NCBI RefSeq assembly: GCF_026314945.1
Contig: NZ_CP111121.1
Location: forward strand, 1,612,001 to 1,676,000
Reading direction: 5' to 3'
DNA: 64,000 nucleotides
Origin: Chryseobacterium fluminis
GTDB taxonomy: Bacteria > Bacteroidota > Bacteroidia > Flavobacteriales > Weeksellaceae
Shown here: piece after piece, positions 1 through 64,000 of the stretch
Layout of the letters: each line of letters starts with the position of its first letter
Numbering within the stretch: the first letter of the stretch is position 1
Notes under the pieces: model-generated
The model's input: only the letters and a program-made list of their open reading frames with translations
Told to the model about the DNA's origin: nothing
Database searches by the model: none
Translations under genes and position numbers: made by a program

Positions 1-891
1 GTAATCATCACGAATATCGATGTAGATTGTATTTTTGTTATAGAATTTCGAGAGAACCGTTTTGATCTCCATATTCTGTTCGCCTGAAGAGTAAACTCCT
101 ATTTTACTTGCTTTATTGCTGTAAAAGTTTCCGAAGAAAGCACAGCAATCCATATAAGCCAGAATTTTTTCCTTTCTGACTCTGTCTTTAAATCTTTCTT
201 CTCCTGTCGGAGTGGCTGACAGTGAGGGAGCTTGCAGAATATCATTAGATCTTCTGAGATCATTTAGTTTAGGTTCATATCCGATCCTGTCCAAAATGAT
301 TTGGAATCCTGCTTTGGTAGTACCTCCTTTAAATTTCCCGATTTCAAAACCTTCATCTACAATCATGGGATGAAATAGATTCGGATCCTGAGGAGTACTT
401 CCTGTATTGCTTTCCAGGAAGAAAGCCTGCTCCAGATAAAGATTTCCGGATACTTCGCATCCTAAATATTTTTTTGTAGCAGCCATCGTGGTTCCAGCTT
501 CGTTATTCATTTTTTGCTGAATCTGCTGGATTCTTTCGATGATGTTCTTACCGGAACGCATGTTTGAAACGGTAAGGATCTTTCCGTCTGCCCCATATAA
601 GGAGTTTCTTTTGATCCCTCTGTAAATAAAAAATTTAACCGGGATATTGTTTAATGCAGACACTGTAATAGGTAGTAATGCAATGTTTAATAATTCGGGA
701 TTAGAAGGGTCTTCCTGAGCGAGAAGCAGAGATTTGCATACTGCAAATACCGGTGCATTATCTGTTACAGAAAATTTATTCTCCAAATTATACTGATCGG
801 TACCCAAAGATCCGGATAAGGGACCGAAAGCCTCGGCTGAACTCTGGGCGACCATCGCATTGGGGTCTGTGAATAAAAAAATTCTTGCCAT
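1..891 (-). CDS. Hypothetical protein, C-terminus beyond window
   Basis: An open frame starts at an ATG at 891 (product begins MARIFLFTDP) and runs 297 codons leftwards to the window edge without a stop, so the C-terminus is missing. It has no signal peptide or membrane segment. It carries two neighbouring cysteines (MDCC) near the visible end. I recognise no family. Long unbroken reading and ordinary codon use support a real gene. The 750-bp region on its upstream side separates it from the metNIQ operon, which is transcribed the other way, so the two are divergent and independently controlled. Confidence 0.75.
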   Translation of the reverse strand, partial: MARIFLFTDPNAMVAQSSAEAFGPLSGSLGTDQYNLENKFSVTDNAPVFAVCKSLLLAQEDPSNPELLNIALLPITVSALNNIPVKFFIYRGIKRNSLYGADGKILTVSNMRSGKNIIERIQQIQQKMNNEAGTTMAATKKYLGCEVSGNLYLEQAFFLESNTGSTPQDPNLFHPMIVDEGFEIGKFKGGTTKAGFQIILDRIGYEPKLNDLRRSNDILQAPSLSATPTGEERFKDRVRKEKILAYMDCCAFFGNFYSNKASKIGVYSSGEQNMEIKTVLSKFYNKNTIYIDIRDDY

Positions 892-1396
892 ATTATGTAT
901 TTGAAATTAGGTATGGACAACTAAAACACTTCTGCAATCTTGCAGATCTATTATTAATTGAAAATTGGTTTAAGAAGAATCAAAGAAGTAATATAAATAT
1001 CAAATCAGACAATTGGATGAATGGAGTGAGCGATATTCATGGTTATTACTATTTGGCGAATTAGATATTCATTACTTCTTTGAGATTGAAATAAAGCAGT
1101 TATATGAAAAATCAATAATATTTTTTAATGTGATCGTCTATAATATCTAAAAAAATTATCTTTGTGATTAATTCTACTTTCATTGGTTTACTGTTTTATT
1201 TCTAAAGCAAAACTATTCCCTCTCAACGTCAAAACTCGACGCAACAAATTTATTTTTAGAAAATTTTCAATTATTATCAGTTAAACTGTTGATATTATTA
1301 ATAATATTCTTTCAAAAATTTCGCAATCACAAAAAAAACTCTGTAAATTATTAATTTTCAAATACTTAAAATTCACCAATACATTAAAAATAAAAA
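892..1396. other. AT-rich intergenic region, no gene seen
   Basis: About 500 bases between the divergent edge gene and the metNIQ leader. The DNA is very AT-rich and no reading frame with coding character was found. The only structure noted is the inverted repeat at 981-1082. Promoters for the minus-strand edge gene presumably lie near its ATG, but no clear TAnnTTTG box was identified. Confidence 0.6.
981..1082. repeat. Long-range inverted repeat, possible MITE remnant
   Basis: The 12-mer CAAAGAAGTAAT at 981-992 is exactly complementary to ATTACTTCTTTG at 1071-1082, and the match continues imperfectly inward (AAATATC against GATATT). The 102-bp unit has no coding content. It could be a small miniature transposable-element remnant or a structured leader of the minus-strand gene. 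Whether the genome holds other copies cannot be seen here. Confidence 0.4.
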
Positions 1397-1417
1397 AGTC
1401 TACTTTTCCAGTGGACT
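1397..1417. promoter_or_regulatory. Candidate operator: 7-bp inverted repeat upstream of metNIQ
   Basis: AGTCTAC and GTGGACT, separated by 7 bases, form a 7-bp dyad with one G-T wobble. It covers the expected -33 region of the promoter whose -7 box lies at 1435-1442. The location suits a repressor or activator site for the methionine transporter. No regulator is known from this window; the assignment rests on position and symmetry only. Confidence 0.35.
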
Positions 1418-1434
1418 AATAAAAATTTATGCCT

Positions 1435-1442
1435 TATATTTG
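1435..1442 (+). promoter_or_regulatory. Bacteroidota -7 promoter box (TATATTTG) for the met leader
   Basis: TATATTTG matches the TAnnTTTG consensus of the primary Bacteroidota sigma factor exactly. The -33 TTTG position is poorly matched. Transcription would start near 1447, giving a short 5' end before the leader peptide ATG at 1465. This makes the leader ORF, hairpin and metNIQ one transcription unit. Confidence 0.55.
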
Positions 1443-1464
1443 CAACCGTAATCAGACCTATATA

Positions 1465-1563
1465 ATGAAAGCGGGATTTATACATTATTCAGTGAGAAAG
1501 CATACCATCAATAGCATGATGATGTATTGCTGTGTGCCTGAATTTCAGATTTGCTGTGGTTGA
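1465..1563 (+). CDS. Putative Met/Cys-responsive leader peptide of metNIQ
   Basis: A 32-residue ORF starts about 18 bases after the predicted transcription start. Near its end it encodes three consecutive methionines and two Cys-Cys pairs (MMMYCCVPEF then QICCG). Its stop codon lies 26 bases before an 11-bp hairpin followed by a T run at 1589-1620, and metN begins 22 bases further on. This is the layout of a transcription-attenuation leader: clustered codons for the regulated amino acid, then a terminator, then an amino-acid importer. No signal peptide or domain suggests a separate function. Attenuation is inferred. It presumes that ribosome stalling at these codons changes the RNA folding; an antiterminator pairing was not worked out. 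Confidence 0.6.
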   Translation: MKAGFIHYSVRKHTINSMMMYCCVPEFQICCG

Positions 1564-1588
1564 CCTTACTTTTATATGACATATTTTT

Positions 1589-1620
1589 AAAGGCTTTACC
1601 ACGTTGTAGAGCCTTTTTTA
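1589..1620 (+). terminator. Intrinsic terminator/attenuator between leader peptide and metN
   Basis: AAAGGCTTTAC pairs with GTAGAGCCTTT (11 bp, one wobble) around a 6-base loop, and the second arm runs into a T tract ending at 1620. It lies between the leader ORF and metN, inside the same transcript, so it would stop transcription before the structural genes unless disrupted. Confidence 0.65.
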
Positions 1621-1642
1621 TTTAACAGGAACAGAATAAAAA

Positions 1643-2670
1643 ATGATAGAAATAAAAAATATTTCAAAAACATTTCACCAGAAGAAACAGTCTTTTAAAG
1701 CACTGGACGATGTGAGCCTTACGATCGAAAAAGGTGATATTGTCGGAATTATAGGATTTTCCGGAGCCGGGAAAAGTACCCTGATCCGGACGGTGAATCT
1801 TCTAGAAAAACCGGATTATGGTCAGATTATAATTAACGGAGTTGATTTTACAAAATTAAATTCCAGGCAATTGGCCGGCGAGAGAAAAAGATCGGAATGA
1901 TTTTCCAGCATTTCAATCTGCTTTCTTCCAGAACGGTTTCTGAGAATATTGCCCTTCCCTTAGAACTGGATCGCAACAATAAAGCGGATATCAACAGAAA
2001 GGTCAATGAACTGTTGAAAATCGTTGGACTGGAAGACAAAGCCCATGATTATCCCAGAAGCCTGTCGGGCGGACAAAAACAAAGGGTTGCCATTGCAAGG
2101 GCCCTAGCCAATGATCCGTATCTCCTGCTTTGTGATGAAGCAACCAGCGCGCTGGATCCGGCTACAACGCAATCTATTTTGCAATTATTAAGGGATATCA
2201 ACCAACGGCTGGGCATCACGATTCTGCTGATCACCCACGAAATGGAAGTCATCAAAACGGTATGCAACCACGTAGCCGTAATTGATAAAGGAAAACTATT
2301 AGCGAAAGGAACTTTAAGCGAGATCATCTCCAACAAAGAGAATCCGATTATCAAACAATTTTTAAACTCCGGGGTTATGACAATACCACAAGAACTGAAT
2401 AAAAAACTACAGAAAGAGCCACAGGAAGGATTATTTCCCCTTATCGAGGTGGAAGTGAATGAAAAAATATCTGTTGAAGAAGTACTGTCGATCGTATATG
2501 ATCAATATAAAATTCCGTATAAGATTCTGAAGGCGGATGTAGAATATCTGGGTGAATCCAATTTCGGGAAGCTTTTGTTACAGCTTCAGGGCGAGGAAGA
2601 AGAGAACCAGCAGGCCATCTATCATTTCAATCAGAATAAAATTCAAAATACGGTAAGAGGATATGCTTAG
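1643..2670 (+). pseudogene. metN: MetN, methionine ABC transporter ATPase, split by a frameshift
   Basis: Two overlapping frames together make a full-length MetN of about 340 residues. The first (1643-1900) holds the Walker A motif GFSGAGKST. The second (1897-2670) holds the Q-loop (IFQHFNLL), signature LSGGQKQR, Walker B LLLCDEATSALD, the switch histidine (LITHE) and a C-terminal NIL-type regulatory domain. The join lies at a five-A run (1885-1889); one more A would restore a single frame reading through GERKKIGMIFQ. As written, the first frame stops at a TGA overlapping the ATG of the second (ATGA), so coupled translation of two halves is conceivable. Known role: energises methionine import with MetI and MetQ at the inner membrane. 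Sequencing error, real inactivation and slippage are all possible. Confidence 0.85.
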
Positions 2671-3319
2671 TGATACAGTAATTTCTCTTTTATCAAAGGG
2701 AGTGTGGGAAACGGTTTACATGACGTTTGTTTCAGGATTTTTCGGTTTTGTGCTGGGATTGCCGGTCGGGATCTTATTATTTCTGACGAGAAAAGATCAG
2801 TTACTGGAAAATATGATATATAACAGAATTCTGTCTGTTCTGGTGAATATTTTCCGGTCTATTCCTTTTATTATCTTGATCGTGTGGATGATTCCTTTTA
2901 CAAGAAGCCTTGTCGGCACATCCATCGGCATGAATGCCGCACTCGTTCCTTTGAGCGTAGGAGCCGCTCCCTTCATTGCCCGGCTTGTTGAAAACAGCCT
3001 GCTGGAAGTTCCCCAGGGACTTATTGAAACTTCGAGGGCGCTCGGAGCAAGTCCGTTTCAGATCATCCGGAAGGTTCTGCTGCCTGAGGCATTACCGTCA
3101 CTCATCAATAATGCAACGATTACCTTAATCACCTTAGTCGGTTATTCTGCCATGGGTGGAGCAGTGGGAGCCGGCGGACTGGGACAGATCGGATATCAGT
3201 ACGGTTATATCGGGTATGATGCACTGATTATGAATCTGGTTTTAGGACTGCTGGTAGCCATTGTGTTTATCATTCAGTTTTCCGGGGACCGGTTGGCCAA
3301 AAGATTTGATCACCGTTAA
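2663..3319 (+). CDS. metI: MetI, methionine ABC transporter permease
   Basis: A 218-residue membrane protein with about five hydrophobic segments and the EAA coupling loop (RALGASPFQIIRKVLLPEAL), which docks on the ATPase. Length and sequence are typical of MetI. Its start overlaps the end of metN by 8 bases, so the two are translationally coupled. With MetN and the lipoprotein MetQ it would import methionine, probably D- and L-forms and derivatives, across the inner membrane. The spacing to metQ is 129 bases, with a T-rich stretch but no clear terminator, so metQ is likely in the same operon. Confidence 0.9.
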   Translation: MLSDTVISLLSKGVWETVYMTFVSGFFGFVLGLPVGILLFLTRKDQLLENMIYNRILSVLVNIFRSIPFIILIVWMIPFTRSLVGTSIGMNAALVPLSVGAAPFIARLVENSLLEVPQGLIETSRALGASPFQIIRKVLLPEALPSLINNATITLITLVGYSAMGGAVGAGGLGQIGYQYGYIGYDALIMNLVLGLLVAIVFIIQFSGDRLAKRFDHR

Positions 3320-3448
3320 ATAAATGGCACAGATATAATTCATAAGTGCTTTAACAATATAATGTGGATGTGAAATAGTGTCGATAAAAGGTTATTTGCA
3401 TAACGGCACATTAACCTTTTATCCTTTTTAAAGAAAAAATAATTTACA

Positions 3449-4261
3449 ATGAAAAAAATAAAGATTTTAGGTTTATTGACGGCAGGGATGTTAGTATTCA
3501 CCGCTTGTCAGTCTTCAAAAAAGGATGATCCGAACTTTATAAAAGTAGGAATCACTTCCGGGCCGGAACAGGAAATTGCAGAGACGGCTAAAAAAGTAGC
3601 TAAAGAAAAATACAACCTTGATGTGGAACTGGTCGCTTTCAATGACTATGTTGTACCCAACGAAGCGCTGAATAACGGGGATATCGATGCCAATGCTTTT
3701 CAGCATGTTCCTTATCTGAACGAACAGTCAAAACAACGGGGCTATAAACTGGCTGTTATCGGGAATACTTTTGTCTATCCTATCGTAGCGTATTCAAAAA
3801 AGATAAAAAATATTAATGAACTTCAAAACGGAAGTACGGTGGTTATTCCGAATGATCCGACCAATGGAGGCCGATCTTTACTTCTTTTACAGAAAAACGG
3901 ATTATTGAAACTGAAAGACGGCATTGGATTATTACCGAAAGTGACTGATATTACGGATAACCCGAAACAGCTTAAAATCCTCGAGATTGAAGCGCCTCAA
4001 TTACCCAGAGTACTGGACGATAAGGAAGTAGTGATTGCCATTATCAATAACAATTTTGCTGCCCAGGCCGGTCTGGATGCCGATAAGGACGGAATTTTTA
4101 AAGAAGATAAAAACTCTCCTTATATGAACGTCGTGGTTGCAAGACAGGATAACAAAGACACTGAAAAAGTAAAAAACTTTTTAAAGGCGTACCAGTCTGA
4201 TGAGGTCATGAAAAAGGCAGCAGAGATTTTTAAAGGAGGTGCAGTTAAAGGGTGGAATTAA
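3449..4261 (+). CDS. metQ: MetQ, methionine-binding lipoprotein
   Basis: A 270-residue NlpA/MetQ-family protein with a lipoprotein signal peptide ending in lipobox FTAC (Cys20). The mature part starts with the usual IKVGITSGPE region and carries family landmarks such as ALNNGDIDANAFQH and IPNDPTNGGRSLLLLQ. It captures methionine outside the inner membrane and delivers it to MetNI. It is the last gene of the metNIQ operon and is followed by a strong terminator at 4332-4370. The operon as a whole lies behind the Met/Cys leader peptide, which supports a role in sulfur amino acid supply. Confidence 0.92.
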   Translation: MKKIKILGLLTAGMLVFTACQSSKKDDPNFIKVGITSGPEQEIAETAKKVAKEKYNLDVELVAFNDYVVPNEALNNGDIDANAFQHVPYLNEQSKQRGYKLAVIGNTFVYPIVAYSKKIKNINELQNGSTVVIPNDPTNGGRSLLLLQKNGLLKLKDGIGLLPKVTDITDNPKQLKILEIEAPQLPRVLDDKEVVIAIINNNFAAQAGLDADKDGIFKEDKNSPYMNVVVARQDNKDTEKVKNFLKAYQSDEVMKKAAEIFKGGAVKGWN

Positions 4262-4331
4262 TTTACAGCAACAGCCTTTAAGCAGTAAGCGGTAAGCTTA
4301 TTTTGCATGATAAAATCTATTATTGTATATT

Positions 4332-4370
4332 AGACATTATTTCGATTTTTTGAAATGATGTCTTTTTTTT
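4332..4370 (+). terminator. Terminator of metNIQ
   Basis: AGACATTATTTC pairs with GAAATGATGTCT (12 bp, one wobble) around a short T-rich loop, followed by an eight-T run. It lies 70 bases after metQ and points in the direction of the operon. Confidence 0.85.
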
Positions 4371-4486
4371 GCCGGGTCGTGCAATGTTTTACCGGTTAAA
4401 ATTAATTCTGAAATTCCCGCAATCTGTAAATCATAAGAAATAACTGGTCAGAAATAACCATTTATTGAAAATATTCATTTTCTCAA

Positions 4487-4517
4487 TTTGAGATAATAAA
4501 TATTTTCCTTATTTTTG
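4487..4517 (+). promoter_or_regulatory. Consensus Bacteroidota promoter of the GH3 gene
   Basis: TTTG at 4487-4490, exactly 19 bases, then TATTTTTG at 4510-4517 gives a perfect TTTG-N19-TAnnTTTG match. It lies 23 bases before the ATG at 4541, implying a short leader and strong basal expression. Confidence 0.8.
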
Positions 4518-4540
4518 TTGTTAATCAAAAAAAGGCTTTT

Positions 4541-6805
4541 ATGTTAAAGAAGACTGCCATTGTAAGTTTATTCACCCTTATTTCTGCTTCGTATATGGCT
4601 CAATCAAATACTACTTTACCCGTTTATTTAGATGAATCAAAACCTGTAGAACAACGTGTACAGGATGCTCTTTCAAGGATGACCACCGAAGAAAAAGTAG
4701 CGATGCTTCACGCTCAGTCGAAATTCAGTTCTCCAGGGGTGCCCAGATTGGGAATTCCTGAATTCTGGACCACCGACGGTCCTCATGGAGTACGGCCGGA
4801 AGTAATGTGGGATGAATGGAACCAGGCAGGATGGACGAATGACTCGATTATTGCCTATCCGGCTTTAACCGCTCTTTCGGCAACATGGAATAAAAAGATG
4901 TCTTGGAACTACGGAAAAGCTTTAGGAGAGGAAGCACGTTACCGCAAAAAGGATATCCTCCTGGGACCCGGAGTGAATATTTACCGAACACCGCTGAACG
5001 GAAGAAACTTCGAATATATGGGTGAAGATCCTTATCTGACCTCAAAAATGGTGGTTCCCTATATAAAAGGCGTACAATCCAACGGAGTGGCCACTTCAGT
5101 AAAGCATTTTGCACTGAATAACCAGGAAATGTTCCGCCATACCAGCAATGTAAAGATCGATGACAGAACGCTGTACGAAATTTATTTACCTCCTTTTAAA
5201 GCAGCGGTTACGGAAGGAGATTCCTGGACCATTATGGGTGCATACGACATGTATAAAAATCAGTATGCAAGCCAGAACCAATATCTGTTAAATGACATCC
5301 TGAAAGGAGAATGGAAATACAAAGGCGTTGTGGTATCCGACTGGGGAGCGGTCAACAATACCGAACAGGCAATCCATAACGGACTGGATCTTGAATTCGG
5401 AAGCTGGACCAACGGTCTTTCCGCAGGAACAAAAAATGCCTATGACAATTATTACCTGGCCAAGCCCTATCTTGATTTGATCAAATCCGGAAAAGTGGGA
5501 ACCAAAGAACTTGATGATAAAGTAACAAGACTTCTCACCCTTGCCTACAAGACGACGATGAACCGAAACAAGCCTTTCGGAAATATCGCCTCTGAAGAGC
5601 ATAAAGCAGTGGCCAAAGAGATCGGTGAAGAAGGAATCGTATTGCTGAAAAATCAGGGTAATGTACTTCCAATAGACCTTAATAAAGCGAAAAAAATTGC
5701 CGTTATCGGTGAAAATGCCATTAAGATCATGACGGTCGGCGGCGGATCTTCTTCCTTAAAAGTGAAGTATGAAACGCTTCCTTTAGACGGGATTAAGGCC
5801 AGATTCGGAAAACAGTCTGATGTACAATATGCCCGCGGATATGTAGGAGACATCGGCGGAGAATACAATGGTGTAAAATCGGGTCAGGATCTGAAAGATA
5901 CGCGTTCACCCCAGGAATTACTAAACGAAGCGGTGGAACTGGCAAAAAAATCGGACTATGTTATTTTTGTAGGGGGATTAAACAAAGCGGATTTCCAGGA
6001 TAGTGAAGGAAACGACAGAAAAAGCTACGGACTGCCCTATAATCAGGATCATGTGATTTCTGCATTGGCAAAAGCAAATAAAAACCTGGCGGTAGTACTG
6101 GTTTCCGGAAACGCTGTGGCGATGCCTTGGATCAAAGAAGTACCTACTGTTCTTCAATCGTGGTACCTGGGTTCTGAAGCAGGAAATTCAATTGCCTCCG
6201 TATTAGCGGGTGATGCCAATCCGTCCGGAAAATTACCATTTACATTTCCGGTGAAACTGGAGGATAATTCGGCCCATCAGCTGGGAGAATATCCGGGACA
6301 GAAAGATGAGTTTGCAGCAGGAAAAGGAAAAGATCAGCAAAACCCGATTAATATTACGTATAACGAGGGAATTTTCGTAGGCTACCGGTGGCACGATACA
6401 AAAAAGATCAAGCCGTTATTCAGTTTCGGGCATGGTCTGAGCTATACTACTTTTGCGTTTGGAAAAGCTAAAGCAGATAAAACTACTATTTCGAAGGACG
6501 ATACCATTACGTTCACGGTTTCTGTTAAAAATACAGGAAAGATCGCCGGAGCGGAAGTTGCCCAGTTATATATTTCTGATGTAAAATCTTCTGTGGAAAG
6601 ACCGGCGAAGGAACTGAAAGGTTTTGAAAAAGTATATCTGAATCCTGGAGAAGAAAAACAGGTGACTTTTACGATTGATAAAACAGCATTAAGCTTCTTC
6701 GATGCTGAGAAACACGACTGGGTGGCAGAGCCCGGGGATTTCGAAGCCCACATCGGAAATTCTTCTGATGCTATTAAAACGAAGGTGAAGTTTACTTTGA
6801 AGTAA
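4541..6805 (+). CDS. bglX: GH3 beta-glucosidase, secreted (BglX-like)
   Basis: A 754-residue glycoside hydrolase family 3 enzyme with an N-terminal signal peptide (cleavage near residue 21, after YMAQS). In order it has the GH3 TIM barrel with KHF (188-190) and the nucleophile Asp267 in VVSDWGA, the alpha/beta sandwich domain (from about 380, IAVIGENA), and a C-terminal fibronectin-III-like domain (from about 655). The length and three-domain order match periplasmic BglX-type beta-glucosidases. It probably removes terminal beta-linked glucose from oligosaccharides in the periplasm. It stands alone between its own consensus promoter and terminator. The exact substrate cannot be read from the sequence; xylosidase activity is an alternative. 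Confidence 0.9.
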   Translation: MLKKTAIVSLFTLISASYMAQSNTTLPVYLDESKPVEQRVQDALSRMTTEEKVAMLHAQSKFSSPGVPRLGIPEFWTTDGPHGVRPEVMWDEWNQAGWTNDSIIAYPALTALSATWNKKMSWNYGKALGEEARYRKKDILLGPGVNIYRTPLNGRNFEYMGEDPYLTSKMVVPYIKGVQSNGVATSVKHFALNNQEMFRHTSNVKIDDRTLYEIYLPPFKAAVTEGDSWTIMGAYDMYKNQYASQNQYLLNDILKGEWKYKGVVVSDWGAVNNTEQAIHNGLDLEFGSWTNGLSAGTKNAYDNYYLAKPYLDLIKSGKVGTKELDDKVTRLLTLAYKTTMNRNKPFGNIASEEHKAVAKEIGEEGIVLLKNQGNVLPIDLNKAKKIAVIGENAIKIMTVGGGSSSLKVKYETLPLDGIKARFGKQSDVQYARGYVGDIGGEYNGVKSGQDLKDTRSPQELLNEAVELAKKSDYVIFVGGLNKADFQDSEGNDRKSYGLPYNQDHVISALAKANKNLAVVLVSGNAVAMPWIKEVPTVLQSWYLGSEAGNSIASVLAGDANPSGKLPFTFPVKLEDNSAHQLGEYPGQKDEFAAGKGKDQQNPINITYNEGIFVGYRWHDTKKIKPLFSFGHGLSYTTFAFGKAKADKTTISKDDTITFTVSVKNTGKIAGAEVAQLYISDVKSSVERPAKELKGFEKVYLNPGEEKQVTFTIDKTALSFFDAEKHDWVAEPGDFEAHIGNSSDAIKTKVKFTLK

Positions 6806-6833
6806 TCTTACTTATATATTTCTAAAACGGAGG

Positions 6834-6859
6834 GCCTGGATTTTATTCAGGCATTTTTT
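6834..6859 (+). terminator. Terminator of the GH3 gene
   Basis: GCCTG and CAGGC form a short stem around a 9-base loop, followed by ATTTTTT. It lies between the convergent GH3 and fic genes and just touches the end of fic. Confidence 0.6.
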
Positions 6860-7817
6860 ATTCCTTAAACTGATATTCCGTGAGTCTGTGATCTCCGAAT
6901 TTCATTAAAATATTTTCTGTGACTGCCCATTTCAGGTCTCTGCTCGCTGTAGGAGCCGAAATATCTTTAAAACTCTGCAGATAATCTTTCCTGCTGAATT
7001 TTTGGGCGCCGGCTTTTTCTTTAAATAAAAATATTCTGTCTTTTGTATTCAGATTACTATTTTGTGACCGCAAAAGCTCCTTTAAAGATGCTAACAGGAT
7101 TTGTAACATAAATTCAATAAAGGGAGTAGACTGCCCTTTTTTATCAGATTCTGAAAGGGCATTATAGTATTCTTTCTGATTTTCTCTGATAAGACTTTCT
7201 ACCGGCAAATACTCGAAAACAGGATATTGCTGCATTAAAATTAATGTCTGCCATAATCTTCCCATTCTTCCGTTCCCATCTATGAAAGGGTGTATACATT
7301 CGAACTCATAGTGAAATACCCAGCTTTTAATTAATATGAGCTCTTTATCATTTTTCAAATACTTAAAAAGATCATTCATCAGCCCTTTCACCATGGTTCC
7401 GCCTGGTGCCAGGTGCTCAACTTTTGAGCCTTTTACAATTCCTACATTTTTTGTCCTGAACTTTCCGGCATTTTCAACCAGATCTTTCATTAACATCGCG
7501 TGGGCAAGCTCAAGATCTTTCATTTTATTTGCATTAAAACGTTTCAGATCATGATACACCTCAATAGCATTATGAACTTCAAGAATATCTTTGGCCGGAG
7601 CGATAATTCTTTTATTTTCCAGTAAAGCGGTTATCTGTTCTTCCGTGAGTGTATTTCCTTCAATTTCTAATGAAGACTGAATGGTTTTAATGCGATTTTT
7701 TTTTCGCAATTCCGTGGTTGGCTTATAGAGATGATGAGCATTAATCTCTCCTATTTTTTCTGAAATAGAAATAACCAATTCTAAAATTTTATCTGTTATG
7801 GTATAAGGTGGCTTCAC
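6858..7817 (-). CDS. Fic-domain protein (AMPylase type) with inhibitory N-terminal motif and C-terminal winged helix
   Basis: A 319-residue Fic/DOC-superfamily protein. The active-site motif HPFIDGNGRMGR is at 176-187 and complete, including the catalytic His176. An N-terminal inhibitory helix motif of the (S/T)xxxE(G/N) type is seen as SLEIEG at 49-54, the arrangement in which the Glu blocks ATP positioning until activated. The last 70 residues look like a winged helix (SRKDYLQSFKDISAPTASRDL), a DNA-binding fold seen in several Fic proteins. The family transfers AMP from ATP to target hydroxyls. Directly upstream is a tandem TGATAGTATCA operator (7822-7845), so self-repression by the C-terminal domain is a reasonable inference. 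Target unknown. Confidence 0.9.
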   Translation of the reverse strand: MKPPYTITDKILELVISISEKIGEINAHHLYKPTTELRKKNRIKTIQSSLEIEGNTLTEEQITALLENKRIIAPAKDILEVHNAIEVYHDLKRFNANKMKDLELAHAMLMKDLVENAGKFRTKNVGIVKGSKVEHLAPGGTMVKGLMNDLFKYLKNDKELILIKSWVFHYEFECIHPFIDGNGRMGRLWQTLILMQQYPVFEYLPVESLIRENQKEYYNALSESDKKGQSTPFIEFMLQILLASLKELLRSQNSNLNTKDRIFLFKEKAGAQKFSRKDYLQSFKDISAPTASRDLKWAVTENILMKFGDHRLTEYQFKE

Positions 7818-7821
7818 AATC

Positions 7822-7851
7822 TGATAGTATCATTTGATAGTATCAAAGATA
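7822..7851 (-). promoter_or_regulatory. fic promoter and tandem operator
   Basis: Two copies of TGATAGTATCA (7822-7832 and 7835-7845, 13-bp period) lie directly upstream of the fic start codon. Each is a near-palindrome TGATA-G-TATCA. On the minus strand TATCTTTG (plus 7851-7844) is an exact TAnnTTTG -7 box, so the transcription start falls inside the repeats. This is the geometry of repression at the start site. Confidence 0.6.
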
Positions 7852-7948
7852 GAGATTCTATTTTAATAAACTTATTAATATCATTTCCTGTCCGATGTCA
7901 TCTAAAATCAGTTTAATATCCTTAAATTTATATTAAAATAAAAATTCA

Positions 7949-8290
7949 ATGGTAGAAACCGTTTCATTTTATGATGACCTGCATTACGAGGATGGCCACA
8001 AGCCTGCTGTAAAGGTGATGCTCAAAAACGATCTGGCCAAGGAGATCAGAATTCTTTTCCGTAAAGGCCAGGAGATGAAGGAGCATAAAGCGCCCTACCC
8101 TATTATTGTCCAGGTTTTGGAGGGGCTTATTGATTTTGGAGTCGAGGAAAAGCGTTATCTATTAAAGAAAGGCATGATGATTCAGCTGTCTGCTGATATT
8201 CCGCATGATCTGGTTGCTTTGGAAGAAAGTATGGTAAGGCTCAGCCTTAATCTGCAGGATCATCCGTCGAGAGTAGAAAATATTAAATAA
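7949..8290 (+). CDS. Small cupin-domain protein
   Basis: A 113-residue single-cupin protein. Recognisable strands include EMKEHKAPYPIIVQVLEGLIDFGV and GMMIQLSADIPHDLVAL, carrying His residues in the positions usual for the two cupin motifs, although the first lacks the full HxH. Such proteins are often small metal-binding enzymes or sensors in redox or quorum-quenching contexts. No signal peptide. It is divergent from fic by 131 bases, and downstream lies the flanked palindrome at 8411. Function unknown. Confidence 0.75.
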   Translation: MVETVSFYDDLHYEDGHKPAVKVMLKNDLAKEIRILFRKGQEMKEHKAPYPIIVQVLEGLIDFGVEEKRYLLKKGMMIQLSADIPHDLVALEESMVRLSLNLQDHPSRVENIK

Positions 8291-8410
8291 TAAACAGTTT
8301 TTGATATCCTTGGCAGCCTGTTATTTAGACTGACTTCATCCCGGAATATATCCGGATCATTACAGGGGATGACAGAACCGGATGTTTTCCGAATATTGAA
8401 TGGTGACCGT

Positions 8411-8520
8411 CATCCTAGCCCTGATCGGAACATTTGTCTGAGCTCATTTTTTGTTTTCGGCGAGCCTCCGGCTCGCCGAAAACAAAAAATAGCGAGTGTG
8501 GAGAGCAGGAAAAAGCTCCT
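8411..8520 (+). repeat. Flanked-palindrome repeat, copy 1
   Basis: A perfect 21-bp inverted repeat (8446-8466 and 8470-8490, loop TCC) sits between conserved flanks: CATCCTAGCC plus CATTTGTCTGAGCTC on the left, AGCGAGTG plus GGAGAGCA and AAAGCT on the right. The same flanks recur at 29386-29505 around a different perfect palindrome. Conserved flanks with divergent yet fully paired arms indicate that structure, not arm sequence, is kept. The element lies between the convergent cupin and barrel genes. Confidence 0.8.
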
Positions 8521-8540
8521 GATCACTTATTATCTAAAAC

Positions 8541-8566
8541 AAAAAGACATGCATGATCTGCATGTC
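8541..8566 (-). terminator. Terminator of the outer-membrane barrel gene
   Basis: GACATGCA and TGCATGTC form an 8-bp stem with a 5-base loop. Read on the minus strand the hairpin is followed by TTTTTG. It lies about 20 bases after the barrel gene's stop codon. Confidence 0.75.
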
Positions 8567-8587
8567 CTGTAGCTGTTAAAGAAGATG

Positions 8588-10750
8588 CTATTTACCGCCG
8601 CCTCCGCCTTTTTCAACATCAGTTTTGGTATTTCCTTTTACTTTCTGATTTCCAAAACGTTTGACGAAGGTCAGGGAGACGCCGTACCAGTCGGATTGTG
8701 AGGAGTTCCTGAAGGTACCTGCAGAACTGAACGTCGTCGTATCAAAATTAGGTCTCTGGAAAATATTCATCAGCTGGATACTGGCTTCCATCTGTGTTTT
8801 CGGGAAAATCTTGGTTACGGAAATATTATGGAATACATTGGTTCTGTTTGCTAAAGAATTTCCGTTATTCTGGTTTGAGAGTTCGACCCAGGCACTCAGG
8901 TTGATGTTCTTATTAAAAAGATTGGTGTACGAGAGGTTGGTGGATCCGCCCCAATAGCTGATATAATTTTTAGGGCCTGAGCCATCTTCTTTGTTAAGTC
9001 CGTTCCTGCTGTTGAAATCACTGTTGTCGATATAATACCATCCGAAACCAACGTTTACGCTCAGTTTATTTTTAAGAAAAGTCTGGTTGGTACTTGCAAA
9101 AAGATAATATTTTTCAACTTTTCCGGGAAAATTCCCCGGATATGAAATTGTTTTATTGTTTTCATAGTCATAGGTTGTCCAATAGTCCTGTTTTGTAAAC
9201 ATATACCTTGCCGAGAGAAAGTATTTCTTAAAAACCCCCAGTTTCATGACCACGCGGTCACTTGGATTTGGTTCCAGATCCATATTTCCCCGTGTATAGA
9301 TCCCATCGTTATTGGGGATAAGAAACGGATTGAATTCCGAGTACCACGGGCGCCAGATATTGCGGTTATAGGTAACACTCAGATCATATTTATCTGAAAA
9401 AGAATATTTTAACAACAGGTTCGGCAAAAAGGTCCCGTAAGAATCTTTCCGGTAGGTTCCGGCGACGTCCTGGCGTACCTTAAAGTCGATGTGTTCATAG
9501 CGCAGGCCGATTCTGGTTTCCAGTTTTTTGAAAAAAGTCCTGCTATAGTTGGCATATAAGGAATTGATATTATCGCTGTAATGAAAGATGTCATTCGTTC
9601 GCAGGTCACTGTCCAGGTTATTTCCGTACAGATCATTAGGAATCACATTATTGTTAAAATCCATCTTCCCTCCTACTTCGAATGTAGCACCGGATTTTCC
9701 CAAAGGCTGGGTATAGTCTACTTTGAGATAGTAGTTTCGCATCTGATTATAAGCATTAATTCCCAGCTCATCTGCTACAGGTTCGGTACTGATATCCCTG
9801 ATAAAAAGACTTCGGTCTTTCTGAGAATCATAATTGGTTCCGATATTAACATCTAAAATTTTGTTTTTCTCTTTATCATAATATTTGTAAAAAAAGTTGG
9901 TTCCTAATGTCCGGTTCATTCCGTTTGAATTCTGATTCTGAACATACGAATCCTGAAAATCGTTATTCATAAAATTAATTCCGCTTGCCTCAGACGAAGA
10001 CGCCGTTTTACTCTGATAATATTCCAGGATAAGCCCGATGTTATTTTTATCATTCAGTTCGTACTCCGACGTTGAGGAAATGGAAGGACTCTGGTTTCTA
10101 TAGATACTTTCGCTCTCTATCTTTGTTATTTTGTTATTTTCATACAATGTATTGTAGATCGCGTTTTGCTGAACATAGGTATTGTTACTGTAACTTCCGA
10201 TCAGCGTCTGGGTGAATTTCTTTTTATGATAGTTCAGATTCAGATTGGTATACTGGGAGTTTTTCCTGTTCTGCCTGTTGTTAAAGGTCGCACTTCCCTT
10301 CAGTCCCTCGTCGTCACGTTTTTTAAGGACAATATTAATGACAGATCCTGCGCTTTCGTAGCGCGAAGACGGACTGGTGATCACTTCTATCTTGAGGAGA
10401 TTATCGGCAGGAATGGTAGCCAGATATTCTTTCAGTTCTTTTCCTGTAAAAACAGATTTTCTGTCGTTGATATAAACGGTTACGGATTCTCCTTCCGCCT
10501 TGATGGCATCATTATTATCAATGCTTACCAGCGGAGTCATTCTCAGTACATCCCAGGTGGTATTTCCGGCAACGATCGAACTGTTGGCCACGTTAAAAAC
10601 CGTGCGGTCCACTTTTGATTCTACCGTGGGTTTCCGGGCTGTCAACGTCACGGCAGCAATTTCTTTTTCCTGCTTTACGGTATCATTTTTTTCCTGAGCA
10701 AATACTGAAAGACCCACTATTAGGGCGATTGGCGAAAATAACTTCTTCAT
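8588..10750 (-). CDS. Outer-membrane beta-barrel family protein, TonB-dependent-receptor-like
   Basis: A 720-residue protein with a signal peptide (cleavage near FAQ, residue 19). A plug-like region follows (about 30-150: AAVTLTARKPTVESKVDRTVF, then INDRKSVFTGKELKEYLATIPADNLLKIEVITSPSSRYE), and then a long beta-strand-rich barrel of the OMP_b-brl type. The usual N-terminal carboxypeptidase-regulatory-like domain is absent. The extreme C-terminus is a glycine-rich tail (GGGGGK) after the last barrel strand, which is odd because barrels normally end in an aromatic residue. It would sit in the outer membrane; the substrate is unknown and no SusD or transporter partner is adjacent. Confidence 0.85.
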   Translation of the reverse strand: MKKLFSPIALIVGLSVFAQEKNDTVKQEKEIAAVTLTARKPTVESKVDRTVFNVANSSIVAGNTTWDVLRMTPLVSIDNNDAIKAEGESVTVYINDRKSVFTGKELKEYLATIPADNLLKIEVITSPSSRYESAGSVINIVLKKRDDEGLKGSATFNNRQNRKNSQYTNLNLNYHKKKFTQTLIGSYSNNTYVQQNAIYNTLYENNKITKIESESIYRNQSPSISSTSEYELNDKNNIGLILEYYQSKTASSSEASGINFMNNDFQDSYVQNQNSNGMNRTLGTNFFYKYYDKEKNKILDVNIGTNYDSQKDRSLFIRDISTEPVADELGINAYNQMRNYYLKVDYTQPLGKSGATFEVGGKMDFNNNVIPNDLYGNNLDSDLRTNDIFHYSDNINSLYANYSRTFFKKLETRIGLRYEHIDFKVRQDVAGTYRKDSYGTFLPNLLLKYSFSDKYDLSVTYNRNIWRPWYSEFNPFLIPNNDGIYTRGNMDLEPNPSDRVVMKLGVFKKYFLSARYMFTKQDYWTTYDYENNKTISYPGNFPGKVEKYYLFASTNQTFLKNKLSVNVGFGWYYIDNSDFNSRNGLNKEDGSGPKNYISYWGGSTNLSYTNLFNKNINLSAWVELSNQNNGNSLANRTNVFHNISVTKIFPKTQMEASIQLMNIFQRPNFDTTTFSSAGTFRNSSQSDWYGVSLTFVKRFGNQKVKGNTKTDVEKGGGGGK

Positions 10751-11411
10751 TGATTATTTGTTTTCAACTATAAGACACCTCAGCATGAAGAACTGTTACA
10801 TGAAGAATTAAAATAGGTAAAAAAATCTTTAGCATCCTGATTTTGTGAATAAACACTTGATATCTTTGAATCCCCGCTATAGTATTCTTTCAAAATTAGG
10901 GGTAATGCTTCGGATTTTATTCCAAAGGAAGAAATAAAAGATCTATGCTATGGCTGATGCCGTTGTTATTGTATTCTCTCCAAAATATTCGTATGTCTTT
11001 TAGCGGCTAATTTCTGCGCGTCCGATTGCCTTTTTCTATAAGAACCAGAGAACTTTACCAGTACCAAGGTCACTTCCCTCAATCATTCCGTGTCTTCCTG
11101 TGTGTCTCAGATAAACCGTGCTTCATATCATATATTCCGGTCTCATGAATCTTACTTATGATTTAATTAATAATCTGTATACTACTAAAATTTTTTTTTA
11201 AATCTTTCATCGTGTTTTCAGATGGATTATTACAATAAATAGAAAGTTTGTTTTCTTTAGAATGTTTAATAAATAAGGCTCCAGCTTATGAGGATGACCA
11301 CTGGGACTCATTGCTCAGTTGAACGGCTTTGGTCTTAAAAGCTGGATCGTATATTTTCGCTCTCGTTTCATACGTTAAAATTAAGGTTTTATGCTTAACT
11401 TCTACTGGATG
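10751..11411. other. Gene-poor gap between barrel gene and RHS island
   Basis: About 660 bases with no reading frame of coding character, no strong hairpin and no clear promoter. The promoter of the minus-strand barrel gene should lie here; only weak TAnnTTTG-like matches were found. The low-complexity AT-rich sequence at the toxin island's end may be debris of lost toxin or immunity genes. Confidence 0.5.
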
Positions 11412-11834
11412 CTAAGTTAGTATATCCATTTTGGTAGTTTGATTACAATTATCATTATCATATTTGAAAATCAAACCCTTATTATCAATACTATTAGGTA
11501 CTGCAGACGCAGAACCTAAATTATAAAAACCTAAAAGCTTATTGAAAGAGTTATAAATATATACTTGTCCGTTACCTCTTTTTGAATCCTCATAAACACC
11601 TATATAATGAACAGATTTTAAAATTTTGAGAGTATCTTTTTTGGAAGTAATAATATTCCCCAAATATTTAATTACTTGTTCATCAATATCTTTTCCTTTT
11701 TTTGCAAATCCAAAATCTTGGTTAAGAATACGTTGTTCTAAAACTAATAGCCTACAACGCTCATAGTAATCTAGCTTTGCTTCAGTAATTTTATTTTTAT
11801 TATTTTGCTGTAAATCAGGTTTATTACAACAAAG
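11412..11834 (-). pseudogene. 5'-truncated lipoprotein-like gene, possible immunity remnant
   Basis: An open frame of about 140 codons runs from just after an in-frame TAG (11837-11835) to a stop at 11412. It has no ATG; the first possible alternative start is a TTG at 11663, deep inside. The frame begins LCCNKPDLQQNN, which looks like the end of a lipoprotein signal peptide whose first half is missing. A strong terminator stands directly upstream (11860-11889), so it would not be transcribed with the genes before it. Position at the end of the RHS toxin island suggests a decayed immunity gene. No family recognised. Confidence 0.5.
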
Positions 11835-11859
11835 CTAAAAAAGCGTACTCGTAAAAGTA

Positions 11860-11889
11860 AAAACCGCCACTCGAACAAGTGGCGGTTTT
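11860..11889 (-). terminator. Terminator of the RHS toxin operon
   Basis: AAAACCGCCACT pairs with AGTGGCGGTTTT (12 bp) around a 6-base loop. On the minus strand it is followed by TTTTACTTTT; T-rich sequence on the plus side could make it work in both directions. It lies just past the stop of the 215-residue lipoprotein gene and closes the operon. Confidence 0.85.
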
Positions 11890-11902
11890 ATTTTAAATTT
11901 CA

Positions 11903-12550
11903 TTAATTATACAAAGCAAGAACTTCTTTAAGATACTCCTCACTAATATTCTTATTGTCTACAAATGTATAGGGTATATATGAGCTACTTGATGGATCAT
12001 AAAGTGCTATTTCAGATGACTCAACTGTAAACAAATACATCGGCTTTTTAGCAATTAATTCTTGTTTTAAAAATAGAGACATCATTTGTGTGTTCTTATC
12101 AATATACAATGAATCTACCTGTACTGAATCTTGATTTATATTATATTCATTTCGTATTTCGTAGTTATAGTGAATAGAATAATTGCCTATATGAGTAGGA
12201 TGGTATTTGCCTTTCTCTTTTTTGAGCCAACGTAAAAATATATTAAGATCACGATCCCCAACAACATAAGTCATTTGTATGGTATCATTTTTCACTGTTG
12301 TCATCCCGAATGGCCAACTTGGAGCAATAGTAGCTTCTTCTTTAAGTCTTCCCTTTGTGTCAAAAAGCTGAATTTTAGGTGCTCCTTCATCAGTAGTGAA
12401 TCTAAGACGTACTATATCTGTTTTGCCCGCACTTATTTGATAAGAAAATCCATTACCTTCCAATTTATCAAAATTGGAATTTCCACATGCTATAAGTGAT
12501 AACAATAATGGTAAAAGCAGATAGACATTTTTTATTTTCGATCTCCCCAT
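11903..12550 (-). CDS. Lipoprotein, candidate immunity protein for the orphan RHS tip
   Basis: A 215-residue protein with a lipoprotein signal peptide (basic start, LLPLLLSLIAC, Cys22). The rest is predicted soluble and beta-rich, with no family I recognise. Its ATG lies 19 bases inside the 3' end of the orphan RHS toxin tip, the tight toxin-immunity order usual in polymorphic toxin loci. A membrane-anchored immunity protein would suit a toxin acting in the cell envelope. Function is inferred from position only. Confidence 0.7.
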   Translation of the reverse strand: MGRSKIKNVYLLLPLLLSLIACGNSNFDKLEGNGFSYQISAGKTDIVRLRFTTDEGAPKIQLFDTKGRLKEEATIAPSWPFGMTTVKNDTIQMTYVVGDRDLNIFLRWLKKEKGKYHPTHIGNYSIHYNYEIRNEYNINQDSVQVDSLYIDKNTQMMSLFLKQELIAKKPMYLFTVESSEIALYDPSSSSYIPYTFVDNKNISEEYLKEVLALYN

Positions 12551-13485
12551 ATTATTTTGCTTTTTTTGATTATTCCTTCAGCTGTCGTTACGTTTTCATA
12601 GCCTAAACGCTGAAATAGATTTGAGTTAAAAGCTTCTCCATACGCTGGAAAACCTGCTTTTTGGGCTTCCCTTTTCCAGTGAGAGTTATTAAATATAAGC
12701 CCCATTTTACTATTCCCCGACAAATTAAATCCTCCCGCATTTAACATAAAATCCATTTTAGATTGCCCCGTCAAGAAGGCCGCTCTTCCTGCTGCAAAAT
12801 TTCCAACATCTCTGGCTGAAACATATACACCTTCCGCTATTTGTGAACCCGAATATAATCCTCCACCATTTTGGGTTTTATAATCATATTTATCACCATT
12901 TCCACCGTTCCATGCATAATTCATCCTTGCTACAAATCCTCCATTGGCTTCAGTATCTCTAGAAATTGCATCACTAAAATTATTAAGCCAATCTCTTGCT
13001 GCGTAAGAACCAAAATCTATCTTGCCTGTAGGATTTCCTTTTCCATTATTAAATGAATCCCAAACAAGTGTTCTTCCCATTCTCTCTCCACCACCCGAAG
13101 TATTTTCTTTAGAATAGTTTTGATTAAGTTCTTGTTTAGTTTCTTTAGCATTACCATCATGACGATAAACCCCCAAGTCACCATCATTATAAACCGCAAC
13201 AACATTTCCAAACTTATCAGTATGCGTACTTTCTCCAGACATTCCTGTAGGATCTTTAAACATTATTGGATTATTATAACCATAAGCGTAAGGCTGCAAC
13301 GTTTTTTCAGAAAGCGGATCGTGCTGCCCGAAAATTACAACATCCGGCATATAGAAACGAGCATTGAGATCATAGAACCCTGTTTCTTGTAGTTCTTGGG
13401 AAAGGTACTTGTACTGGTACGCATTCTGAGTAGTCAGTGTATAATGATGCAGTAAGCCAAACGGATAATAATTATTAACTTCCAC
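12532..13485 (-). pseudogene. Orphan RHS C-terminal toxin tip (displaced module)
   Basis: The frame opens within the end of an RHS core (VNNYYPFGLLHHYTLTTQN, then ARFYMPD, HDPLS and the boundary motif DPTGM near residue 82). About 235 residues of variable tip follow, with landmarks KYDYKTQNGGG, VYVSARDVGNFAAGRAA and a C-terminal IIWGDRK. The opening 110 bp is almost identical to the matching part of the intact RHS gene at about 14879-14992, but homology stops abruptly upstream, next to an in-frame TAA. There is no signal peptide or own start, only an internal GTG. This is the form of a displaced RHS tip kept as a recombination reserve. The toxin activity is not recognised. Confidence 0.8.
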
Positions 13486-13626
13486 AATCTCGCCCGGTTT
13501 CCAGATACTGATGCAGATTGGGCATAATTACACCAACAGCAGATATCAAACTTCCCACTTTAGAGAAAGGGAGGAATTTTTTTGTATCATATTTTGTTGA
13601 AATTTCCTAAAAAGAGCTAATTAGAG

Positions 13627-13983
13627 TTATTTAGCGCTAAATGGAATATTGTATTTGTATCCTTGTGGAACAGGTATCTTCTTTAAAATAATTCTATGAG
13701 CTATGGTACTATCAAGTTTATTTCCTCCATAGATTAATAAAGTGTCTTCTAAGATTAAATGAAAGTCCTTATAGCAATTTGTACAACGATAAATAGTGTC
13801 TTTTGAAGTTTTATCAATTAATATAAGTTCATTAGGAAAAATCTTATCAGAATAATTTGAATATGTATATCCTTCTAAAAAATAACTTTTAGTCTCTATT
13901 CTCTTATATATTTTTTTTTCATTCTTACAACTGAATATCAATAAAAAGAGGACGAAAAATGTAAAATAGCGAAGTAATTGCAT
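13627..13983 (-). CDS. Small lipoprotein, candidate immunity protein of the RHS toxin
   Basis: A 118-residue protein with a lipoprotein signal peptide (FFVLFLLIFSC, Cys19). Its start codon shares one base with the RHS gene's stop (TAATG), so translation is coupled to the toxin. A CTNCY pair of cysteines lies in the mature part. No known family. As the gene immediately after the toxin tip it is the best candidate for its immunity protein, anchored in a membrane facing the periplasm or outer surface. Confidence 0.7.
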   Translation of the reverse strand: MQLLRYFTFFVLFLLIFSCKNEKKIYKRIETKSYFLEGYTYSNYSDKIFPNELILIDKTSKDTIYRCTNCYKDFHLILEDTLLIYGGNKLDSTIAHRIILKKIPVPQGYKYNIPFSAK

Positions 13984-16900
13984 TAATCTTTTTTTAGTTT
14001 TTGATTAGTAAATTGATGAAAATAGCCTCTATAAATATTCGTACCTGAATAAGTGTGTTCTCCATAAAAAGGGAATCCTTTATTGTATCCATTTCCATTA
14101 AAGAAACCACTCCTATTATTTTGAAATTGATTGTATCCTCCTACAGCTTGCATTGCATATCTATAAAAGTCATCTGCATTTGCAAATTTCTCTTTGAAAC
14201 TTGAATTGTTTTTATATTTATCATAAATCTTCCTCATATTATATCCAAAAAGAATATTTGAAGCAGCTCTCAAGGATGTTATATTTTTACCTGCTTTTAC
14301 TGGAGAATATAAATCTAATCCGAGAGATACTTTTAAATCTAATGCCCCTCCATTTCTTGAAGAATAGGCGAGATTTATTAAATCAAGATAAAAATTATCT
14401 ATATCATTGTTCGTATTATAATTGTATTTATATATTAATGCTCCTAGGGTTGTAAATGTATTAAGGGTTATATTTGAGTTATCATTATTCATCGCAACTC
14501 CATCAAATTTTCCTGTAGCATCATTTGTAAAAAGAAAATCAAAAGAATTATTTAAAGTTCCAACTCTTTGACTTTTCTTAATGTCATAATTTCCATTTGA
14601 ATCAACCAAATAAATCCCAAAATCTCCATCATTTTTTGCACTTACTATTTCATATTCTCCTTTCTTATTTTTTGTAACTCCAATACTTGCATGCATTTCA
14701 GGTTGTTGGGCTATCATCCCTGTTGGGTCATTAAAAGATATAGGATTATTATTAGCGTAACTATATGGTTGAAAAGTAGCATCACTTAATGGATCATGTA
14801 CAATCCATCGTCCAATATCCGGCATATAAAATCTTGCACCATAATCATACATCCCCGTCTCCTGCAATTCCTTTCCGTTGTACTTGTACTGGTACGCATT
14901 CTGAGTAGTCAGTGTATAATTATGCAGTAAGCCAAACGGATAATAATTATTAACCTCTACAATCTCGCCCGGTTTCCAGATACTGATGCAGCTTGGGGGA
15001 TTCCACGGATCCCATGGTATATTGTCACACAGACTCTGAAAATATTGCCGTGGCTGAATCGAGCCATCTTTGTTGGTATCTGCATAACTTAATCTTACAT
15101 TTCCCAAATGGTCTGTATAATGATAAATATAGAGCTTATTAAGCGCATCATAATATCCTTCGGAAGTAGGAATAATCCTTAATTTTATTACTGCTGTTTG
15201 ATTTGGGGCAGGCTCAACCATAATTCCACCAGTCACCAAACCTGCATTTTCCTCTGATGGTGTTGTAGACTTGTATTGAAATCCATCCAGATAATCTGTT
15301 TCAATGTCACCAAAGAGTTTTTTCACTTTTACTCCGTCTGCCCGGTAGGTATAACGGGTTATTTTGGACTGTCCCATAAATTGGGTCAAGGTCAAGGTCA
15401 TTTGGGTAATCTGCTCTGGTAAATTTAAGTAATTATATTTGATTGCCGAAATTCCCTTGTCTAAATGACTGGTCATATTTCCATTATCATCATATCCTAT
15501 TGTATTGTGCGTGGTCAAATAAGGATAGCTCCTGCTGTTACCGATCTGTTCTTCCGTTACTTTTGTGAGCCTGTTGCCCGCATAATCATACTTAAGATTA
15601 TCGATCATTAAAGCGGTATTTCCTGAAACCAGTCCATCAGATCTTTGCAGTCTTTTTATGTTTCCATTCAGATCATACTCCAGTCTTTCAAAATATTCAC
15701 GCGCCGACTCAGCACCCTGTTTCTGATAAAATCCAGCTGATAAACGGTTTAAATTGTCATACACATAACCGTACCTTTTTAAAGGCTCATTATCTTCTGT
15801 TAAGGTTTTCCAGGATACTTCAGCGATGTTTCCATTGTATTTCGGCTTTACTTTCAGATCCATAAAATCGGTATTCGGATTCTCCAAACCTTCGACATGG
15901 TTGTAATTGATTTTATAACCAAACAGATCATTGCCCAAATTGGACGGATCGTTGATCTGGGTCAGCCACCCACGGATATTATACGCATAATCAATGCTCT
16001 GAAGGTTATTCCCTACTTTTTTATTGGTCAGCTGGGAAAGTTCGTTGTACGTATTTTCAGCCAGTAATTCTCCAGGGTTATTGCCTACATAATGCCAGTG
16101 TTTTTTTATCCTGTTCTGATGATCGTATTCAAAGACTTCCGCAATACTGGTTTCGGGATCACCCGCCAGTCTTTTATGATAGGTATTGGTCTGAAGGACA
16201 GCACCAGCAAAATCAAGTTTATGATTGACCACCGTATAGCCTCCCAGATGATTATCGCTCCTTGAGCCTATACTTCTTCCTTTGGTATCATACCAGGTGT
16301 AGATTTTGGTCCAGCTGTCGTCTTCGATATTTTTGATATAACTGGCTACCGGTAATCCTTTCGTGGATACGGTATTGGAATGGTTATCCGTTAAAAGCTC
16401 CTGGGAGAACACATTGGTGACAGCGGGTGAACCGGCGGGATACGTATCATAATACGTAACTGTGAGTGCTGTATCAAAATACGGGAAGCTGTCATTGGAA
16501 TAGTAAATCTGCATCCCGTTTTTTGTAAAGCCAGCTGCATCTCTGCGCTCTGTAAGAATAAGATTATTCCCAATGACATTCTGCATATCGTTTCGGTCGG
16601 TTCCCGAAACTCGTCCTGTAATAATAGGTCTTCCAAACGAGTCATACTTGGTAAAAAGCCACTTTCCGGCAGCACGCATTACAGCATCCTGCGTAAAAAT
16701 CAGACGATCCGCTTTATCATACACCAGATGTTCCCAACCTTTTCCCGGGACTTTCTTTTCCACCAGTCTTGCCCTGCCGTCGTACCGGTACTGGTAACAG
16801 AGAGCATCCATAACAGTGTTGAGATCTGTAGCGACGGCTGCTTTCGGAGGGATCACAAATGCCAGCTGATTATACTCATTGTATACATAATAGGTATCCA

Positions 16901-17111
16901 CTTTTTCGGTTCCGTTGATTTTTCTGACTAAAACGACCTGCCCCTGTCCGTTTTTAAACTCAATGGTTTTATTGCCGTCTTCATCGGTGACCGTATTTTT
17001 ATACAGCTGGTTGGCTCCGTAATTTCCGGTATAACTGATTGTGGATTTGGTGGCATTATTTTCCCAGGTGGTTGTGGTGGTATATTTAAACACTTTGTAA
17101 TCTCACCCATC

Positions 17112-18038
17112 TTAAGTACACTTAAAAGTAGAGCTTTTAGTTAATAATTTATTGTTGTCGTTGTTAAAATTTTGTTGGAATGTGGGAAACTCGTTGGCCT
17201 TAGTTTGGGTTAGTTTTCCATATTTCAATAAAAAATCCCTCGGCGTGAGGTATTGCAATGATTTGTGAGGCCGCTCATTATTATACATCCACATCCAAAT
17301 TTCCGAATAATGTCTCATCTGACTGATGTTCTCAAATAAATAAACATCTAAGAATTCTGTCCGAAAAGTTCTGTTGAATCTTTCTACCAAAGAGTTTTGC
17401 GTTGGTTTTCCAGGCTGAATATAATGAAGCGCGACTTCATTTTTATTGCACCAGTCTTTTAGTTTTTCAGCAATAAACTCTGGACCATTGTCAACTCTTA
17501 TCTTTTCAGGTTTCCCACGCCAGTCGATTAGTTGTTCCAGCTCAGAAACAACTCTTGCTGATGGTAAACTGGTGTCGATGGTAATATTCAAAATTTCTCT
17601 GTTAAAATCATCAATGATATTAAGGCTTCTAACGCTTTTACCATTCTCCAGAGTATCGTGCATAAAATCCATACTCCACGTTACGTTAGGATAAACAGGA
17701 CGAAGCAAAGGCTCTTTCACCCTTGCCGGAAGCCGTTTCTTTCGTTTACTTCTTAGATTCAGTTTCATCGATTTGTAAATCCTGTAAACCCGTTTGTGAT
17801 TACACCCGAAACCCAAATTTCTCAAACGGTGGTGCATTGTCCAAAATCCCCAGGTCTGATGCTGTTCTGCGAGCAAAATCAACTCCTCCCGAATCTTATC
17901 ATCCTCATTATTTTTCTTTCTTTTATAATAAAATACCGAACTGTTTATGATAAAAAGTCTACACGCATTCCGAATGCTTATTCCGTGTTCCGATCCGGAA
18001 TAAACGACCAGTTCCCGCTTCTCGGAAGGTGTTAAAGC
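17112..18038 (-). CDS. IS3-family transposase OrfB (DDE integrase), made by -1 frameshift
   Basis: The frame continues from the slippery site as ALTPSEKRELVV for 308 residues, with no stop. It contains the HTH_21-type region (TWGFWTMHHRLRNLGFG) and the integrase core: Asp in WSMDFMHD, Asp in RVDNGPEF and Glu in LVERFNRTFR, forming the DDE triad. The first internal ATG is at 17882, so an unfused shorter OrfB is also possible. All catalytic residues are present, consistent with an active element. Confidence 0.92.
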   Translation of the reverse strand, partial: ALTPSEKRELVVYSGSEHGISIRNACRLFIINSSVFYYKRKKNNEDDKIREELILLAEQHQTWGFWTMHHRLRNLGFGCNHKRVYRIYKSMKLNLRSKRKKRLPARVKEPLLRPVYPNVTWSMDFMHDTLENGKSVRSLNIIDDFNREILNITIDTSLPSARVVSELEQLIDWRGKPEKIRVDNGPEFIAEKLKDWCNKNEVALHYIQPGKPTQNSLVERFNRTFRTEFLDVYLFENISQMRHYSEIWMWMYNNERPHKSLQYLTPRDFLLKYGKLTQTKANEFPTFQQNFNNDNNKLLTKSSTFKCT

Positions 18039-18298
18039 TTTTTTGCAATCACATCTTTCATTACCACGTTTTCCAGCGTAAGTTCAGCCACGATCTTTTT
18101 ATATTGTGAGAGTTCCTTTTCCAATTCCTTCATTTTAGAGAGTTGCTGCACATCCAAACCACCATATTTACTCTTCCATTTGTAAAATGTCGGCTGGCTG
18201 ATCCCGTGTTCACGGCAAATCTCATTCACGGTTCTTCCTTGATTTTGTTCAGCTAAAATCTTAATAATCTGAACTTCTGAAAATTTACTGTTTTTCAT
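18032..18298 (-). CDS. IS3-family transposase OrfA
   Basis: An 88-residue DNA-binding protein with a helix-turn-helix (VNEICREHGISQPTFYKWKSK) and a leucine-zipper-like C-terminus (LEKELSQYKKIVAELTLEN). Near its 3' end the sequence A_AAA_AAG (18044-18038 on the minus strand) precedes the stop; a -1 slip there continues into orfB and makes the active OrfAB transposase. The length and KYGGLD motif are like IS407-group OrfA. Confidence 0.92.
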   Translation of the reverse strand: MKNSKFSEVQIIKILAEQNQGRTVNEICREHGISQPTFYKWKSKYGGLDVQQLSKMKELEKELSQYKKIVAELTLENVVMKDVIAKKL

Positions 18299-18855
18299 AG
18301 TATTCCAAATTTAAAAACTATATTTTTAAATGATACTGTTTTTGGGGAAGATTACAACTTCATCGGCTACTGCATTGGCATCATAATCGAATTTCACCGG
18401 TTTATTGCTCCAGTCTGTTCCCACCTGGATCTGCTGCTGAATACGGTCTAACGGAGAGTTTTCTAAAATCTTTTCCGCATAGATCTTTTCTGAGCCGTAA
18501 GACGCAGAAGCATTGGCAAGTGGAGTCGGGAAAATAGCTCCGTTTAAGGTTTGGGATTGTGGGATGGGAAGATAATCTTTGGTCTGCCTTCCAAATCCGT
18601 CATATTCAATATGGGTCACCACATCTTTTCCCAGTGGTGAGGCTTTGACATTCACGATCTGTTTTGGACGTCCCAGGCCATCGAAATACTGGACGGTGTT
18701 AATCTGTTTTGCATCCGGACTGGATGTCGTAACAGGTTCTAAATAGGTTCTGGACTGGATATAATTTTCTGTAGGACTCGGCGCATTCTGTGCATGAACT
18801 AAACCGGAAAGAAGCAATGTGGCTACTGGTATAATTATTTTTTTCATGATTTGCT

Positions 18856-21800
18856 TTATTTATCGTATTCAAAATTAAGGGTAGCTACACCTCCAGATGA
18901 ACTTCCACCTGAATATAACGTTACTCCTCCGTTGGGAGCTATAGAAATACTCCATCCGTTAATACTTATATTTTTATAAGAATTGGGTCTGCATAAATCC
19001 TGAAGTGTTCCGATAAATAAACCGCCAGACCAATTTAAGTTGGGATCAGTGACCGGTAAACTTATGATGGCTTTTATATGATTGGCTGATGTTTCCTGAA
19101 AGGCAGAATAATAAATAGAAACGTTATAAGAGGGTGTAACTGTACACACATAAGGTTTACACACTCCATTTGTGTTAGCATAAGCTTGTCCGTTGGCATT
19201 GATATCGTTCTGTGCTTTCTGGTCAGCATCTGCCTGGCTTATTGTAGAGGAATATTTACCTACCGGAACCCTATATATTGTTGGTTCAGGCAACGTTCCG
19301 GGTCCACAGGTTGTCCTTGTAAATACAGGACTTTTTTCACTGTTGTAATGAACCGTAGGTGCATAGTTATATTTGTATTCTTTTAATAATTTCCCCTCAA
19401 CATTTTTGATATTCTTTAATTTACTGTTTGAATCATATTGATAAACTTCTCTAATACCTGACGGTTGAGTGATAGACTTCACTCCCACTAGAGGATCATA
19501 GGTATATGTACTTATTTTAAAATCTTTAAGCTCAGCCTTACTTCTAAACTCGTCCAACTTATCAATTAATAAAAGCTCGCTGGCATCATCAATATCTTCA
19601 TCAGACTTTTTAACAATTTCTAAATTTTTATATGAAAGAGAATTACTACCATCCAGACCAAACAGTTGCATAATCTGAGAATAACTAACGCCTTCAATTT
19701 GCGCAATAGGTAAATTACCTTTATAACCCCAGATAATAGTAATTGGTACGCCTCCCTTGGTTGTATATTGCAAAAGTCTACCTTTATCATAAAGATTATA
19801 TACTACTTCTGTGGCTGAAGTCGTATTTATCAGATCTCTTGTAATTATTGACGAAGGATTAAAATGAGAAGTATCATCATACTTTATATCTTGTCGATAT
19901 ACTTGCATTCCATTCTTAATTATTCTTTTTCCAGTACTTTCTGAAAGAATATTAGCTTGTGAGAATCGTAATATTTGTGAAGTGTTAAAATATTCTTCAA
20001 AAATAGAAGAGGATTCGGGGGTTGTTGTCTGTTTTGTAACTAAAATGTTATTGGGATCGTAATTATAGGTTATATTCGTATTATACTCAATTCCATTAAA
20101 ATATTCGATCATTTTACTTTTCGTTAATAAACTTTCTTTATATAATATTGGAAAATATCCCATTATAGATACTGAATGTGGGAATACCTCCATCGGAGCA
20201 CCACCGTTATTTTTGTTGGTGTTAACTACATATCTCGAATTAAGCGCAAATGATGATCCATATTGAATATTATAGTATTCGTTTTTATATGAGTTTTCTG
20301 TTTTCCTTAATAACTTGTTATTTTTATCATAAATTTCAGTATTCAGCACCTTTCCATTTTGATCCCCATTCCCTTGTGTTGAAGGCATTGACAAAGGAAT
20401 ACGATTTTCAAAATTATTATGATGGATATCCAATCCATTTGTATATTGGGTGATTATTTTGCCATTATTTTGAGAAGAATTGGCATCTGTCTTTTGTCTA
20501 ACAACTTTTGAATATCCCACATAGTTTCCTGAAGATAATGGGGAAGCCGAATTAGCATTTTGAGAATTTATATTGACAATATTATATAATGAATATTCAC
20601 CTGTATAATATACTGGATATACATTTAAAGTTCTATATCTGTTTCTATTAAATAAAAACAAAGGATTAGTATCTTTTCCTTGATAATAAGATAATGAATC
20701 TTTACTTACTATAGTATTGGTATGATCATAGTTTAATTGTTGTCTGAGTCGAACACCCTTCCCCTTACTTATTTGTGATTTATCAAAGCTATTGAATAAA
20801 TTATCTGCTTCATTTAGCTCATAATCATATGTAGAATAACCTTTTGTAGGATAGATTATTCTCTCTAATAACCCTGCTTTAACAAAGTTTTCATTAGCAG
20901 TTTTTATATTATTATTAATGCCTGCAACGACAGGCAATGTGATTGGATATAAAAAGTCTGACGGATTAGGAAATAATGAGACATTATTGTTACTCCCATT
21001 TGGATAACCCCAGTAATCTTGAGCAAAAGAGTTCTTTGGAGGAATTGGCGTGCTAAAATAACCAAACTTATAATCATCATCATTGATTTTTACAGATTCC
21101 AATTTTAATTTTTTAGTCAAAAGATTAGGAGATATATTATCATAATAAGATCCTGATACCGAATCATAATTCGAGTTAATAACTTTAGAAGTATTTTCAG
21201 CGGTAAAGTAATCATAAAAGAACCTTACAGTTTCAGTAATTTTATGAGAATTATTAACTTCGATTTTATCTAGTTTCAAAGTAGGATGATCTATGCGAGA
21301 AGAATAGGTAAAATCAACACTTCCAAAATCACCATAGATTTTTTCTATATTTAAATAATTCTGTGCTGTACCATATAACATACCAGTAGTATGTGTGTAG
21401 CCAATAAACGTATTAGTATATAAAGGATTTAAAGTCTGTGATCCCCCAATGCTATTATAATATATAAAATCATATTCTTCAGTATACTGATAAAGCCCCG
21501 TCGTACTTGCAATGGGCAAATTAGCCGATCCGGAAGTATGATCATATGAATAGTTTAAATTTCGCGAATAAAAGGCTACGTTTTTTACGTTTTCTGTATT
21601 CTTATATTGAAAATATATGGAACTTCCATTAGTATCTTGTATTTGATTGACTACAAAATTCCTATTTATAAGAGAAATCAGACCATTTCTAACATTTTCT
21701 TTTTGATTAAAAAAGTATTTAACTCCTTTGGGGTCAGTAATTACAAATGTTAAGTTATTATATTGAATGTTATACCCTTTTTTATTTAAGACTGTAAAAA

Positions 21801-22488
21801 CAGGAGTGAAAGTATCGGTTATTCCTCCGTAAATTATGCATGTATTCCCATTTTGTCCGTTTTTTGTAGGAAAATTACTTATAGTAAAAATTATTTTCTC
21901 TCCAAATAGATTTAATGTATAGATGTCGGGAGATCCGTCTATTAAAATTCCCTCATTACCCATATATTGTGCTAGTTTACCTGCAAATGGCAAATACCTG
22001 TCAACAGATTTATAATAAGAGTAAGTTCCAATTCCTGGATTAGAAGTATTTGTAAATGCAGTACACTGACGAGGTAAATAACCATCATATCCGCTTGGGT
22101 ACATAAAGTCAAGTTTGAATTTATCGGCTCCCAGGCCCATACTTAAATCGTCCTGACCAAGGACAGACTGAGTGATAGTTGGAAGATTCATATCCCATCC
22201 AAGACCAAAACTTCCTGATTCATCAGTTACCTTAATTCCGTTACCCGAAATATATTTTAGGGACAATGGAATCTTTAAATTATTTGATTCGATGGTATAA
22301 ATGGGTATCTCCGGCGAATTTGAACCAGTATACTCTGAATTTTGTACTTCCCCATATCTCATAAAATTACTTGTAGAGGGAGCCTGCGGTATATTTTTAA
22401 AGTAATATTGTGAATAAAGTGCTTCTTGAGTCTGAGTATATCCTTTTACAGTGCTCAAGGCAATTATAGGTATTAATAATTTCTTCAT
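18856..22488 (-). CDS. RHS-like DUF5977-containing secreted protein, toxin partner
   Basis: A 1210-residue protein with a signal peptide (cleavage near KGYTQ, residue 19). The N-terminal half is beta-rich with SpvB/RHS-like motifs (DESGSFGLGWDMNLP, and several VFTVLNKKGYN-type strands). The C-terminal third has YD-type repeats (YQYDSNSKLKNIKNVEGKLLKEYKYNYAPTV in part) and a DUF5977 motif (QADADQKAQNDINANGQAYAN). It lies 5 bases after the T9SS-tailed gene and 8 bases before the RHS toxin, so the three form a translationally tight operon. I infer that it is the shell or scaffold partner of the toxin. No recognisable enzymatic site. Confidence 0.85.
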   Translation of the reverse strand: MKKLLIPIIALSTVKGYTQTQEALYSQYYFKNIPQAPSTSNFMRYGEVQNSEYTGSNSPEIPIYTIESNNLKIPLSLKYISGNGIKVTDESGSFGLGWDMNLPTITQSVLGQDDLSMGLGADKFKLDFMYPSGYDGYLPRQCTAFTNTSNPGIGTYSYYKSVDRYLPFAGKLAQYMGNEGILIDGSPDIYTLNLFGEKIIFTISNFPTKNGQNGNTCIIYGGITDTFTPVFTVLNKKGYNIQYNNLTFVITDPKGVKYFFNQKENVRNGLISLINRNFVVNQIQDTNGSSIYFQYKNTENVKNVAFYSRNLNYSYDHTSGSANLPIASTTGLYQYTEEYDFIYYNSIGGSQTLNPLYTNTFIGYTHTTGMLYGTAQNYLNIEKIYGDFGSVDFTYSSRIDHPTLKLDKIEVNNSHKITETVRFFYDYFTAENTSKVINSNYDSVSGSYYDNISPNLLTKKLKLESVKINDDDYKFGYFSTPIPPKNSFAQDYWGYPNGSNNNVSLFPNPSDFLYPITLPVVAGINNNIKTANENFVKAGLLERIIYPTKGYSTYDYELNEADNLFNSFDKSQISKGKGVRLRQQLNYDHTNTIVSKDSLSYYQGKDTNPLFLFNRNRYRTLNVYPVYYTGEYSLYNIVNINSQNANSASPLSSGNYVGYSKVVRQKTDANSSQNNGKIITQYTNGLDIHHNNFENRIPLSMPSTQGNGDQNGKVLNTEIYDKNNKLLRKTENSYKNEYYNIQYGSSFALNSRYVVNTNKNNGGAPMEVFPHSVSIMGYFPILYKESLLTKSKMIEYFNGIEYNTNITYNYDPNNILVTKQTTTPESSSIFEEYFNTSQILRFSQANILSESTGKRIIKNGMQVYRQDIKYDDTSHFNPSSIITRDLINTTSATEVVYNLYDKGRLLQYTTKGGVPITIIWGYKGNLPIAQIEGVSYSQIMQLFGLDGSNSLSYKNLEIVKKSDEDIDDASELLLIDKLDEFRSKAELKDFKISTYTYDPLVGVKSITQPSGIREVYQYDSNSKLKNIKNVEGKLLKEYKYNYAPTVHYNSEKSPVFTRTTCGPGTLPEPTIYRVPVGKYSSTISQADADQKAQNDINANGQAYANTNGVCKPYVCTVTPSYNVSIYYSAFQETSANHIKAIISLPVTDPNLNWSGGLFIGTLQDLCRPNSYKNISINGWSISIAPNGGVTLYSGGSSSGGVATLNFEYDK

Positions 22489-22493
22489 TAGTT

Positions 22494-24053
22494 TTATTTC
22501 TTAATCAATTTAGCATTCGCCGTTTTATCCGTATCCGTTTTGATGACCACCAGGTAAGCGCCCTGAATCAGATTCTGTGTATTCATCTTAGTTACCTTAT
22601 TCTTGGTTTTCAGACTCTGCAGCTGTCTTCCGCCCATATCATACACCACAATCTCCGCTTCTGTAAAGTTCATTCCGATTTCAATATAGGCGTAATCCGA
22701 CACCGGATTCGGGTAGATTTTAATATCCTGCTTCTCGATCAGCTGATCAATCTGCTGATCACCCAGCTTTACAATTTTCCAGTTCTCTTTTTCCAATTCC
22801 TCAGCGCTGGTGCCTGCAAGAATAATTGAACCGTCCCTATTGAGCTTTATATCAGATAACCGTTCCTCTTTTTTAGAAGACTGACCTTTCACGTGCTTTC
22901 TCCACTGCTCATTTCCGCTTTCGTCCACGTACAGCATCCAGAACTTTTCATCATCAGCTTCTATCCTGCCTTCCGCCTGCGTATAACCTCCCAATAAAAT
23001 ACCTGTCGTTACATCTCTATTCTTTTCTCCTTTCTCTTTTTTCTCAATAACACTAATTCCCATTAGCATATCCCTGTTTTTAAAGTTGTAGGACTTTTGC
23101 CAGATTTCTTCTCCCCTGTTATTTAAAGAAATCAACCATAAATCCGTTCCTTCGGTGATCCCAACGGATTTATTTCCCGATCTTTCCGATCTTGATTCTC
23201 CTCCGATTAAATAGCCCGTTGAGGTCAGCGCTAATGTTCTTAAATGGTCATCCCCTTTCCCGCCGAAGTTCTTTTCCCATTCCACTTTTCCGTCTTTGGA
23301 AAGTTTTATGATCCAGTAATCGCCTTCCCCGAAGTTTTCGGTCTTCTTGGAGCCTCCGGCTGCACTTCTTGAGTATATCCCTAGCAGTGCACCTCCATCT
23401 TTTGTCGGGATCATTTTCTCCACTTCATCCAGTCCTTTCCCTCCTAAAATCAGCTGGGACAATTCTTTCCCGTTTTTATCGAGTCTTACTACCAGAACGT
23501 CTTTCGATCCGTACCCTTTAGCTGAGTTTTGGACGTTTCCTGCAACGAAAAATCCCAGGTCAGTCGTCTGGATCACCGCTCTCGCCTCTTCATCGGAAGC
23601 GGCGCCGATCGTTTTTTGCCACATTTCTTCAGCAAAAGGACTAATTCTGACCAACCATATATCGGATCCTCCTTTAGAGTCTTCTTTTTTATCCAACCCT
23701 TTTCCTGAAAATGAAGTTCCCGCCAAAAGAAAACCACCTTCCTGCGTAGCAACTGTTGCCGATAAAAAATCGTGATTCTGTCCCGAGAAATATTTTTCCC
23801 AGACTTCTTCGCCTTTTTGGTTGAGTTTAACCAGATGAAATTCATAGCCCTTGTTCTGTTTACCGCCTCCAGACGGTATCTTCGTACTTTGAATGCTGCT
23901 TCCCGAAATTAGGTATTGCCCGTCAATGGTGGTGGTGACCTGGCTCAGAAAATCCTGGGTGTTGGATTGGATGTCTTTCTGCCAGATTACTTCCTGGGCA
24001 GAAAAATTTAAAATAGTGCATAAGAAAAATGCACTCCTGTAGAGTTTTTTCAT
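22494..24053 (-). CDS. T9SS type A sorting-domain protein with beta-propeller-like repeats
   Basis: A 519-residue exported protein (signal peptide ending near NFSAQ). Six or more repeats of about 55 residues follow the pattern GG(F/Y)LLAGTS...WLVRL..G.E.WQKT.GG, typical of a beta-propeller. The last 85 residues form a type IX secretion system C-terminal domain starting at IKIYPNPVSDYAYIEIG and ending in a Lys-rich strand. It would be carried over the outer membrane and possibly anchored on the surface. As first gene of the RHS operon it may provide surface display or a delivery partner for the toxin; this is an inference from order. Its leader holds a GATGCC/GGCATC hairpin at 24103-24121. Confidence 0.88.
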   Translation of the reverse strand: MKKLYRSAFFLCTILNFSAQEVIWQKDIQSNTQDFLSQVTTTIDGQYLISGSSIQSTKIPSGGGKQNKGYEFHLVKLNQKGEEVWEKYFSGQNHDFLSATVATQEGGFLLAGTSFSGKGLDKKEDSKGGSDIWLVRISPFAEEMWQKTIGAASDEEARAVIQTTDLGFFVAGNVQNSAKGYGSKDVLVVRLDKNGKELSQLILGGKGLDEVEKMIPTKDGGALLGIYSRSAAGGSKKTENFGEGDYWIIKLSKDGKVEWEKNFGGKGDDHLRTLALTSTGYLIGGESRSERSGNKSVGITEGTDLWLISLNNRGEEIWQKSYNFKNRDMLMGISVIEKKEKGEKNRDVTTGILLGGYTQAEGRIEADDEKFWMLYVDESGNEQWRKHVKGQSSKKEERLSDIKLNRDGSIILAGTSAEELEKENWKIVKLGDQQIDQLIEKQDIKIYPNPVSDYAYIEIGMNFTEAEIVVYDMGGRQLQSLKTKNKVTKMNTQNLIQGAYLVVIKTDTDKTANAKLIKK

Positions 24054-24393
24054 ATTCGTATTGATTAATGATTTATTTTGCTGATGATGGTGGATGGATG
24101 GCGATGCCGCAGAAAGGCATCCCTCTTAAGGTAATTTTTCATCGTTATAATTTTTTTTGTGTTGTTTATATGGTAAATATAATTTTAATTATTGTTCCGG
24201 CCAAGAGATTTATGCTTTTTCTTCATCATAACGTATTGATTTTTATTATGATTGGTAAAAGTAGTGCTGCCCGGCGACAAAATAAGTCGTGTTAAAATTA
24301 AAGATGCCGAAATATTACAAAAGGTTGGAATAACTGGCTCCGGACCCGGTGCATGTGACAGCAATGACACAGATTACAATAACATAAAGACCT
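24054..24393. other. Leader region upstream of the RHS operon
   Basis: About 340 bases between the T9SS-tailed gene and the next minus-strand gene. It contains a 6-bp hairpin (GATGCC 24103-24108, GGCATC 24116-24121) about 50 bases before the start codon, which may shape the mRNA leader. No clear TAnnTTTG box was found. A plus-strand open frame at 24252-24452 starts only at TTG and is not considered a gene. Confidence 0.4.
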
Positions 24394-24942
24394 TCAGTTC
24401 GCAAAATAATGGATCACTCCAAGTTCAGGATGGTGTTTTTTCTCTTGATTAAAATCATTTTTTTTATTCTGACTGCTTTCCAGAAATGAGTTGCTGAATA
24501 AAACATAGGATGGCTGTTCTGCAAGGCCGTTTTTCAGCATCTGATGGGCTTCCACAATGGTTTTCCCGTACAGTTTTTTAAAATTTCCAATGTGGTATTG
24601 TGAAAATTTTCCGTAATGAACGATAAATTTTAATGATAAATCAATGGTTGTGCTTAATGACTGACTTAATTCTTCAATCTTGCGGGTAAAGGCATTCTGC
24701 ATCTTTCTCAGCATCTTTGAAATCTTCTGATACGACGGATTTTCATCATACCGGTAAAATAAGATGGCATCGCCCTCAATCTCTGAAATTTCAAAATAGT
24801 GCTCATTCATATCGATGAGTGTAGAAAGTAGTTGTCTTACAATATATTCTCCGGTATAAAGTTTAGTATTGAATACAAATTCCGTAAACCCGCTGAAATC
24901 CGGAATAAGAATAATGCCATCTTTAACGTTTGTATTCTCCAT
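24394..24942 (-). CDS. DUF2652-family protein
   Basis: A 182-residue soluble protein starting MENTNVKDGIILIPDFSGFTEFV; the IPDFSGFTEF motif is the hallmark I remember for DUF2652. The family is thought to share the fold of class III nucleotide cyclases, and here DFSGFT plus EGDAILFY resemble the two metal-binding positions of such a fold. Whether it makes a cyclic nucleotide is unknown. No operon partner; the following gap and a divergent gene stand on its upstream side. Confidence 0.8.
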   Translation of the reverse strand: MENTNVKDGIILIPDFSGFTEFVFNTKLYTGEYIVRQLLSTLIDMNEHYFEISEIEGDAILFYRYDENPSYQKISKMLRKMQNAFTRKIEELSQSLSTTIDLSLKFIVHYGKFSQYHIGNFKKLYGKTIVEAHQMLKNGLAEQPSYVLFSNSFLESSQNKKNDFNQEKKHHPELGVIHYFAN

Positions 24943-25368
24943 AATAAGTGTGGTTAAAAACCTTTTATTCTATCAGACGTAACGGGTTTGATTTTACTTT
25001 ATAATTCTATTCAGTACAAAGTTATCAGGATAGCTGATCATCACGCATTGAGAGAATCCGGATCGGATTTCCACCTGTAAATTTTGGGTTGAACGAAAAA
25101 TAAAATGGGGTAAGTTGCCGACTGATATTTAGATAAAACATCAGCCTACAAATGATCCAAATTACTGAATATGAACCCACAAGATACTGAAACATCTGAA
25201 TCATCAATTTAAATATCCGTCTTTCCAATCTGAGTTTTCGATTACGGAAAACCGTAAAAAGCAAGCTTCCCGTATTTCTATTTTTGAAAAGTGAAATAAA
25301 ATTCACAATATCATCTAAAGCAAGAAAATTTTTAATCACAAAACTTTTTAACCATAATTATAAACAGC
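24943..25368. other. Intergenic region between divergent genes
   Basis: About 425 bases between the DUF2652 gene and the PLD-like gene, transcribed away from each other. It is AT-rich and must hold both promoters, but no exact TTTG-N19-TAnnTTTG match was seen. A 104-codon minus-strand open frame at 25025-25339 is treated as chance because it covers the place of these promoters. Confidence 0.4.
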
Positions 25369-27426
25369 ATGATTCAAGATTCCATTTCAAATACTGATGA
25401 AATTCTGGAAAGAATTAAGTCGGAGCTTAAGAGCGCGAGATCAGAGATATTAATCGCCATGGCCTGGTTCACCAACCACGAACTGTACAACATTATCCGG
25501 GAAAAACTCTCTGAAAACGTGAAGGTTTCTTTAATTCTTTCCGACCAGCCTGACAATGAAAAGTTAGATTTTGATGTACTGGCAAATCAGGGGCTGAACT
25601 ATATCCGCATTAAAAGTGTAGGTTACGGGATGATGAACCTTAAATTCTGTATTATCGACCGTACGACTGCTATTTCCGGCTCTTACAACTGGTCTAATAA
25701 CGCGAAAAACAACCATGGGCAGGTTCTGGTGACCAATTTTCCGAAAACGGTTCATGAACTGACCGATAGTTTTTTTAAAATTAAAGACCGAGCGGAAAAA
25801 CTCAACAACGGCTACAGCCTGGAGGACATTGAGAGAGAAGAACAGGCACTTGGAAGCTCTGTTGGCGATGAGAAAAGTGAAGCAGAGATAAAACCTCTCA
25901 ATTTTCAGGAACAGTCGTTAAAAGACTTTAAGGATGTTCTCGACAATATCATTGCCACTGAAGTGGGCTCATTTGATAAAAGCCTGCTGAAAGACAATGC
26001 CTATCAGAGAGCATCTGAAAATCAGGGTGATCACCAGGTGCTTCCGCAGGCGATGGACAGTCTTTATTCGAATTTCATAAACGAGATAGAAGTAATCGCC
26101 GAGAAGAAAACAAGACTGAAAAACAGAATTGAAGAACAGCTGAAAGTAAGCATCGGAAATGTGGAAATGAAAACACAGAACGAAATTGATTCCCTGAACT
26201 ACAATCTTACGGCAGATCTTCGGAATATGGAAGGCAACATCCAGCAAAACGAAAAAAATATTGAAGAAAAGAAACAGATTGTACAATCGACCGATTCTAT
26301 AAAAATTCCGTTTATTCAGGACAAAATCGATGCACTGCTGCAAAAGATCAACGAACTGAAAGTGGATTTTGTAAAACCTCCCGTGAACTGGCCGCTGACC
26401 ATCTTACTGAGCTTTATGACCTTAATGCTGGTCCTTTATATTTTCGTTTTCTATTCATCAGTTGCCTACATTTTTATTTTTTCCAAAGAAGATATTATGG
26501 AAGCTTTAAACAAAGGAGTAATTTCGGAAATTCCTGAAGTTTTCAATGCGCATGCTATTACAAAAATTTGGAATAAGGGAGCCGGAGGAATTTTATTTCT
26601 TTTTCTATTTGTAAGCATTCCACTTAGCCTGGGACTTTTAAAATTAATAAAACCCGAAAAAGAAACAAATGATTTCACAGAACCATGTAAGCTTAAAGAT
26701 CAAATCATTACATTTTTTAATAATCATTTAGGGATGATTCTGATTTTCCTTGTTGACTGCTTTATTGCTTACAAAGTGGCCAGGAACATCAATGACATCG
26801 AATATCTAACTAATCAGACAGATAAAAAATCTGAATTTTGGGAGATTGTGCTATCGCAAAATTTTTTATTAGTATTTACTTTAGGGACATTAGGGATATA
26901 TTTATTTGGACTGGTTGTTAACAGATTATATTCTTCTTATCAGAAAAGAACACAAACCCATCATCAGGAAAAGACCAAATTCATTGTGAGTAAATATGAA
27001 GAAGAAATGCTGGTTCACCAGATGCAGATTAATGAATTAAAAGAAGAAAACGGAAGATTAAACAGTGAAACTGCTGCTCTGGAGAAACAAAATACGGCTC
27101 TTACCAAACAATTACAGGAACTCCCGATACAGATTAATACAAAAATTAATAATCTTAAGCAGCTTCTGTTATCCTTCATCGAAAAAGTCGAAAATCTGGC
27201 TCATATTTATCAGAGCCAGGTAGATAATGACAAGCTCCCGGTATCAAAAACAGAAATGGAAAACAGGGTGAATATTTTCATGGAAGGCTGGAGCAAATAT
27301 CTGTATAAGATCTACTCTGTTGAAAAAGCAGAAGCTAAAACCACAGAAGCCATCAGAGAGTGCGAAAACTGGCTGAATATGATTACCATTCAAAAAAGTT
27401 TCACCACCGAATTTGCTCAAAATTAA
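25369..27426 (+). CDS. Membrane protein with N-terminal phospholipase-D-like domain, degenerate HKD motif
   Basis: A 685-residue protein. Residues 1-140 resemble a single PLD domain, but the HxKxxxxD motif reads NLKFCIID, with Asn for His, followed by the usual SGSYNWS. Then come two coiled-coil blocks (about 220-330), four hydrophobic segments (about 340-365, 400-425, 450-470 and 485-515) and a C-terminal coiled coil (545-600). With the catalytic His replaced, nuclease or lipase activity is doubtful unless the His lies elsewhere; a binding role is possible. It lies 12 bases before a lipoprotein gene and probably forms a two-gene operon. This mix of PLD, coiled coil and membrane segments is seen in conflict-type systems, but function is not established. 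Confidence 0.7.
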   Translation: MIQDSISNTDEILERIKSELKSARSEILIAMAWFTNHELYNIIREKLSENVKVSLILSDQPDNEKLDFDVLANQGLNYIRIKSVGYGMMNLKFCIIDRTTAISGSYNWSNNAKNNHGQVLVTNFPKTVHELTDSFFKIKDRAEKLNNGYSLEDIEREEQALGSSVGDEKSEAEIKPLNFQEQSLKDFKDVLDNIIATEVGSFDKSLLKDNAYQRASENQGDHQVLPQAMDSLYSNFINEIEVIAEKKTRLKNRIEEQLKVSIGNVEMKTQNEIDSLNYNLTADLRNMEGNIQQNEKNIEEKKQIVQSTDSIKIPFIQDKIDALLQKINELKVDFVKPPVNWPLTILLSFMTLMLVLYIFVFYSSVAYIFIFSKEDIMEALNKGVISEIPEVFNAHAITKIWNKGAGGILFLFLFVSIPLSLGLLKLIKPEKETNDFTEPCKLKDQIITFFNNHLGMILIFLVDCFIAYKVARNINDIEYLTNQTDKKSEFWEIVLSQNFLLVFTLGTLGIYLFGLVVNRLYSSYQKRTQTHHQEKTKFIVSKYEEEMLVHQMQINELKEENGRLNSETAALEKQNTALTKQLQELPIQINTKINNLKQLLLSFIEKVENLAHIYQSQVDNDKLPVSKTEMENRVNIFMEGWSKYLYKIYSVEKAEAKTTEAIRECENWLNMITIQKSFTTEFAQN

Positions 27427-27438
27427 ATTGTTAAGACC

Positions 27439-28419
27439 ATGAAAAATTTATTTTACTTTCTGTTATGCAGTATTATCATTTCTTTGAACGCAGGCTGTTG
27501 CAAAAATAAAGTTGGCACTGAAACTCCCGCGACATTTTCAAAGGTTTATGACTTTAATGTATTGTTAGTGCCGGATTTATCGAACAGAATCGACCATGAA
27601 ATCCATCCGAAACCTATACACGACACTGTTTTACTGAATACGGTTATTGACAGCATCGGAAATCTTCTTACGGTAAATAACAGGCGGATGAACCAGCTTG
27701 ATGTTTATCAATTTGATTTTGTCAACCGGGGGATTCTTAATCAGTCACAGGTGGCCGATGCCAGGAATCTTCAGATCGATTTCAGAGCATTTGAAGGAAA
27801 AACAAAAGATGCTTCCGAATTTAAGAGACATAAGCTGATACCCGCTATTTCCCGTTTTAAAAACAGTATAAAAAAAATTTACGCTTATTCTCTTAAAAAT
27901 CCCGCCGGTTCTGATGTATGGAATTATTTTAACCAAACCATCAATTCTTCATTGATCAATGTGCCGGACAGGACTATTCCTAACGGAAAAAGCAGCATCA
28001 TCAAAAGCAGTAAAAATGTCGTAGTCCTTTTCACAGACGGATATATAGAAAGTGCTAATAATAGCACCGGGTATACCTTTGATCAGCAGTCGATAAAAAA
28101 AATAAGACAGGAATTTATCAATAGTAAATCGGCAGATCTTGAGAAATTTATTTTATCAAAACCGGAATATCTGATTAAAAAGACAAGTAATAGTCTGAAA
28201 AATGTGAATGTGCTCGTTCTCGAAATGGTAGACCGATCGCTTGATAAAAACGGATCCACGACGATACAGCCGACGGATTTCGAGATCATGAAAATAATCT
28301 GGACCCAGTGGCTGAAAAGTTCCGGAGCAGCTAATGTAGATATATATCCTGCTTTTTCTAAAAGAACGGATGCTTATGATGCGGTAAAAAAGTTTATGGA
28401 GAAAATCAGTAAAAATTAA
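27439..28419 (+). CDS. Lipoprotein, possible von Willebrand A-like fold
   Basis: A 326-residue lipoprotein (signal peptide IIISLNAGCC, lipobox NAGC, Cys20). The first strand reads YDFNVLLVPDLSNRI and a later one VVVLFTDGYIES, a pattern like a vWA or Rossmann-type fold with DxSxx-like metal site (DLSNR) and a DG turn. The full DxSxS motif is not kept. It follows the PLD-like gene by 12 bases and ends 4 bases into the convergent metallophosphoesterase gene. It would sit in the periplasm or outer membrane as a partner of the membrane PLD-like protein. The fold call is tentative. Confidence 0.6.
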   Translation: MKNLFYFLLCSIIISLNAGCCKNKVGTETPATFSKVYDFNVLLVPDLSNRIDHEIHPKPIHDTVLLNTVIDSIGNLLTVNNRRMNQLDVYQFDFVNRGILNQSQVADARNLQIDFRAFEGKTKDASEFKRHKLIPAISRFKNSIKKIYAYSLKNPAGSDVWNYFNQTINSSLINVPDRTIPNGKSSIIKSSKNVVVLFTDGYIESANNSTGYTFDQQSIKKIRQEFINSKSADLEKFILSKPEYLIKKTSNSLKNVNVLVLEMVDRSLDKNGSTTIQPTDFEIMKIIWTQWLKSSGAANVDIYPAFSKRTDAYDAVKKFMEKISKN

Positions 28420-29162
28420 ACTTCAATGATCAGTTCTTTATCATAACCATTGTATTTTTCGTCGATATAGCCGTGAGGATTGCAGATAATCTCCGTCTCA
28501 CCGATATGATATCTGCACGGGGTATGAATATGTCCGTGAATCCAGTACAATGGTTTTTGTCTGATCATAAAATCCTCAAGATCGGACGCATAGGCTGAGG
28601 TAAGCGGATCTTCTCTGTACTTTTCGGGAACCGACCGTATACTTGGGGCATGATGGGTAACCACGATGTTTTTCATACCTTCTGAACTTTCAAGGCTTTC
28701 GGTAAGCCATGCTTTTGAAAGCTGGTGAATTTTAAAGATATCGACCGATCTTATTTTAGAATATGATGGATCCCGCCTGATCCGCTTATAGTCATTCATC
28801 CCCGACTGGCAGATCGAACCGTAATGTACCGGGTTTCCGAAGACTGAAAAATCGGTCCACAGCGTGGCACCGTGAAAACGGATTCCATCAAGATCAACAA
28901 AAGAATTTTCCAATACAGAAATGTTAGAATTCTGAGCTGCGTCTTTTATTTTGTTTAAAGTCTTGGGATAGGAGCCTTTATAATATTCGTGATTTCCCAG
29001 GACATAAATTACAGGTCTGTCCGGTATTTTAGCTTTAATCCACTCTATTCCTTTTGTTCCCAGGTTGATATCTCCTGCCAGTACAACCACATCTGCATAT
29101 TCAAAAGAGAGATCGGTCATTCCGAATTCATGATGCAGATCGCTGATGATTTGAATTTTCAT
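28416..29162 (-). CDS. Calcineurin-like metallophosphoesterase
   Basis: A 248-residue metallophosphoesterase. The start at 29162 (MKIQIISDLHHEF) is preferred over the upstream ATG at 29276, because the family begins with the strand carrying DLH. Metal-ligand motifs appear in order: DLHHE, GDIN, GNHEYY, VTHH, HGHIH. The substrate (nucleotide, phosphodiester or protein) cannot be told. It is convergent with the lipoprotein gene, overlapping by 4 bases, and stands alone. Confidence 0.88.
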   Translation of the reverse strand: MKIQIISDLHHEFGMTDLSFEYADVVVLAGDINLGTKGIEWIKAKIPDRPVIYVLGNHEYYKGSYPKTLNKIKDAAQNSNISVLENSFVDLDGIRFHGATLWTDFSVFGNPVHYGSICQSGMNDYKRIRRDPSYSKIRSVDIFKIHQLSKAWLTESLESSEGMKNIVVTHHAPSIRSVPEKYREDPLTSAYASDLEDFMIRQKPLYWIHGHIHTPCRYHIGETEIICNPHGYIDEKYNGYDKELIIEV

Positions 29163-29603
29163 GCTGCTAAAATAGAAAGAATCTGCTGAAGGTAAATGGT
29201 TTGTTTCATATTGCTTTATTTTTTGATGAATAAAGGGGGAAAGCTGTGGTGTGAGGAGCAAAGAGGAATCAACCAAGTTGATTGATGAAGCTGTATTTGA
29301 GCTGCGCGAAGGAATTTAAGTTGATTGATTTCAGATAAAGGAACCTAAACTTTCAGGATTTCTTCCTGTCATGATCAAAAATCGGCATCCTAGCCGTGAT
29401 CGCAGCATTTGTCTGAGCTCATTTTCGGGAATTCAGTCTGCGGCGGCTTTGCCGCCGCAGACTGAATTCCCGAAAATAGCGAGTGCGGAGAGCACGATAA
29501 AGCTTCAAAATAAAATTAAAATATCTTCAACCTATAAATTGGATATCAAATAGAGATCTTCTCCTTCCCTCTTCCAATTCCCACCCATTGAGCTGATTAT
29601 TCT
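29163..29603. other. Intergenic region holding flanked-palindrome copy 2
   Basis: About 440 bases between the metallophosphoesterase and MFS genes, both on the minus strand. Its main content is the flanked palindrome at 29386-29505. An ORF at 29371-29553 is only a reading through that repeat. No clear promoter for the metallophosphoesterase was recognised. Confidence 0.5.
29386..29505 (+). repeat. Flanked-palindrome repeat, copy 2
   Basis: A perfect 27-bp inverted repeat (29421-29447 and 29451-29477, loop TTT) sits between the same flanks as copy 1: CATCCTAGCC, CATTTGTCTGAGCTC on the left and AGCGAGTG, GGAGAGCA, AAAGCT on the right. The arms share only the outer ATTTT with copy 1 yet pair fully. 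Same orientation relative to the plus strand. The RNA would form a long stable hairpin. Confidence 0.8.
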
Positions 29604-30992
29604 TTATGAAACAGCCACAGCGGCTTTTTTTATTTTTACATTTTTAAATATAAAATAGAACAACATCCCTAAAGCCAGTACAGCATAAGCTACCAAAATC
29701 ATGACGCTTAATTCTCCTACTGCATGTGATGACGGAAAAATCTGACTCATCAGGGTCATGAACGATAATCCGATTCCCGCTCCCAAGAAATAGCTTGTAG
29801 AGCTTAAGCTCGAAGCCACTCCGTAACTCGACGGGTCCGCATCCTGAATGCCCAGGACTGACAAAGCCGTGAAGCAGAAGGTCATCCCGATTCCCGAAAT
29901 ACATGCCGCCCCCAGTAAAACAACTGCCAGCGGATGTCCTGTATAAATGGAGACCAGTAATATCACAGCACCTGCCAACATAAAGAGCCATCCGAAGACA
30001 CCCATTTGTGACGAATTCAATCTTCCGGAAATGTGAGGCAGAATAAATTTGGCTACCAGAGCCGACATAACACTGAAAGGAACGAGCATTAATCCTGCTG
30101 ATGCCGCACTGTAATTCATATCTTTCTGTAACATCAGTGAAATTAAAAATAAAAACCCGATAAAGAATGCTCCTAATGCAACAAATGCCATATTGGCAAT
30201 AACGAGTGATCTGTATCTGAATAATTTGAGATCGATTAAAGGCTGATCAACAGATCTTAACCGGTAAAACACCATCATTAGCAATACGACCGCCAGTACA
30301 AGAGATCCGGTAATCATGAACGGCTGTTCTTTAAGATGAATCAGTTCATGCGTTCCATACGTAAGGCTCAGCAGCCCGATGACCAGCAATATTCCCGAAA
30401 ATACATCTGTTTTCTGGCTGTTCCCTGCTTTTTCATCTTTTGGGAGATAATGGTACGCAAGAACGAGAGTGACCAGCAAAATCGGAACGTTGATCAGGAA
30501 TACCCAATGCCAGCTCAGATACGTACTGATAATTCCTCCGATTGACAGGCCACTTCCCGATCCGATCGCAGCAAACGAACTGAATATACCGATGGCCCTG
30601 TTGCGTTCCTGGTCTTCTTTGAAAGTATTCGTTACAATAGACATGGCAGAAGGCATGATGAAAGCTGCCCCTAATCCCTGGAGTGCCCTGAAAAAAGCCA
30701 GCGTTTCAAACCCCGATGACAATCCGGCTCCCAGAGAAGTCAGCATAAAAACCAGTCCACCTATTAAAAATATTTTTTTCCTTCCGATCTGATCCGACAG
30801 TTTTCCGCCAATGATTAAAAAACCACCGAAAAATAATACATACAGGGTCTGCAGCCATTGAACCATTTCTGCTCCGATCCCGAACTGTTTCTGAATTGCC
30901 GGTATCGTTAAATTGATAATGGCAATATCCAAAGCTTCTACAAATGTTCCCACCGATGCTAAAATTAAGATCAGATTTTTCCTTGCGTCCAT
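29604..30992 (-). CDS. MFS drug exporter, DHA2 (EmrB/QacA) type
   Basis: A 462-residue multi-pass transporter with about 14 hydrophobic segments. The start at 30992 (MDARKNLIL) is preferred to the upstream ATG at 31094, since the extra 34 residues lie in the promoter region and are not membrane-like. Motif A appears as GGKLSDQIGRKKIF after TM2, and motif C-like glycine and proline patterns lie in TM5. Family role: proton-driven export of drugs or metabolites. It is divergent from an Lrp-type regulator at 31136, which likely controls it. Confidence 0.88.
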   Translation of the reverse strand: MDARKNLILILASVGTFVEALDIAIINLTIPAIQKQFGIGAEMVQWLQTLYVLFFGGFLIIGGKLSDQIGRKKIFLIGGLVFMLTSLGAGLSSGFETLAFFRALQGLGAAFIMPSAMSIVTNTFKEDQERNRAIGIFSSFAAIGSGSGLSIGGIISTYLSWHWVFLINVPILLVTLVLAYHYLPKDEKAGNSQKTDVFSGILLVIGLLSLTYGTHELIHLKEQPFMITGSLVLAVVLLMMVFYRLRSVDQPLIDLKLFRYRSLVIANMAFVALGAFFIGFLFLISLMLQKDMNYSAASAGLMLVPFSVMSALVAKFILPHISGRLNSSQMGVFGWLFMLAGAVILLVSIYTGHPLAVVLLGAACISGIGMTFCFTALSVLGIQDADPSSYGVASSLSSTSYFLGAGIGLSFMTLMSQIFPSSHAVGELSVMILVAYAVLALGMLFYFIFKNVKIKKAAVAVS

Positions 30993-31135
30993 ACGATTCA
31001 AATTTCCTGCAAAATTATATTTAATAGAACATTTATAAAAATTATATATTAAATTTGGAACAATATTGTATTTTAAAGTCAATTTAAAGAACAATTACTC
31101 TTTTAAACATTACTTACATTCTAAAAATAGAACAA

Positions 31136-31606
31136 ATGGCAACAGAAAACTACCGTCCTGACGAAAAAGATTTGTCGATCCTGAGAATTTTACAGAAAGA
31201 TGCGAAACTGAGTGTCCGGGATATTGCAGCGAGAATTAATCTGAGCCCTACGCCTACCCATGAGCGTATCAAACGTATGGAAAAGCTCGGGATCATCAAA
31301 GAATATACAGCCGTCTTAGACCGTAAGAAAGTAAACAAAGGAATGATGGTCATCTGTATGGTTGCTTTAAATGCTCATAATAAAAAAATGGCAGGCCAGT
31401 TTATAGAAGAAGTCAGCAGACTGAAGGAAGTCGTGGAATTTTATAACATCAGCGGGGATTTTGATTTTATGCTGAAGATCCTGGCTCCGAATATGGATGA
31501 GTTTCATGAATTCTTCGTCAATAAACTTTCAGAAATTGAAGGGATCGGACAGACAAAAAGCATTTTTGTAATGAACAGTATCAAAGAGAGTCCACAGATT
31601 CTCTGA
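31136..31606 (+). CDS. Lrp/AsnC-family transcriptional regulator
   Basis: A 156-residue regulator with an N-terminal helix-turn-helix (LSVRDIAARINLSPTPTHERIKRMEKLGII) and a C-terminal RAM/AsnC ligand-binding domain (YNISGDFDFMLKILAPNMDEF). Family members bind amino acids or other small molecules and act as octamers. Divergence from the MFS exporter, with a 143-base AT-rich intergenic region, suggests it regulates that gene and itself. The ligand is unknown. Confidence 0.9.
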   Translation: MATENYRPDEKDLSILRILQKDAKLSVRDIAARINLSPTPTHERIKRMEKLGIIKEYTAVLDRKKVNKGMMVICMVALNAHNKKMAGQFIEEVSRLKEVVEFYNISGDFDFMLKILAPNMDEFHEFFVNKLSEIEGIGQTKSIFVMNSIKESPQIL

Positions 31607-31883
31607 TTATAGATTAAAAATTTTCATACAAACTTTTCTCTACAAATAAATATATTTTTATGCGTCAAGTTTTGTCCTTTTACAGTGAGAGATTTGTTCT
31701 GTCAATTAATGATCAATTATGAAGTATTCTATAATAAAATATCACTTTGATGATCTATAAGTTTAAAGATATTGATTTAATATCACTGCCACTACGAAAA
31801 CTAAATATGACAAAAATATTTTTTTGATTATATCTAATGATCAGAATTTGTTTATATATTTGTAAACAAGACACTTATCATTA

Positions 31884-32709
31884 TTGATGAAACATTTGCA
31901 TACTATTGAGAATATTCACAAAATTTTTAATACTTCAGGCAGTGATCCTCTTTTAGTATCATGTAATGATTTAAACTACTGGGTTTGTAAATATGACAGA
32001 TTTCATCTTAATCTTTTTAATGAGTTATTAGCAGCAGAATTTGCTAAAATATGGAACATCAAGGTTCCTGAGACCTCATTAATTAAAGTAAAAGAAGAAC
32101 ATATTCCCAATGATATGATTCCGAGATTACAAAAATATTGGTTTGATAAAGAATGTTTTGGATCTTTATATTTAGAGAATGCGAAAGAGATAGATCAAAC
32201 TATGTTTTCATTGTTTAAAGAGAAAATGTTTCGAGATAAAGTTCGGAATAAAAGCGATTTTTTAAAAATAGCTTTATTTGACATTTGGCTGTCAAATGAA
32301 GATAGAAATTTTAATAACTTTAATTTATTATTAAATACATCATCAGATAAGATATCATTCTTTTATGCTATTGATCATGTAAACTTATTCAATACAAGTT
32401 CTTTGCAGTATAGACTGTGTGAACTTACTGAAGATGAATCAATTATAAAGACGGAATTGTCCAGAATTTTGTTCTCCAGAAATACTAATACAAGACAGAT
32501 TGTAAATACTTTTAATCCAAAATTTCTATCTTTGTACATTGGAATGTAAAGATAATTTGCCAGAAATTTTAAGAAAAATTCCGCCATCATGGAATTTAGA
32601 TTTAAAACATTTAAAGTATCAACTGGACAATTCAATTTTTAGGGATTCATGGCTTAAAAAATGTGACAATACCTTTAAACAATTTGTTCAATCTTTTATA
32701 CTCAATTAA
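31884..32709 (+). pseudogene. HipA-like kinase (HipA_2 type), frameshifted near the C-terminus
   Basis: The main frame (31884-32549) gives 221 residues with the HipA-like pattern: glycine-poor ATP region (LLVSCNDLNYWVCKY), ELLAAEFAKIWNIKVPE, catalytic-loop-like LSNEDRNFNNFNLLL and the metal-binding AIDHVNLF. It stops at IGM, but the next frame continues as KDNLPEILRKIPPSWNLDL for about 55 more codons to a TAA at 32707-32709, two bases before the partner's start. A one-base change in the AAAATTTC run near 32518-32525 would join them. Such kinases phosphorylate proteins; those of this subgroup usually pair with a DUF3037 protein. The region is markedly AT-rich, suggesting transfer. Confidence 0.7.
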
Positions 32710-32710
32710 A

Positions 32711-33562
32711 ATGAAAACTATTTATTCAATATTATCAATATCCTTAAATGCCGCTCTTGACGAAAAAGTGAGCATTGGTATGGTTATGAAAAATGGGGAT
32801 CAATATTATTTTAAGTATTCTTCAGATAAATTAAATGCTGTTAAAAATATACTTAGTGCTGAGAAAATGTATATCGTTAAAAATTATCTGAAAGCTCTAG
32901 AAAGTGATATTAATTCAAGTGACTTTACCTCATTATTTGATAGCGAATTATCAACTGCAACAAACTGGATAAATAAAAGTTATCTAATTTATTTATCTAA
33001 ATATTCAAATAACGTCATTCAGTTTTCTCCCCCGAAAGTTATTGATATAGAGTTAAGCGACTTAAATTTCAAAATATTATTTGAGAAATATGTATTTAGG
33101 TTTGATTCGCAAGATTCTGAATACAATTATAGAAAAAAGAGTTTACATGTAGCTTCTGAGGTTAAAAAATATTTATATCCTACGATTGAGGAAAATGTAA
33201 ATATCGATATTACTTTAGATTCTTCAGATTTTGAAAATCTTTTTGCTCCAATTGAAGTAAACTTTTTGGGAATTAATAACGTTCCTGTAGCTGGTCAGGC
33301 ATTTGATTTTGAAAAAAAACATTATTATCTGGAAAATGATGTAACCCGATATATTTCCTTAACTAAAGCACTCGAGTTAGAAGGAAAAAAGAATGGTAAA
33401 TACTTTGTATTGGGCATAGAACCAGAAAAAAACAATCAAAAAAATCATTTAATGTGGCAACAGATACGGGATTCAAACTTTTTAGAATTTATTGATATTA
33501 ATGATTTGGGAATCATAGAAGACTATATAAAAAAGCACTCTGTGCGTCCTTACTTTGATTAG
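32711..33562 (+). CDS. DUF3037-like partner of the HipA-like kinase
   Basis: A 283-residue soluble protein. The ATG at 32711 (MKTIYSILSISLNA) is preferred to 32663, as it follows the kinase's restored stop by one base and starts on the first strand of the family pattern (YSILSI...VSIGMVM, like IxxGVIL in DUF3037). The remainder is unfamiliar and longer than a minimal DUF3037. Gene pairs of HipA-like kinase and DUF3037 are common and resemble toxin-antitoxin modules. Assignment is moderate. Confidence 0.55.
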   Translation: MKTIYSILSISLNAALDEKVSIGMVMKNGDQYYFKYSSDKLNAVKNILSAEKMYIVKNYLKALESDINSSDFTSLFDSELSTATNWINKSYLIYLSKYSNNVIQFSPPKVIDIELSDLNFKILFEKYVFRFDSQDSEYNYRKKSLHVASEVKKYLYPTIEENVNIDITLDSSDFENLFAPIEVNFLGINNVPVAGQAFDFEKKHYYLENDVTRYISLTKALELEGKKNGKYFVLGIEPEKNNQKNHLMWQQIRDSNFLEFIDINDLGIIEDYIKKHSVRPYFD

Positions 33563-33718
33563 AAATTAAATAACCTTGGAACCCACATCAAAATGCTTAT
33601 TTTTCTGAGATAAACCAGCATTACAAGTACTGTAGTAATTATCTTATATTTTCTGATTCGTCATTTTTCTTTCCGGCTAAAATTTTTGTAAATTGAATAA
33701 CTATTACATGTACAAATT

Positions 33719-34486
33719 ATGCCCTGGAATCCTGACATTTATAATCAGTTTAAGAATATACGCTTCAAACCTTTTTTTGACCTTGCCGAAATGATCGAAG
33801 ATGATCTTAAGATGAAAGCCATTGATATCGGATGCGGAACCGGTGAACAAACTGCCATTCTTGCCGATAAATTCCCCCAGTCCACGTTTACCGGAATTGA
33901 TTCTTCTTACGAAATGCTTGAAAAATCAAAAAGTCTTGAAAATGACCGTCTTCATTTCCGGCAGGCTACCACCGAAGAGATTCTGAACAACGATGAAAAA
34001 TGGAATCTTATTTTCAGCAATGCTGCACTGCAATGGTCTGATGATCATCAGGACCTGTTTCCAGGATTGATTTCGAAGCTGGAACCAGAGGGTCAGCTTG
34101 CGGTCCAGATGCCCTACCAGCCGGGGAATATCCTGAATCAGATCTTATTCGGACTCGCCAACGATGAGCCTTTTAAAACGCAGCTCAATAGCTGGAACCG
34201 TCCATCCGCAGTCCTCACCATTGATGAATACGCACAGATTCTATTTGAAAACGGGATTGAAAACCTTCACCTGTCACAAAAGGTGTATCCCATTATTGCT
34301 GAAGATCACGATACCTTATTCAATTTTATTTCAGGATCGGCTTTGATACCGTATCTCGAAAAACTGAATGAGGAACAGCAACAGCTTTTCACAAAAGAAT
34401 TTAAGCAACGAATTGCAGATAATTTCCCTAAACTTCCGGCTATGTATTCGTTCAAAAGGATTCTGATGTATGGAAGGAAGAGATGA
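33719..34486 (+). CDS. tam: SAM-dependent methyltransferase, trans-aconitate methyltransferase-like
   Basis: A 255-residue class I methyltransferase. Motif I is IDIGCGTGEQT (about residues 39-49), followed by GIDSSYEMLEKS, and motif II-like WNLIFSNAALQW. The start MPWNPDIYNQFK, the NAALQW motif and the length are typical of trans-aconitate 2-methyltransferase, which methylates the aconitase inhibitor trans-aconitate. A related small-acid methyltransferase is possible. It is monocistronic. Confidence 0.78.
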   Translation: MPWNPDIYNQFKNIRFKPFFDLAEMIEDDLKMKAIDIGCGTGEQTAILADKFPQSTFTGIDSSYEMLEKSKSLENDRLHFRQATTEEILNNDEKWNLIFSNAALQWSDDHQDLFPGLISKLEPEGQLAVQMPYQPGNILNQILFGLANDEPFKTQLNSWNRPSAVLTIDEYAQILFENGIENLHLSQKVYPIIAEDHDTLFNFISGSALIPYLEKLNEEQQQLFTKEFKQRIADNFPKLPAMYSFKRILMYGRKR

Positions 34487-34492
34487 AAATAA

Positions 34493-34518
34493 AGGCGGTT
34501 TAATGGTGTAAACCGCCT
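34493..34518 (-). terminator. Terminator of the GTPase triad
   Basis: AGGCGGTTTA and TAAACCGCCT form a 10-bp stem with a 6-base loop. On the minus strand the hairpin is followed by TTATTTTC, so it suits the triad; on the plus side no T run follows, but it may also end the methyltransferase transcript. Confidence 0.7.
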
Positions 34519-34566
34519 CATTCAACTCTGAAAAATTTGTTTTTTATTTATTTAATCCGGAAATTT

Positions 34567-35805
34567 TCAAAACTCCGGAATTTTTATTTTCCCATCTGTA
34601 AAAAACATGAAACAGAAAACGAGAGCCGAAATAATAAGAAAACTCAAAACAAAAGTTGTGATTTTATAAACATCTGTTTTTGATTCTTTTTTTCTTATAT
34701 TACTGCTGCTTTTACTAAAATCCGCGAAGTTGCCTCCGAACGGAGAATCTGTTTTCTGGCCCCAGTCATGTCCGGAATGAGCAGAAGAAACCGAATGCAG
34801 GGATTGGATATTTCTGTTTTGACTGATTTTTGAATGTAGTGATTTTTTATAATCATCATATAATCTTCTTACTTTTTCAGGTTTTTCGCCGCTGGACAAC
34901 GATTTCATTAATTCCTGAATTCTTACGGAATACTCATCATACTCTTTATTGATTATTTCGACTTCATTCTCGGATTCCTTAATTTTCTGCTCGTTTTCCA
35001 GATGCCGTTTTTTGTTTTGCTCAATCTTGCTATTGATTTCATTTACCAGTTTCCTGCGATCTTCTATGAGACTGTGGGCTTCCCTTTCAAATTCATTCAT
35101 GGTGTTGGTAATAATCTGTGACCGTTCCGCTTCAAGCTTTTGAATTTCACCCTCAAAACCATGGATATCAACGATTTTAAAAATACCTTTCTGTTTTACA
35201 AATTCAGCAACATCATAACTTTGAGTAAAATAAATCATTTCGTACGTATGGAGAAGATCAAGCGATCTTCTAAACAGGGACTGCAACTGTGACGGATGGG
35301 TTTCGGTGTACACCATGAGATAGCCGCCTGTATTTTTTAGCGAATACAACTCATCTATTTCTTTCCCATGAAAGCCTGCTTTGTCAAAATCCTTCGGTTT
35401 ACTTACTGAAAAACGGTCAGAATGATTTATTTTAATGGTATCATCCACTATATTTCTTTTTTCAAGATCATGATGAAATTCATTCAACAGGGCAATGGTG
35501 AGATTTTCACTGGCAATTTTGTCAGCAAACACCAATCCTGAACCTATAAAAGTTCCTGCTCTGTGGGAGCTGTGTTCCTTTGCGAAGGTGTATATACAGT
35601 AAGAAATCACATTGGTGTCCCCTATTTTTTCTTTTCGCATACCGTAAAGTCTGCTTCCCGGAAAAAGCTGTATCGCATCGGTTTTCAGATCAAATGTTTT
35701 CAGACTTTTAGCAATGGCGGGATCTCCACCTAAAAAGAATGACTGCCTGAAACCGTTCGGATTCCCAAAAGTTCCGAAGGCTGAAAAAAAATACTTCATG
35801 TCCAT
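34567..35805 (-). CDS. Coiled-coil, membrane-anchored protein, GTPase-associated (GAP1-N-like)
   Basis: A 412-residue protein. The start at 35805 (MDMKYFFSAFGTFGNPNG) shares one base with the GTPase stop (TAATG), so translation is coupled; the longer start at 35838 is less likely. The N-terminal about 200 residues, with FGNPNGFRQSFFLGG, resemble the GTPase-associated protein 1 N-terminal domain as I remember it. A long coiled coil follows (about 220-310), then a low-complexity linker, and one C-terminal membrane segment (about 385-405). Last gene of a three-gene operon. Likely an effector or sensor working with the GTPase; confirmation needs a profile search. Confidence 0.65.
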   Translation of the reverse strand: MDMKYFFSAFGTFGNPNGFRQSFFLGGDPAIAKSLKTFDLKTDAIQLFPGSRLYGMRKEKIGDTNVISYCIYTFAKEHSSHRAGTFIGSGLVFADKIASENLTIALLNEFHHDLEKRNIVDDTIKINHSDRFSVSKPKDFDKAGFHGKEIDELYSLKNTGGYLMVYTETHPSQLQSLFRRSLDLLHTYEMIYFTQSYDVAEFVKQKGIFKIVDIHGFEGEIQKLEAERSQIITNTMNEFEREAHSLIEDRRKLVNEINSKIEQNKKRHLENEQKIKESENEVEIINKEYDEYSVRIQELMKSLSSGEKPEKVRRLYDDYKKSLHSKISQNRNIQSLHSVSSAHSGHDWGQKTDSPFGGNFADFSKSSSNIRKKESKTDVYKITTFVLSFLIISALVFCFMFFTDGKIKIPEF

Positions 35806-36749
35806 TAATTTGTAAAGCTGAATTTTATACGTTCCCAAAAAGTACCTTCATAATCTAGATCGTATCCGACGATACTTCTGTACAGCCATTTTGATAAAAC
35901 TTCTGCCGTAGAAAGATTTAACAGGTTTATTCTTTCCTGTCCCGTCGAATTCTGTACACTGCCCACGGTATAATACGTTTTATTTAAGCCATAAGTATTG
36001 ATCCTCTGTGAGGTCATGGGCAGCCGGTCGTGAATAAAGCCATCCAGTTCTTCACTGTTTTCCACATCCATTCTTCCGGATTTATCCCATTTGGAAATAA
36101 CCAGCACCGCATTAACGGATTTTAAATTTTTACCTTTTCTTTCCAGCTCGTCAAGAAATTCATTAATTAAACTGTCTTCACGATGAGCCGATTCGTAGCT
36201 TGTGACAATAATGAATGTTATAGGAACTTTGGCATTCAGAAAAGCCTCAATGCTGCTGTGATAGCTTCCTCCTCTTCTGATCTCGTTATGATTTTCACCT
36301 GAGGTTTCCAGAAAGGTAAGATCTATGGGAACTACTTTTTTTGATTTATTATTCGGCTCAAAGACCATATCCAATCGGGTTACCTGGTCGCGTGAGGTTC
36401 TGTTGGGTAAATTTCCCTGTCGGATATTTTCAAAGAAATCCGACAGGAGCACATTGGCTTCTTTTGTATTTGGAGTTCCCAATTTAGGTCTTAAAACGCC
36501 TGCGTGAGATCTCAGATAATACAGCATGGTCGATAAAATCACCGATTTCCCGGATTCTGCTGTTCCAAAGAAGAAGACAAAATTGCTGTCTTTGTTCTTA
36601 ATGTCATTTGAAATCGTTGTTGCAATAGGAATAAAGTCTTCATGCTGGCCATTTTCTTTTCTCAGGTCAAGAGATAGCGGTTTTAAAGTTTCTTCCGGGT
36701 GAGATTCTTCGAACAAAAGCGGTCTTAAATTATCATTCTGATTTTCCAT
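35805..36749 (-). CDS. P-loop GTPase of a conflict-type system
   Basis: A 314-residue protein with a P-loop GTAESGKS (62-69), a switch-region strand LTFLETSGE and a base-recognition motif ISKWDKS in place of NKxD. These are features of a small TRAFAC-like GTPase. No membrane segment. It starts 3 bases after the membrane protein gene and ends in a TAATG overlap with the coiled-coil gene, so all three are one coupled unit. GTPase plus GAP1-like protein plus membrane protein has been seen as a predicted conflict or signalling system. Its trigger is unknown. Confidence 0.72.
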   Translation of the reverse strand: MENQNDNLRPLLFEESHPEETLKPLSLDLRKENGQHEDFIPIATTISNDIKNKDSNFVFFFGTAESGKSVILSTMLYYLRSHAGVLRPKLGTPNTKEANVLLSDFFENIRQGNLPNRTSRDQVTRLDMVFEPNNKSKKVVPIDLTFLETSGENHNEIRRGGSYHSSIEAFLNAKVPITFIIVTSYESAHREDSLINEFLDELERKGKNLKSVNAVLVISKWDKSGRMDVENSEELDGFIHDRLPMTSQRINTYGLNKTYYTVGSVQNSTGQERINLLNLSTAEVLSKWLYRSIVGYDLDYEGTFWERIKFSFTN

Positions 36750-36752
36750 GAT

Positions 36753-37778
36753 TTAGTTATTGGGAATTAAGGTGTTACCATTTCTCTTGTTTGTAAATAC
36801 ACTCCCGTTATTGTTTCTTCCGGCACCCGCGTTCGTCACCAGTAAAATGATGATCACGATAACAAAATCCAGCAAGATACAGCCTAACAGTACCACAAAC
36901 TGGTACATCCCGAAATGTTTAATCGCATGCTCAAAAGCGAAACCGATTTTCCCCACTTCCTGAGTCTGGGAAATTGCCGGTTCAAAATGAATTTTTTCAT
37001 TTCCTAATACCGTTTGTGCTCTGCTTCCCAATTTATTATATTCTGTAAGCGACTCATCGATAATGCCTTGTGAAAGATCATCTTTTTCCTTTTTTGATAA
37101 AAGCAAAAGATTCTGAATATTTTTGTTCCATTTTAATGAAGCATTATTAATGTCTGTTTTCAAAGCACGTTCCTCCGTCGATAAATCTGAAATCATGTTA
37201 TCAATCTGGTTACCCATTCTGTCCGCCAGATCTTCGTAGTCAGTCCCGACAGGGGTCAGCAGATCTATTTTCTGTCCCGATAATCTTTCAATATCTCTTA
37301 TCAATGACTGAGCCCTGGTTCCTATTCCTTTATTTCCGGGATCTTTGATCTGCTCCATCAGTTGCTTTTTCTTTATTTCGATATTCTGGGTGGTAACTTT
37401 ATTGTACTTATAGCTTAATTTAGATTCGACATCATTTTCAAGATCTGCAAATTTCCTATTGATATCCCGAAGCTCATCCGTATAGATATCGGTCCTCATA
37501 AATCTGGTGTACAGTGCGTTAAAATTGGCAATAAAGCAGAAGGAAGCTATAAAAATATAGATTCCGACCAGGCTTCCGGTAGGTCTCCCTTCCATTTTTG
37601 CCATTCGAAGCATCCAACACAAAAATAGAAGCAGCAATGAAAGAACCAGGGCGATCACAAATGATGCCGGGCCGAAAATCTGCTGCAGACCCAGCCACGT
37701 CTGGTAGAAGCTGACACTGATAAGTAATAATGCTAAAACCCCTAAAAAGAGATCTGTAGGTGTAGTTTTTTTATTCAT
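36753..37778 (-). CDS. Membrane coiled-coil protein of the GTPase triad
   Basis: A 341-residue protein. The start at 37778 (MNKKTTPTDLFLG) is preferred to 37898. Three hydrophobic segments lie at the N-terminus (about 10-75 for the first two, with a third near 85), then a long helical region predicted coiled coil (about 110-260), and one membrane segment near the C-terminus (YQFVVLLGCILLDFVIVIIILLV in part). No family recognised. As first gene of the operon with the GTPase it may anchor the complex at the inner membrane. Confidence 0.7.
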   Translation of the reverse strand: MNKKTTPTDLFLGVLALLLISVSFYQTWLGLQQIFGPASFVIALVLSLLLLFLCWMLRMAKMEGRPTGSLVGIYIFIASFCFIANFNALYTRFMRTDIYTDELRDINRKFADLENDVESKLSYKYNKVTTQNIEIKKKQLMEQIKDPGNKGIGTRAQSLIRDIERLSGQKIDLLTPVGTDYEDLADRMGNQIDNMISDLSTEERALKTDINNASLKWNKNIQNLLLLSKKEKDDLSQGIIDESLTEYNKLGSRAQTVLGNEKIHFEPAISQTQEVGKIGFAFEHAIKHFGMYQFVVLLGCILLDFVIVIIILLVTNAGAGRNNNGSVFTNKRNGNTLIPNN

Positions 37779-38139
37779 AATGATCCTGTTAATTTTTTGA
37801 GGTTTACTATTTAAACCGTCAATTTTATAATGCCCGAAACTACAAACAAGCATCATTAAAAAATTACGGGATTCCGTAATTCCCGGATCATTGGTCAAAA
37901 TACTCTAATTCCTGGTGTACAGGATTGACCCATTCATGTTTTATGATCTGCAATAATAATAAAAATGATCTACCCGCCATTACGGAAAGGCATAATTGAT
38001 AATATATCTTCTGATTATAATAAAGAAGAATAACGAATCGTTAACAATTCCCACCCAAATGTGATTTAACATCCCACATAAAAGCTTTTTTTTGTAAATT
38101 TCACCATAAAAAAATTACTCCTTACAAAAAAACTATACC
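37779..38139. other. Divergent intergenic region, GTPase triad / sensor operon
   Basis: About 360 AT-rich bases between two operons transcribed away from each other. It must contain both promoters; a weak TAAATTTC box at about 38094-38101 may serve the plus operon. No strong repeats or hairpins seen. Confidence 0.4.
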
Positions 38140-38844
38140 ATGCTAATTGATACTGTCTACCAATCTATTAAAAACTGGGAAACCCTGAGTGATTCCTATA
38201 AGAACGGAAATGAAAAAAGCGGAAAAGAGATCATGAGGTATCTTACCCAGGGATCCCATTTTTCCATTGAAGGAGAGAACATCGCAGAATGGAAAAAAAA
38301 CCTTGAACATTCGTCTGACAAGTCCATCCATGCATATCTGGGCATTGATCAGGATCAGCTGTTATTTTTTTTGATCGATTCTGAAAGTGATGCCAAAGCA
38401 GACTTTAGCCGTATTGTGATCAAAACCTTTAATCGCATCGCGCCGGAAGCCCAGCCAACACCTTCATCAGAACTGATTTCCAATGTTCCGATTACTTCCG
38501 AAGCAGCTGTTTACCGGAATTTCCGTTTCAATATGTATGGAAGCGCCTGGCTGGAAACTCAAAAATCAGATCCTTTCCGACTGATTTCTATTCCTTTCAA
38601 AGATTATGAAAGAATACCTCTTACCGATGCCGAATCGTGCACCTGCTTTTTCGGGCTGACCAATGAAACGATGAGAGATTCTTCAATAGCGGATTATCAT
38701 ATCGAAATCATCAGCGTGAAAGATATTGGAATTACGACGATGAGCCAGACAGCGGAAAATTATTCGACCCCGCGGCCTCCGTTCACGGCCAATGATCCTG
38801 CTGACCAATATCAACTATTGCTGAAAAGTGATGCCTACGTATAA
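38140..38844 (+). CDS. Hypothetical protein, first gene of a two-component operon
   Basis: A 234-residue soluble protein starting MLIDTVYQSIKNWETLSDSY. No signal peptide, no membrane segment and no family I recognise. Its 3' end overlaps the next gene by 17 bases, so it is co-translated with the membrane protein, histidine kinase and response regulator. This suggests a role in their signal, or as one of their outputs. It stands next to the reb locus, which runs towards it. Confidence 0.7.
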   Translation: MLIDTVYQSIKNWETLSDSYKNGNEKSGKEIMRYLTQGSHFSIEGENIAEWKKNLEHSSDKSIHAYLGIDQDQLLFFLIDSESDAKADFSRIVIKTFNRIAPEAQPTPSSELISNVPITSEAAVYRNFRFNMYGSAWLETQKSDPFRLISIPFKDYERIPLTDAESCTCFFGLTNETMRDSSIADYHIEIISVKDIGITTMSQTAENYSTPRPPFTANDPADQYQLLLKSDAYV

Positions 38845-39475
38845 CGAACTGTCATTTTATTTACAGTTTACCATAAACCTGACCCTGCTTATCGGATTTG
38901 GATTGTTTCTGAAACACAGAAAACAGGTACAAACGCTGTTAATAGTATTTCTGTTGGGCGAGCTAACGCTGGAATTTTCAGATCTCATTTTTCGCCTGAT
39001 GAAAATCAATACCGTGAATTTTTACATTTATTCCATAAGCCAGTGTTTTGGACTTTTAATGATCACGGGAATTTACAATGCCTATTTTTACAGGATTTCC
39101 CCGACGGTACGAGGATTGATCTGCTCTTTTGCCGGGGTATCATTATTAGTAAATATGATATATAAACAGGATATAGAATCGGTTACTTTTTACTCGAACA
39201 TCATTACCAATATTTTGATCTGCGGTTTTGCAGGGGTCTACTTTCTCCATATCCTGAGAGATACCAGAACAGATAAAACTTTATTTATCCTCAATATTTT
39301 TATCTTTTTATTTTTCTCGATAGAAAGTATTATTTCAACGACTTTTAATTTTTTAATTAATAATCATCTGGAATGGGTAGCGCCGGTCTGGCTTTTCAGA
39401 GGCGTATTGCTTTGGTCCTTTTACATTGCTTTTATTAACCTGGGATGCCGTACGGGGAAAATGAAAGTGTGGTAA
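38828..39475 (+). CDS. Multi-pass membrane protein, probable sensor partner
   Basis: A 215-residue protein with about seven hydrophobic segments spread over its whole length and little between them. No enzyme motif. The start at 38828 (or 38831) overlaps the gene before by 17 bases; the end overlaps the histidine kinase by 31 bases. Small seven-helix proteins of this type frequently precede short histidine kinases in Bacteroidota, and the kinase here has only one membrane helix of its own, so this protein may provide the sensing domain. Function inferred from order. Confidence 0.72.
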   Translation: MMPTYNELSFYLQFTINLTLLIGFGLFLKHRKQVQTLLIVFLLGELTLEFSDLIFRLMKINTVNFYIYSISQCFGLLMITGIYNAYFYRISPTVRGLICSFAGVSLLVNMIYKQDIESVTFYSNIITNILICGFAGVYFLHILRDTRTDKTLFILNIFIFLFFSIESIISTTFNFLINNHLEWVAPVWLFRGVLLWSFYIAFINLGCRTGKMKVW

Positions 39476-40203
39476 TTGTATGGATATGGATAGCTATCGG
39501 ACTGTTGTTTTTAACCACCGTATTCATCACACTGCTGTTGATCAGTTATATGAAAAGTGTCAGAAAAAATAAGCATAAGGTCATGAAAATGTTTCGGAAT
39601 AGCCAGACAGAATCCTGGGAAAACACCATATTTTTACAGGAAAAAGACCGGGAAAGACTGGCCGGAGAGCTACATGACAATATTATATCACGGCTTAACC
39701 TCATCCGGTTGAATGCTCTTCATAAAAACACAGATGAACTGCATCTGGACTTAAAAGACTCAATGCAGCTTATCCGGGAACTTACCCATAATCTGACTCC
39801 ACCGGATCTCAGCGAAATTGAGCTGGGCGACCTTATCTCAGATTATCTTGAGCAGGTGAAAAAGAATATCAGGGTAGATTACCATCTCTGCATTTTAGAA
39901 GAAAATATAGTAGATAACCAAATAAAATTAAATATTTTCCGAATACTTCAGGAGCTTATCAACAACAGTCTAAAGCATGCCGGAGCCTCAAAAATCACCC
40001 TGTCGGTAAGGATTTCAAAGGCTTCTCTCTGTTTCATTGCTGAAGACAACGGCAGGGGCTTTAATGTCGGAGATCATCCGTCAGGAATTGGTTTACGAAG
40101 TATTCGGTCCAGAACAAAACAAATGAACGCGATTTATAAACTGAAAACCAAACCACAGAGAGGGACACGATACATCTTCTTTGTTAATACCACAACCCTA
40201 TAA
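39445..40203 (+). CDS. Sensor histidine kinase, HisKA_3 type
   Basis: A 252-residue kinase with one membrane segment (about 10-35), the HisKA_3 dimerisation helix with phospho-acceptor His77 in LAGELHDNI, and a HATPase domain with N box (LQELINNSLKHAG), G1 (DNGRGF) and G2 (GIGLRSI) motifs. No extracytoplasmic sensor domain, so sensing probably depends on the preceding seven-helix protein. The LuxR-type response regulator follows after 2 bases, the normal partner of this kinase class. Confidence 0.92.
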   Translation: MPYGENESVVIVWIWIAIGLLFLTTVFITLLLISYMKSVRKNKHKVMKMFRNSQTESWENTIFLQEKDRERLAGELHDNIISRLNLIRLNALHKNTDELHLDLKDSMQLIRELTHNLTPPDLSEIELGDLISDYLEQVKKNIRVDYHLCILEENIVDNQIKLNIFRILQELINNSLKHAGASKITLSVRISKASLCFIAEDNGRGFNVGDHPSGIGLRSIRSRTKQMNAIYKLKTKPQRGTRYIFFVNTTTL

Positions 40204-40205
40204 AA

Positions 40206-40886
40206 ATGGAAAATAGAAAACTCAATATCGCCATTGCAGATGACGATTTACTTTTTGTACAATTGCTGAGAAACTATATCGATCAGGACGGCCGGTACCA
40301 TGTATGCCTTATATCGACCGGCGGAAATGCTTTTCTGGATGAAGTTAATAATCATTCTATAGACATTCTCATTCTTGATCTTCGAATGGCCGACGGTGAC
40401 GGTCTGAAAGTCATGTCTGCTTTATCGGAGAAAAAATCTGACCTCAAAATTGTTGTTCTTTCAAGTTTCTACAGAAGAAGTTTTATGGGGCAAATGCTGA
40501 AAATGGGTGCTCACGCCTTTTTACCGAAAGAAATTGAACCTGAAGAACTGCTGAATGTTCTGAATGCGGTATACATCACGGGCCATTACTTTTCCAGCGA
40601 ACAGGTAGACGTAATGAGAGGACAGATGTCTAACAAACTTCCCGAATTCCATGCTTTTTCTAAGGATGAACTTACCGATAGAGAAATTGATGTACTCCGG
40701 TTGGTTTGTCAGCAGCAAAGCACAAAAGAGATCGCCGACAGTCTTTTTATTTCTCCCAAAACCGTTGAAACCCACAAAACCAACCTCATGATCAAAACCT
40801 GTGTGAAAAATATGGCCGGACTGGTCATCTATGCCGTTCAGAATCGCATTGTAGATCCGAATGAAATCGTATTGTTTGACAAATAA
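40206..40886 (+). CDS. LuxR/NarL-type response regulator
   Basis: A 226-residue regulator with an N-terminal receiver domain (acidic pocket ADDD at 11-14, phospho-acceptor Asp58 in LILDLR, Lys near 110 in FLPKE) and a C-terminal LuxR helix-turn-helix (LTDREIDVLRLVCQQQSTKEIA). It is the partner of the histidine kinase. Its stop is about 220 bases from the convergent end of the reb operon. NarL-type regulators often bind short heptamers; repeated TTACCC motifs at 45562-45766 are candidate sites, untested. Confidence 0.92.
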   Translation: MENRKLNIAIADDDLLFVQLLRNYIDQDGRYHVCLISTGGNAFLDEVNNHSIDILILDLRMADGDGLKVMSALSEKKSDLKIVVLSSFYRRSFMGQMLKMGAHAFLPKEIEPEELLNVLNAVYITGHYFSSEQVDVMRGQMSNKLPEFHAFSKDELTDREIDVLRLVCQQQSTKEIADSLFISPKTVETHKTNLMIKTCVKNMAGLVIYAVQNRIVDPNEIVLFDK

Positions 40887-41058
40887 ATATCGGTCACAAG
40901 CCGGAAGAGGGAGGCAGGAAGTTAATATTAATCATTCCGACTGATAATAGGTTTAATTCAATCCTTTCCAAGCAATAATCTGAATTTATTTTCAAAAACA
41001 GATTACTTTCTTTTTCCTGCTTCCCTGCTTTCTTTCCTCATAAAATTACAAAATCAGA

Positions 41059-41074
41059 GAGTACCTGAGTACTC
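41059..41074 (-). terminator. Possible terminator at the end of the reb operon
   Basis: GAGTAC and GTACTC form a 6-bp stem around CTGA, with TGATTTTGTAATTTT after it on the minus strand. It lies about 35 bases past the stop of the last rebB gene. The T run is broken, so activity is uncertain. Confidence 0.45.
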
Positions 41075-41107
41075 CCTGAAGTAAAATCTAAAAACACCCT
41101 ATATAAA

Positions 41108-41368
41108 TTAAGGATTTAATACTTTAGCGATAGAAACCGCATCTGATATGGTATCCAGGCTATAGATCTGGATCACGCCCTGAGTGGTGGCTGCCTGACC
41201 TAAAATATTCTGTTGATTTTGCGTATTCACTGCATTTTCAAACATTATTCCTGTAGAATGTGCTGCCGACTGGTACACGTTGCTGAGAGCCATGGCCGGA
41301 GATTCTGCTACGACCTTTACGTTTGATTGGGTAACTGCGTCTGTAATCTGTTCGTTTACTGTTGCCAT
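41108..41368 (-). CDS. rebB: RebB-family R-body protein, paralog 1
   Basis: An 86-residue protein that is almost entirely the RebB/killing-trait domain: NEQITDAVTQSNVKVV, ESPAMALSNVYQSAAHSTGIM, ENAVNTQNQQNILGQAATTQG, IYSLDTISDAVSIAKVL. These blocks match R-body structural proteins, which polymerise into a coiled ribbon in the cytoplasm that can unroll suddenly. It is the last gene of the minus-strand reb operon. It differs from its neighbours mainly at scattered positions, indicating recent duplication and subunit specialisation. Confidence 0.92.
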   Translation of the reverse strand: MATVNEQITDAVTQSNVKVVAESPAMALSNVYQSAAHSTGIMFENAVNTQNQQNILGQAATTQGVIQIYSLDTISDAVSIAKVLNP

Positions 41369-41394
41369 AATGATAATTGTTTATTGGGATGAAA

Positions 41395-41413
41395 CAACCG
41401 GATGATCCGGTTG
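41395..41413. other. Hairpin between rebB paralogs 1 and 2
   Basis: CAACCGGAT-G-ATCCGGTTG is a perfect 9-bp inverted repeat with a one-base centre. Related hairpins lie in the next two spacers (weak at 41738-41750, perfect at 42070-42090). No T run follows, so it is not a simple terminator; RNA processing or stabilisation is more likely. Confidence 0.6.
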
Positions 41414-41444
41414 CCGTATTATTTCCGCGGGATGCGGAAAAGTT

Positions 41445-41705
41445 TTAAGGATTCAGAATTTTTGAGATCGATACTGCGTCTGCTATAGTATCCAGACTGT
41501 AGATCTGCGTGATTCCCTGAGTGGTCGCCGCCTGGGTTACAATATTCTGCTGATTTTGCGTGTTCACTGCGTTTTCAAACATGATGCCCGTAGAATGTGC
41601 AGCCGTCTGATACACATTACTTAGCGCTACTGCCGGAGATTCTGCGACTACTTTGACATTGGTCTGGGTAACTGCGTCTGTGATTTGTTGGTTTACTGTT
41701 GCCAT
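41445..41705 (-). CDS. rebB: RebB-family R-body protein, paralog 2
   Basis: An 86-residue RebB-domain protein with the same blocks as paralog 1 (NQQITDAVTQTNVKVV, AHSTGIMFENAVNTQNQQN, AATTQGITQIYSLDTIADAVSISKIL). The TQTN form is the version seen in other R-body proteins. It lies 76 bases upstream of paralog 1, with a hairpin in the spacer. Different paralogs may have distinct places in the ribbon or tune its stiffness. Confidence 0.92.
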   Translation of the reverse strand: MATVNQQITDAVTQTNVKVVAESPAVALSNVYQTAAHSTGIMFENAVNTQNQQNIVTQAATTQGITQIYSLDTIADAVSISKILNP

Positions 41706-41782
41706 AATGATGATTGTTTATTTGAGTTTAAAAAATACCGGGTTATCCGGCTGTACTTTTTGGTTGTTATTAAAAGACAGGT

Positions 41783-42043
41783 TTATGAATTGAGGATTTT
41801 AGCAATGGAAATAGCATCTGCAATGGTATCGTTGCTGTAGATCTGCGTAACCCCCTGTGTCGTTGCTGCCTGCGTAACCAGATTTTGCTGGTTCTGTGTA
41901 TTCACTGCATTTTCAAACATAATTCCTGTAGAATGTGCTGCGGTCTGATACACATTCCCTAAAGCCATTGCCGGGGATTCACCTACTACTTTCACATTGG
42001 ACTGCGTTACTGCATCCGTAATCTGTTCGTTTACTGTTGCCAT
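41783..42043 (-). CDS. rebB: RebB-family R-body protein, paralog 3
   Basis: An 86-residue RebB-domain protein (NEQITDAVTQSNVKVVGES, AMALGNVYQTAAHSTGIM, QNLVTQAATTQGVTQIYSNDTIADAISIAKIL). It differs from its neighbours at several positions, for instance GES for AES and SND for SLD. It sits 77 bases upstream of paralog 2. Clear member of the tandem array. Confidence 0.92.
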   Translation of the reverse strand: MATVNEQITDAVTQSNVKVVGESPAMALGNVYQTAAHSTGIMFENAVNTQNQQNLVTQAATTQGVTQIYSNDTIADAISIAKILNS

Positions 42044-42069
42044 AAATGATTATTTTTTGTGGTTTAAAT

Positions 42070-42090
42070 ACAACCGGATTTTCCGGTTGT
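42070..42090. other. Hairpin between rebB paralogs 3 and 4
   Basis: ACAACCGGA and TCCGGTTGT pair perfectly (9 bp) around TTT. It is nearly the same stem as at 41395-41413, in the equivalent position of the neighbouring spacer, and no T run follows in the reading direction. This repetition in intergenic positions argues for a kept RNA role. Confidence 0.6.
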
Positions 42091-42107
42091 AAGATTTTTA
42101 GGATACA

Positions 42108-42374
42108 TTAAGGATTAGGATTAAGGATTTTAGCGATAGAAACTGCATCGGATACCGTATCCATGCTGTAGATCTGCATAATTCCCTGTGTGGTAGCTGC
42201 CTGTCCTAAAATGTTCTGTTGATTCTGCGTATTGACCGCATTTTCAAACATGATTCCTGTAGAGTGTGCTGCTGACTGGTACACGTTGCTTAGTGCCATT
42301 GCAGGAGACTCACCTACTACTTTTACGTTAGACTGCGTTACTGCATCTGTGATTTGTTCATTGACTGTTGCCAT
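42108..42374 (-). CDS. rebB: RebB-family R-body protein, paralog 4
   Basis: An 88-residue RebB-domain protein ending KILNPNP, two residues longer than the others. Blocks as in paralog 1 (NEQITDAVTQSNVKVVGES, QSAAHSTGIM, NILGQAATTQGIMQIYSMDT). It lies 64 bases upstream of paralog 3. Upstream of it is a 445-base gap containing an inverted-repeat element. Confidence 0.92.
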   Translation of the reverse strand: MATVNEQITDAVTQSNVKVVGESPAMALSNVYQSAAHSTGIMFENAVNTQNQQNILGQAATTQGIMQIYSMDTVSDAVSIAKILNPNP

Positions 42375-42819
42375 AATTGTGATTGTTTGTTTTGAGATTT
42401 GCTCTCGGTTAATAATTATTTGATTTAAACTAGTTTTCTATTTGTTATAAACTCACCACAGATCATGCGGATGAAACGGATTTCAAAAGCATTGTTGTAG
42501 ACTTTTATGGATGTTGATTTGATCTGTACGGGTGGTTCCTGATACAATAGCTGAAACCGTGATCGGTAGATCTGTGTGAGTTTATCTCATCATTAATGTA
42601 AAAAGGATGCGGCTGAGATTCTAGTGTAACTAAAATAAATTTCTGCTGCGGATATGCTGCTGATCTGTTTTCTGAGGCTGAAGTATCATATTGATGAGAA
42701 TTGCTTTTGCAGATTGCAGCAGCATGATTCAGTGCAAAATATTGACCTGACTGTATATGTTGAGGGCACTGAATACTGTCTTCAGAGAAACTCAACCGCA
42801 TCCATGGTTTAAAAGGAGG
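42375..42819. other. Gap inside the reb locus
   Basis: About 445 bases without a convincing gene, interrupting an otherwise compact operon. It contains the inverted-repeat element at 42447-42585. A 98-codon minus-strand open frame (42505-42801) shows no Reb blocks and partly lies in the repeat. The rest may be a decayed gene, but no support for a specific one was found. Confidence 0.45.
42447..42585. repeat. Inverted-repeat element within the reb locus
   Basis: The arm ATAAACTCACCACAGATC...CGGAT...ACGGATTTC at 42447-42483 is matched in reverse complement by GAAACCGTGATCGG...GATCTGTGTGAGTTTAT at 42553-42585. The arms share ATAAACTCAC, ACAGATC and ACGG-TTTC with small gaps. The 139-bp unit is non-coding and MITE-like. 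Confidence 0.5.
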
Positions 42820-43047
42820 CTAAAAACGTCCTTTTCTGAAGGGTAAGGAGGTTTTGCATTGTAATCTTCCGGAGCCCATTTTCTTAACTCCCATTACATA
42901 ATTTCCTATTCCCAGCATGGCATCACGCTGTTGATTGAGTGCAGAATTCATCTGCATGATCCCTGTAGAATGTGCACTTACCTGGGCAGATATAGCTGCA
43001 GGCAGCGCGCTGGACATTCCTATGACGGCTGTGGTAATTTCATTCAT
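42820..43047 (-). CDS. Divergent RebB-like small protein
   Basis: A 75-residue protein starting MNEITTAVIGMSSALPAAISAQVS. It keeps SAHSTGIMQMNSALNQQ, equivalent to AHSTGIMFENAVNTQNQQ in the rebB paralogs, but lacks the N-terminal ITDAVTQxNVKV block and the C-terminal IYSLDT block. The last 15 residues are basic. Probably a specialised, shortened Reb protein such as a cap or assembly factor. The start at 43047 has a good position after the next gene upstream. Confidence 0.65.
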   Translation of the reverse strand: MNEITTAVIGMSSALPAAISAQVSAHSTGIMQMNSALNQQRDAMLGIGNYVMGVKKMGSGRLQCKTSLPFRKGRF

Positions 43048-43072
43048 AGTAATAAAGTTATTGATTCTAATT

Positions 43073-43468
43073 TTATTTACGGATATTCGAAAATCTTGCC
43101 TGCAGTTTATTCATTCTATCTGCAATTTTCAGTTCTTTTTCCTTTACTTTCATCATAGAAGACTCCTGAAGTTTTTTCAGCTGGGCATCATAATCCATAG
43201 GAGCAGGTTCTGCAGCAGGTACCGCTGTAGCTGCCTGGTAAGCCTGATGTTCCTGAACAGCCTGTTCCAGTTTCTCTAGCAGAGGAGCCAATGATGTAAG
43301 AGTGGCTTTGGTGGCTTTCTCCTTAATATAATTTATAATTTCATCTTCATGCCTGAGAACAAACGGCATAATATCTTCTCCCACTATTTCGGGTTCTGCC
43401 TGTTCCACTACTACCGGCGTAGAAATGGGAGGCGGATTTGTTTTTTTCCGGGTACTTCGTCTTCGCAT
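43073..43468 (-). CDS. Hypothetical protein of the reb locus
   Basis: A 131-residue charged protein with a basic start (MRRRSTRKKTNPPP), a central acidic helix, an alanine- and proline-rich linker (TAVPAAEPAP) and a C-terminal coiled coil (KLQESSMMKVKEKELKIADRMNKL in part). No membrane segment or known domain. It lies 25 bases upstream of the RebB-like gene. Coiled coil and linker suggest a structural or adaptor role. Confidence 0.7.
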   Translation of the reverse strand: MRRRSTRKKTNPPPISTPVVVEQAEPEIVGEDIMPFVLRHEDEIINYIKEKATKATLTSLAPLLEKLEQAVQEHQAYQAATAVPAAEPAPMDYDAQLKKLQESSMMKVKEKELKIADRMNKLQARFSNIRK

Positions 43469-43513
43469 GTTTATTGATTTTGGGTTAAATGGGTGAGATT
43501 AAGAATCCTTCTG

Positions 43514-44323
43514 TTATAAGAGGTAACCAATAAAATTGGAGGCGGCTGTCCAGTCTCTGTTGAGATTTTTTATTACATTATATCCTGTAATTTCCAGGGC
43601 AATACACCCTGAGATGGCATTCGCAGACATTATTTCTTTTAAAGCATCAGGAGGAAGGTTTAAAATATAATCATCAGGAATAACGGAAGCTTTCGTTGTA
43701 TTCGAAGGATTATCATTCACAATAATTTCCAGAACTTCCTGGAAATAGTGGGCAATGAGCCTGGCACCCTGAAATTCCAGTTCCCTTTTCAGTTCTACGA
43801 TTTCATCCGGTGTTACCAGGTCGGATATGCCATTCACATCTACATCATGCACGGAAAATAAGGCTTCTCCGGTATTGGACGCTGTGATCGTAATATCCGT
43901 TTTCAGGACACATTTTGATTTTTCGAGATTGACGGTCAGAAGTTGCGAATCTGTTTCCGGCTCTGCAATATCGCTTAAGGTACTAAGGGGAAGAATTCTC
44001 ACATTGCAGAAAAACGTCTGCTGCTCTTCCAGTTTGATCATGATCACTACTATTCCCATCGATTTATCCTTGGGTTCCATTACGAATGACTGGTAATTAA
44101 GTAATCTTTTCCCTTTGACACAGTTTACCTTTCTCACCATGGGCTGTATATTGATATCAGAAGTTCCCACAGTAAACACCGCCCGGTCTGTATTATTAGC
44201 AGGTGTTTTTATACTGAAATATTCATTATCCTGAGTTCTTGACAGATAAATGTTGTCATTGAGTTCTTTCAGAGAAGGCAGGTTTAAAATTTTTGCTGGT
44301 TTTGTTACGTTATAATAACTCAT
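43514..44323 (-). CDS. Hypothetical protein of the reb locus, beta-rich
   Basis: A 269-residue soluble protein (MSYYNVTKPAKILNLPSL) that is rich in beta-strand patterns in its first 170 residues and helical in the rest (PDEIVELKRELEFQGARLIAHY). No signal peptide or known family. Its ATG overlaps the stop of the preceding small gene by 4 bases, so the two are coupled. As the largest member of the reb operon it is a good candidate for a regulator of assembly or a nucleation protein. Function unknown. Confidence 0.7.
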   Translation of the reverse strand: MSYYNVTKPAKILNLPSLKELNDNIYLSRTQDNEYFSIKTPANNTDRAVFTVGTSDINIQPMVRKVNCVKGKRLLNYQSFVMEPKDKSMGIVVIMIKLEEQQTFFCNVRILPLSTLSDIAEPETDSQLLTVNLEKSKCVLKTDITITASNTGEALFSVHDVDVNGISDLVTPDEIVELKRELEFQGARLIAHYFQEVLEIIVNDNPSNTTKASVIPDDYILNLPPDALKEIMSANAISGCIALEITGYNVIKNLNRDWTAASNFIGYLL

Positions 44324-44547
44324 TTTTTAATTTTTTTTAGTTTTTCGATTAGTTTTGTAATTATATTTCTTTTTACAGGTTCACTGACATTGATTTCTGC
44401 GGGAATGACCGCTTCCTTAATTTCCGGCTTTACTAAGGGCTGAGTCAGTTTTACAGATTTTAAAACCAACTTCCCCCCGTCACCAGCAGCATTAAAGTTC
44501 TTGCTCACCTCATCTTTGGAGACCGGTATATCTGTAGGTTCCATCAC
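44320..44547 (-). CDS. Hypothetical small basic-tailed protein of the reb locus
   Basis: A 75-residue protein with a lysine-rich amphipathic C-terminus (NIITKLIEKLKKIKK) that could bind membrane or nucleic acid, and proline-containing extended middle. It overlaps the next gene by 4 bases (ATGA type). No family known. Coupled translation supports a real gene. Confidence 0.6.
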   Translation of the reverse strand: MMEPTDIPVSKDEVSKNFNAAGDGGKLVLKSVKLTQPLVKPEIKEAVIPAEINVSEPVKRNIITKLIEKLKKIKK

Positions 44548-44561
44548 GGGTGCCGGTGCTG

Positions 44562-45119
44562 TTACCCGTTTTTTTTTTCATCATCTTCCGCTTCGGGAGA
44601 CGTATCTGTATACGAAGGCAGGTTTTGTGTTTCTACAGGCGTTACCGGCTGTATCACTGAACTCTGATTTTGATTGGGAGCGGGACTTGCACTTTGATTT
44701 GGATTTGAATTGTAAATAGCGCCGGAGATTTTCGTTTTAGCTTCCGCATAGTCACTTACGATCTTAAATAAATCTTTCATCATATCATTTCCGTTGGCTG
44801 CTGAGAGATTCTGTACCTCTTTGTCATTGGTTCCACTTCCCGGATGAGGTTTTTCTTCACTGTAGGTTCCGTAAGTAAGGAAGTTATTAGCCAACCTGCT
44901 CAATGCAACAATTCCGACCTGCTCAAAGCTTTTTAAAAAAGACTGTAAATCCTGCACCATCATTCCTGTCGACTGCTCGATCATTACTTTGGCAATTCCT
45001 GACATCGGATCGGCTTTCGGAGGCGATAACACTTCAGTATTCACAAATACTACCGCCTTTTCTGCAGCGGTGGTCGCTATAGCTCCCTGAGATCCTGCTG
45101 TTTCATTGTTGTCATCCAT
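44562..45119 (-). CDS. Hypothetical protein of the reb locus
   Basis: A 185-residue protein with a helical core (MSGIAKVMIEQSTGMMVQDLQSFLKSFEQVGIVALSRLANNFL in part) and a long low-complexity Asn/Pro/Gln tail (PNQNQSSVIQPVTPVETQN). The STGMM block is reminiscent of STGIM in the RebB paralogs, so remote kinship is possible. No signal peptide. It lies 17 bases after the first gene of the operon and 14 before the next. Confidence 0.68.
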   Translation of the reverse strand: MDDNNETAGSQGAIATTAAEKAVVFVNTEVLSPPKADPMSGIAKVMIEQSTGMMVQDLQSFLKSFEQVGIVALSRLANNFLTYGTYSEEKPHPGSGTNDKEVQNLSAANGNDMMKDLFKIVSDYAEAKTKISGAIYNSNPNQSASPAPNQNQSSVIQPVTPVETQNLPSYTDTSPEAEDDEKKNG

Positions 45120-45136
45120 GATTATTAAGTTTTACA

Positions 45137-45352
45137 TTATCCTTTTAAAATTTTTATGGCATCGGCTACAATCGCAGGGTTAAGCTGATTCAGGTTCTGC
45201 TGGTTTGTCACCGAATTCTGAATGGAAATTCCGCTGGCATGGGTAGCCATCTGATAGAGCATGCTCATGGCCTGTGCCGGAGATTCGCCAAGCACGGTAA
45301 CATTGGTCTGCGTTACTGCATCGGTAGTCTGGTTGTTTACTGTATCTGCCAT
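45137..45352 (-). CDS. rebB: RebB-family R-body protein, operon-first paralog
   Basis: A 71-residue RebB-domain protein (NNQTTDAVTQTNVTVLGESPAQAMSMLYQMATHASGISIQNSV), shorter than the others because the AATTQG/IYSLDT part is replaced by a short NPAIVADAIKILKG end. It is the first gene of the minus-strand operon, with its promoter in the 590-base region upstream. Its early position and shortening suggest a distinct subunit type. Confidence 0.88.
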   Translation of the reverse strand: MADTVNNQTTDAVTQTNVTVLGESPAQAMSMLYQMATHASGISIQNSVTNQQNLNQLNPAIVADAIKILKG

Positions 45353-45561
45353 ATTTTCTGTTTAAATGGTTATCTATTAGTTTTTGTTCGCTTCAGGCTC
45401 TTCTTTATGTTGTGATTGAACCTTCAGTCATTCGTTACTTTATCTCTTTTGTCTGTTACAAATGTCATCAATAAAAACAGATCTTCATTAAGGGAAAAAA
45501 CTGAATTTTAAAAAATAAGGGAATTCTCTCAAAGGTGAAATTCTTAGTAGGTAATGTCATC

Positions 45562-45766
45562 TTACCCGTTAAAAGCTGTAAGTGAAACGATCAAGTTAAT
45601 ATTAACTACAGTTTCTAAGAATTGCGTCTAAATTAATGGGTAAGTTCTGTAGTATAATTACTGAACTCCATAACTCATAACTCATAACTCATAACTCATA
45701 ACTTAGCTTTCCCCTCTTTCTCCAAAGAAATATCATTCTAATGCCCTATTTACCGTTAAGGGTAAG
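45562..45766. promoter_or_regulatory. Repeated TTACCC(N)TTAA motifs, candidate operators
   Basis: Copies: TTACCCGTTAA at 45562-45572 (plus), TTAATGGGTAA at 45634-45644 (the same motif reversed) and TTAAGGGTAA at 45756-45765 (reversed, one base shorter), the last overlapping TTACCGTTAA at 45750-45759 to give a compound dyad. They lie in the divergent promoter region of the reb operon, and the nearby LuxR-type regulator is a possible binder. Confidence 0.45.
45669..45703. repeat. Tandem repeat, CATAACT x 5
   Basis: Five uninterrupted copies of the 7-mer CATAACT. It lies in the non-coding region upstream of both the reb operon and the 45940 gene. Such short tandem arrays change length by replication slippage and could alter promoter spacing. 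Confidence 0.9.
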
Positions 45767-45796
45767 TCCCTATTTTTTAAAAATGGATGTATACCC

Positions 45797-45810
45797 TGTG
45801 ATCTATCACA
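45797..45810. promoter_or_regulatory. TGTGATCTATCACA dyad
   Basis: TGTGAT and ATCACA form a perfect 6-bp inverted repeat with a 2-base centre, followed by a further TTGTGAT half at 45827-45833. It is like CRP/FNR-type sites, though the spacing differs from the classical N6 CRP site. It lies about 130 bases before the 45940 gene. Confidence 0.35.
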
Positions 45811-45939
45811 ATCATTACATGGAAATTTGTGATATCCGTTAATACAAATCAGGAATACTGTCATTAGATAAGTTACAGAGCTGATTCTGTATAATTGACT
45901 TACGCAATTTTTATCATTAATTAATAAAAAACTAAAACT

Positions 45940-47403
45940 ATGCCCTCAAGAAACAAAAAAAAACCGGCCAGGAAAAAAATCAGGATTTTAAAACGTTCAG
46001 AACCACTGCCACAGATGATCACACAGCCCGGCTATGCTACCGGAGATATGTTTGGTATTTCCGGTACTCTGATCGATACCAATGCGCATATCGTCATTTC
46101 TACTGATCAGACTGAATCAGATCCTACCGATAAAGGGTCGTCTATACGACAGTTTTATATTGATTCCGGAATTGGGGAAGAAAGAATACACCTTATCCGT
46201 GTAGGAACATTCAGACCAGCCGCAGGAGGTTTAAAAGCAGGAGCACTGGAAGTTTATAACCGGGAATTTAACGTGACCGGACGACAACTCAATAAAAACA
46301 TCCTTCCTGTAGATGCCGGGACAGAGTATATTGCAGAGCACTTTTCTGAAGAAATGCGAAGAAATATAAGAAATTCGTGGGACATCAACGATTCCCAGGA
46401 TGCTCACATCAAAATATGGCTTGAAGAAAAAGGAGTACCGGTGAAAGGTAAAAACGCACTTGTATTATGGTCCCGCTTCAGTGGAAAAAAAGGTGACGTC
46501 CACATCGAACATGACTCCAGCTATTTTGGTATGGCACAAATCGCGTTTTTGGCTGCGAGGTACTATGATGCTGTAATTATAGCAGGAGACAAGGGTTACA
46601 AGAAAGAAAAAGGACGGAAGTACAGTGCCATTGCAGAAAAAATAAATGCTTATTTCGGAACTAATAAAGTTTTTAACCTTACCGAGTTTTGGACGGAAGA
46701 TTCAGACTCATTAAAAGCTTGGGGAGGAAACAAACGTTTCGGGCAATTTAAACTCTATGATTTTCTTAACCGAAACTTTTTTGAAGTTAAACATTTGGGA
46801 TTCCGCAGTGGCAATCTTGAAGCCATGGCCTTATTGGGTTATACAGTAAGATATATGGAAGAACCCGACAGTGAAGGAGGTTTTAGAATGTCACAGTGGC
46901 ATCTTCATGCTTTTGGCAAAACCATAGCAGGAGGAATGGCAACCGGTTATGAACGTCTGGGAATTTTTGAGCCTCCGACAAGATCCGGAAAATATTATAA
47001 ACAACTTCCAAAAGCAACACGAGACCGCCGGCCCGACTGGTCTCCAGGTATTCACAAAATACCAAAACCTAAAGAAATTCTGACGTATAAAAAAGGATTC
47101 AGCCCGATAGATCTCAAAGCAATTATGGAATATGCAGTTCCTGAAAGTGCGAAAAAAACGATGATACTAAGCCCTAAATTAAGCCCTTTACAAATACCTG
47201 TAGCACAGTTTGCTTATAATCAGTCCATTATAATTGTGGGGATACCGGTAAAATTCAAAAGACGGGTACGTCGATATAATTCCAGTTCAGAAGGAACTTC
47301 TGTTGATCCACTTATTTTACTTGAACAAGCCAGAAAAATTATTAGTGGAGACTTTTCCTACAGCTCAGGCTTTAATAGTAAAATACTCGCGATCACTCAA
47401 TAA
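45940..47403 (+). CDS. Hypothetical protein (487 aa) near the reb locus
   Basis: A 487-residue protein with a very basic start (RNKKKPARKKIRILKR). The middle contains a Rossmann-like stretch (VIIAGDKGYKKEKGRKYSAIAEKI) and RSGNLEAMALLGYTVRYMEEP, which reminds me of a nucleotide-sugar-binding region of GT-B glycosyltransferases. That resemblance is weak. No signal peptide or membrane helix. It is divergent from the reb operon and followed by a second unknown gene after 29 bases, so the two form an operon. It might be part of the R-body system or a separate accessory function. Confidence 0.72.
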   Translation: MPSRNKKKPARKKIRILKRSEPLPQMITQPGYATGDMFGISGTLIDTNAHIVISTDQTESDPTDKGSSIRQFYIDSGIGEERIHLIRVGTFRPAAGGLKAGALEVYNREFNVTGRQLNKNILPVDAGTEYIAEHFSEEMRRNIRNSWDINDSQDAHIKIWLEEKGVPVKGKNALVLWSRFSGKKGDVHIEHDSSYFGMAQIAFLAARYYDAVIIAGDKGYKKEKGRKYSAIAEKINAYFGTNKVFNLTEFWTEDSDSLKAWGGNKRFGQFKLYDFLNRNFFEVKHLGFRSGNLEAMALLGYTVRYMEEPDSEGGFRMSQWHLHAFGKTIAGGMATGYERLGIFEPPTRSGKYYKQLPKATRDRRPDWSPGIHKIPKPKEILTYKKGFSPIDLKAIMEYAVPESAKKTMILSPKLSPLQIPVAQFAYNQSIIIVGIPVKFKRRVRRYNSSSEGTSVDPLILLEQARKIISGDFSYSSGFNSKILAITQ

Positions 47404-47432
47404 ACGAGTAATCAAATATTAATAAAAAAATC

Positions 47433-47945
47433 ATGAAAAAATACCAACTACTGTCATACTGTGCGACTGTCGGCTTTCGGTACAGCAGCCTGAAAGGCTA
47501 TCAATGGGTGAGAGAAAATTACAACCAACAAATGTTTGCTCTGCAAAACCCTCATCTGGTGAGAAAAAGCGGAAGAATCGGAGCGATAATCGCCACTAAA
47601 GATTTCGACTATACCCAGGTGGGAGCCGGAGCCCATATTGCCATACGGGGAATTCATCTGTTTTTCCGGAATATCGGAGAACAGGAAATCGGTACCGTCT
47701 TTTTTTCTCCTGAAGTCCAGGAAATTCTTCGTTTGAAAAGAACAATGGAAAATAACAGAAGACTTGGATGTATGGAATATGAATATTGGATCAGCCAAAA
47801 GAACAGCGGAAACACTTATGGTGATAAAGCCATGATTTTTTGGGGAAGTAATGTAGGACCTGATGCCCGCGCCAATTTACAGGAAGCCAGTGCTGTGGTT
47901 GGCGAAAATTATTCGAAACTCATAAATTTCCGGAATACATTGTAG
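47433..47945 (+). CDS. Hypothetical protein (170 aa), operon partner of the preceding gene
   Basis: A 170-residue protein (MKKYQLLSYCATVGFRYSSLKG) with many aromatic residues and no recognised domain. The short hydrophobic start is not a convincing signal peptide. It shares with the gene before it a 29-base spacer and a terminator after it (48090-48119). No function can be given. Confidence 0.65.
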   Translation: MKKYQLLSYCATVGFRYSSLKGYQWVRENYNQQMFALQNPHLVRKSGRIGAIIATKDFDYTQVGAGAHIAIRGIHLFFRNIGEQEIGTVFFSPEVQEILRLKRTMENNRRLGCMEYEYWISQKNSGNTYGDKAMIFWGSNVGPDARANLQEASAVVGENYSKLINFRNTL

Positions 47946-48002
47946 AAACCTTTTTTAGATGGAATGTAAGCAAGATCAGCAGCCATTCCTCTGCCATTGA
48001 TA

Positions 48003-48043
48003 TTTCTATTTCCGGCGAGCCAAAGGCTCGCCGGAAATAGAAA
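48003..48043. repeat. Perfect 19-bp palindrome, GGCGAGCC core
   Basis: TTTCTATTTCCGGCGAGCC (48003-48021) pairs fully with its reverse complement (48025-48043) around AAA. The inner GGCGAGCC/GGCTCGCC is the same as in flanked-palindrome copy 1, but the conserved outer flanks (CATCCTAGCC, AGCGAGTG) are missing. It lies between the unknown gene and its terminator. Confidence 0.75.
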
Positions 48044-48089
48044 AAAGAAAATTTAAAAGCCCGAAAGTAGGCAATCCTGTAATTCATAT

Positions 48090-48119
48090 AAAGATGTTCG
48101 GTTCCGGGCATCTTTTTTT
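48090..48119 (+). terminator. Terminator after the two unknown genes
   Basis: AAAGATGTTCGG pairs with CCGGGCATCTTT (with G-T wobbles) and the second arm runs into a seven-T stretch. It lies 145 bases after the stop of the 170-residue gene. Confidence 0.8.
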
Positions 48120-48204
48120 ACTTAAAAAGTAGAAAGCAGAATGTAGTTTAATCAAACAACACGCATAAAGCATGCCGGCTACATCTTTCGGCTTTCATTG
48201 ACTA

Positions 48205-48927
48205 TTATAATCCTTTCTTTCCTTCTATCCAATATGCCTGGGATCTGATACACCTGGCTGAAACACCGTTTGCCTTCAGGAATTTCCTCACAAGAGCCAT
48301 AGTCTGCCCGTTTCCGGTAAGATAAAAAACCACCTCATCATGATTAATTGCCCATTTTTCTTCTCTTAAAAACTCCTTTAAAGTTTCTATCAGCTGTAAT
48401 GGATTGTTTTTGCCGACATAATATCCAAAGAGCCCGAGACTTTCCAAATATTCCGGCTGGTCGAGCTCGTGAAGGCATAAAAATGAGCTATCCGCTTTTT
48501 CCGCAGCCTCTTTTATAGAAATGGAAGTTCCCAAAGAAGTTTCATCTCCAACAGAAAAGTGAATTTTTGCATCAGGAGCAAAGAATCTTCTTCCTCTCGG
48601 AATGAGAATCTTCAAAGAATCATTTTCTGACAGGCGGCCGATAAAACGGCACGCTGCTGAAGCTTTATCATGAAGATGAAAAATGACTTCAAAACAGCCC
48701 TCTTCTACATTAAAATTAAATGGCGAATAATTGCGGAAATCCCTTTCATTGATTCGGATTCCTATGGCATAAGCAGGTTCGAAATACAGATTTTCCAGGT
48801 TTGCTTTAAATTGTATTCTGCACAGCTGAGCTGAAATATATTCAGTTCTGATAATGGTACAGTCTCTAAATTTCGATGACATCACATTCACTACTGCGTC
48901 ATTGATCCATTTGGGTAAACTAGACAT
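48205..48927 (-). CDS. Siderophore-interacting-protein-type flavoprotein
   Basis: A 240-residue protein of the SIP/FNR group: an FAD-binding barrel with the RxYS motif (RNYSPFNF) and a C-terminal NAD(P)H-binding domain ending in the typical QAYWIEGKKG, as in SIP proteins (AYWxxG). Known members reduce ferric siderophores in the cytoplasm to release iron. It is downstream of an AraC regulator on the same strand, 79 bases apart, and may be under its control. The reductase role is inferred from the family. Confidence 0.8.
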   Translation of the reverse strand: MSSLPKWINDAVVNVMSSKFRDCTIIRTEYISAQLCRIQFKANLENLYFEPAYAIGIRINERDFRNYSPFNFNVEEGCFEVIFHLHDKASAACRFIGRLSENDSLKILIPRGRRFFAPDAKIHFSVGDETSLGTSISIKEAAEKADSSFLCLHELDQPEYLESLGLFGYYVGKNNPLQLIETLKEFLREEKWAINHDEVVFYLTGNGQTMALVRKFLKANGVSARCIRSQAYWIEGKKGL

Positions 48928-49006
48928 GTTTTTTTATTGCAAAGGAAGCTGCAAAACAGGTGTCTTTCAATAGCTGTTCCAAGGTATTGGTTGGACTATC
49001 CGTGGA

Positions 49007-49876
49007 TTACAGTGATTCCTGAGGCTTTTGTCGGAATTCTGAGGGCGACTGATTTTCAAGCCTTGAAAATAAACGGCTGAAATAGGCGTGATCGCTGTAT
49101 CCCAACTCATAGGCAACTTCTTTCACCGTAAGGTCTGTAAATACCAGCAGTCTTTTAGCTTCTATTAAAATTTCCGAATGTATCCAGTATTGCGCGGACT
49201 TGCCTGTAACTTCCCGAATCACTTCCGTCAGATATCCTCTTGAAATATGCAAAAGTTCTGCGTAAGATGATGGACTTTTCAATGTTCTATACTTTTTCCG
49301 CACCAAAATTCTGAAGGCTCTTGTAAGCTGTGATGCACGGTTTTGATCAGATATGTCAAGACTGTTCTCCTCAGAATACCTGTGAGCAACCATTCCCATC
49401 AATGCGCTCAGCAAAGATCGGACTGTTAAAAGACGTTCCTTTGAAGCAAACCCTCCATCGTTACAATATCCGTACAGCAAATCCGCTGTCATACTTATTT
49501 TTGCGATTGATTCCATATCCAGAAGCAGAGGTTCTATTTTTGTCAGGGATTCCTCGAAAACTGAACGTACCGTATCCGGAACAAAATCGGCCTTTACCGC
49601 CACAAACCAGCCTACAACATCTTCCATAAGAAGTCCCTGATGCACCTGCCCCGGCATAATGCAGAAGATACAGGATTCCCTTGCTTCAATAACAGCAAAA
49701 TCTATCATCATTCTCACAAATCCCTGTTCCATGATGGTGAAAATATAGTGGCTGTCACGATGAATTCCCCGGTCCAACAGAGCTTTCCGGGCATGTTGGG
49801 TATGATTTATCTTTTCAACAATGAATTGATGTGCAGAAATACCCGTTAAGTCATAGGTCGGAATATTTGGTCTCAT
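49007..49876 (-). CDS. AraC-family transcriptional regulator
   Basis: A 289-residue regulator: an N-terminal ligand-binding part with a cupin-like pattern (about 30-100) and a C-terminal double helix-turn-helix with VKEVAYELGYSDHAYFSRLFSRLENQSPSEFRQ, the canonical AraC signature. It probably controls the SIP-type gene right after it, and possibly itself. The inducer is unknown; iron or siderophore status is a guess from the neighbour. Confidence 0.9.
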   Translation of the reverse strand: MRPNIPTYDLTGISAHQFIVEKINHTQHARKALLDRGIHRDSHYIFTIMEQGFVRMMIDFAVIEARESCIFCIMPGQVHQGLLMEDVVGWFVAVKADFVPDTVRSVFEESLTKIEPLLLDMESIAKISMTADLLYGYCNDGGFASKERLLTVRSLLSALMGMVAHRYSEENSLDISDQNRASQLTRAFRILVRKKYRTLKSPSSYAELLHISRGYLTEVIREVTGKSAQYWIHSEILIEAKRLLVFTDLTVKEVAYELGYSDHAYFSRLFSRLENQSPSEFRQKPQESL

Positions 49877-49900
49877 AAAAATTATGGCAATTTTTGTATG

Positions 49901-50446
49901 TTATTTCACCTTTTCCAGTAGGTATAGTTTAGCCCCTGAAAAAGCAAGTTTAGGCATCAGATTCCCTTCTAAAACCATGGTTTTATTAGTGATATCGATC
50001 ACGGAAATATAAGAATTGGAGTTGTATTCTATATAATTTTCCTTTTCTCCGGTTAAAGGGTTTTTTCCGAATTTCATGGAATATTTTACCCAGTCCTCCT
50101 TCTCAGAACTGCAATGCACCGGCTTGAATTTCGATTTTTTTGCTTTAAAAATCATCTGGTCAGAACCATCTGTACAGGCTGAGGTGAATACACTTTCCGG
50201 ATTCTGATCATTTGCAAAGTCTTCAAAAGATCCCCGGTAGACTCCCACTATTTTCCAGGTACCATCCACGCGGTCTTCATCTATTTTCCCTTTGGCTTTG
50301 CTGACTGCCCAGCCGATGCCGTTTACCGTTCCTTTGACAGCCTTATAACCTACCTTTGCAACTCCGGTTACCACTTTGGTTGCCGTGCGTACTACGCAGG
50401 AATTAAGCAGAACAACTCCCAAAGTCAGAAATATTATTTTTTTCAT
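49901..50446 (-). CDS. Lipoprotein of unknown function
   Basis: A 181-residue lipoprotein. The start at 50446 (MKKIIFLTLGVVLLNSC) is preferred over 50455, since it directly begins a lipoprotein signal with lipobox LNSC. A glycine-rich amphipathic stretch (KVVTGVAKVGYKAVKGTVNGIG) follows, then a beta-rich lipocalin-like part (TWKIVGVYRG). It lies 24 bases upstream of the AraC gene and might share a transcript. No known family. Confidence 0.78.
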   Translation of the reverse strand: MKKIIFLTLGVVLLNSCVVRTATKVVTGVAKVGYKAVKGTVNGIGWAVSKAKGKIDEDRVDGTWKIVGVYRGSFEDFANDQNPESVFTSACTDGSDQMIFKAKKSKFKPVHCSSEKEDWVKYSMKFGKNPLTGEKENYIEYNSNSYISVIDITNKTMVLEGNLMPKLAFSGAKLYLLEKVK

Positions 50447-50614
50447 TTTAATCACTTTTCCGAATACTAAGATAAGATTTTTTCACCGTTAAGTAATTTC
50501 AGTTTCACGTACTAAAAACGGTGTAAAGGAAAATATCAGTATTTTTCAATCTTCCTGAACAGAGCACTCCCGTTCAATGCGTATTTATACTCAAAATATT
50601 AATTGGTGATTTAT

Positions 50615-50649
50615 ACTCTACCCTGTTTCTCTTCATCATCGTTACTTTG
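50615..50649 (+). promoter_or_regulatory. Shared bipartite promoter element, copy 1
   Basis: ACTCTAC at 50615-50621 and TTACTTTG at 50642-50649 are 27 bases apart (start to start). The same two words at the same distance lie before the flavin oxidase gene (51281-51315). TTACTTTG resembles the -7 box TAnnTTTG with one mismatch. Common control of both genes is likely. Confidence 0.55.
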
Positions 50650-50691
50650 ACATACAATAACAATATCTAATAACCACTAAAAACAATTAAA

Positions 50692-51096
50692 ATGTCAGAA
50701 GTAAATGTAAACTCAACCGGTCAGGTTCAATTAGGCGGAGGTGCTCAGTTTTGGGTATACCTGTCACCACAAAACAACACTGCTAAAATGATTTCAAAAT
50801 GGCGTGTCACTTTTTCACAGGGAAACTGGAGCGACTCCATATCCAGTGAAAATCCGACAGGACAGATCCAGACTCCTAATCTATCAGGAATCTTTGACAT
50901 TAAAGTAGAATTGCTAAGCGGTTCCACAGGTACCTGGCGAGAGATTCCTCCACAGGAGGGAAGTCGCAATGAGATCGGCTGTAATTCCAACTGTGCTTCA
51001 ATGGTAGGCATCGTTGCAGACAGCACATCTCCGGCTCCGGGAGCCATCAATGCTCATTTCTGGACAACCTGGGATGCGATGTGTAAAGCAGGATAA
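50692..51096 (+). CDS. Small hypothetical protein, co-regulated with flavin oxidases
   Basis: A 134-residue protein (MSEVNVNSTGQVQLGGGAQFWVYLS) that looks like a single beta-sandwich domain. It has three cysteines (two close together in IGCNSNCASM) and a Trp-rich end (HFWTTWDAMC). No signal peptide, no known family. It has its own terminator (51118-51146) but shares a bipartite promoter element with the next gene, so it is a co-regulated neighbour rather than an operon member. Confidence 0.7.
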   Translation: MSEVNVNSTGQVQLGGGAQFWVYLSPQNNTAKMISKWRVTFSQGNWSDSISSENPTGQIQTPNLSGIFDIKVELLSGSTGTWREIPPQEGSRNEIGCNSNCASMVGIVADSTSPAPGAINAHFWTTWDAMCKAG

Positions 51097-51117
51097 ACTG
51101 TTTGCATAATCATGGAT

Positions 51118-51146
51118 AAAGCTTACCGTTATGGTGAGCTTTTTTG
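51118..51146 (+). terminator. Terminator of the small 134-aa gene
   Basis: AAAGCTTACC pairs with GGTGAGCTTT (10 bp, one wobble) around GTTAT, followed by a T run. It lies 22 bases after the stop. Confidence 0.85.
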
Positions 51147-51280
51147 GTTTTTAAAAACAGATTGAAAGAGGAAGATCCGGAGTAATCCGGTCCCGCCTGA
51201 ATTTTTTCCCGCTGATATGGTATATTACACTGTTCTTTTCAGGTTGCAGACCCGATCACTATAAAAAATTACGTATTTCT

Positions 51281-51315
51281 ACTCTACACCAGTTTTTTTG
51301 TTCTTTGTTACTTTG
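51281..51315 (+). promoter_or_regulatory. Shared bipartite promoter element, copy 2
   Basis: ACTCTAC at 51281-51287 and TTACTTTG at 51308-51315, with the same 27-base spacing as copy 1 at 50615. It lies about 73 bases before the ATG of the DAO-family gene. Confidence 0.55.
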
Positions 51316-51387
51316 ATGACGTGAGGTAGCCCGGAATTCAGATATTCCGATCATTCTCCTGACAATTATAAAGCTAAAAACGAAAAC

Positions 51388-52575
51388 ATGAATCAAGAAA
51401 ACTACGACGTTATTGTTATCGGGGGCGGAGCAATAGGCCTGGCTACGGCATACCATCTTGGAAAACGTAAAGCCAGAACGCTGGTACTGGAACAGTTCAC
51501 GTTTGTGAATCAGCTGGGAAGCTCTGCAGGTGTATCGCGCCAATTCAGGGTCCCGTATCCGGATCAGTATATGGTACAGATGGCTCTTGATGCCCAGCCT
51601 TATTGGGAAGAACTGCAAAAACAGACAGATATTCCGTTGCTGGATAAGGTAGGAACACTCTGGTTCGGAGATCCCACGGTGCATTCTACAGAAGGAAATA
51701 TTGCCGAAGCCGAAGAAGCGTTAAAAGCATTGAAGGTTCCCTACACCACGCTTACCGCAAAAGAAATTGAAGAAGAATACAACTTCAGAAACTTACCGGA
51801 CACTTATACCGGACTATTTCAGCCGGACGGCGCAAGCATTAATTTCAAAGCAACCATAGAAACGCTTCTGGATTTGTGTAAGCAGGAAGAAACGGTATCT
51901 CTTGAAGAGAACTCGCCTGTTCTTAAAATTAATCAGATCGGGGAACTTTTTGAAATCACCACTCCCTATGGAATTTATATTACCAAAAAACTGGCGGTAA
52001 TCCCGGGTCCCTATATCAACAGTGTGATCAATTTACTGGATTTTAAAATCGAAGCGACGTACTGGAATATGTCTTCAGCATATTTTAAAAAGACCGATCC
52101 CGACATTCAGTATCCGACATGGTTTGTATTTCAGAACGCGTCAGGTGATAACGGAAATCAGTTTTATGGCTTTCCGTCTGTCGACTGGGATCATCCGGAA
52201 TACATCAGGGTCGCGCCTGATTTTGTGATCAATCCCTTGGAAGAGCCAGGAGACAGGACCCTAATTCCTGATCAGCAGGAACTCGACTACACTTCAGAAT
52301 GGGTTAAAGAACATATGACCGGATTAAGTACTGAGCCGGAGTATACCTCAACCTGCCTTATCGCTTTGAGTAAAATCCCCAATAAAGAACTTCTGATCGA
52401 CTTTGCACCGGGATATGTTCCGAATCACAAAAATATTGTCGTCTATGCTACAGGCTGGGCCGCAAAATTCACTCCTTTTTTAGGAAAAATCATGTCGGAT
52501 CTTGCACTGGACGGACATACGGAATTTGATATTACCCCATTCCAGCTGGGACGCAAATATTTTAAAGCACTTTAA
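51388..52575 (+). CDS. FAD-dependent oxidase of the DAO/SolA (sarcosine oxidase-like) family
   Basis: A 395-residue flavoprotein. The dinucleotide fold DVIVIGGGAIGLATAYHLGKR lies at the N-terminus, followed by SSAGVSRQFRVPYP, typical of the monomeric sarcosine oxidase / N-methyltryptophan oxidase group. The C-terminus holds the second FAD-binding part (VYATGWAAKFTPFLGKIMSDL). Such enzymes oxidise secondary amines or amino acids and make hydrogen peroxide. No signal peptide, so cytoplasmic. It lies 11 bases before a flavin amine oxidase gene, forming an operon; a joint pathway is likely but substrate unknown. Confidence 0.82.
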   Translation: MNQENYDVIVIGGGAIGLATAYHLGKRKARTLVLEQFTFVNQLGSSAGVSRQFRVPYPDQYMVQMALDAQPYWEELQKQTDIPLLDKVGTLWFGDPTVHSTEGNIAEAEEALKALKVPYTTLTAKEIEEEYNFRNLPDTYTGLFQPDGASINFKATIETLLDLCKQEETVSLEENSPVLKINQIGELFEITTPYGIYITKKLAVIPGPYINSVINLLDFKIEATYWNMSSAYFKKTDPDIQYPTWFVFQNASGDNGNQFYGFPSVDWDHPEYIRVAPDFVINPLEEPGDRTLIPDQQELDYTSEWVKEHMTGLSTEPEYTSTCLIALSKIPNKELLIDFAPGYVPNHKNIVVYATGWAAKFTPFLGKIMSDLALDGHTEFDITPFQLGRKYFKAL

Positions 52576-52586
52576 AAATATAAACC

Positions 52587-54344
52587 ATGAATAAAAACAC
52601 TCCTCTAAATACAGGGATGCACCCTGATCTGAAAACTGAAGTCGCCATTATTGGTGCAGGAACTTCGGGATTATATTCTGCCTTTCGTCTTGTAACCGAT
52701 AAAAAGTTTGAGGCTCATGAAGTACAGATTTTCGATATGAATGATAAGCTGGGCGGAAGACTGGAGTCTGTGATTCTGCCGGGAATGAATTTCTGGGGCG
52801 AGTTGGGCGGTATGCGCTATCTGACCTCACAGGAAATCGTAACGAATTTAATTGAGGGCTATCCCTCTTCCGAAGATCCGACAACACGTATTCCTGTTCT
52901 GAAAGACATTATGACTCCCATTCCTTTTCCAATGGGGGATCCTGAAAAACTTCTTATGTACCTCAGAAAAGAGCGTTTCAAACAGAGTGACTGGAATTCT
53001 GCCGAGGGCGAACATAAAAAACTCATCACCCGGTATTATCTTAATGAAGGTGATGTAGGCTACAGTTCGGATCAGTTATTTAATAAAATTATTCACGATG
53101 TACTGATGGCAGACGCCTGGGTGGCTTCAACTTACGGGAGCAAAATTAAAGGTTCTTCTCCCCTGGATTATTCTTTTGAGCTGGATAGCAGAGATTGGGA
53201 CAACATTAAACCTAAACTCATCTATAATTTTCCTAACTCTCCTTATGACGGACGTAAAGTAAATGATATCGGTTTCTGGAATCTGATCAAAGATCAGGTT
53301 TCACAGGAAGGATACCAGTTTCTGGCCAATGCCGGTGGATACTACTCAAATACTATCAACTGGAATTCTGCGGAAGCCTTTCCTTATATGGTGGGAGATT
53401 TCTCCGCAGATACCCAATATAAAACCATTGAGGAAGGCTACGACAGTATCGCTTATGCCATTGCTAATGCTTATATGGAACATAACGGAGCATGCATCTG
53501 GTCTGAAAATAAATTACTGACCTTTACCAAAGATTATTCGCTCAACGCCTCTCACAAATATCATCTGACTTTTCTGAATCTTAAAACCAATAAGCAGTGG
53601 AAAGTCTTTGCCAATCACCTTATTCTTGCAATGCCGAGAAAATCACTGGAGCTTTTGGATCAGAACAACTTCTTTTTTAACGCTGATCTTAATTCTACGC
53701 TTCATTACAACATGAGTTCCGTTATCATGGAGCCTGCTTTTAAAATTTTAATGGGCTTTAAATACCCCTGGTGGAAAGAATTGGGTATTGATTCCGGACA
53801 TTCTATCACCGATTTACCGATGAGGCAATGCTACTACTTCGGAACAGACCCTGAAACCAATAATTCCATGCTGCTGGGAAGCTACGGAGATATGGAAACG
53901 GAAACATTCTGGAAGGCTCTTACCGATGATAATGTGCTTTTCGAAGTAAAACCTGCCAAATCGGCATCGCTTACAGAACTGCACGAGCTGGATAATGTAC
54001 AGGCGACAAAATTAATGGTGAATGAATTGATGAATCAGCTGCGCGAACTTCACGGCGATCAGGTCACCATTCCTGAACCGTATGTGACGTATTTCAGAGA
54101 CTGGACAGAAGATCCTTTCGGAGCCGGATATCACGCCTGGAAAGCCGGGTACTCCGTTCAAGACGTCATGACGTACATGAGAAAACCGGCAGTGGATGAG
54201 CAAATCCATATCTGTGGTGAAGCTTACTCTGATCAGCAGGGCTGGGTGGAAGGAGCTTTCTGTGAAGCTGAAAAAATGCTGAGGGAATATTTCGGCCTTA
54301 CATGTCCTTACTGGCTGAGCGAGAAGTATTACCTCGGATGGTAA
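52587..54344 (+). CDS. Flavin amine oxidase (monoamine/L-amino-acid oxidase-like)
   Basis: A 585-residue flavoprotein of the amine oxidase group: N-terminal VAIIGAGTSGLYSAFRLV, then DMNDKLGGRLESV (GGR motif), WGELGGMRY, and a C-terminal HICGEAYSDQQGWVEGAFCEAEKML FAD-binding region. Family members oxidise primary amines or L-amino acids to imines plus hydrogen peroxide. No signal peptide. It lies in an operon with the DAO-type oxidase and is followed by a terminator. Substrate not predictable; an L-amino acid oxidase with antibacterial peroxide production is one possibility. Confidence 0.83.
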   Translation: MNKNTPLNTGMHPDLKTEVAIIGAGTSGLYSAFRLVTDKKFEAHEVQIFDMNDKLGGRLESVILPGMNFWGELGGMRYLTSQEIVTNLIEGYPSSEDPTTRIPVLKDIMTPIPFPMGDPEKLLMYLRKERFKQSDWNSAEGEHKKLITRYYLNEGDVGYSSDQLFNKIIHDVLMADAWVASTYGSKIKGSSPLDYSFELDSRDWDNIKPKLIYNFPNSPYDGRKVNDIGFWNLIKDQVSQEGYQFLANAGGYYSNTINWNSAEAFPYMVGDFSADTQYKTIEEGYDSIAYAIANAYMEHNGACIWSENKLLTFTKDYSLNASHKYHLTFLNLKTNKQWKVFANHLILAMPRKSLELLDQNNFFFNADLNSTLHYNMSSVIMEPAFKILMGFKYPWWKELGIDSGHSITDLPMRQCYYFGTDPETNNSMLLGSYGDMETETFWKALTDDNVLFEVKPAKSASLTELHELDNVQATKLMVNELMNQLRELHGDQVTIPEPYVTYFRDWTEDPFGAGYHAWKAGYSVQDVMTYMRKPAVDEQIHICGEAYSDQQGWVEGAFCEAEKMLREYFGLTCPYWLSEKYYLGW

Positions 54345-54366
54345 TCCTGAAATAAGTATATAAATG

Positions 54367-54396
54367 CGACCCGCCATTAAAGCGGGTCGGTTTATT
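54367..54396 (+). terminator. Terminator of the flavin oxidase operon
   Basis: CGACCCGC and GCGGGTCG form an 8-bp GC-rich stem around CATTAAA, followed by GTTTATT. It lies 23 bases past the stop codon. Confidence 0.75.
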
Positions 54397-54489
54397 GGGT
54401 CATGTACCTTCTAAAATATTTTTTATTCCTGATTGATATACCTTCAAAGATTTGAAATCAAATTTAGCTGATCTTCTTCTGTTGTTACG

Positions 54490-54497
54490 TACTTTTG
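54490..54497 (+). promoter_or_regulatory. -7 box (TACTTTTG) of the DUF1826 gene
   Basis: TACTTTTG is an exact TAnnTTTG match, 21 bases before the ATG at 54518. No good TTTG at -33 and no ACTCTAC word, so it is not the bipartite promoter of the neighbours. Confidence 0.5.
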
Positions 54498-54517
54498 CAG
54501 GAAGTTAAACCTTTATT

Positions 54518-55216
54518 ATGGACCCTATATTTTCCGAAAGCCATCAGGTTGGAGTGGTATCCGGCTTTTACGAATTGGTAAATACTCCCTTCCAGGACAG
54601 TACCAATGCATTATGCTGGTATAGAAATTTACAGGGTGATTTTAAAGAAATTGTTTCTCAGTTGACGTTAAAAGAGAATATTACCGAAGTCTCTATGGAG
54701 GATCTGTTAGCGTTAAAACTTTCAGCAGAAGGGGATAAAGCAAGAGAAATCATCTTAAATGATCTGCGCTTATTAACGGATTCCGGGGCACTGCCCTCTC
54801 TTAATTTACTCAAAAATTATGAGCGGGATGAGGAATTCGACTTCATTGCTACGGATGTTTATTCTTATCATGTCGACCGCTCTCCTGTGGGAACAGATAC
54901 TTTTTTATGTACCTATTACGGAGCCGCCAGCGATATTATTCCCAATGATCAGGTGGACCAGAAAATCCTGATTCCGGAAATCCGGAAAAAACTCAGAGAA
55001 CTGCATCATGGGCCGGAAGCAGAATTTGAAAATTTCCTGAAAGATTGTTTTTTCGACCTGCATTATCAGCCAAAACCCAATGCTCAACCCATAAACCTGG
55101 GATGCGGTCATCTGTGGAGATTGGCTGTAGATCATCCGCAACAGAACGTTTTGCCGTGCGTTCATCGTGCGCCGGCGGAAAATGCCGGCGAATACCGATT
55201 ATTGCTCATTTGCTGA
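54518..55216 (+). CDS. DUF1826-family protein
   Basis: A 232-residue protein with the pattern I associate with DUF1826: YSYHVDRSPVGTDTFLCTYYGAASDII in the middle and CVHRAPAENAGEYRLLLIC at the C-terminus. Conserved His, Cys and Arg residues (HVDR, LGCGH, CVHR) suggest metal or substrate binding. Function is unknown; some members lie near metal-homeostasis genes. It has its own promoter box and is monocistronic. Confidence 0.75.
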   Translation: MDPIFSESHQVGVVSGFYELVNTPFQDSTNALCWYRNLQGDFKEIVSQLTLKENITEVSMEDLLALKLSAEGDKAREIILNDLRLLTDSGALPSLNLLKNYERDEEFDFIATDVYSYHVDRSPVGTDTFLCTYYGAASDIIPNDQVDQKILIPEIRKKLRELHHGPEAEFENFLKDCFFDLHYQPKPNAQPINLGCGHLWRLAVDHPQQNVLPCVHRAPAENAGEYRLLLIC

Positions 55217-55519
55217 TAAAATAATGTAATCGCCTTTTCACCCCGAAACTATATTTTTCAAAATATTTTTAACTGATTCTTCGAAATTTTTCACATTATC
55301 TTTCGGATGAATGCATACTCTTTGATTCATTGTATCAGGATGACGATACTACAGTTAATTGTATGCCTTAAAACTATGTGATTATAGGTTAATTCATTAA
55401 TAATTAATAGAATTTGGCGTAAATTTTGAGCCTTATAATACTATGAAGTTATTATTATTTCTAAAGACTACTACCCTGCTTCATTATTAAAATTAATGTT
55501 AAATGTCAAATGTTTTAAA
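55217..55519. other. Intergenic region before the GH97 gene
   Basis: About 300 AT-rich bases. A possible promoter is TTTG at about 55413 followed by TAAATTTTG, close to but not exactly the consensus. No repeats or hairpins of note. Confidence 0.4.
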
Positions 55520-57688
55520 ATGAAAAAATGTACGATCGCAGTATTTCTGTTCCTGACAGCACATTCAGTTCTGTATTCGCAATCGCTGAAATCGCCGGAC
55601 GGAAAGTTTGAAATGAATTTTGAGCTTAAGCAGGGAATTCCTTATTATCACTTAAAATACAATGGCGATACCGTAGTTGAAGACTCTAAAATGGGATTGA
55701 GACTTTTCAGGAATGATTCAGCGGTAAAGATGTCTTCAGAAATGATACAATCTCAGGATTCATCCTTTGATCTCAACAACGGTTTTACAAAAACAGATGA
55801 AAAACGGAATTCGAAAAATGAAATCTGGCAGCCTGTTTTAGGGGAAAAGAAAAATTATATTAACCATTACAACGAATTAGCGGTACAACTTACTCAAGCT
55901 TCTTCCGATCGGCATATCATTATTAAATTCAGATTATTTGATGACGGTCTGGCCTTCAGGTATGAATTTCCACAGCAGAAAAACCTGAATTATTTCACCA
56001 TCCGGGAAGAAGATTCCGAAATTGATTTTCCTTCTGATATGAAAGCCTGGTGGATCGTCGGTGATTATGATTCTCAGGAATATCCTTACCAGGAAACAAA
56101 AATTTCTGAAATTCCGGGAAGATGGGACCAGGCCTGGGATAAGCATTCTTCTCAGACGCTGATAAAAAATGCAGTTCAGACGTCGCTGATGCTTAAAAAA
56201 GAAGGAAAAAATCCTTTATACATCAATGTTGCCGAGGCCGCAGTATTAGATTATCCCGCCTCCAATCTGGATGTGGATGCGGTGAATTTTAAATTTAAAA
56301 CTCATCTTACACCTGATAAGCAGGGCGCCAAAGGATATATCCAGACTTCTTCAGTGTCCCCGTGGCGAACGATTATTGTTTCTCCGAAAGCGGAAATAGT
56401 CATGGATTCGAAAATGCTTTTTAACCTGAACGAACCGACAAGATACACCGATACTTCATATATCCATCCCACAAAATACATGGGCGTATGGTGGGAAATG
56501 ATCATCGGGAAGTCACAGTGGGCTTACGGTACACCGAAATCCAATGTCCGGATCGGCGAGACGGATTTTTCAAAACTGACTCCCAACGGAAAACACGGTG
56601 CCAACAATACAAAAGTTAAGGAGTACATCGATTTTGCTTCTGAAAACGGTTTTCAGGGACTGTTGATCGAAGGATGGAATGTCGGCTGGGAGGATTGGTC
56701 CAACCATTCAAAGGAGTTTGTCTTTGATTTTATTACTCCTTATCCGGATTTTGATATTAAAATGTTAAATGACTATGCACATTCTAAAGGGATCAAACTG
56801 ATGATGCACCATGAAACTTCCGCTTCCGCAACAAACTATGAAAGATGGGCAGATAAAGCATTCCAGCTGATGAACACCTACGGCTATGATGCCGTAAAGA
56901 CAGGATATGTCGGCGACATTATTCCCCGTGGTGAACATCACTACTCGCAGTGGACCATCAACCATTATTACAGAATTGTCGAAAAGGCTCATGAATATAA
57001 GATTATGATCAATTCCCATGAATCTGTACGGCCGGGAGGTGAAAGCAGAACCTATCCAAACTGGGTTTCTGCCGAAGCTGCACGCGGGACGGAACACGAA
57101 GCCTTCCTGGGAAATAACCCTGATCATCAGACGATTCTCCCTTTTACAAGATGGATTGGCGGCTCGATGGACTATACACCGGGGATTTTCCAGACAAAAT
57201 TAAATTACTATTTTCCTGGCGATAAGCGCTTTGTAAAAACCACGCTGGCAAAACAACTGGCCCTATATGTGGTGATGTATATGCCTGTTCAGATGGCAGC
57301 GGATCTGCCGGAAAACTACAGAAGACATATGGATGCGTTTCAGTTTATCAAAGATGTGGCTGCCGATTGGGATGACACCAAAATCCTGGCCGCAGAACCC
57401 GGTGATTATATTATCACAGCGAGAAAAGCAAAAAATACAGACCACTGGTTTTTAGGAGGCATCACCGACGAAAATAAACGGGAGTATGCTGTAAATTTCT
57501 CATTTCTTGACAGTGGCAAAAGGTATGAAGCCACCATCTATGAAGACGGAAAAGACGCAGATTATATAAACAATCCTAAAAGTTATCATATCTATAAAAA
57601 ACAAATTACGAACCGGTCAAAGATAAAATTTAAAATGGCAAGAAGCGGCGGATTTGCGGTCACTATAAAACCTCTGACTGAACACTGA
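55520..57688 (+). CDS. GH97 alpha-glucosidase / alpha-galactosidase (SusB-like), secreted
   Basis: A 722-residue glycoside hydrolase 97. The start at 55520 (MKKCTIAVFLFLTAHS) is preferred because it begins the signal peptide directly (cleavage near SVLYSQ). An N-terminal beta-sandwich is followed by a TIM barrel with GLLIEGWNVGWEDW, MMHHETSASATNYERW, KTGYVGD, INSHESVRPGG and RGTEHEAF. The HHE and SHE acids point to the inverting alpha-glucosidase (SusB) branch, not the retaining galactosidase branch. It would release glucose from starch-type oligosaccharides in the periplasm. No susCD pair adjacent. Confidence 0.88.
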   Translation: MKKCTIAVFLFLTAHSVLYSQSLKSPDGKFEMNFELKQGIPYYHLKYNGDTVVEDSKMGLRLFRNDSAVKMSSEMIQSQDSSFDLNNGFTKTDEKRNSKNEIWQPVLGEKKNYINHYNELAVQLTQASSDRHIIIKFRLFDDGLAFRYEFPQQKNLNYFTIREEDSEIDFPSDMKAWWIVGDYDSQEYPYQETKISEIPGRWDQAWDKHSSQTLIKNAVQTSLMLKKEGKNPLYINVAEAAVLDYPASNLDVDAVNFKFKTHLTPDKQGAKGYIQTSSVSPWRTIIVSPKAEIVMDSKMLFNLNEPTRYTDTSYIHPTKYMGVWWEMIIGKSQWAYGTPKSNVRIGETDFSKLTPNGKHGANNTKVKEYIDFASENGFQGLLIEGWNVGWEDWSNHSKEFVFDFITPYPDFDIKMLNDYAHSKGIKLMMHHETSASATNYERWADKAFQLMNTYGYDAVKTGYVGDIIPRGEHHYSQWTINHYYRIVEKAHEYKIMINSHESVRPGGESRTYPNWVSAEAARGTEHEAFLGNNPDHQTILPFTRWIGGSMDYTPGIFQTKLNYYFPGDKRFVKTTLAKQLALYVVMYMPVQMAADLPENYRRHMDAFQFIKDVAADWDDTKILAAEPGDYIITARKAKNTDHWFLGGITDENKREYAVNFSFLDSGKRYEATIYEDGKDADYINNPKSYHIYKKQITNRSKIKFKMARSGGFAVTIKPLTEH

Positions 57689-57714
57689 TTATACAGACTT
57701 CCGGAAACACAAAA

Positions 57715-57743
57715 AATCCCTGTCTGAAACAGGGATTCGTTTT
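57715..57743. terminator. Terminator between GH97 and DUF4142 genes
   Basis: AATCCCTGT and ACAGGGATT form a 9-bp stem around a 5-base loop, followed by CGTTTTTT on the plus strand and preceded by a run of A (T on the minus strand). It can serve both convergent genes. Confidence 0.85.
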
Positions 57744-57770
57744 TTAATAATATTGCAATGATATTATTAA

Positions 57771-58388
57771 TTATTTCACTGCAGCCTTTGTTTTTTCTGA
57801 CTCCATTAAGTGGTGTTCCAGTGCCGGAAGTGTTTTGCCGGCAAAAGATTTAAGGGAAGCATCACCTCCTGAAGAAGATTCTTTCTTAAATTCTTCAATT
57901 GCCTTTTTATGATCTGTTACCATAACATCTGCAAAAGCACGGTCAAAATCTGCACCTTTTTTGGCTTTCAGATCATCATATGTTTTTTGCTGCTCTGCAC
58001 TTACGCTTGTTGGCAACGTGTATCCTGCTGTTGATGCCCAGCTTTTCAGCTCGTCATTGGCTTTGGTATGATCTTTTACCATCATTGCACCCAGTGTTTT
58101 TACAGAAGCATTAGTACCGTTAGTAGAAGCAAGCTCACCGAGCATTACTTCAGCCATTCCGGACATGGCTGCCTTATCTGCAAATTTTTTGTCCTGATCA
58201 TTCAGTGTGGCTGAGGTTGCATTCGCAGTAGTAGCTGTAGCTGCTGTAGAATCAGTAGGTGTAGCATTCATTGCTGTATCAGAAGATACGGCTGTACTGT
58301 CAGCATCATTATTGACATTAGTGGTTTCTTTTTTCTCACATGACATTAAAGCGCCCACTGCAAGAAGTGTTAGGATTGAATTTTTCAT
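57771..58388 (-). CDS. DUF4142 lipoprotein
   Basis: A 205-residue lipoprotein (LTLLAVGALMSC, Cys17) with an Asp/Thr/Ala-rich linker (TDSTAATATTANAT) and a DUF4142 four-helix domain (DQDKKFADKAAMSGMAEVMLGE, VKTLGAMMVKDHTKANDEL, FDRAFADVMVTDHKKAIEEF). The fold resembles ferritin-like helical bundles; the HxxxxxxF-type pairs are typical of the family, whose function is unknown, perhaps envelope stress. It is monocistronic. Confidence 0.9.
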   Translation of the reverse strand: MKNSILTLLAVGALMSCEKKETTNVNNDADSTAVSSDTAMNATPTDSTAATATTANATSATLNDQDKKFADKAAMSGMAEVMLGELASTNGTNASVKTLGAMMVKDHTKANDELKSWASTAGYTLPTSVSAEQQKTYDDLKAKKGADFDRAFADVMVTDHKKAIEEFKKESSSGGDASLKSFAGKTLPALEHHLMESEKTKAAVK

Positions 58389-58919
58389 AATATTATTTTA
58401 AAATGTATTTGGTAAGATCTTATTTTCTGCAGAATCATTTCGGATCATTTACATAAAGATTCCGGTAAGCTATGATACTTTTATTTTGTTACATCATTTA
58501 TCCATACTGCATTGGTAAACTTATTGTCAATACTCATGATTCGTTATAGGTATTCCCGGATTGTCTTGTTCTCTACAATTATTCCGTTAGCTATACCCAT
58601 ACTCATTAATTTCTGATCAATAGTTAATACGTGATGAATTTAAACAATGATTATACCAAAATTTAATCTTTATATGCAATTTAAAGTAAAATATTCTTAT
58701 CATCATCAAATACTTATGCAAAATTTCATAAAATATTTCATATTTACCTGTTGTGCTTTTCAAAATGATGGATTAACGAGCTTTCCCATCAAAGAAAACA
58801 GATTCGCTTTGTTAAAGGAAATCCATCAATGAGCAATCGTTTATGGTATTCCAACAGATTCAACAGCTGTTTATCATCTGCCAGGTAAAATGTACAATGG
58901 CGGTTTGTATGTTTCTGTA
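58389..58919. other. Intergenic gap without a supported gene
   Basis: About 530 bases upstream of the DUF4142 gene. A 61-codon plus-strand frame (58647-58832) has no ribosome site or family likeness and is judged chance. No hairpin or repeat of note. The DUF4142 promoter must lie near 58400-58450, but no exact box was found. Confidence 0.5.
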
Positions 58920-59522
58920 CTAAACCGATTGAATTATCTGGTTCAATGGTAAGCGTGATTTCGGCAGAGAATCGGGATGGCTCTGATCATTTGGATCGGC
59001 ATAGCCCACCGTTACAGCAAATAACGGAGAACACCCGTCCGGGGGTAATATTTCTTTATACGCCAGGCGGTTAATCCCTTCCATTGGAGTCGCATCGAGC
59101 CCCATACTTATGCAGGCACTCAGAAAGTAACCCAAGGAAAGATAGACCTGACTTTCCATCCATGATTTTACGGCAGCTTCACCCTTCGACTTTATCATCG
59201 GTTCATAAAAACCTTTTACCCATGCTTCGGGAAGAACGGAGAGATTTGTTTTTTCAAAATGATCAATATCATCGATAACACTGAAAACAACCAGGAGCCC
59301 GACATCGTTCACTGACTTTTCATTCGTATAAGACTGGGCTGCCAGTGCTTCTTTTACCGTTTCGTCTGTCACGAAGGTAAATTTCCAGGGCTGACTATTG
59401 ATGGAAGACGGGCTCAGATGTAGTATTTCTTTAAGTTCCCCAATCTGCGCTGAAGAAATTTTCCTGGCCGGATCATATTTTTTGGTTGCATACCGGCGCT
59501 TGGCAAGGTCTAAAAAATTCAT
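58920..59522 (-). CDS. Oxygen-insensitive nitroreductase (NfsB-like)
   Basis: A 200-residue FMN-dependent nitroreductase-family protein. N-terminal RRYATKKYDPARKISS and LSPSSINSQPWKF carry FMN-binding positions, and GLDATPMEGIN with the C-terminal LPKSRLPLNQII are typical of NfsB. It would reduce nitro compounds or quinones with NAD(P)H in the cytoplasm. It is divergent from an HxlR regulator gene (59618), a common arrangement in which the regulator controls the reductase. Confidence 0.9.
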   Translation of the reverse strand: MNFLDLAKRRYATKKYDPARKISSAQIGELKEILHLSPSSINSQPWKFTFVTDETVKEALAAQSYTNEKSVNDVGLLVVFSVIDDIDHFEKTNLSVLPEAWVKGFYEPMIKSKGEAAVKSWMESQVYLSLGYFLSACISMGLDATPMEGINRLAYKEILPPDGCSPLFAVTVGYADPNDQSHPDSLPKSRLPLNQIIQSV

Positions 59523-59617
59523 AACTGTAAAATTTTAATTATACTATACTTTTTAATGTTGCAAAACTAAGTATAGTGATCTATCTTTGCAATACCGGCT
59601 AAAAATGATAGTAACAG

Positions 59618-59964
59618 ATGTATCGTATCAATAACAAACATTACCCCTGCAGCACCAGCCTGACCATGAAATACATAGGAGGAAAATGGAAAGCTGTCAT
59701 CCTTATCCATCTCATAGAAAAAAAAGATATAGTGAATTAAGGAGGGAATGTCCCGTCATCACTGAACGGACCTTAAGTCTGCAGTTGAAAGAAATGGAAG
59801 AGGACGGCCTGATCAAGCGTACCGTTCACACCAGCAAGCCTCCGCTAAAAGTAGATTATGAATTAACGGAATTCGGAAAGACCTTAATTCCGCTGCTTCA
59901 TGCCATCTCTGAATGGGGAGATGAAGTAGCTGCGGCAGATGAACGCATAAAGTCGGTCCCCTAA
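59618..59964 (+). pseudogene. HxlR-family transcriptional regulator, frameshifted
   Basis: The first frame, from ATG 59618, reads YPCSTSLTMKYIGGKWKAVILIHLIEKK, the N-terminus of an HxlR winged helix with its leading Cys. It breaks at a run of eight A (59718-59725). The second frame continues with RYSELRRECPVITERTLSLQLKEMEEDGLI and the wing to the stop at 59964. One more A would join them in frame. The regulator is probably for the divergent nitroreductase. Sequencing error in the A run, or true inactivation, cannot be told apart here. Confidence 0.8.
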
Positions 59965-60179
59965 GTCCGACCGTTTCAGATTCTATCCGTATTAAAAGTC
60001 TCTTCATCCCATAATAAATTGGCGTGCAGTAACTTAGTGGTTGCAAACAAATATTCTCTGAACATTATACCATCTGTAGCATTATTTTTGTAAATGTTGT
60101 AGATACAGCAGCAGAGATTATTGTATCATGCGCTGAGGTGCTGTCTATTTATTCCTCATATATCGATATCTACTAACAA

Positions 60180-61073
60180 ATGACTGACAATCGTAAATCA
60201 ATTTACAGTGCACTTGCTGCCAATCTGTTAATTGCATTAACAAAGTTTATTGCGGGAGCATTTACCAATAGCTCTTCCATGATCTCTGAAGGTATTCATT
60301 CCACTGTGGATACGACCAACCAGCTGTTACTTTTATATGGATTGAAAAGAAGCAGAAAAGCACCGGACGAATTTCATCCTTTCGGATATGGCAAGGAACT
60401 TTATTTCTGGTCTTTTGTCGTCTCTATTCTGATCTTCGGTCTGGGCGGTGCTTTATCGGTTTACCAAGGTGTTTTGCACATGATAGAACCTGAGGTGATG
60501 AAAGATCCTTTCTGGAACTATATCGTATTATTCCTTTCGCTTATTTTTGAGGGAACCTCTCTATTTATTGCTGTCAAAGAATTTAATAAAACCAGAAACG
60601 GCATGCGATGGTGGGATGCCATTATAAAGAGCAAGGACCCTTCCAGTTTTCTTGTTGTTTTTGAAGATGGGGCGGCAGTGGCCGGTTTGATCATTGTTAT
60701 GATTCTGATGGGAATCAGCCATTCTTTTGGAATCCCGGAATTAGACGGGCTCGCCTCGGTAATGGTAGGGCTGATTCTGGTTTTCGTATCTTTTATCCTG
60801 GCCAGGGAAAGCCGGAGCTTACTGATGGGAGAAGGAATAGCTCCTGAAACAAGACAAAAGATTGCCAGACTGGCAGAAAAAGATGAGTCGGTCGTCAGAA
60901 CAAAAAGTATTTTATCTACGTATCAGTCACCGGAAGAAGTCATTCTGATGCTGATCATAGATTTCAAAGATCATCTGGATACAGAAGAAATCACTGAAGG
61001 GATACACCGGATACGGGAGCATATAAAAGCCGAATTCCCTTTGGTCCGGTTTGTTATTATTCAGCCTGAATAA
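60180..61073 (+). CDS. Cation diffusion facilitator (CDF) transporter
   Basis: A 297-residue CDF protein with about six hydrophobic segments. TM2 holds EGIHSTVDTTNQ, with the metal-binding H and D of the family, followed by the conserved HPFGYGKELYFWSF loop. TM5 holds FEDGAAVAGL with the acidic position. A C-terminal cytoplasmic domain follows (IIDFKDHLDTEEITEGIHRIREHI). Family members export Zn, Mn or Fe by exchange with protons. The HPFGYGKE/EDGAA pattern is of the SLC30A9-like branch. Metal not determined. Confidence 0.88.
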   Translation: MTDNRKSIYSALAANLLIALTKFIAGAFTNSSSMISEGIHSTVDTTNQLLLLYGLKRSRKAPDEFHPFGYGKELYFWSFVVSILIFGLGGALSVYQGVLHMIEPEVMKDPFWNYIVLFLSLIFEGTSLFIAVKEFNKTRNGMRWWDAIIKSKDPSSFLVVFEDGAAVAGLIIVMILMGISHSFGIPELDGLASVMVGLILVFVSFILARESRSLLMGEGIAPETRQKIARLAEKDESVVRTKSILSTYQSPEEVILMLIIDFKDHLDTEEITEGIHRIREHIKAEFPLVRFVIIQPE

Positions 61074-61266
61074 TTGATCAGTTTTAATATCATCATTATA
61101 TGCTAGTATAAATCAGTCGTGCCTGTCAGGTATGATTCTCAGACATTCCGCAATATTTATAAAATAATCAGAAAATTTTTATCAGGTATACTATTTGATT
61201 GATATTTTTGGGTGGGAGCCGAATGCTCCGCTCTCTTTCGATGTTATACACTTAAAATCAAAAATC

Positions 61267-61467
61267 ATGTTGAAAAAAGGAGATCATGTTAAATGGAAAT
61301 TCAGGTTTGGAGAAACCCATGGAATCATCACCAGGGTTCACACGAGTGATTTTACCTTTATGCAGAAACAGCGCAGAGCTTCTGAAGAAAGCCCGCAGTA
61401 TGAGGTTATGAGTGAAAAAACCGGGAAATCCGCAGTGCATAAGGAAGAAGCATTAAAGAAAATATAA
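61267..61467 (+). CDS. DUF2945 (HVA1-like) small protein
   Basis: A 66-residue protein. The start at 61267 (MLKKGDHVKWKFRFG) is preferred to the upstream ATG-like start at 61195, because the family begins with the KGDxVxW strand. The C-terminus RASEESPQYEVMSEKTGKSAVHKEEALKKI is the hallmark DUF2945 ending. Small TUDOR-like fold; function unknown. Confidence 0.88.
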   Translation: MLKKGDHVKWKFRFGETHGIITRVHTSDFTFMQKQRRASEESPQYEVMSEKTGKSAVHKEEALKKI

Positions 61468-61681
61468 TCCGAAAACCTGCAGAAAATCGGTTACCAGGTG
61501 TGCAGTCTTCACTTTGAGTGTCTGTGATAGGTTGATTCATTACATATGAGCCTGGCATCAGTATTTTATCCGGAAACTATAATTAGAGATAGTCTGGAAC
61601 AGCTGCAAATTCTGTACTTTTTTAAATCAAGCGGTGTCACTACTCTCCCCTGAGTAATGACAACCAGCTCTCATTTATAGA

Positions 61682-63127
61682 TCATACCGTTCCGTGTTTA
61701 TGAACAATATGTTTATATTCCAGAAAATCTTCCAAAGATGCCAAACCGTTTAATCTTCCCAGGCCACTAAGTTTATATCCTCCTTCTTCGAATTCATCCC
61801 TTACTTCAGCCCATGCATTGATCCAGACTGTTCCGGCTTCAAGCTCTCTCGCAATCTTTAAAGGGAGATCCACGTCCTGGCTCCAGACAGAAGCAGCCAA
61901 TCCATATACATTATCATTGGCTGATTCAATAGCTTCCTGCACTGTTTCAACAACCTGTACCGTAGCTACCGGCCCGAATGTTTCCTCCTGTACAATTTCC
62001 AGTTTATTGTGGGTTACCTGAAGCAATGTGGGGCGGTAAAAAGCTCCTGAGGCCAGCGGACCTTCAGTTATTTTTCCTCCGCGTACCAGTACTTTAGCAC
62101 CCTCGGATATTGCTTTTTCAACGGCCTTATCTACCCGTTCCACATTAGCTTTATCAATCATGGGTCCCATTTCGCTTTGTAAATCGGCGGCAGGCCCCAC
62201 TTTTACATTTTCCAGTCTTTCCGACAGCTTTCTGATCAATTGCTCTTCTATCCCATTCTGTACGATTATACGGCTGCCTGTCATACAAAACTGCCCGGCA
62301 AAAACGGTAATTGCCTTTTCAAGGGTAGGGACCGCCTTATCAAGATCAGCATCATTCAATACCAGCATAGGGGTCTTTCCTCCCAGTTCAAAGCCAAATC
62401 TTTTCAATTGAGGAGCGCCATTAGCCATTAATATTTTACCGGTACGTGTACTACCCGTATATGAAATTACAGGAGTATCAGGGGATTCCACCATCAATGC
62501 AGCACCCTCGCTTCCGCTTTCAGTGAATTGGTTAATGACTCCTTTGGGAAGACTTTTTACAGAGGCAAAAACTTCATTAACGAGAGCATTCACCTGAGCA
62601 GTCTGGGCAGGCATTTTAATAACCACAGTGCAGCCTGCCGCAAGGGCCGGAGCCAGGGAACGTACCATCAGAATGATGGGTGAATTCCATGGGACTATTA
62701 TTCCTGCTACTCCTACAGCTTCTGTCACTACTGCACTAAAAGAACCTGGCGATGTTTCCAGGGCACGTCCGGTCTGCGTAAGTGCCTGTGCTGCGAAGTA
62801 TCTCAGTTTTGGAGCAACCATGCTACATTCAAATTCAGCTTCGCCTTGTACTTTTCCATTTTCCAGGGTGAGTAAATTTACCAGCTTTTCGTGATAAGCT
62901 TCAAACTGGTCTGCCAGCTCATTCAGCACTTTATATCTTAGCTGGCGGTCGCTCTTCCAATTTGTTTCTTTAAATGCTCTTTTTGCAGCAGCTATTCCCA
63001 GTATCGCTTCTGCTTTTCCACCGTCTGCGAAAAGACCTATTTTTTCGCCATCTGCAGGGTTGAAGCTTTCCCTGTAATTCCCGTTATCAATCCATTCTCC
63101 ATCTATCCAGTTTAATGCTATGTTCAT
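61682..63127 (-). CDS. Aldehyde dehydrogenase, NAD(P)-dependent
   Basis: A 481-residue ALDH-superfamily enzyme. It has the catalytic Cys281 (FAGQFCMTGSR), the general base Glu247 (FELGGK), Asn148 (VPWNSP) and the cofactor-binding Lys171 (VIKMPAQT) with GSTRTG. The length and motifs are standard. It probably oxidises the aldehyde made by the GMC oxidoreductase whose gene lies 27 bases upstream on the same strand, converting an alcohol to an acid in two steps. The alcohol (e.g. benzyl alcohol, choline-like, furfuryl) cannot be identified. Confidence 0.92.
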   Translation of the reverse strand: MNIALNWIDGEWIDNGNYRESFNPADGEKIGLFADGGKAEAILGIAAAKRAFKETNWKSDRQLRYKVLNELADQFEAYHEKLVNLLTLENGKVQGEAEFECSMVAPKLRYFAAQALTQTGRALETSPGSFSAVVTEAVGVAGIIVPWNSPIILMVRSLAPALAAGCTVVIKMPAQTAQVNALVNEVFASVKSLPKGVINQFTESGSEGAALMVESPDTPVISYTGSTRTGKILMANGAPQLKRFGFELGGKTPMLVLNDADLDKAVPTLEKAITVFAGQFCMTGSRIIVQNGIEEQLIRKLSERLENVKVGPAADLQSEMGPMIDKANVERVDKAVEKAISEGAKVLVRGGKITEGPLASGAFYRPTLLQVTHNKLEIVQEETFGPVATVQVVETVQEAIESANDNVYGLAASVWSQDVDLPLKIARELEAGTVWINAWAEVRDEFEEGGYKLSGLGRLNGLASLEDFLEYKHIVHKHGTV

Positions 63128-63154
63128 ATCATTGAATTTATGCGGTTATTTGTG

Positions 63155-64000
63155 TTATTTGCTTTTTTTGATATCATCTGTAATTTTTTCGGCCAGCATT
63201 ATGATGGTTGGATTGGGTGCAGCTGAAACAGCATCAGGAAATATGGATGCATCCACTACCCTGAGGCCCTTGGTTTTATAAACCCTTCCGGCAAAATCCA
63301 CTACTGCACTTTTATCACTTTCTTCGCCCATCGGAACTGTAGAAAATGGATGATGATAAGTGTCCAATGTAGATCTTGCTGACTGAATAAGGTCTTCATC
63401 ACTTGTTACACCGGCACCAGGATTGAGCTCTTGTACGAAAATACCTTTTATGGGCTGGGAATTCCCTATTTTACGGGCAAGTTTAATTCCTTCTACCAGT
63501 CTTTTACGGTCTTCTTCTTCAGCTAAAAAATTGAGATCAATAATGGGTGCATCTTTCGGGTTTCTGCTGGAAAGTTTAAGGCTTCCTGATGATTTAGGAT
63601 TCGTTAATCCTACAGCCAGTACAAATCCTGCTTTTGTAGGACTTTGTTCATGTGGGAAGAGATGGGTAGCCGTAATATGCAAATCCAGTTCCCCGTCTTT
63701 TGCATAAGATGATCTGGTCCAGAGCTTAACCCCGATTACCGGAGTCTGTCTTCCTGTCTTGTGTGGATCCAAAGCATAGGCATTGTAATAGAACGGATGA
63801 TCGTATAACTTTTTACCTACCGGCAATTCTGCAATAACGGGAATCCCATGCTTATCAAGTTCCTCCTTAGGCCCGATTCCTGAGCGGAGTAATATTGCTG
63901 CGCTTCCATAGGTACCTGCAGAAAGTATAATTTCTTTAGCTTTGAAAACACTTCCGTCAGCGGTAATGACTCCTTTCGCTCTTTTTCCTTCAAACACAAC
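63155..64000 (-). CDS. GMC-family alcohol dehydrogenase/oxidase, N-terminus beyond window
   Basis: The last 281 residues of a GMC flavoprotein; the frame runs off the right edge. Seen are the FAD-domain end of the first half (LSAGTYGSAAILLRSGIG), the substrate domain and the C-terminal signature with the catalytic His in TYHHPFSTVPMG, then GLRVVDASIFPDAVSAAPNPTIIMLAEKI. It oxidises primary alcohols with FAD. The aldehyde dehydrogenase gene follows 27 bases downstream, so the two are likely one operon. Confidence 0.9.
   Translation of the reverse strand, partial: VVFEGKRAKGVITADGSVFKAKEIILSAGTYGSAAILLRSGIGPKEELDKHGIPVIAELPVGKKLYDHPFYYNAYALDPHKTGRQTPVIGVKLWTRSSYAKDGELDLHITATHLFPHEQSPTKAGFVLAVGLTNPKSSGSLKLSSRNPKDAPIIDLNFLAEEEDRKRLVEGIKLARKIGNSQPIKGIFVQELNPGAGVTSDEDLIQSARSTLDTYHHPFSTVPMGEESDKSAVVDFAGRVYKTKGLRVVDASIFPDAVSAAPNPTIIMLAEKITDDIKKSK

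Follow-up and report, generated by a model that had tools for sequence, protein, structure and literature searches.

The reb locus

The window (the whole stretch of DNA that was analysed, 64,000 nucleotides) comes from a Chryseobacterium-like genome and contains a reb cluster whose genes all run in the same direction on the minus strand: four near-identical RebB paralogs at 41108-42374, a RebD-like gene at 45137 and a divergent relative at 42820. Scores below refer to PF11747, the RebB family, which has a cut-off of 24 bits.

41050-41079, minus: terminator-like hairpin 3′ of the last rebP, identified by eye
41108-41368, minus: rebP copy, last of the array, 96.9 bits
41445-41705, minus: rebP copy, 94.8 bits (whole-genome scan)
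41783-42043, minus: rebP copy, 99 bits
42070-42090, minus: small stem-loop of CCGG type in the gap between two rebP copies, found by eye, with relatives inspected
42108-42374, minus: rebP copy, first of the array, 100.4 bits
42820-43047, minus: orf75r, divergent RebB relative, 21.7 bits, just below the cut-off
45137-45352, minus: rebD-like gene, 77 bits

The five RebB paralogs proposed in the initial annotation (41108, 41445, 41783, 42108 and 45137) were recovered by the profile search with 77-100 bits, and their coordinates and strand were correct. Five of the six genes in the window thus pass the cut-off and the sixth, at 42820, falls below it. Its assignment as a RebB relative holds, as orthologues in some other genomes exceed the cut-off (e.g., 40.4 bits in G429) and profile-profile alignment gave 95% probability for a match of the orf75r family with the rebP profile. 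Within its own genome, a whole-genome scan returned six PF11747 matches at E ≤ 10, all of them in the reb locus. QITD, KXXXD/E, NAV and QQ/QQQ have been described as signature motifs of R-body subunits (PMC13430693, in the text available), and the rebP translations carry them as QITD, KVVAE or KVVGE, NAV and QQN; QITD is absent from the RebD-like and orf75r translations. Hairpins similar to the one after the last rebP follow the array in the eight relatives that were inspected, and CCGG-type stem-loops likewise precede the other downstream rebP copies.

R-bodies are coiled protein ribbons, and the reading of the region as an R-body locus is well supported by these family matches, by the motifs and by a conserved gene order (see below). 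The ribbons may serve as a weapon or release device; R-bodies are described as extendable, not contractile (PMC8322103, accessible part). A reb locus is indeed present in this flavobacterium, but it is of a known kind, since Chryseobacterium has already been listed among the genera in which R-body genes are prevalent (PMC13430693, available portion). No toxin gene was identified in the cassette.

A conserved cassette with a probable slip site

For comparison, genomes of the genus with five or more RebB matches were treated as multi-RebB genomes (n = 49), leaving 99 other genomes of the genus. The order rebD-orf185-orf75-(orf269)-orf131-orf75r-RNA-rebP (three to six copies), facing its own two-component system, is shared, with some exceptions, by the 28 of 28 multi-RebB loci that were fetched and by the window. 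The genes between the RebB-family members, which had been passed over initially, belong to this cassette and are conserved with it.

43073-43468, minus: orf131, conserved accessory gene, no family match above cut-off
43514-44323, minus: orf269, accessory gene, in 42 of the 49 multi-RebB genomes
44320-44578, minus: orf75, continuation of orf185 in the −1 frame, open between the A-run and its own stop
44562-45119, minus: orf185, accessory gene directly after rebD
44568-44578, minus: slip site, an A10 run followed by C, with the heptamer A AAA AAC in the orf185 register

orf185 is a candidate, though unproven, counterpart of RapA. The resemblance to the neighbour of rebD in Burkholderia, which was compared in place of PA14 RapA itself, is weak (hmmsearch, E 0.077; hhalign, P 0.003 and 10.7% probability).

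Slip sites of the form A AAA AAG/C that programme a −1 shift are known, for instance in dnaX. The site in orf185 resembles them in having an in-register heptamer, a stop soon afterwards and a conserved coding −1 frame, and differs in being located in an R-body accessory gene. In 41 of 49 distinct loci the slippery A-run leads from orf185 into a coding −1 extension, and the codon-position ratio of orf75 (1.73) is that of coding sequence. All the sequence features expected of a programmed −1 frameshift site were therefore found, namely a conserved in-register slippery heptamer, a downstream stop and a coding −1 frame, and it is likely, judging from the sequence, that orf185 carries a built-in reading-frame slip, made either by the ribosome or by the polymerase. 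Alternatively, the A-run could serve phase variation, or orf185 and orf75 could simply be two separate genes. The length of the run does vary between species (A9 with a different frame in L081 and L158, A11 with an in-frame fusion in L075), but 40 of the 49 loci have an in-register A10 and an identical arrangement of stops, and L054 also keeps the heptamer, which is more uniform than free variation predicts, and we regard this alternative as rather unlikely.

Regulatory genes and a putative regulator site

The operon that converges on the reb genes encodes the two-component system.

38140-38844, plus: orf234, first in the convergent regulatory operon, no Pfam match
38828-39475, plus: membrane protein, proposed sensor partner, conserved with multi-RebB genomes
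39445-40203, plus: histidine kinase, HATPase_c 43.5 bits
40206-40886, plus: NarL/LuxR-type response regulator, Response_reg 76.6 bits and GerE 63.6 bits
42427-42436, minus: palindrome AAACTAGTTT, proposed regulator site 63 nt upstream of the first rebP start

The membrane protein gene occurs in 48 of the 49 multi-RebB genomes (three of the copies broken), as compared with two weak matches in the 99 others. Allowing one mismatch, the palindrome lies at −61 to −68 in 25 of 29 loci; it is absent from the remaining four and was never found in the 600 nt before rebD in these 29 loci. No sigma-factor or Crp family was matched above cut-off by the genes tested from 35805 to 49876.

Structured RNA between accessory and subunit genes

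The stretch between orf75r and the first rebP (42375-42819) is not empty, and its structured RNAs, like the slip site and the two-component system, had no place in the initial annotation.

42448-42584, minus: element 2, long interrupted hairpin, fold z −7.2
42599-42808, minus: element 1, structured RNA of 210 nt between the accessory and subunit genes, recognised from covariation and fold energy

Element 1 is composed of an outer, GC-rich stem, GGATGCGG/CCGCATCC, with a T-tract, and of inner helices; element 2 is likewise conserved but statistically weaker. The fold energy of element 1 corresponds to z −14.3, with seven coding controls ranging from +0.67 to −2.34, and codon-position ratios of 0.96-1.05 indicate no codon periodicity. 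In an alignment made without structure, 86.0% of the cells are paired, compared with 38-45% in slid controls, and 62 cells are double-changed, compared with 26.5 ± 4.2 after shuffling. Covariation thus exceeds both shuffles and slid controls, although on the structure-free alignment one of five measures was not exceeded.

Element 1 was found in 43 of the 49 multi-RebB genomes (23 in the model alignment and 20 outside the model), always as a single copy and in the same place, and in one of the other 99 genomes, as a marginal match of 37 bases. When the model was run over 376 genomes of the order, matches were obtained in 16, all of this genus, and the element is usable as a specific marker. Rfam covariance-model searches gave nothing relevant up to E 5 for the window stretch or up to E 1 for L055.

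As the antisense strand folds comparably well (z −13.3), the element could be a conserved palindromic stretch working as DNA, for instance as a binding or recombination site. However, G-U cells outnumber A-C cells (115 and 80, the latter not being rare) and its place and orientation relative to the reb genes are fixed in the loci examined; we consider this explanation very improbable.

A second possibility is that element 1 is merely an elaborate terminator that insulates both groups of genes without sensing anything. Its GC-rich outer stem and T-tract would suit such a role, as would the reduced form found in one small clade (L048), an 88-nt hairpin that resembles a plain terminator and indicates that the inner domain is not needed everywhere. 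By contrast, double changes preserve pairs in inner helices that would be superfluous for a terminator, and bases of the inner loop are conserved, so that we find this reading improbable. The conserved unpaired stretches within the fold might instead point to a separate small RNA, processed out of the accessory transcript at its 3′ end and acting in trans or in ribbon assembly. As expected of such an RNA, the element directly follows a stop codon (in nearly all loci the orf75r stop is at most 30 nt away from its start), and a T-tract marks its end. Nevertheless, a single copy in a constant place fits a local role equally well and the 88-nt form retains little that could act in trans; we also give this proposal little credence.

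Proposed mechanism

We favour, with moderate confidence and from sequence, a complete R-body cassette that has a control system to itself, in which the terminator in element 1 would split accessory from subunit expression and the response regulator would drive rebP. According to this model, the rebP products would form the ribbon, and RebD, orf75r, orf131 and both forms of orf185, the short one and the one extended by the slip, would aid its assembly. A cue sensed by the membrane protein, the kinase and the regulator would lead them to turn on rebP through AAACTAGTTT. Element 1 would be a terminator carrying a folded domain in its loop, and transcription from rebD would stop before rebP unless a ligand, a protein or an RNA altered the fold. 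As a result, accessory proteins would be made first and bulk subunits only on command; the target of the ribbon might then be a grazer or a host, in line with reports on other R-bodies. Readthrough would matter less if a promoter lay between element 1 and rebP.

It is, in our judgement, an evenly balanced question whether element 1 founds a new class of structured bacterial RNA dedicated to R-bodies, be it as a terminator-embedded, signal-reading switch that commits the cell to ribbons or as a ribbon-assembly RNA, alongside a long form of orf185 produced by the slip.

Relation to known systems

No published account of the cassette, of the 210-nt RNA, of the second structured stretch or of the orf185 slip site was found in a literature search. 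The closest relatives are the group 2 reb clusters of proteobacteria (Pseudomonas aeruginosa PA14, Ruegeria pomeroyi and Burkholderia; PMC3583457, PMC8322103 and PMC13430693, as far as available), whose RebP-like subunits are up to 68.8% identical (Ruegeria plasmid) and which also have an accessory gene directly after the RebD-like gene. The regulators differ, with a sigma factor in Ruegeria, a sigma factor and Crp/Fnr in Burkholderia and a two-component system here; the Group 2 synteny of Raymann, with sigma-factor and Crp-like genes near reb (frequent, not universal), is not seen in this locus. The survey of Chryseobacterium and Flavobacteriales (PMC13430693) likewise describes, in its available text, subunits of groups 2 and 3 and several copies per cluster in the same genus; it set aside co-located genes without Reb homology, and the same text mentions neither an RNA nor a slip site. 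As for the RNA, element 1, judging from its sequence, appears similar to the thiS motif, a riboswitch aptamer embedded in a terminator (PMC6478431, accessible part), in placing a folded domain in a terminator-like stem with a T-tract. Unlike that motif, element 1 is much larger, has no known ligand and follows a stop codon inside a gene cluster instead of lying in the leader of a metabolic gene.

Elsewhere, R-body regulation has been linked to sigma factors, to Crp-like or other transcription factors and to a TetR-type regulator (PMC3583457, PMC8322103 and PMC13430693, in the portions available). This genus, with its many carriers, offers a different control, in which a two-component system would be joined by a folded RNA at the border of accessory and subunit genes and by a slip site within a gene with a putative role in assembly. 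As each of these is a small piece of DNA that can be removed, direct tests of how R-body assembly is controlled and ordered come within reach. Both the RNA and the slip site are retained across dozens of related genomes.

RebB genes and the cassette

The initial annotation had claimed six RebB-type genes, five of them paralogs and one a divergent relative, and all six proved real in a search with the PF11747 profile (cut-off, 24 bits). The four rebP genes score 94.8–100.4 bits and the rebD-like gene at 45137 reaches 77 bits, while the gene at 42820 (orf75r) obtains 21.7 bits, under the cut-off. Judged from its sequence, the latter is a RebB relative despite this score, because its orthologues exceed the cut-off in some genomes and its family profile aligned with rebP at 95% probability. 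A genome-wide search returned no further RebB matches beyond these six.

RebB matches are present in 64 of 148 genus genomes, 49 with five or more (multi-RebB) and 15 with one or two. For the comparison of gene order, 28 of the 49 multi-RebB loci were fetched, and the order rebD - orf185 - orf75 - (orf269) - orf131 - orf75r - gap - rebP is kept in 28/28 and in the window, with three to six rebP copies per cassette. The convergent operon (orf234 - membrane gene - histidine kinase - response regulator) is likewise kept, with exceptions: in L057 and L059, orf234 is undetected and the membrane gene is partial. There is no separate orf75 match in L057, L059, L060 and L075, orf269 is absent from L074–L079, and L061 has split copies of orf269, the membrane gene and one rebP.

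The accessory gene orf269 is found in 43 of the 148 genus genomes, 42 of them multi-RebB, and in G162 there is only a broken copy and RebB is absent. That broken gene (L062:8803-9251) would appear to be what remains of a cassette since lost. The genome of the window is Chryseobacterium-like by this gene: named orf269 relatives belong to Chryseobacterium, with two Flavobacterium exceptions, and the 31 named orf269-bearing contigs carry the label Chryseobacterium in thirty cases and Weeksellaceae in one. In G142 and G161, a second, diverged orf269 lies beside orf234, at the opposite end of the cassette:

Second orf269 copies (45–46% identical)
L046:7097-8002, second orf269
L052:4182-5102, second orf269

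Of the 49 multi-RebB genomes, 48 carry the membrane gene, in broken or split form in three (G028, G128, G141), and G112 is without it; 2 of the 99 genus genomes outside this group give a weak match to it (26–28% identity). Outside the genus RebB is rare, as 25 of 395 genomes in an order sample and 6 of 395 in an overlapping phylum sample were positive, one in each from outside the genus.

Structured RNA ahead of rebP

In the window, 445 nt separate orf75r from the first rebP, and this gap contains islands of conservation. Its first 210 nt constitute element 1 (42599-42808, minus strand), whose outer stem is GGATGCGG/CCGCATCC and which has a T-tract; the fold of the window copy beats 199 of 200 shuffles (z -4.1). 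When a six-helix structure was evaluated on 23 sequences, aligned without structure, 86.0% of cells were paired (38–45% with slid partners), and double changes were observed in 20 pairs and 62 cells, against 13.3 ± 1.9 and 26.5 ± 4.2 when shuffled. In this alignment the further-pair-types measure was not exceeded (174 of 500 shuffles), and the outer stem is almost invariant and thus provides little covariation information. A model-fitted set of 45 distinct sequences, which leans towards the structure, had 89.6% of cells paired, with double changes in 31 pairs (against 16.0 ± 2.1) and 151 cells (against 45.7 ± 7.1).

Compared with column-shuffled alignments, element 1 gave a z of -14.3, and seven coding stretches of the same loci gave +0.67 to -2.34. 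Its differences are spread evenly across codon positions (ratio 0.96–1.05), unlike those of seven cassette gene families (1.73–8.51). The antisense strand folds equally well (z -13.3); 115 G-U cells against 80 A-C cells moderately favour the reb-sense strand.

The model yields one match per genome in 44 of the 148 genus genomes and recovers 43 of the 49 multi-RebB genomes (23 within its alignment, 20 outside). The matches in G028 and G128 are weak, and that in G124, the single one outside the multi-RebB group, is marginal (37 bases). The same search finds the element in no genome that has just one or two RebB matches (0 of 15). Six multi-RebB genomes are missed (G012, G061, G109, G112, G125 and G133); G133 (L060) had a weak match of 26.9 bits in a smaller search, G012 (L048) carries an 88-nt hairpin at the place of element 1, and G109 (L050) has a short spacing like that of L048. 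A loose outer-stem pattern fits 43 of 49 distinct gaps. Among 376 order genomes, searched with strict filters under which weak matches may be lost, 16 matched, all within the genus, and an Rfam search returned nothing relevant. At L052:11346-12911 the gap extends to 1,600 nt, against the usual ~450, and element 1 is still present (12667-12905).

Element 1 is followed by a long interrupted hairpin, element 2 (42448-42584, minus strand), with 87.6% of cells paired (33–46% slid), 33 double-changed cells (against 18.0 ± 3.7) and a z of -7.2. In 25 of 29 loci, AAACTAGTTT, with at most one mismatch, is found 61–68 nt upstream of where the first rebP begins. In eight relative loci, the downstream rebP copies are preceded by small CCGG-type stem-loops, some of them weaker, and the array closes with a terminator-like hairpin after its final rebP; both are likewise present in the window, read directly from sequence.

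Likely slip site at the end of orf185

The end of orf185 reads GAA AAA AAA AAC NNN stop, and, starting at the A-run, orf75 continues in frame -1. This layout is present in 41 of 49 distinct loci, 40 with A10 plus L054, with A9 and an unchanged heptamer; in L080 (A10) the run ends in AAG, and in L178 (A10) the stop lies three codons further. Elsewhere, orf185 and orf75 are continuous fusions (L057, L075 with A11, and L152), the run is A9 in a different frame (L081, L158), orf75 is outside the -1 frame despite A10 (L049), or neither layout is matched (L060, L151). Variation in orf75 is coding-like, with a codon-position ratio of 1.73, the lowest among the seven gene families. Our reading is that the A-run would serve programmed slippage; the rival explanation is phase variation.

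Known R-body loci and proposed working

The initial interpretation of the region as an R-body (reb) locus was right, but loci of this kind were already known and it is not new as such. A 2026 survey names Chryseobacterium as one of the genera in which R-body genes are prevalent, reports R-body groups 2 and 3 in Flavobacteriales, and states that co-located genes lacking Reb homology were ignored (PMC13430693). An earlier article gives Kordia as the sole non-Proteobacteria exception as of 2013 (PMC3583457). This cassette is a variant set apart from known R-body loci by a structured RNA that may represent a new class, by the likely slip site and by the two-component system.

The cassette parts and their linkage are observed directly. 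In the working that we propose, the rebP products would form the ribbon, the response regulator would switch on rebP, element 1 would gate readthrough from the accessory genes and two orf185 forms would tune assembly. In PA14, RapA, encoded in the reb cluster, is found with R-bodies, and rebP1 expression requires RcgA and the sigma factor FecI2 (PMC8322103); orf185 is a candidate counterpart of RapA. A 2026 paper lists R-bodies among the possible ways in which a P. aeruginosa ribosome-cleaving enzyme could be delivered (PMC13189344); no such enzyme was identified in the window's cassette.

Flanking genes and other RebB carriers

Two genes lie at 48205-49876 in the window, one with sub-threshold similarity to siderophore-interacting proteins and the other an AraC-type regulator. 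In 17 of the 28 fetched loci both have relatives next to the cassette, at one end or the other, and some copies are cut or split. The regulatory operon is flanked at 35805-37898 by two more genes, one assigned to the DO-GTPase1 family (28 bits against a cut-off of 27) and the other a membrane gene for which no family match exceeds the cut-off; in L059 and L075, relatives of this pair adjoin the cassette.

In L063–L073, which make up eleven of the fifteen genomes that have just one or two RebB matches, a RebP-like gene stands alone at one common chromosomal site, with none of the other cassette genes. Its downstream neighbour, read as Mur-ligase-like, is the same in 11/11, and a gene read as an aldo/keto reductase lies upstream in 10/11. 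Finally, a 57-kb plasmid of Candidatus Bealeia paramacronuclearis (L186), the second-listed plasmid match to the window rebP (57.5% identical), has six annotated RebB genes.
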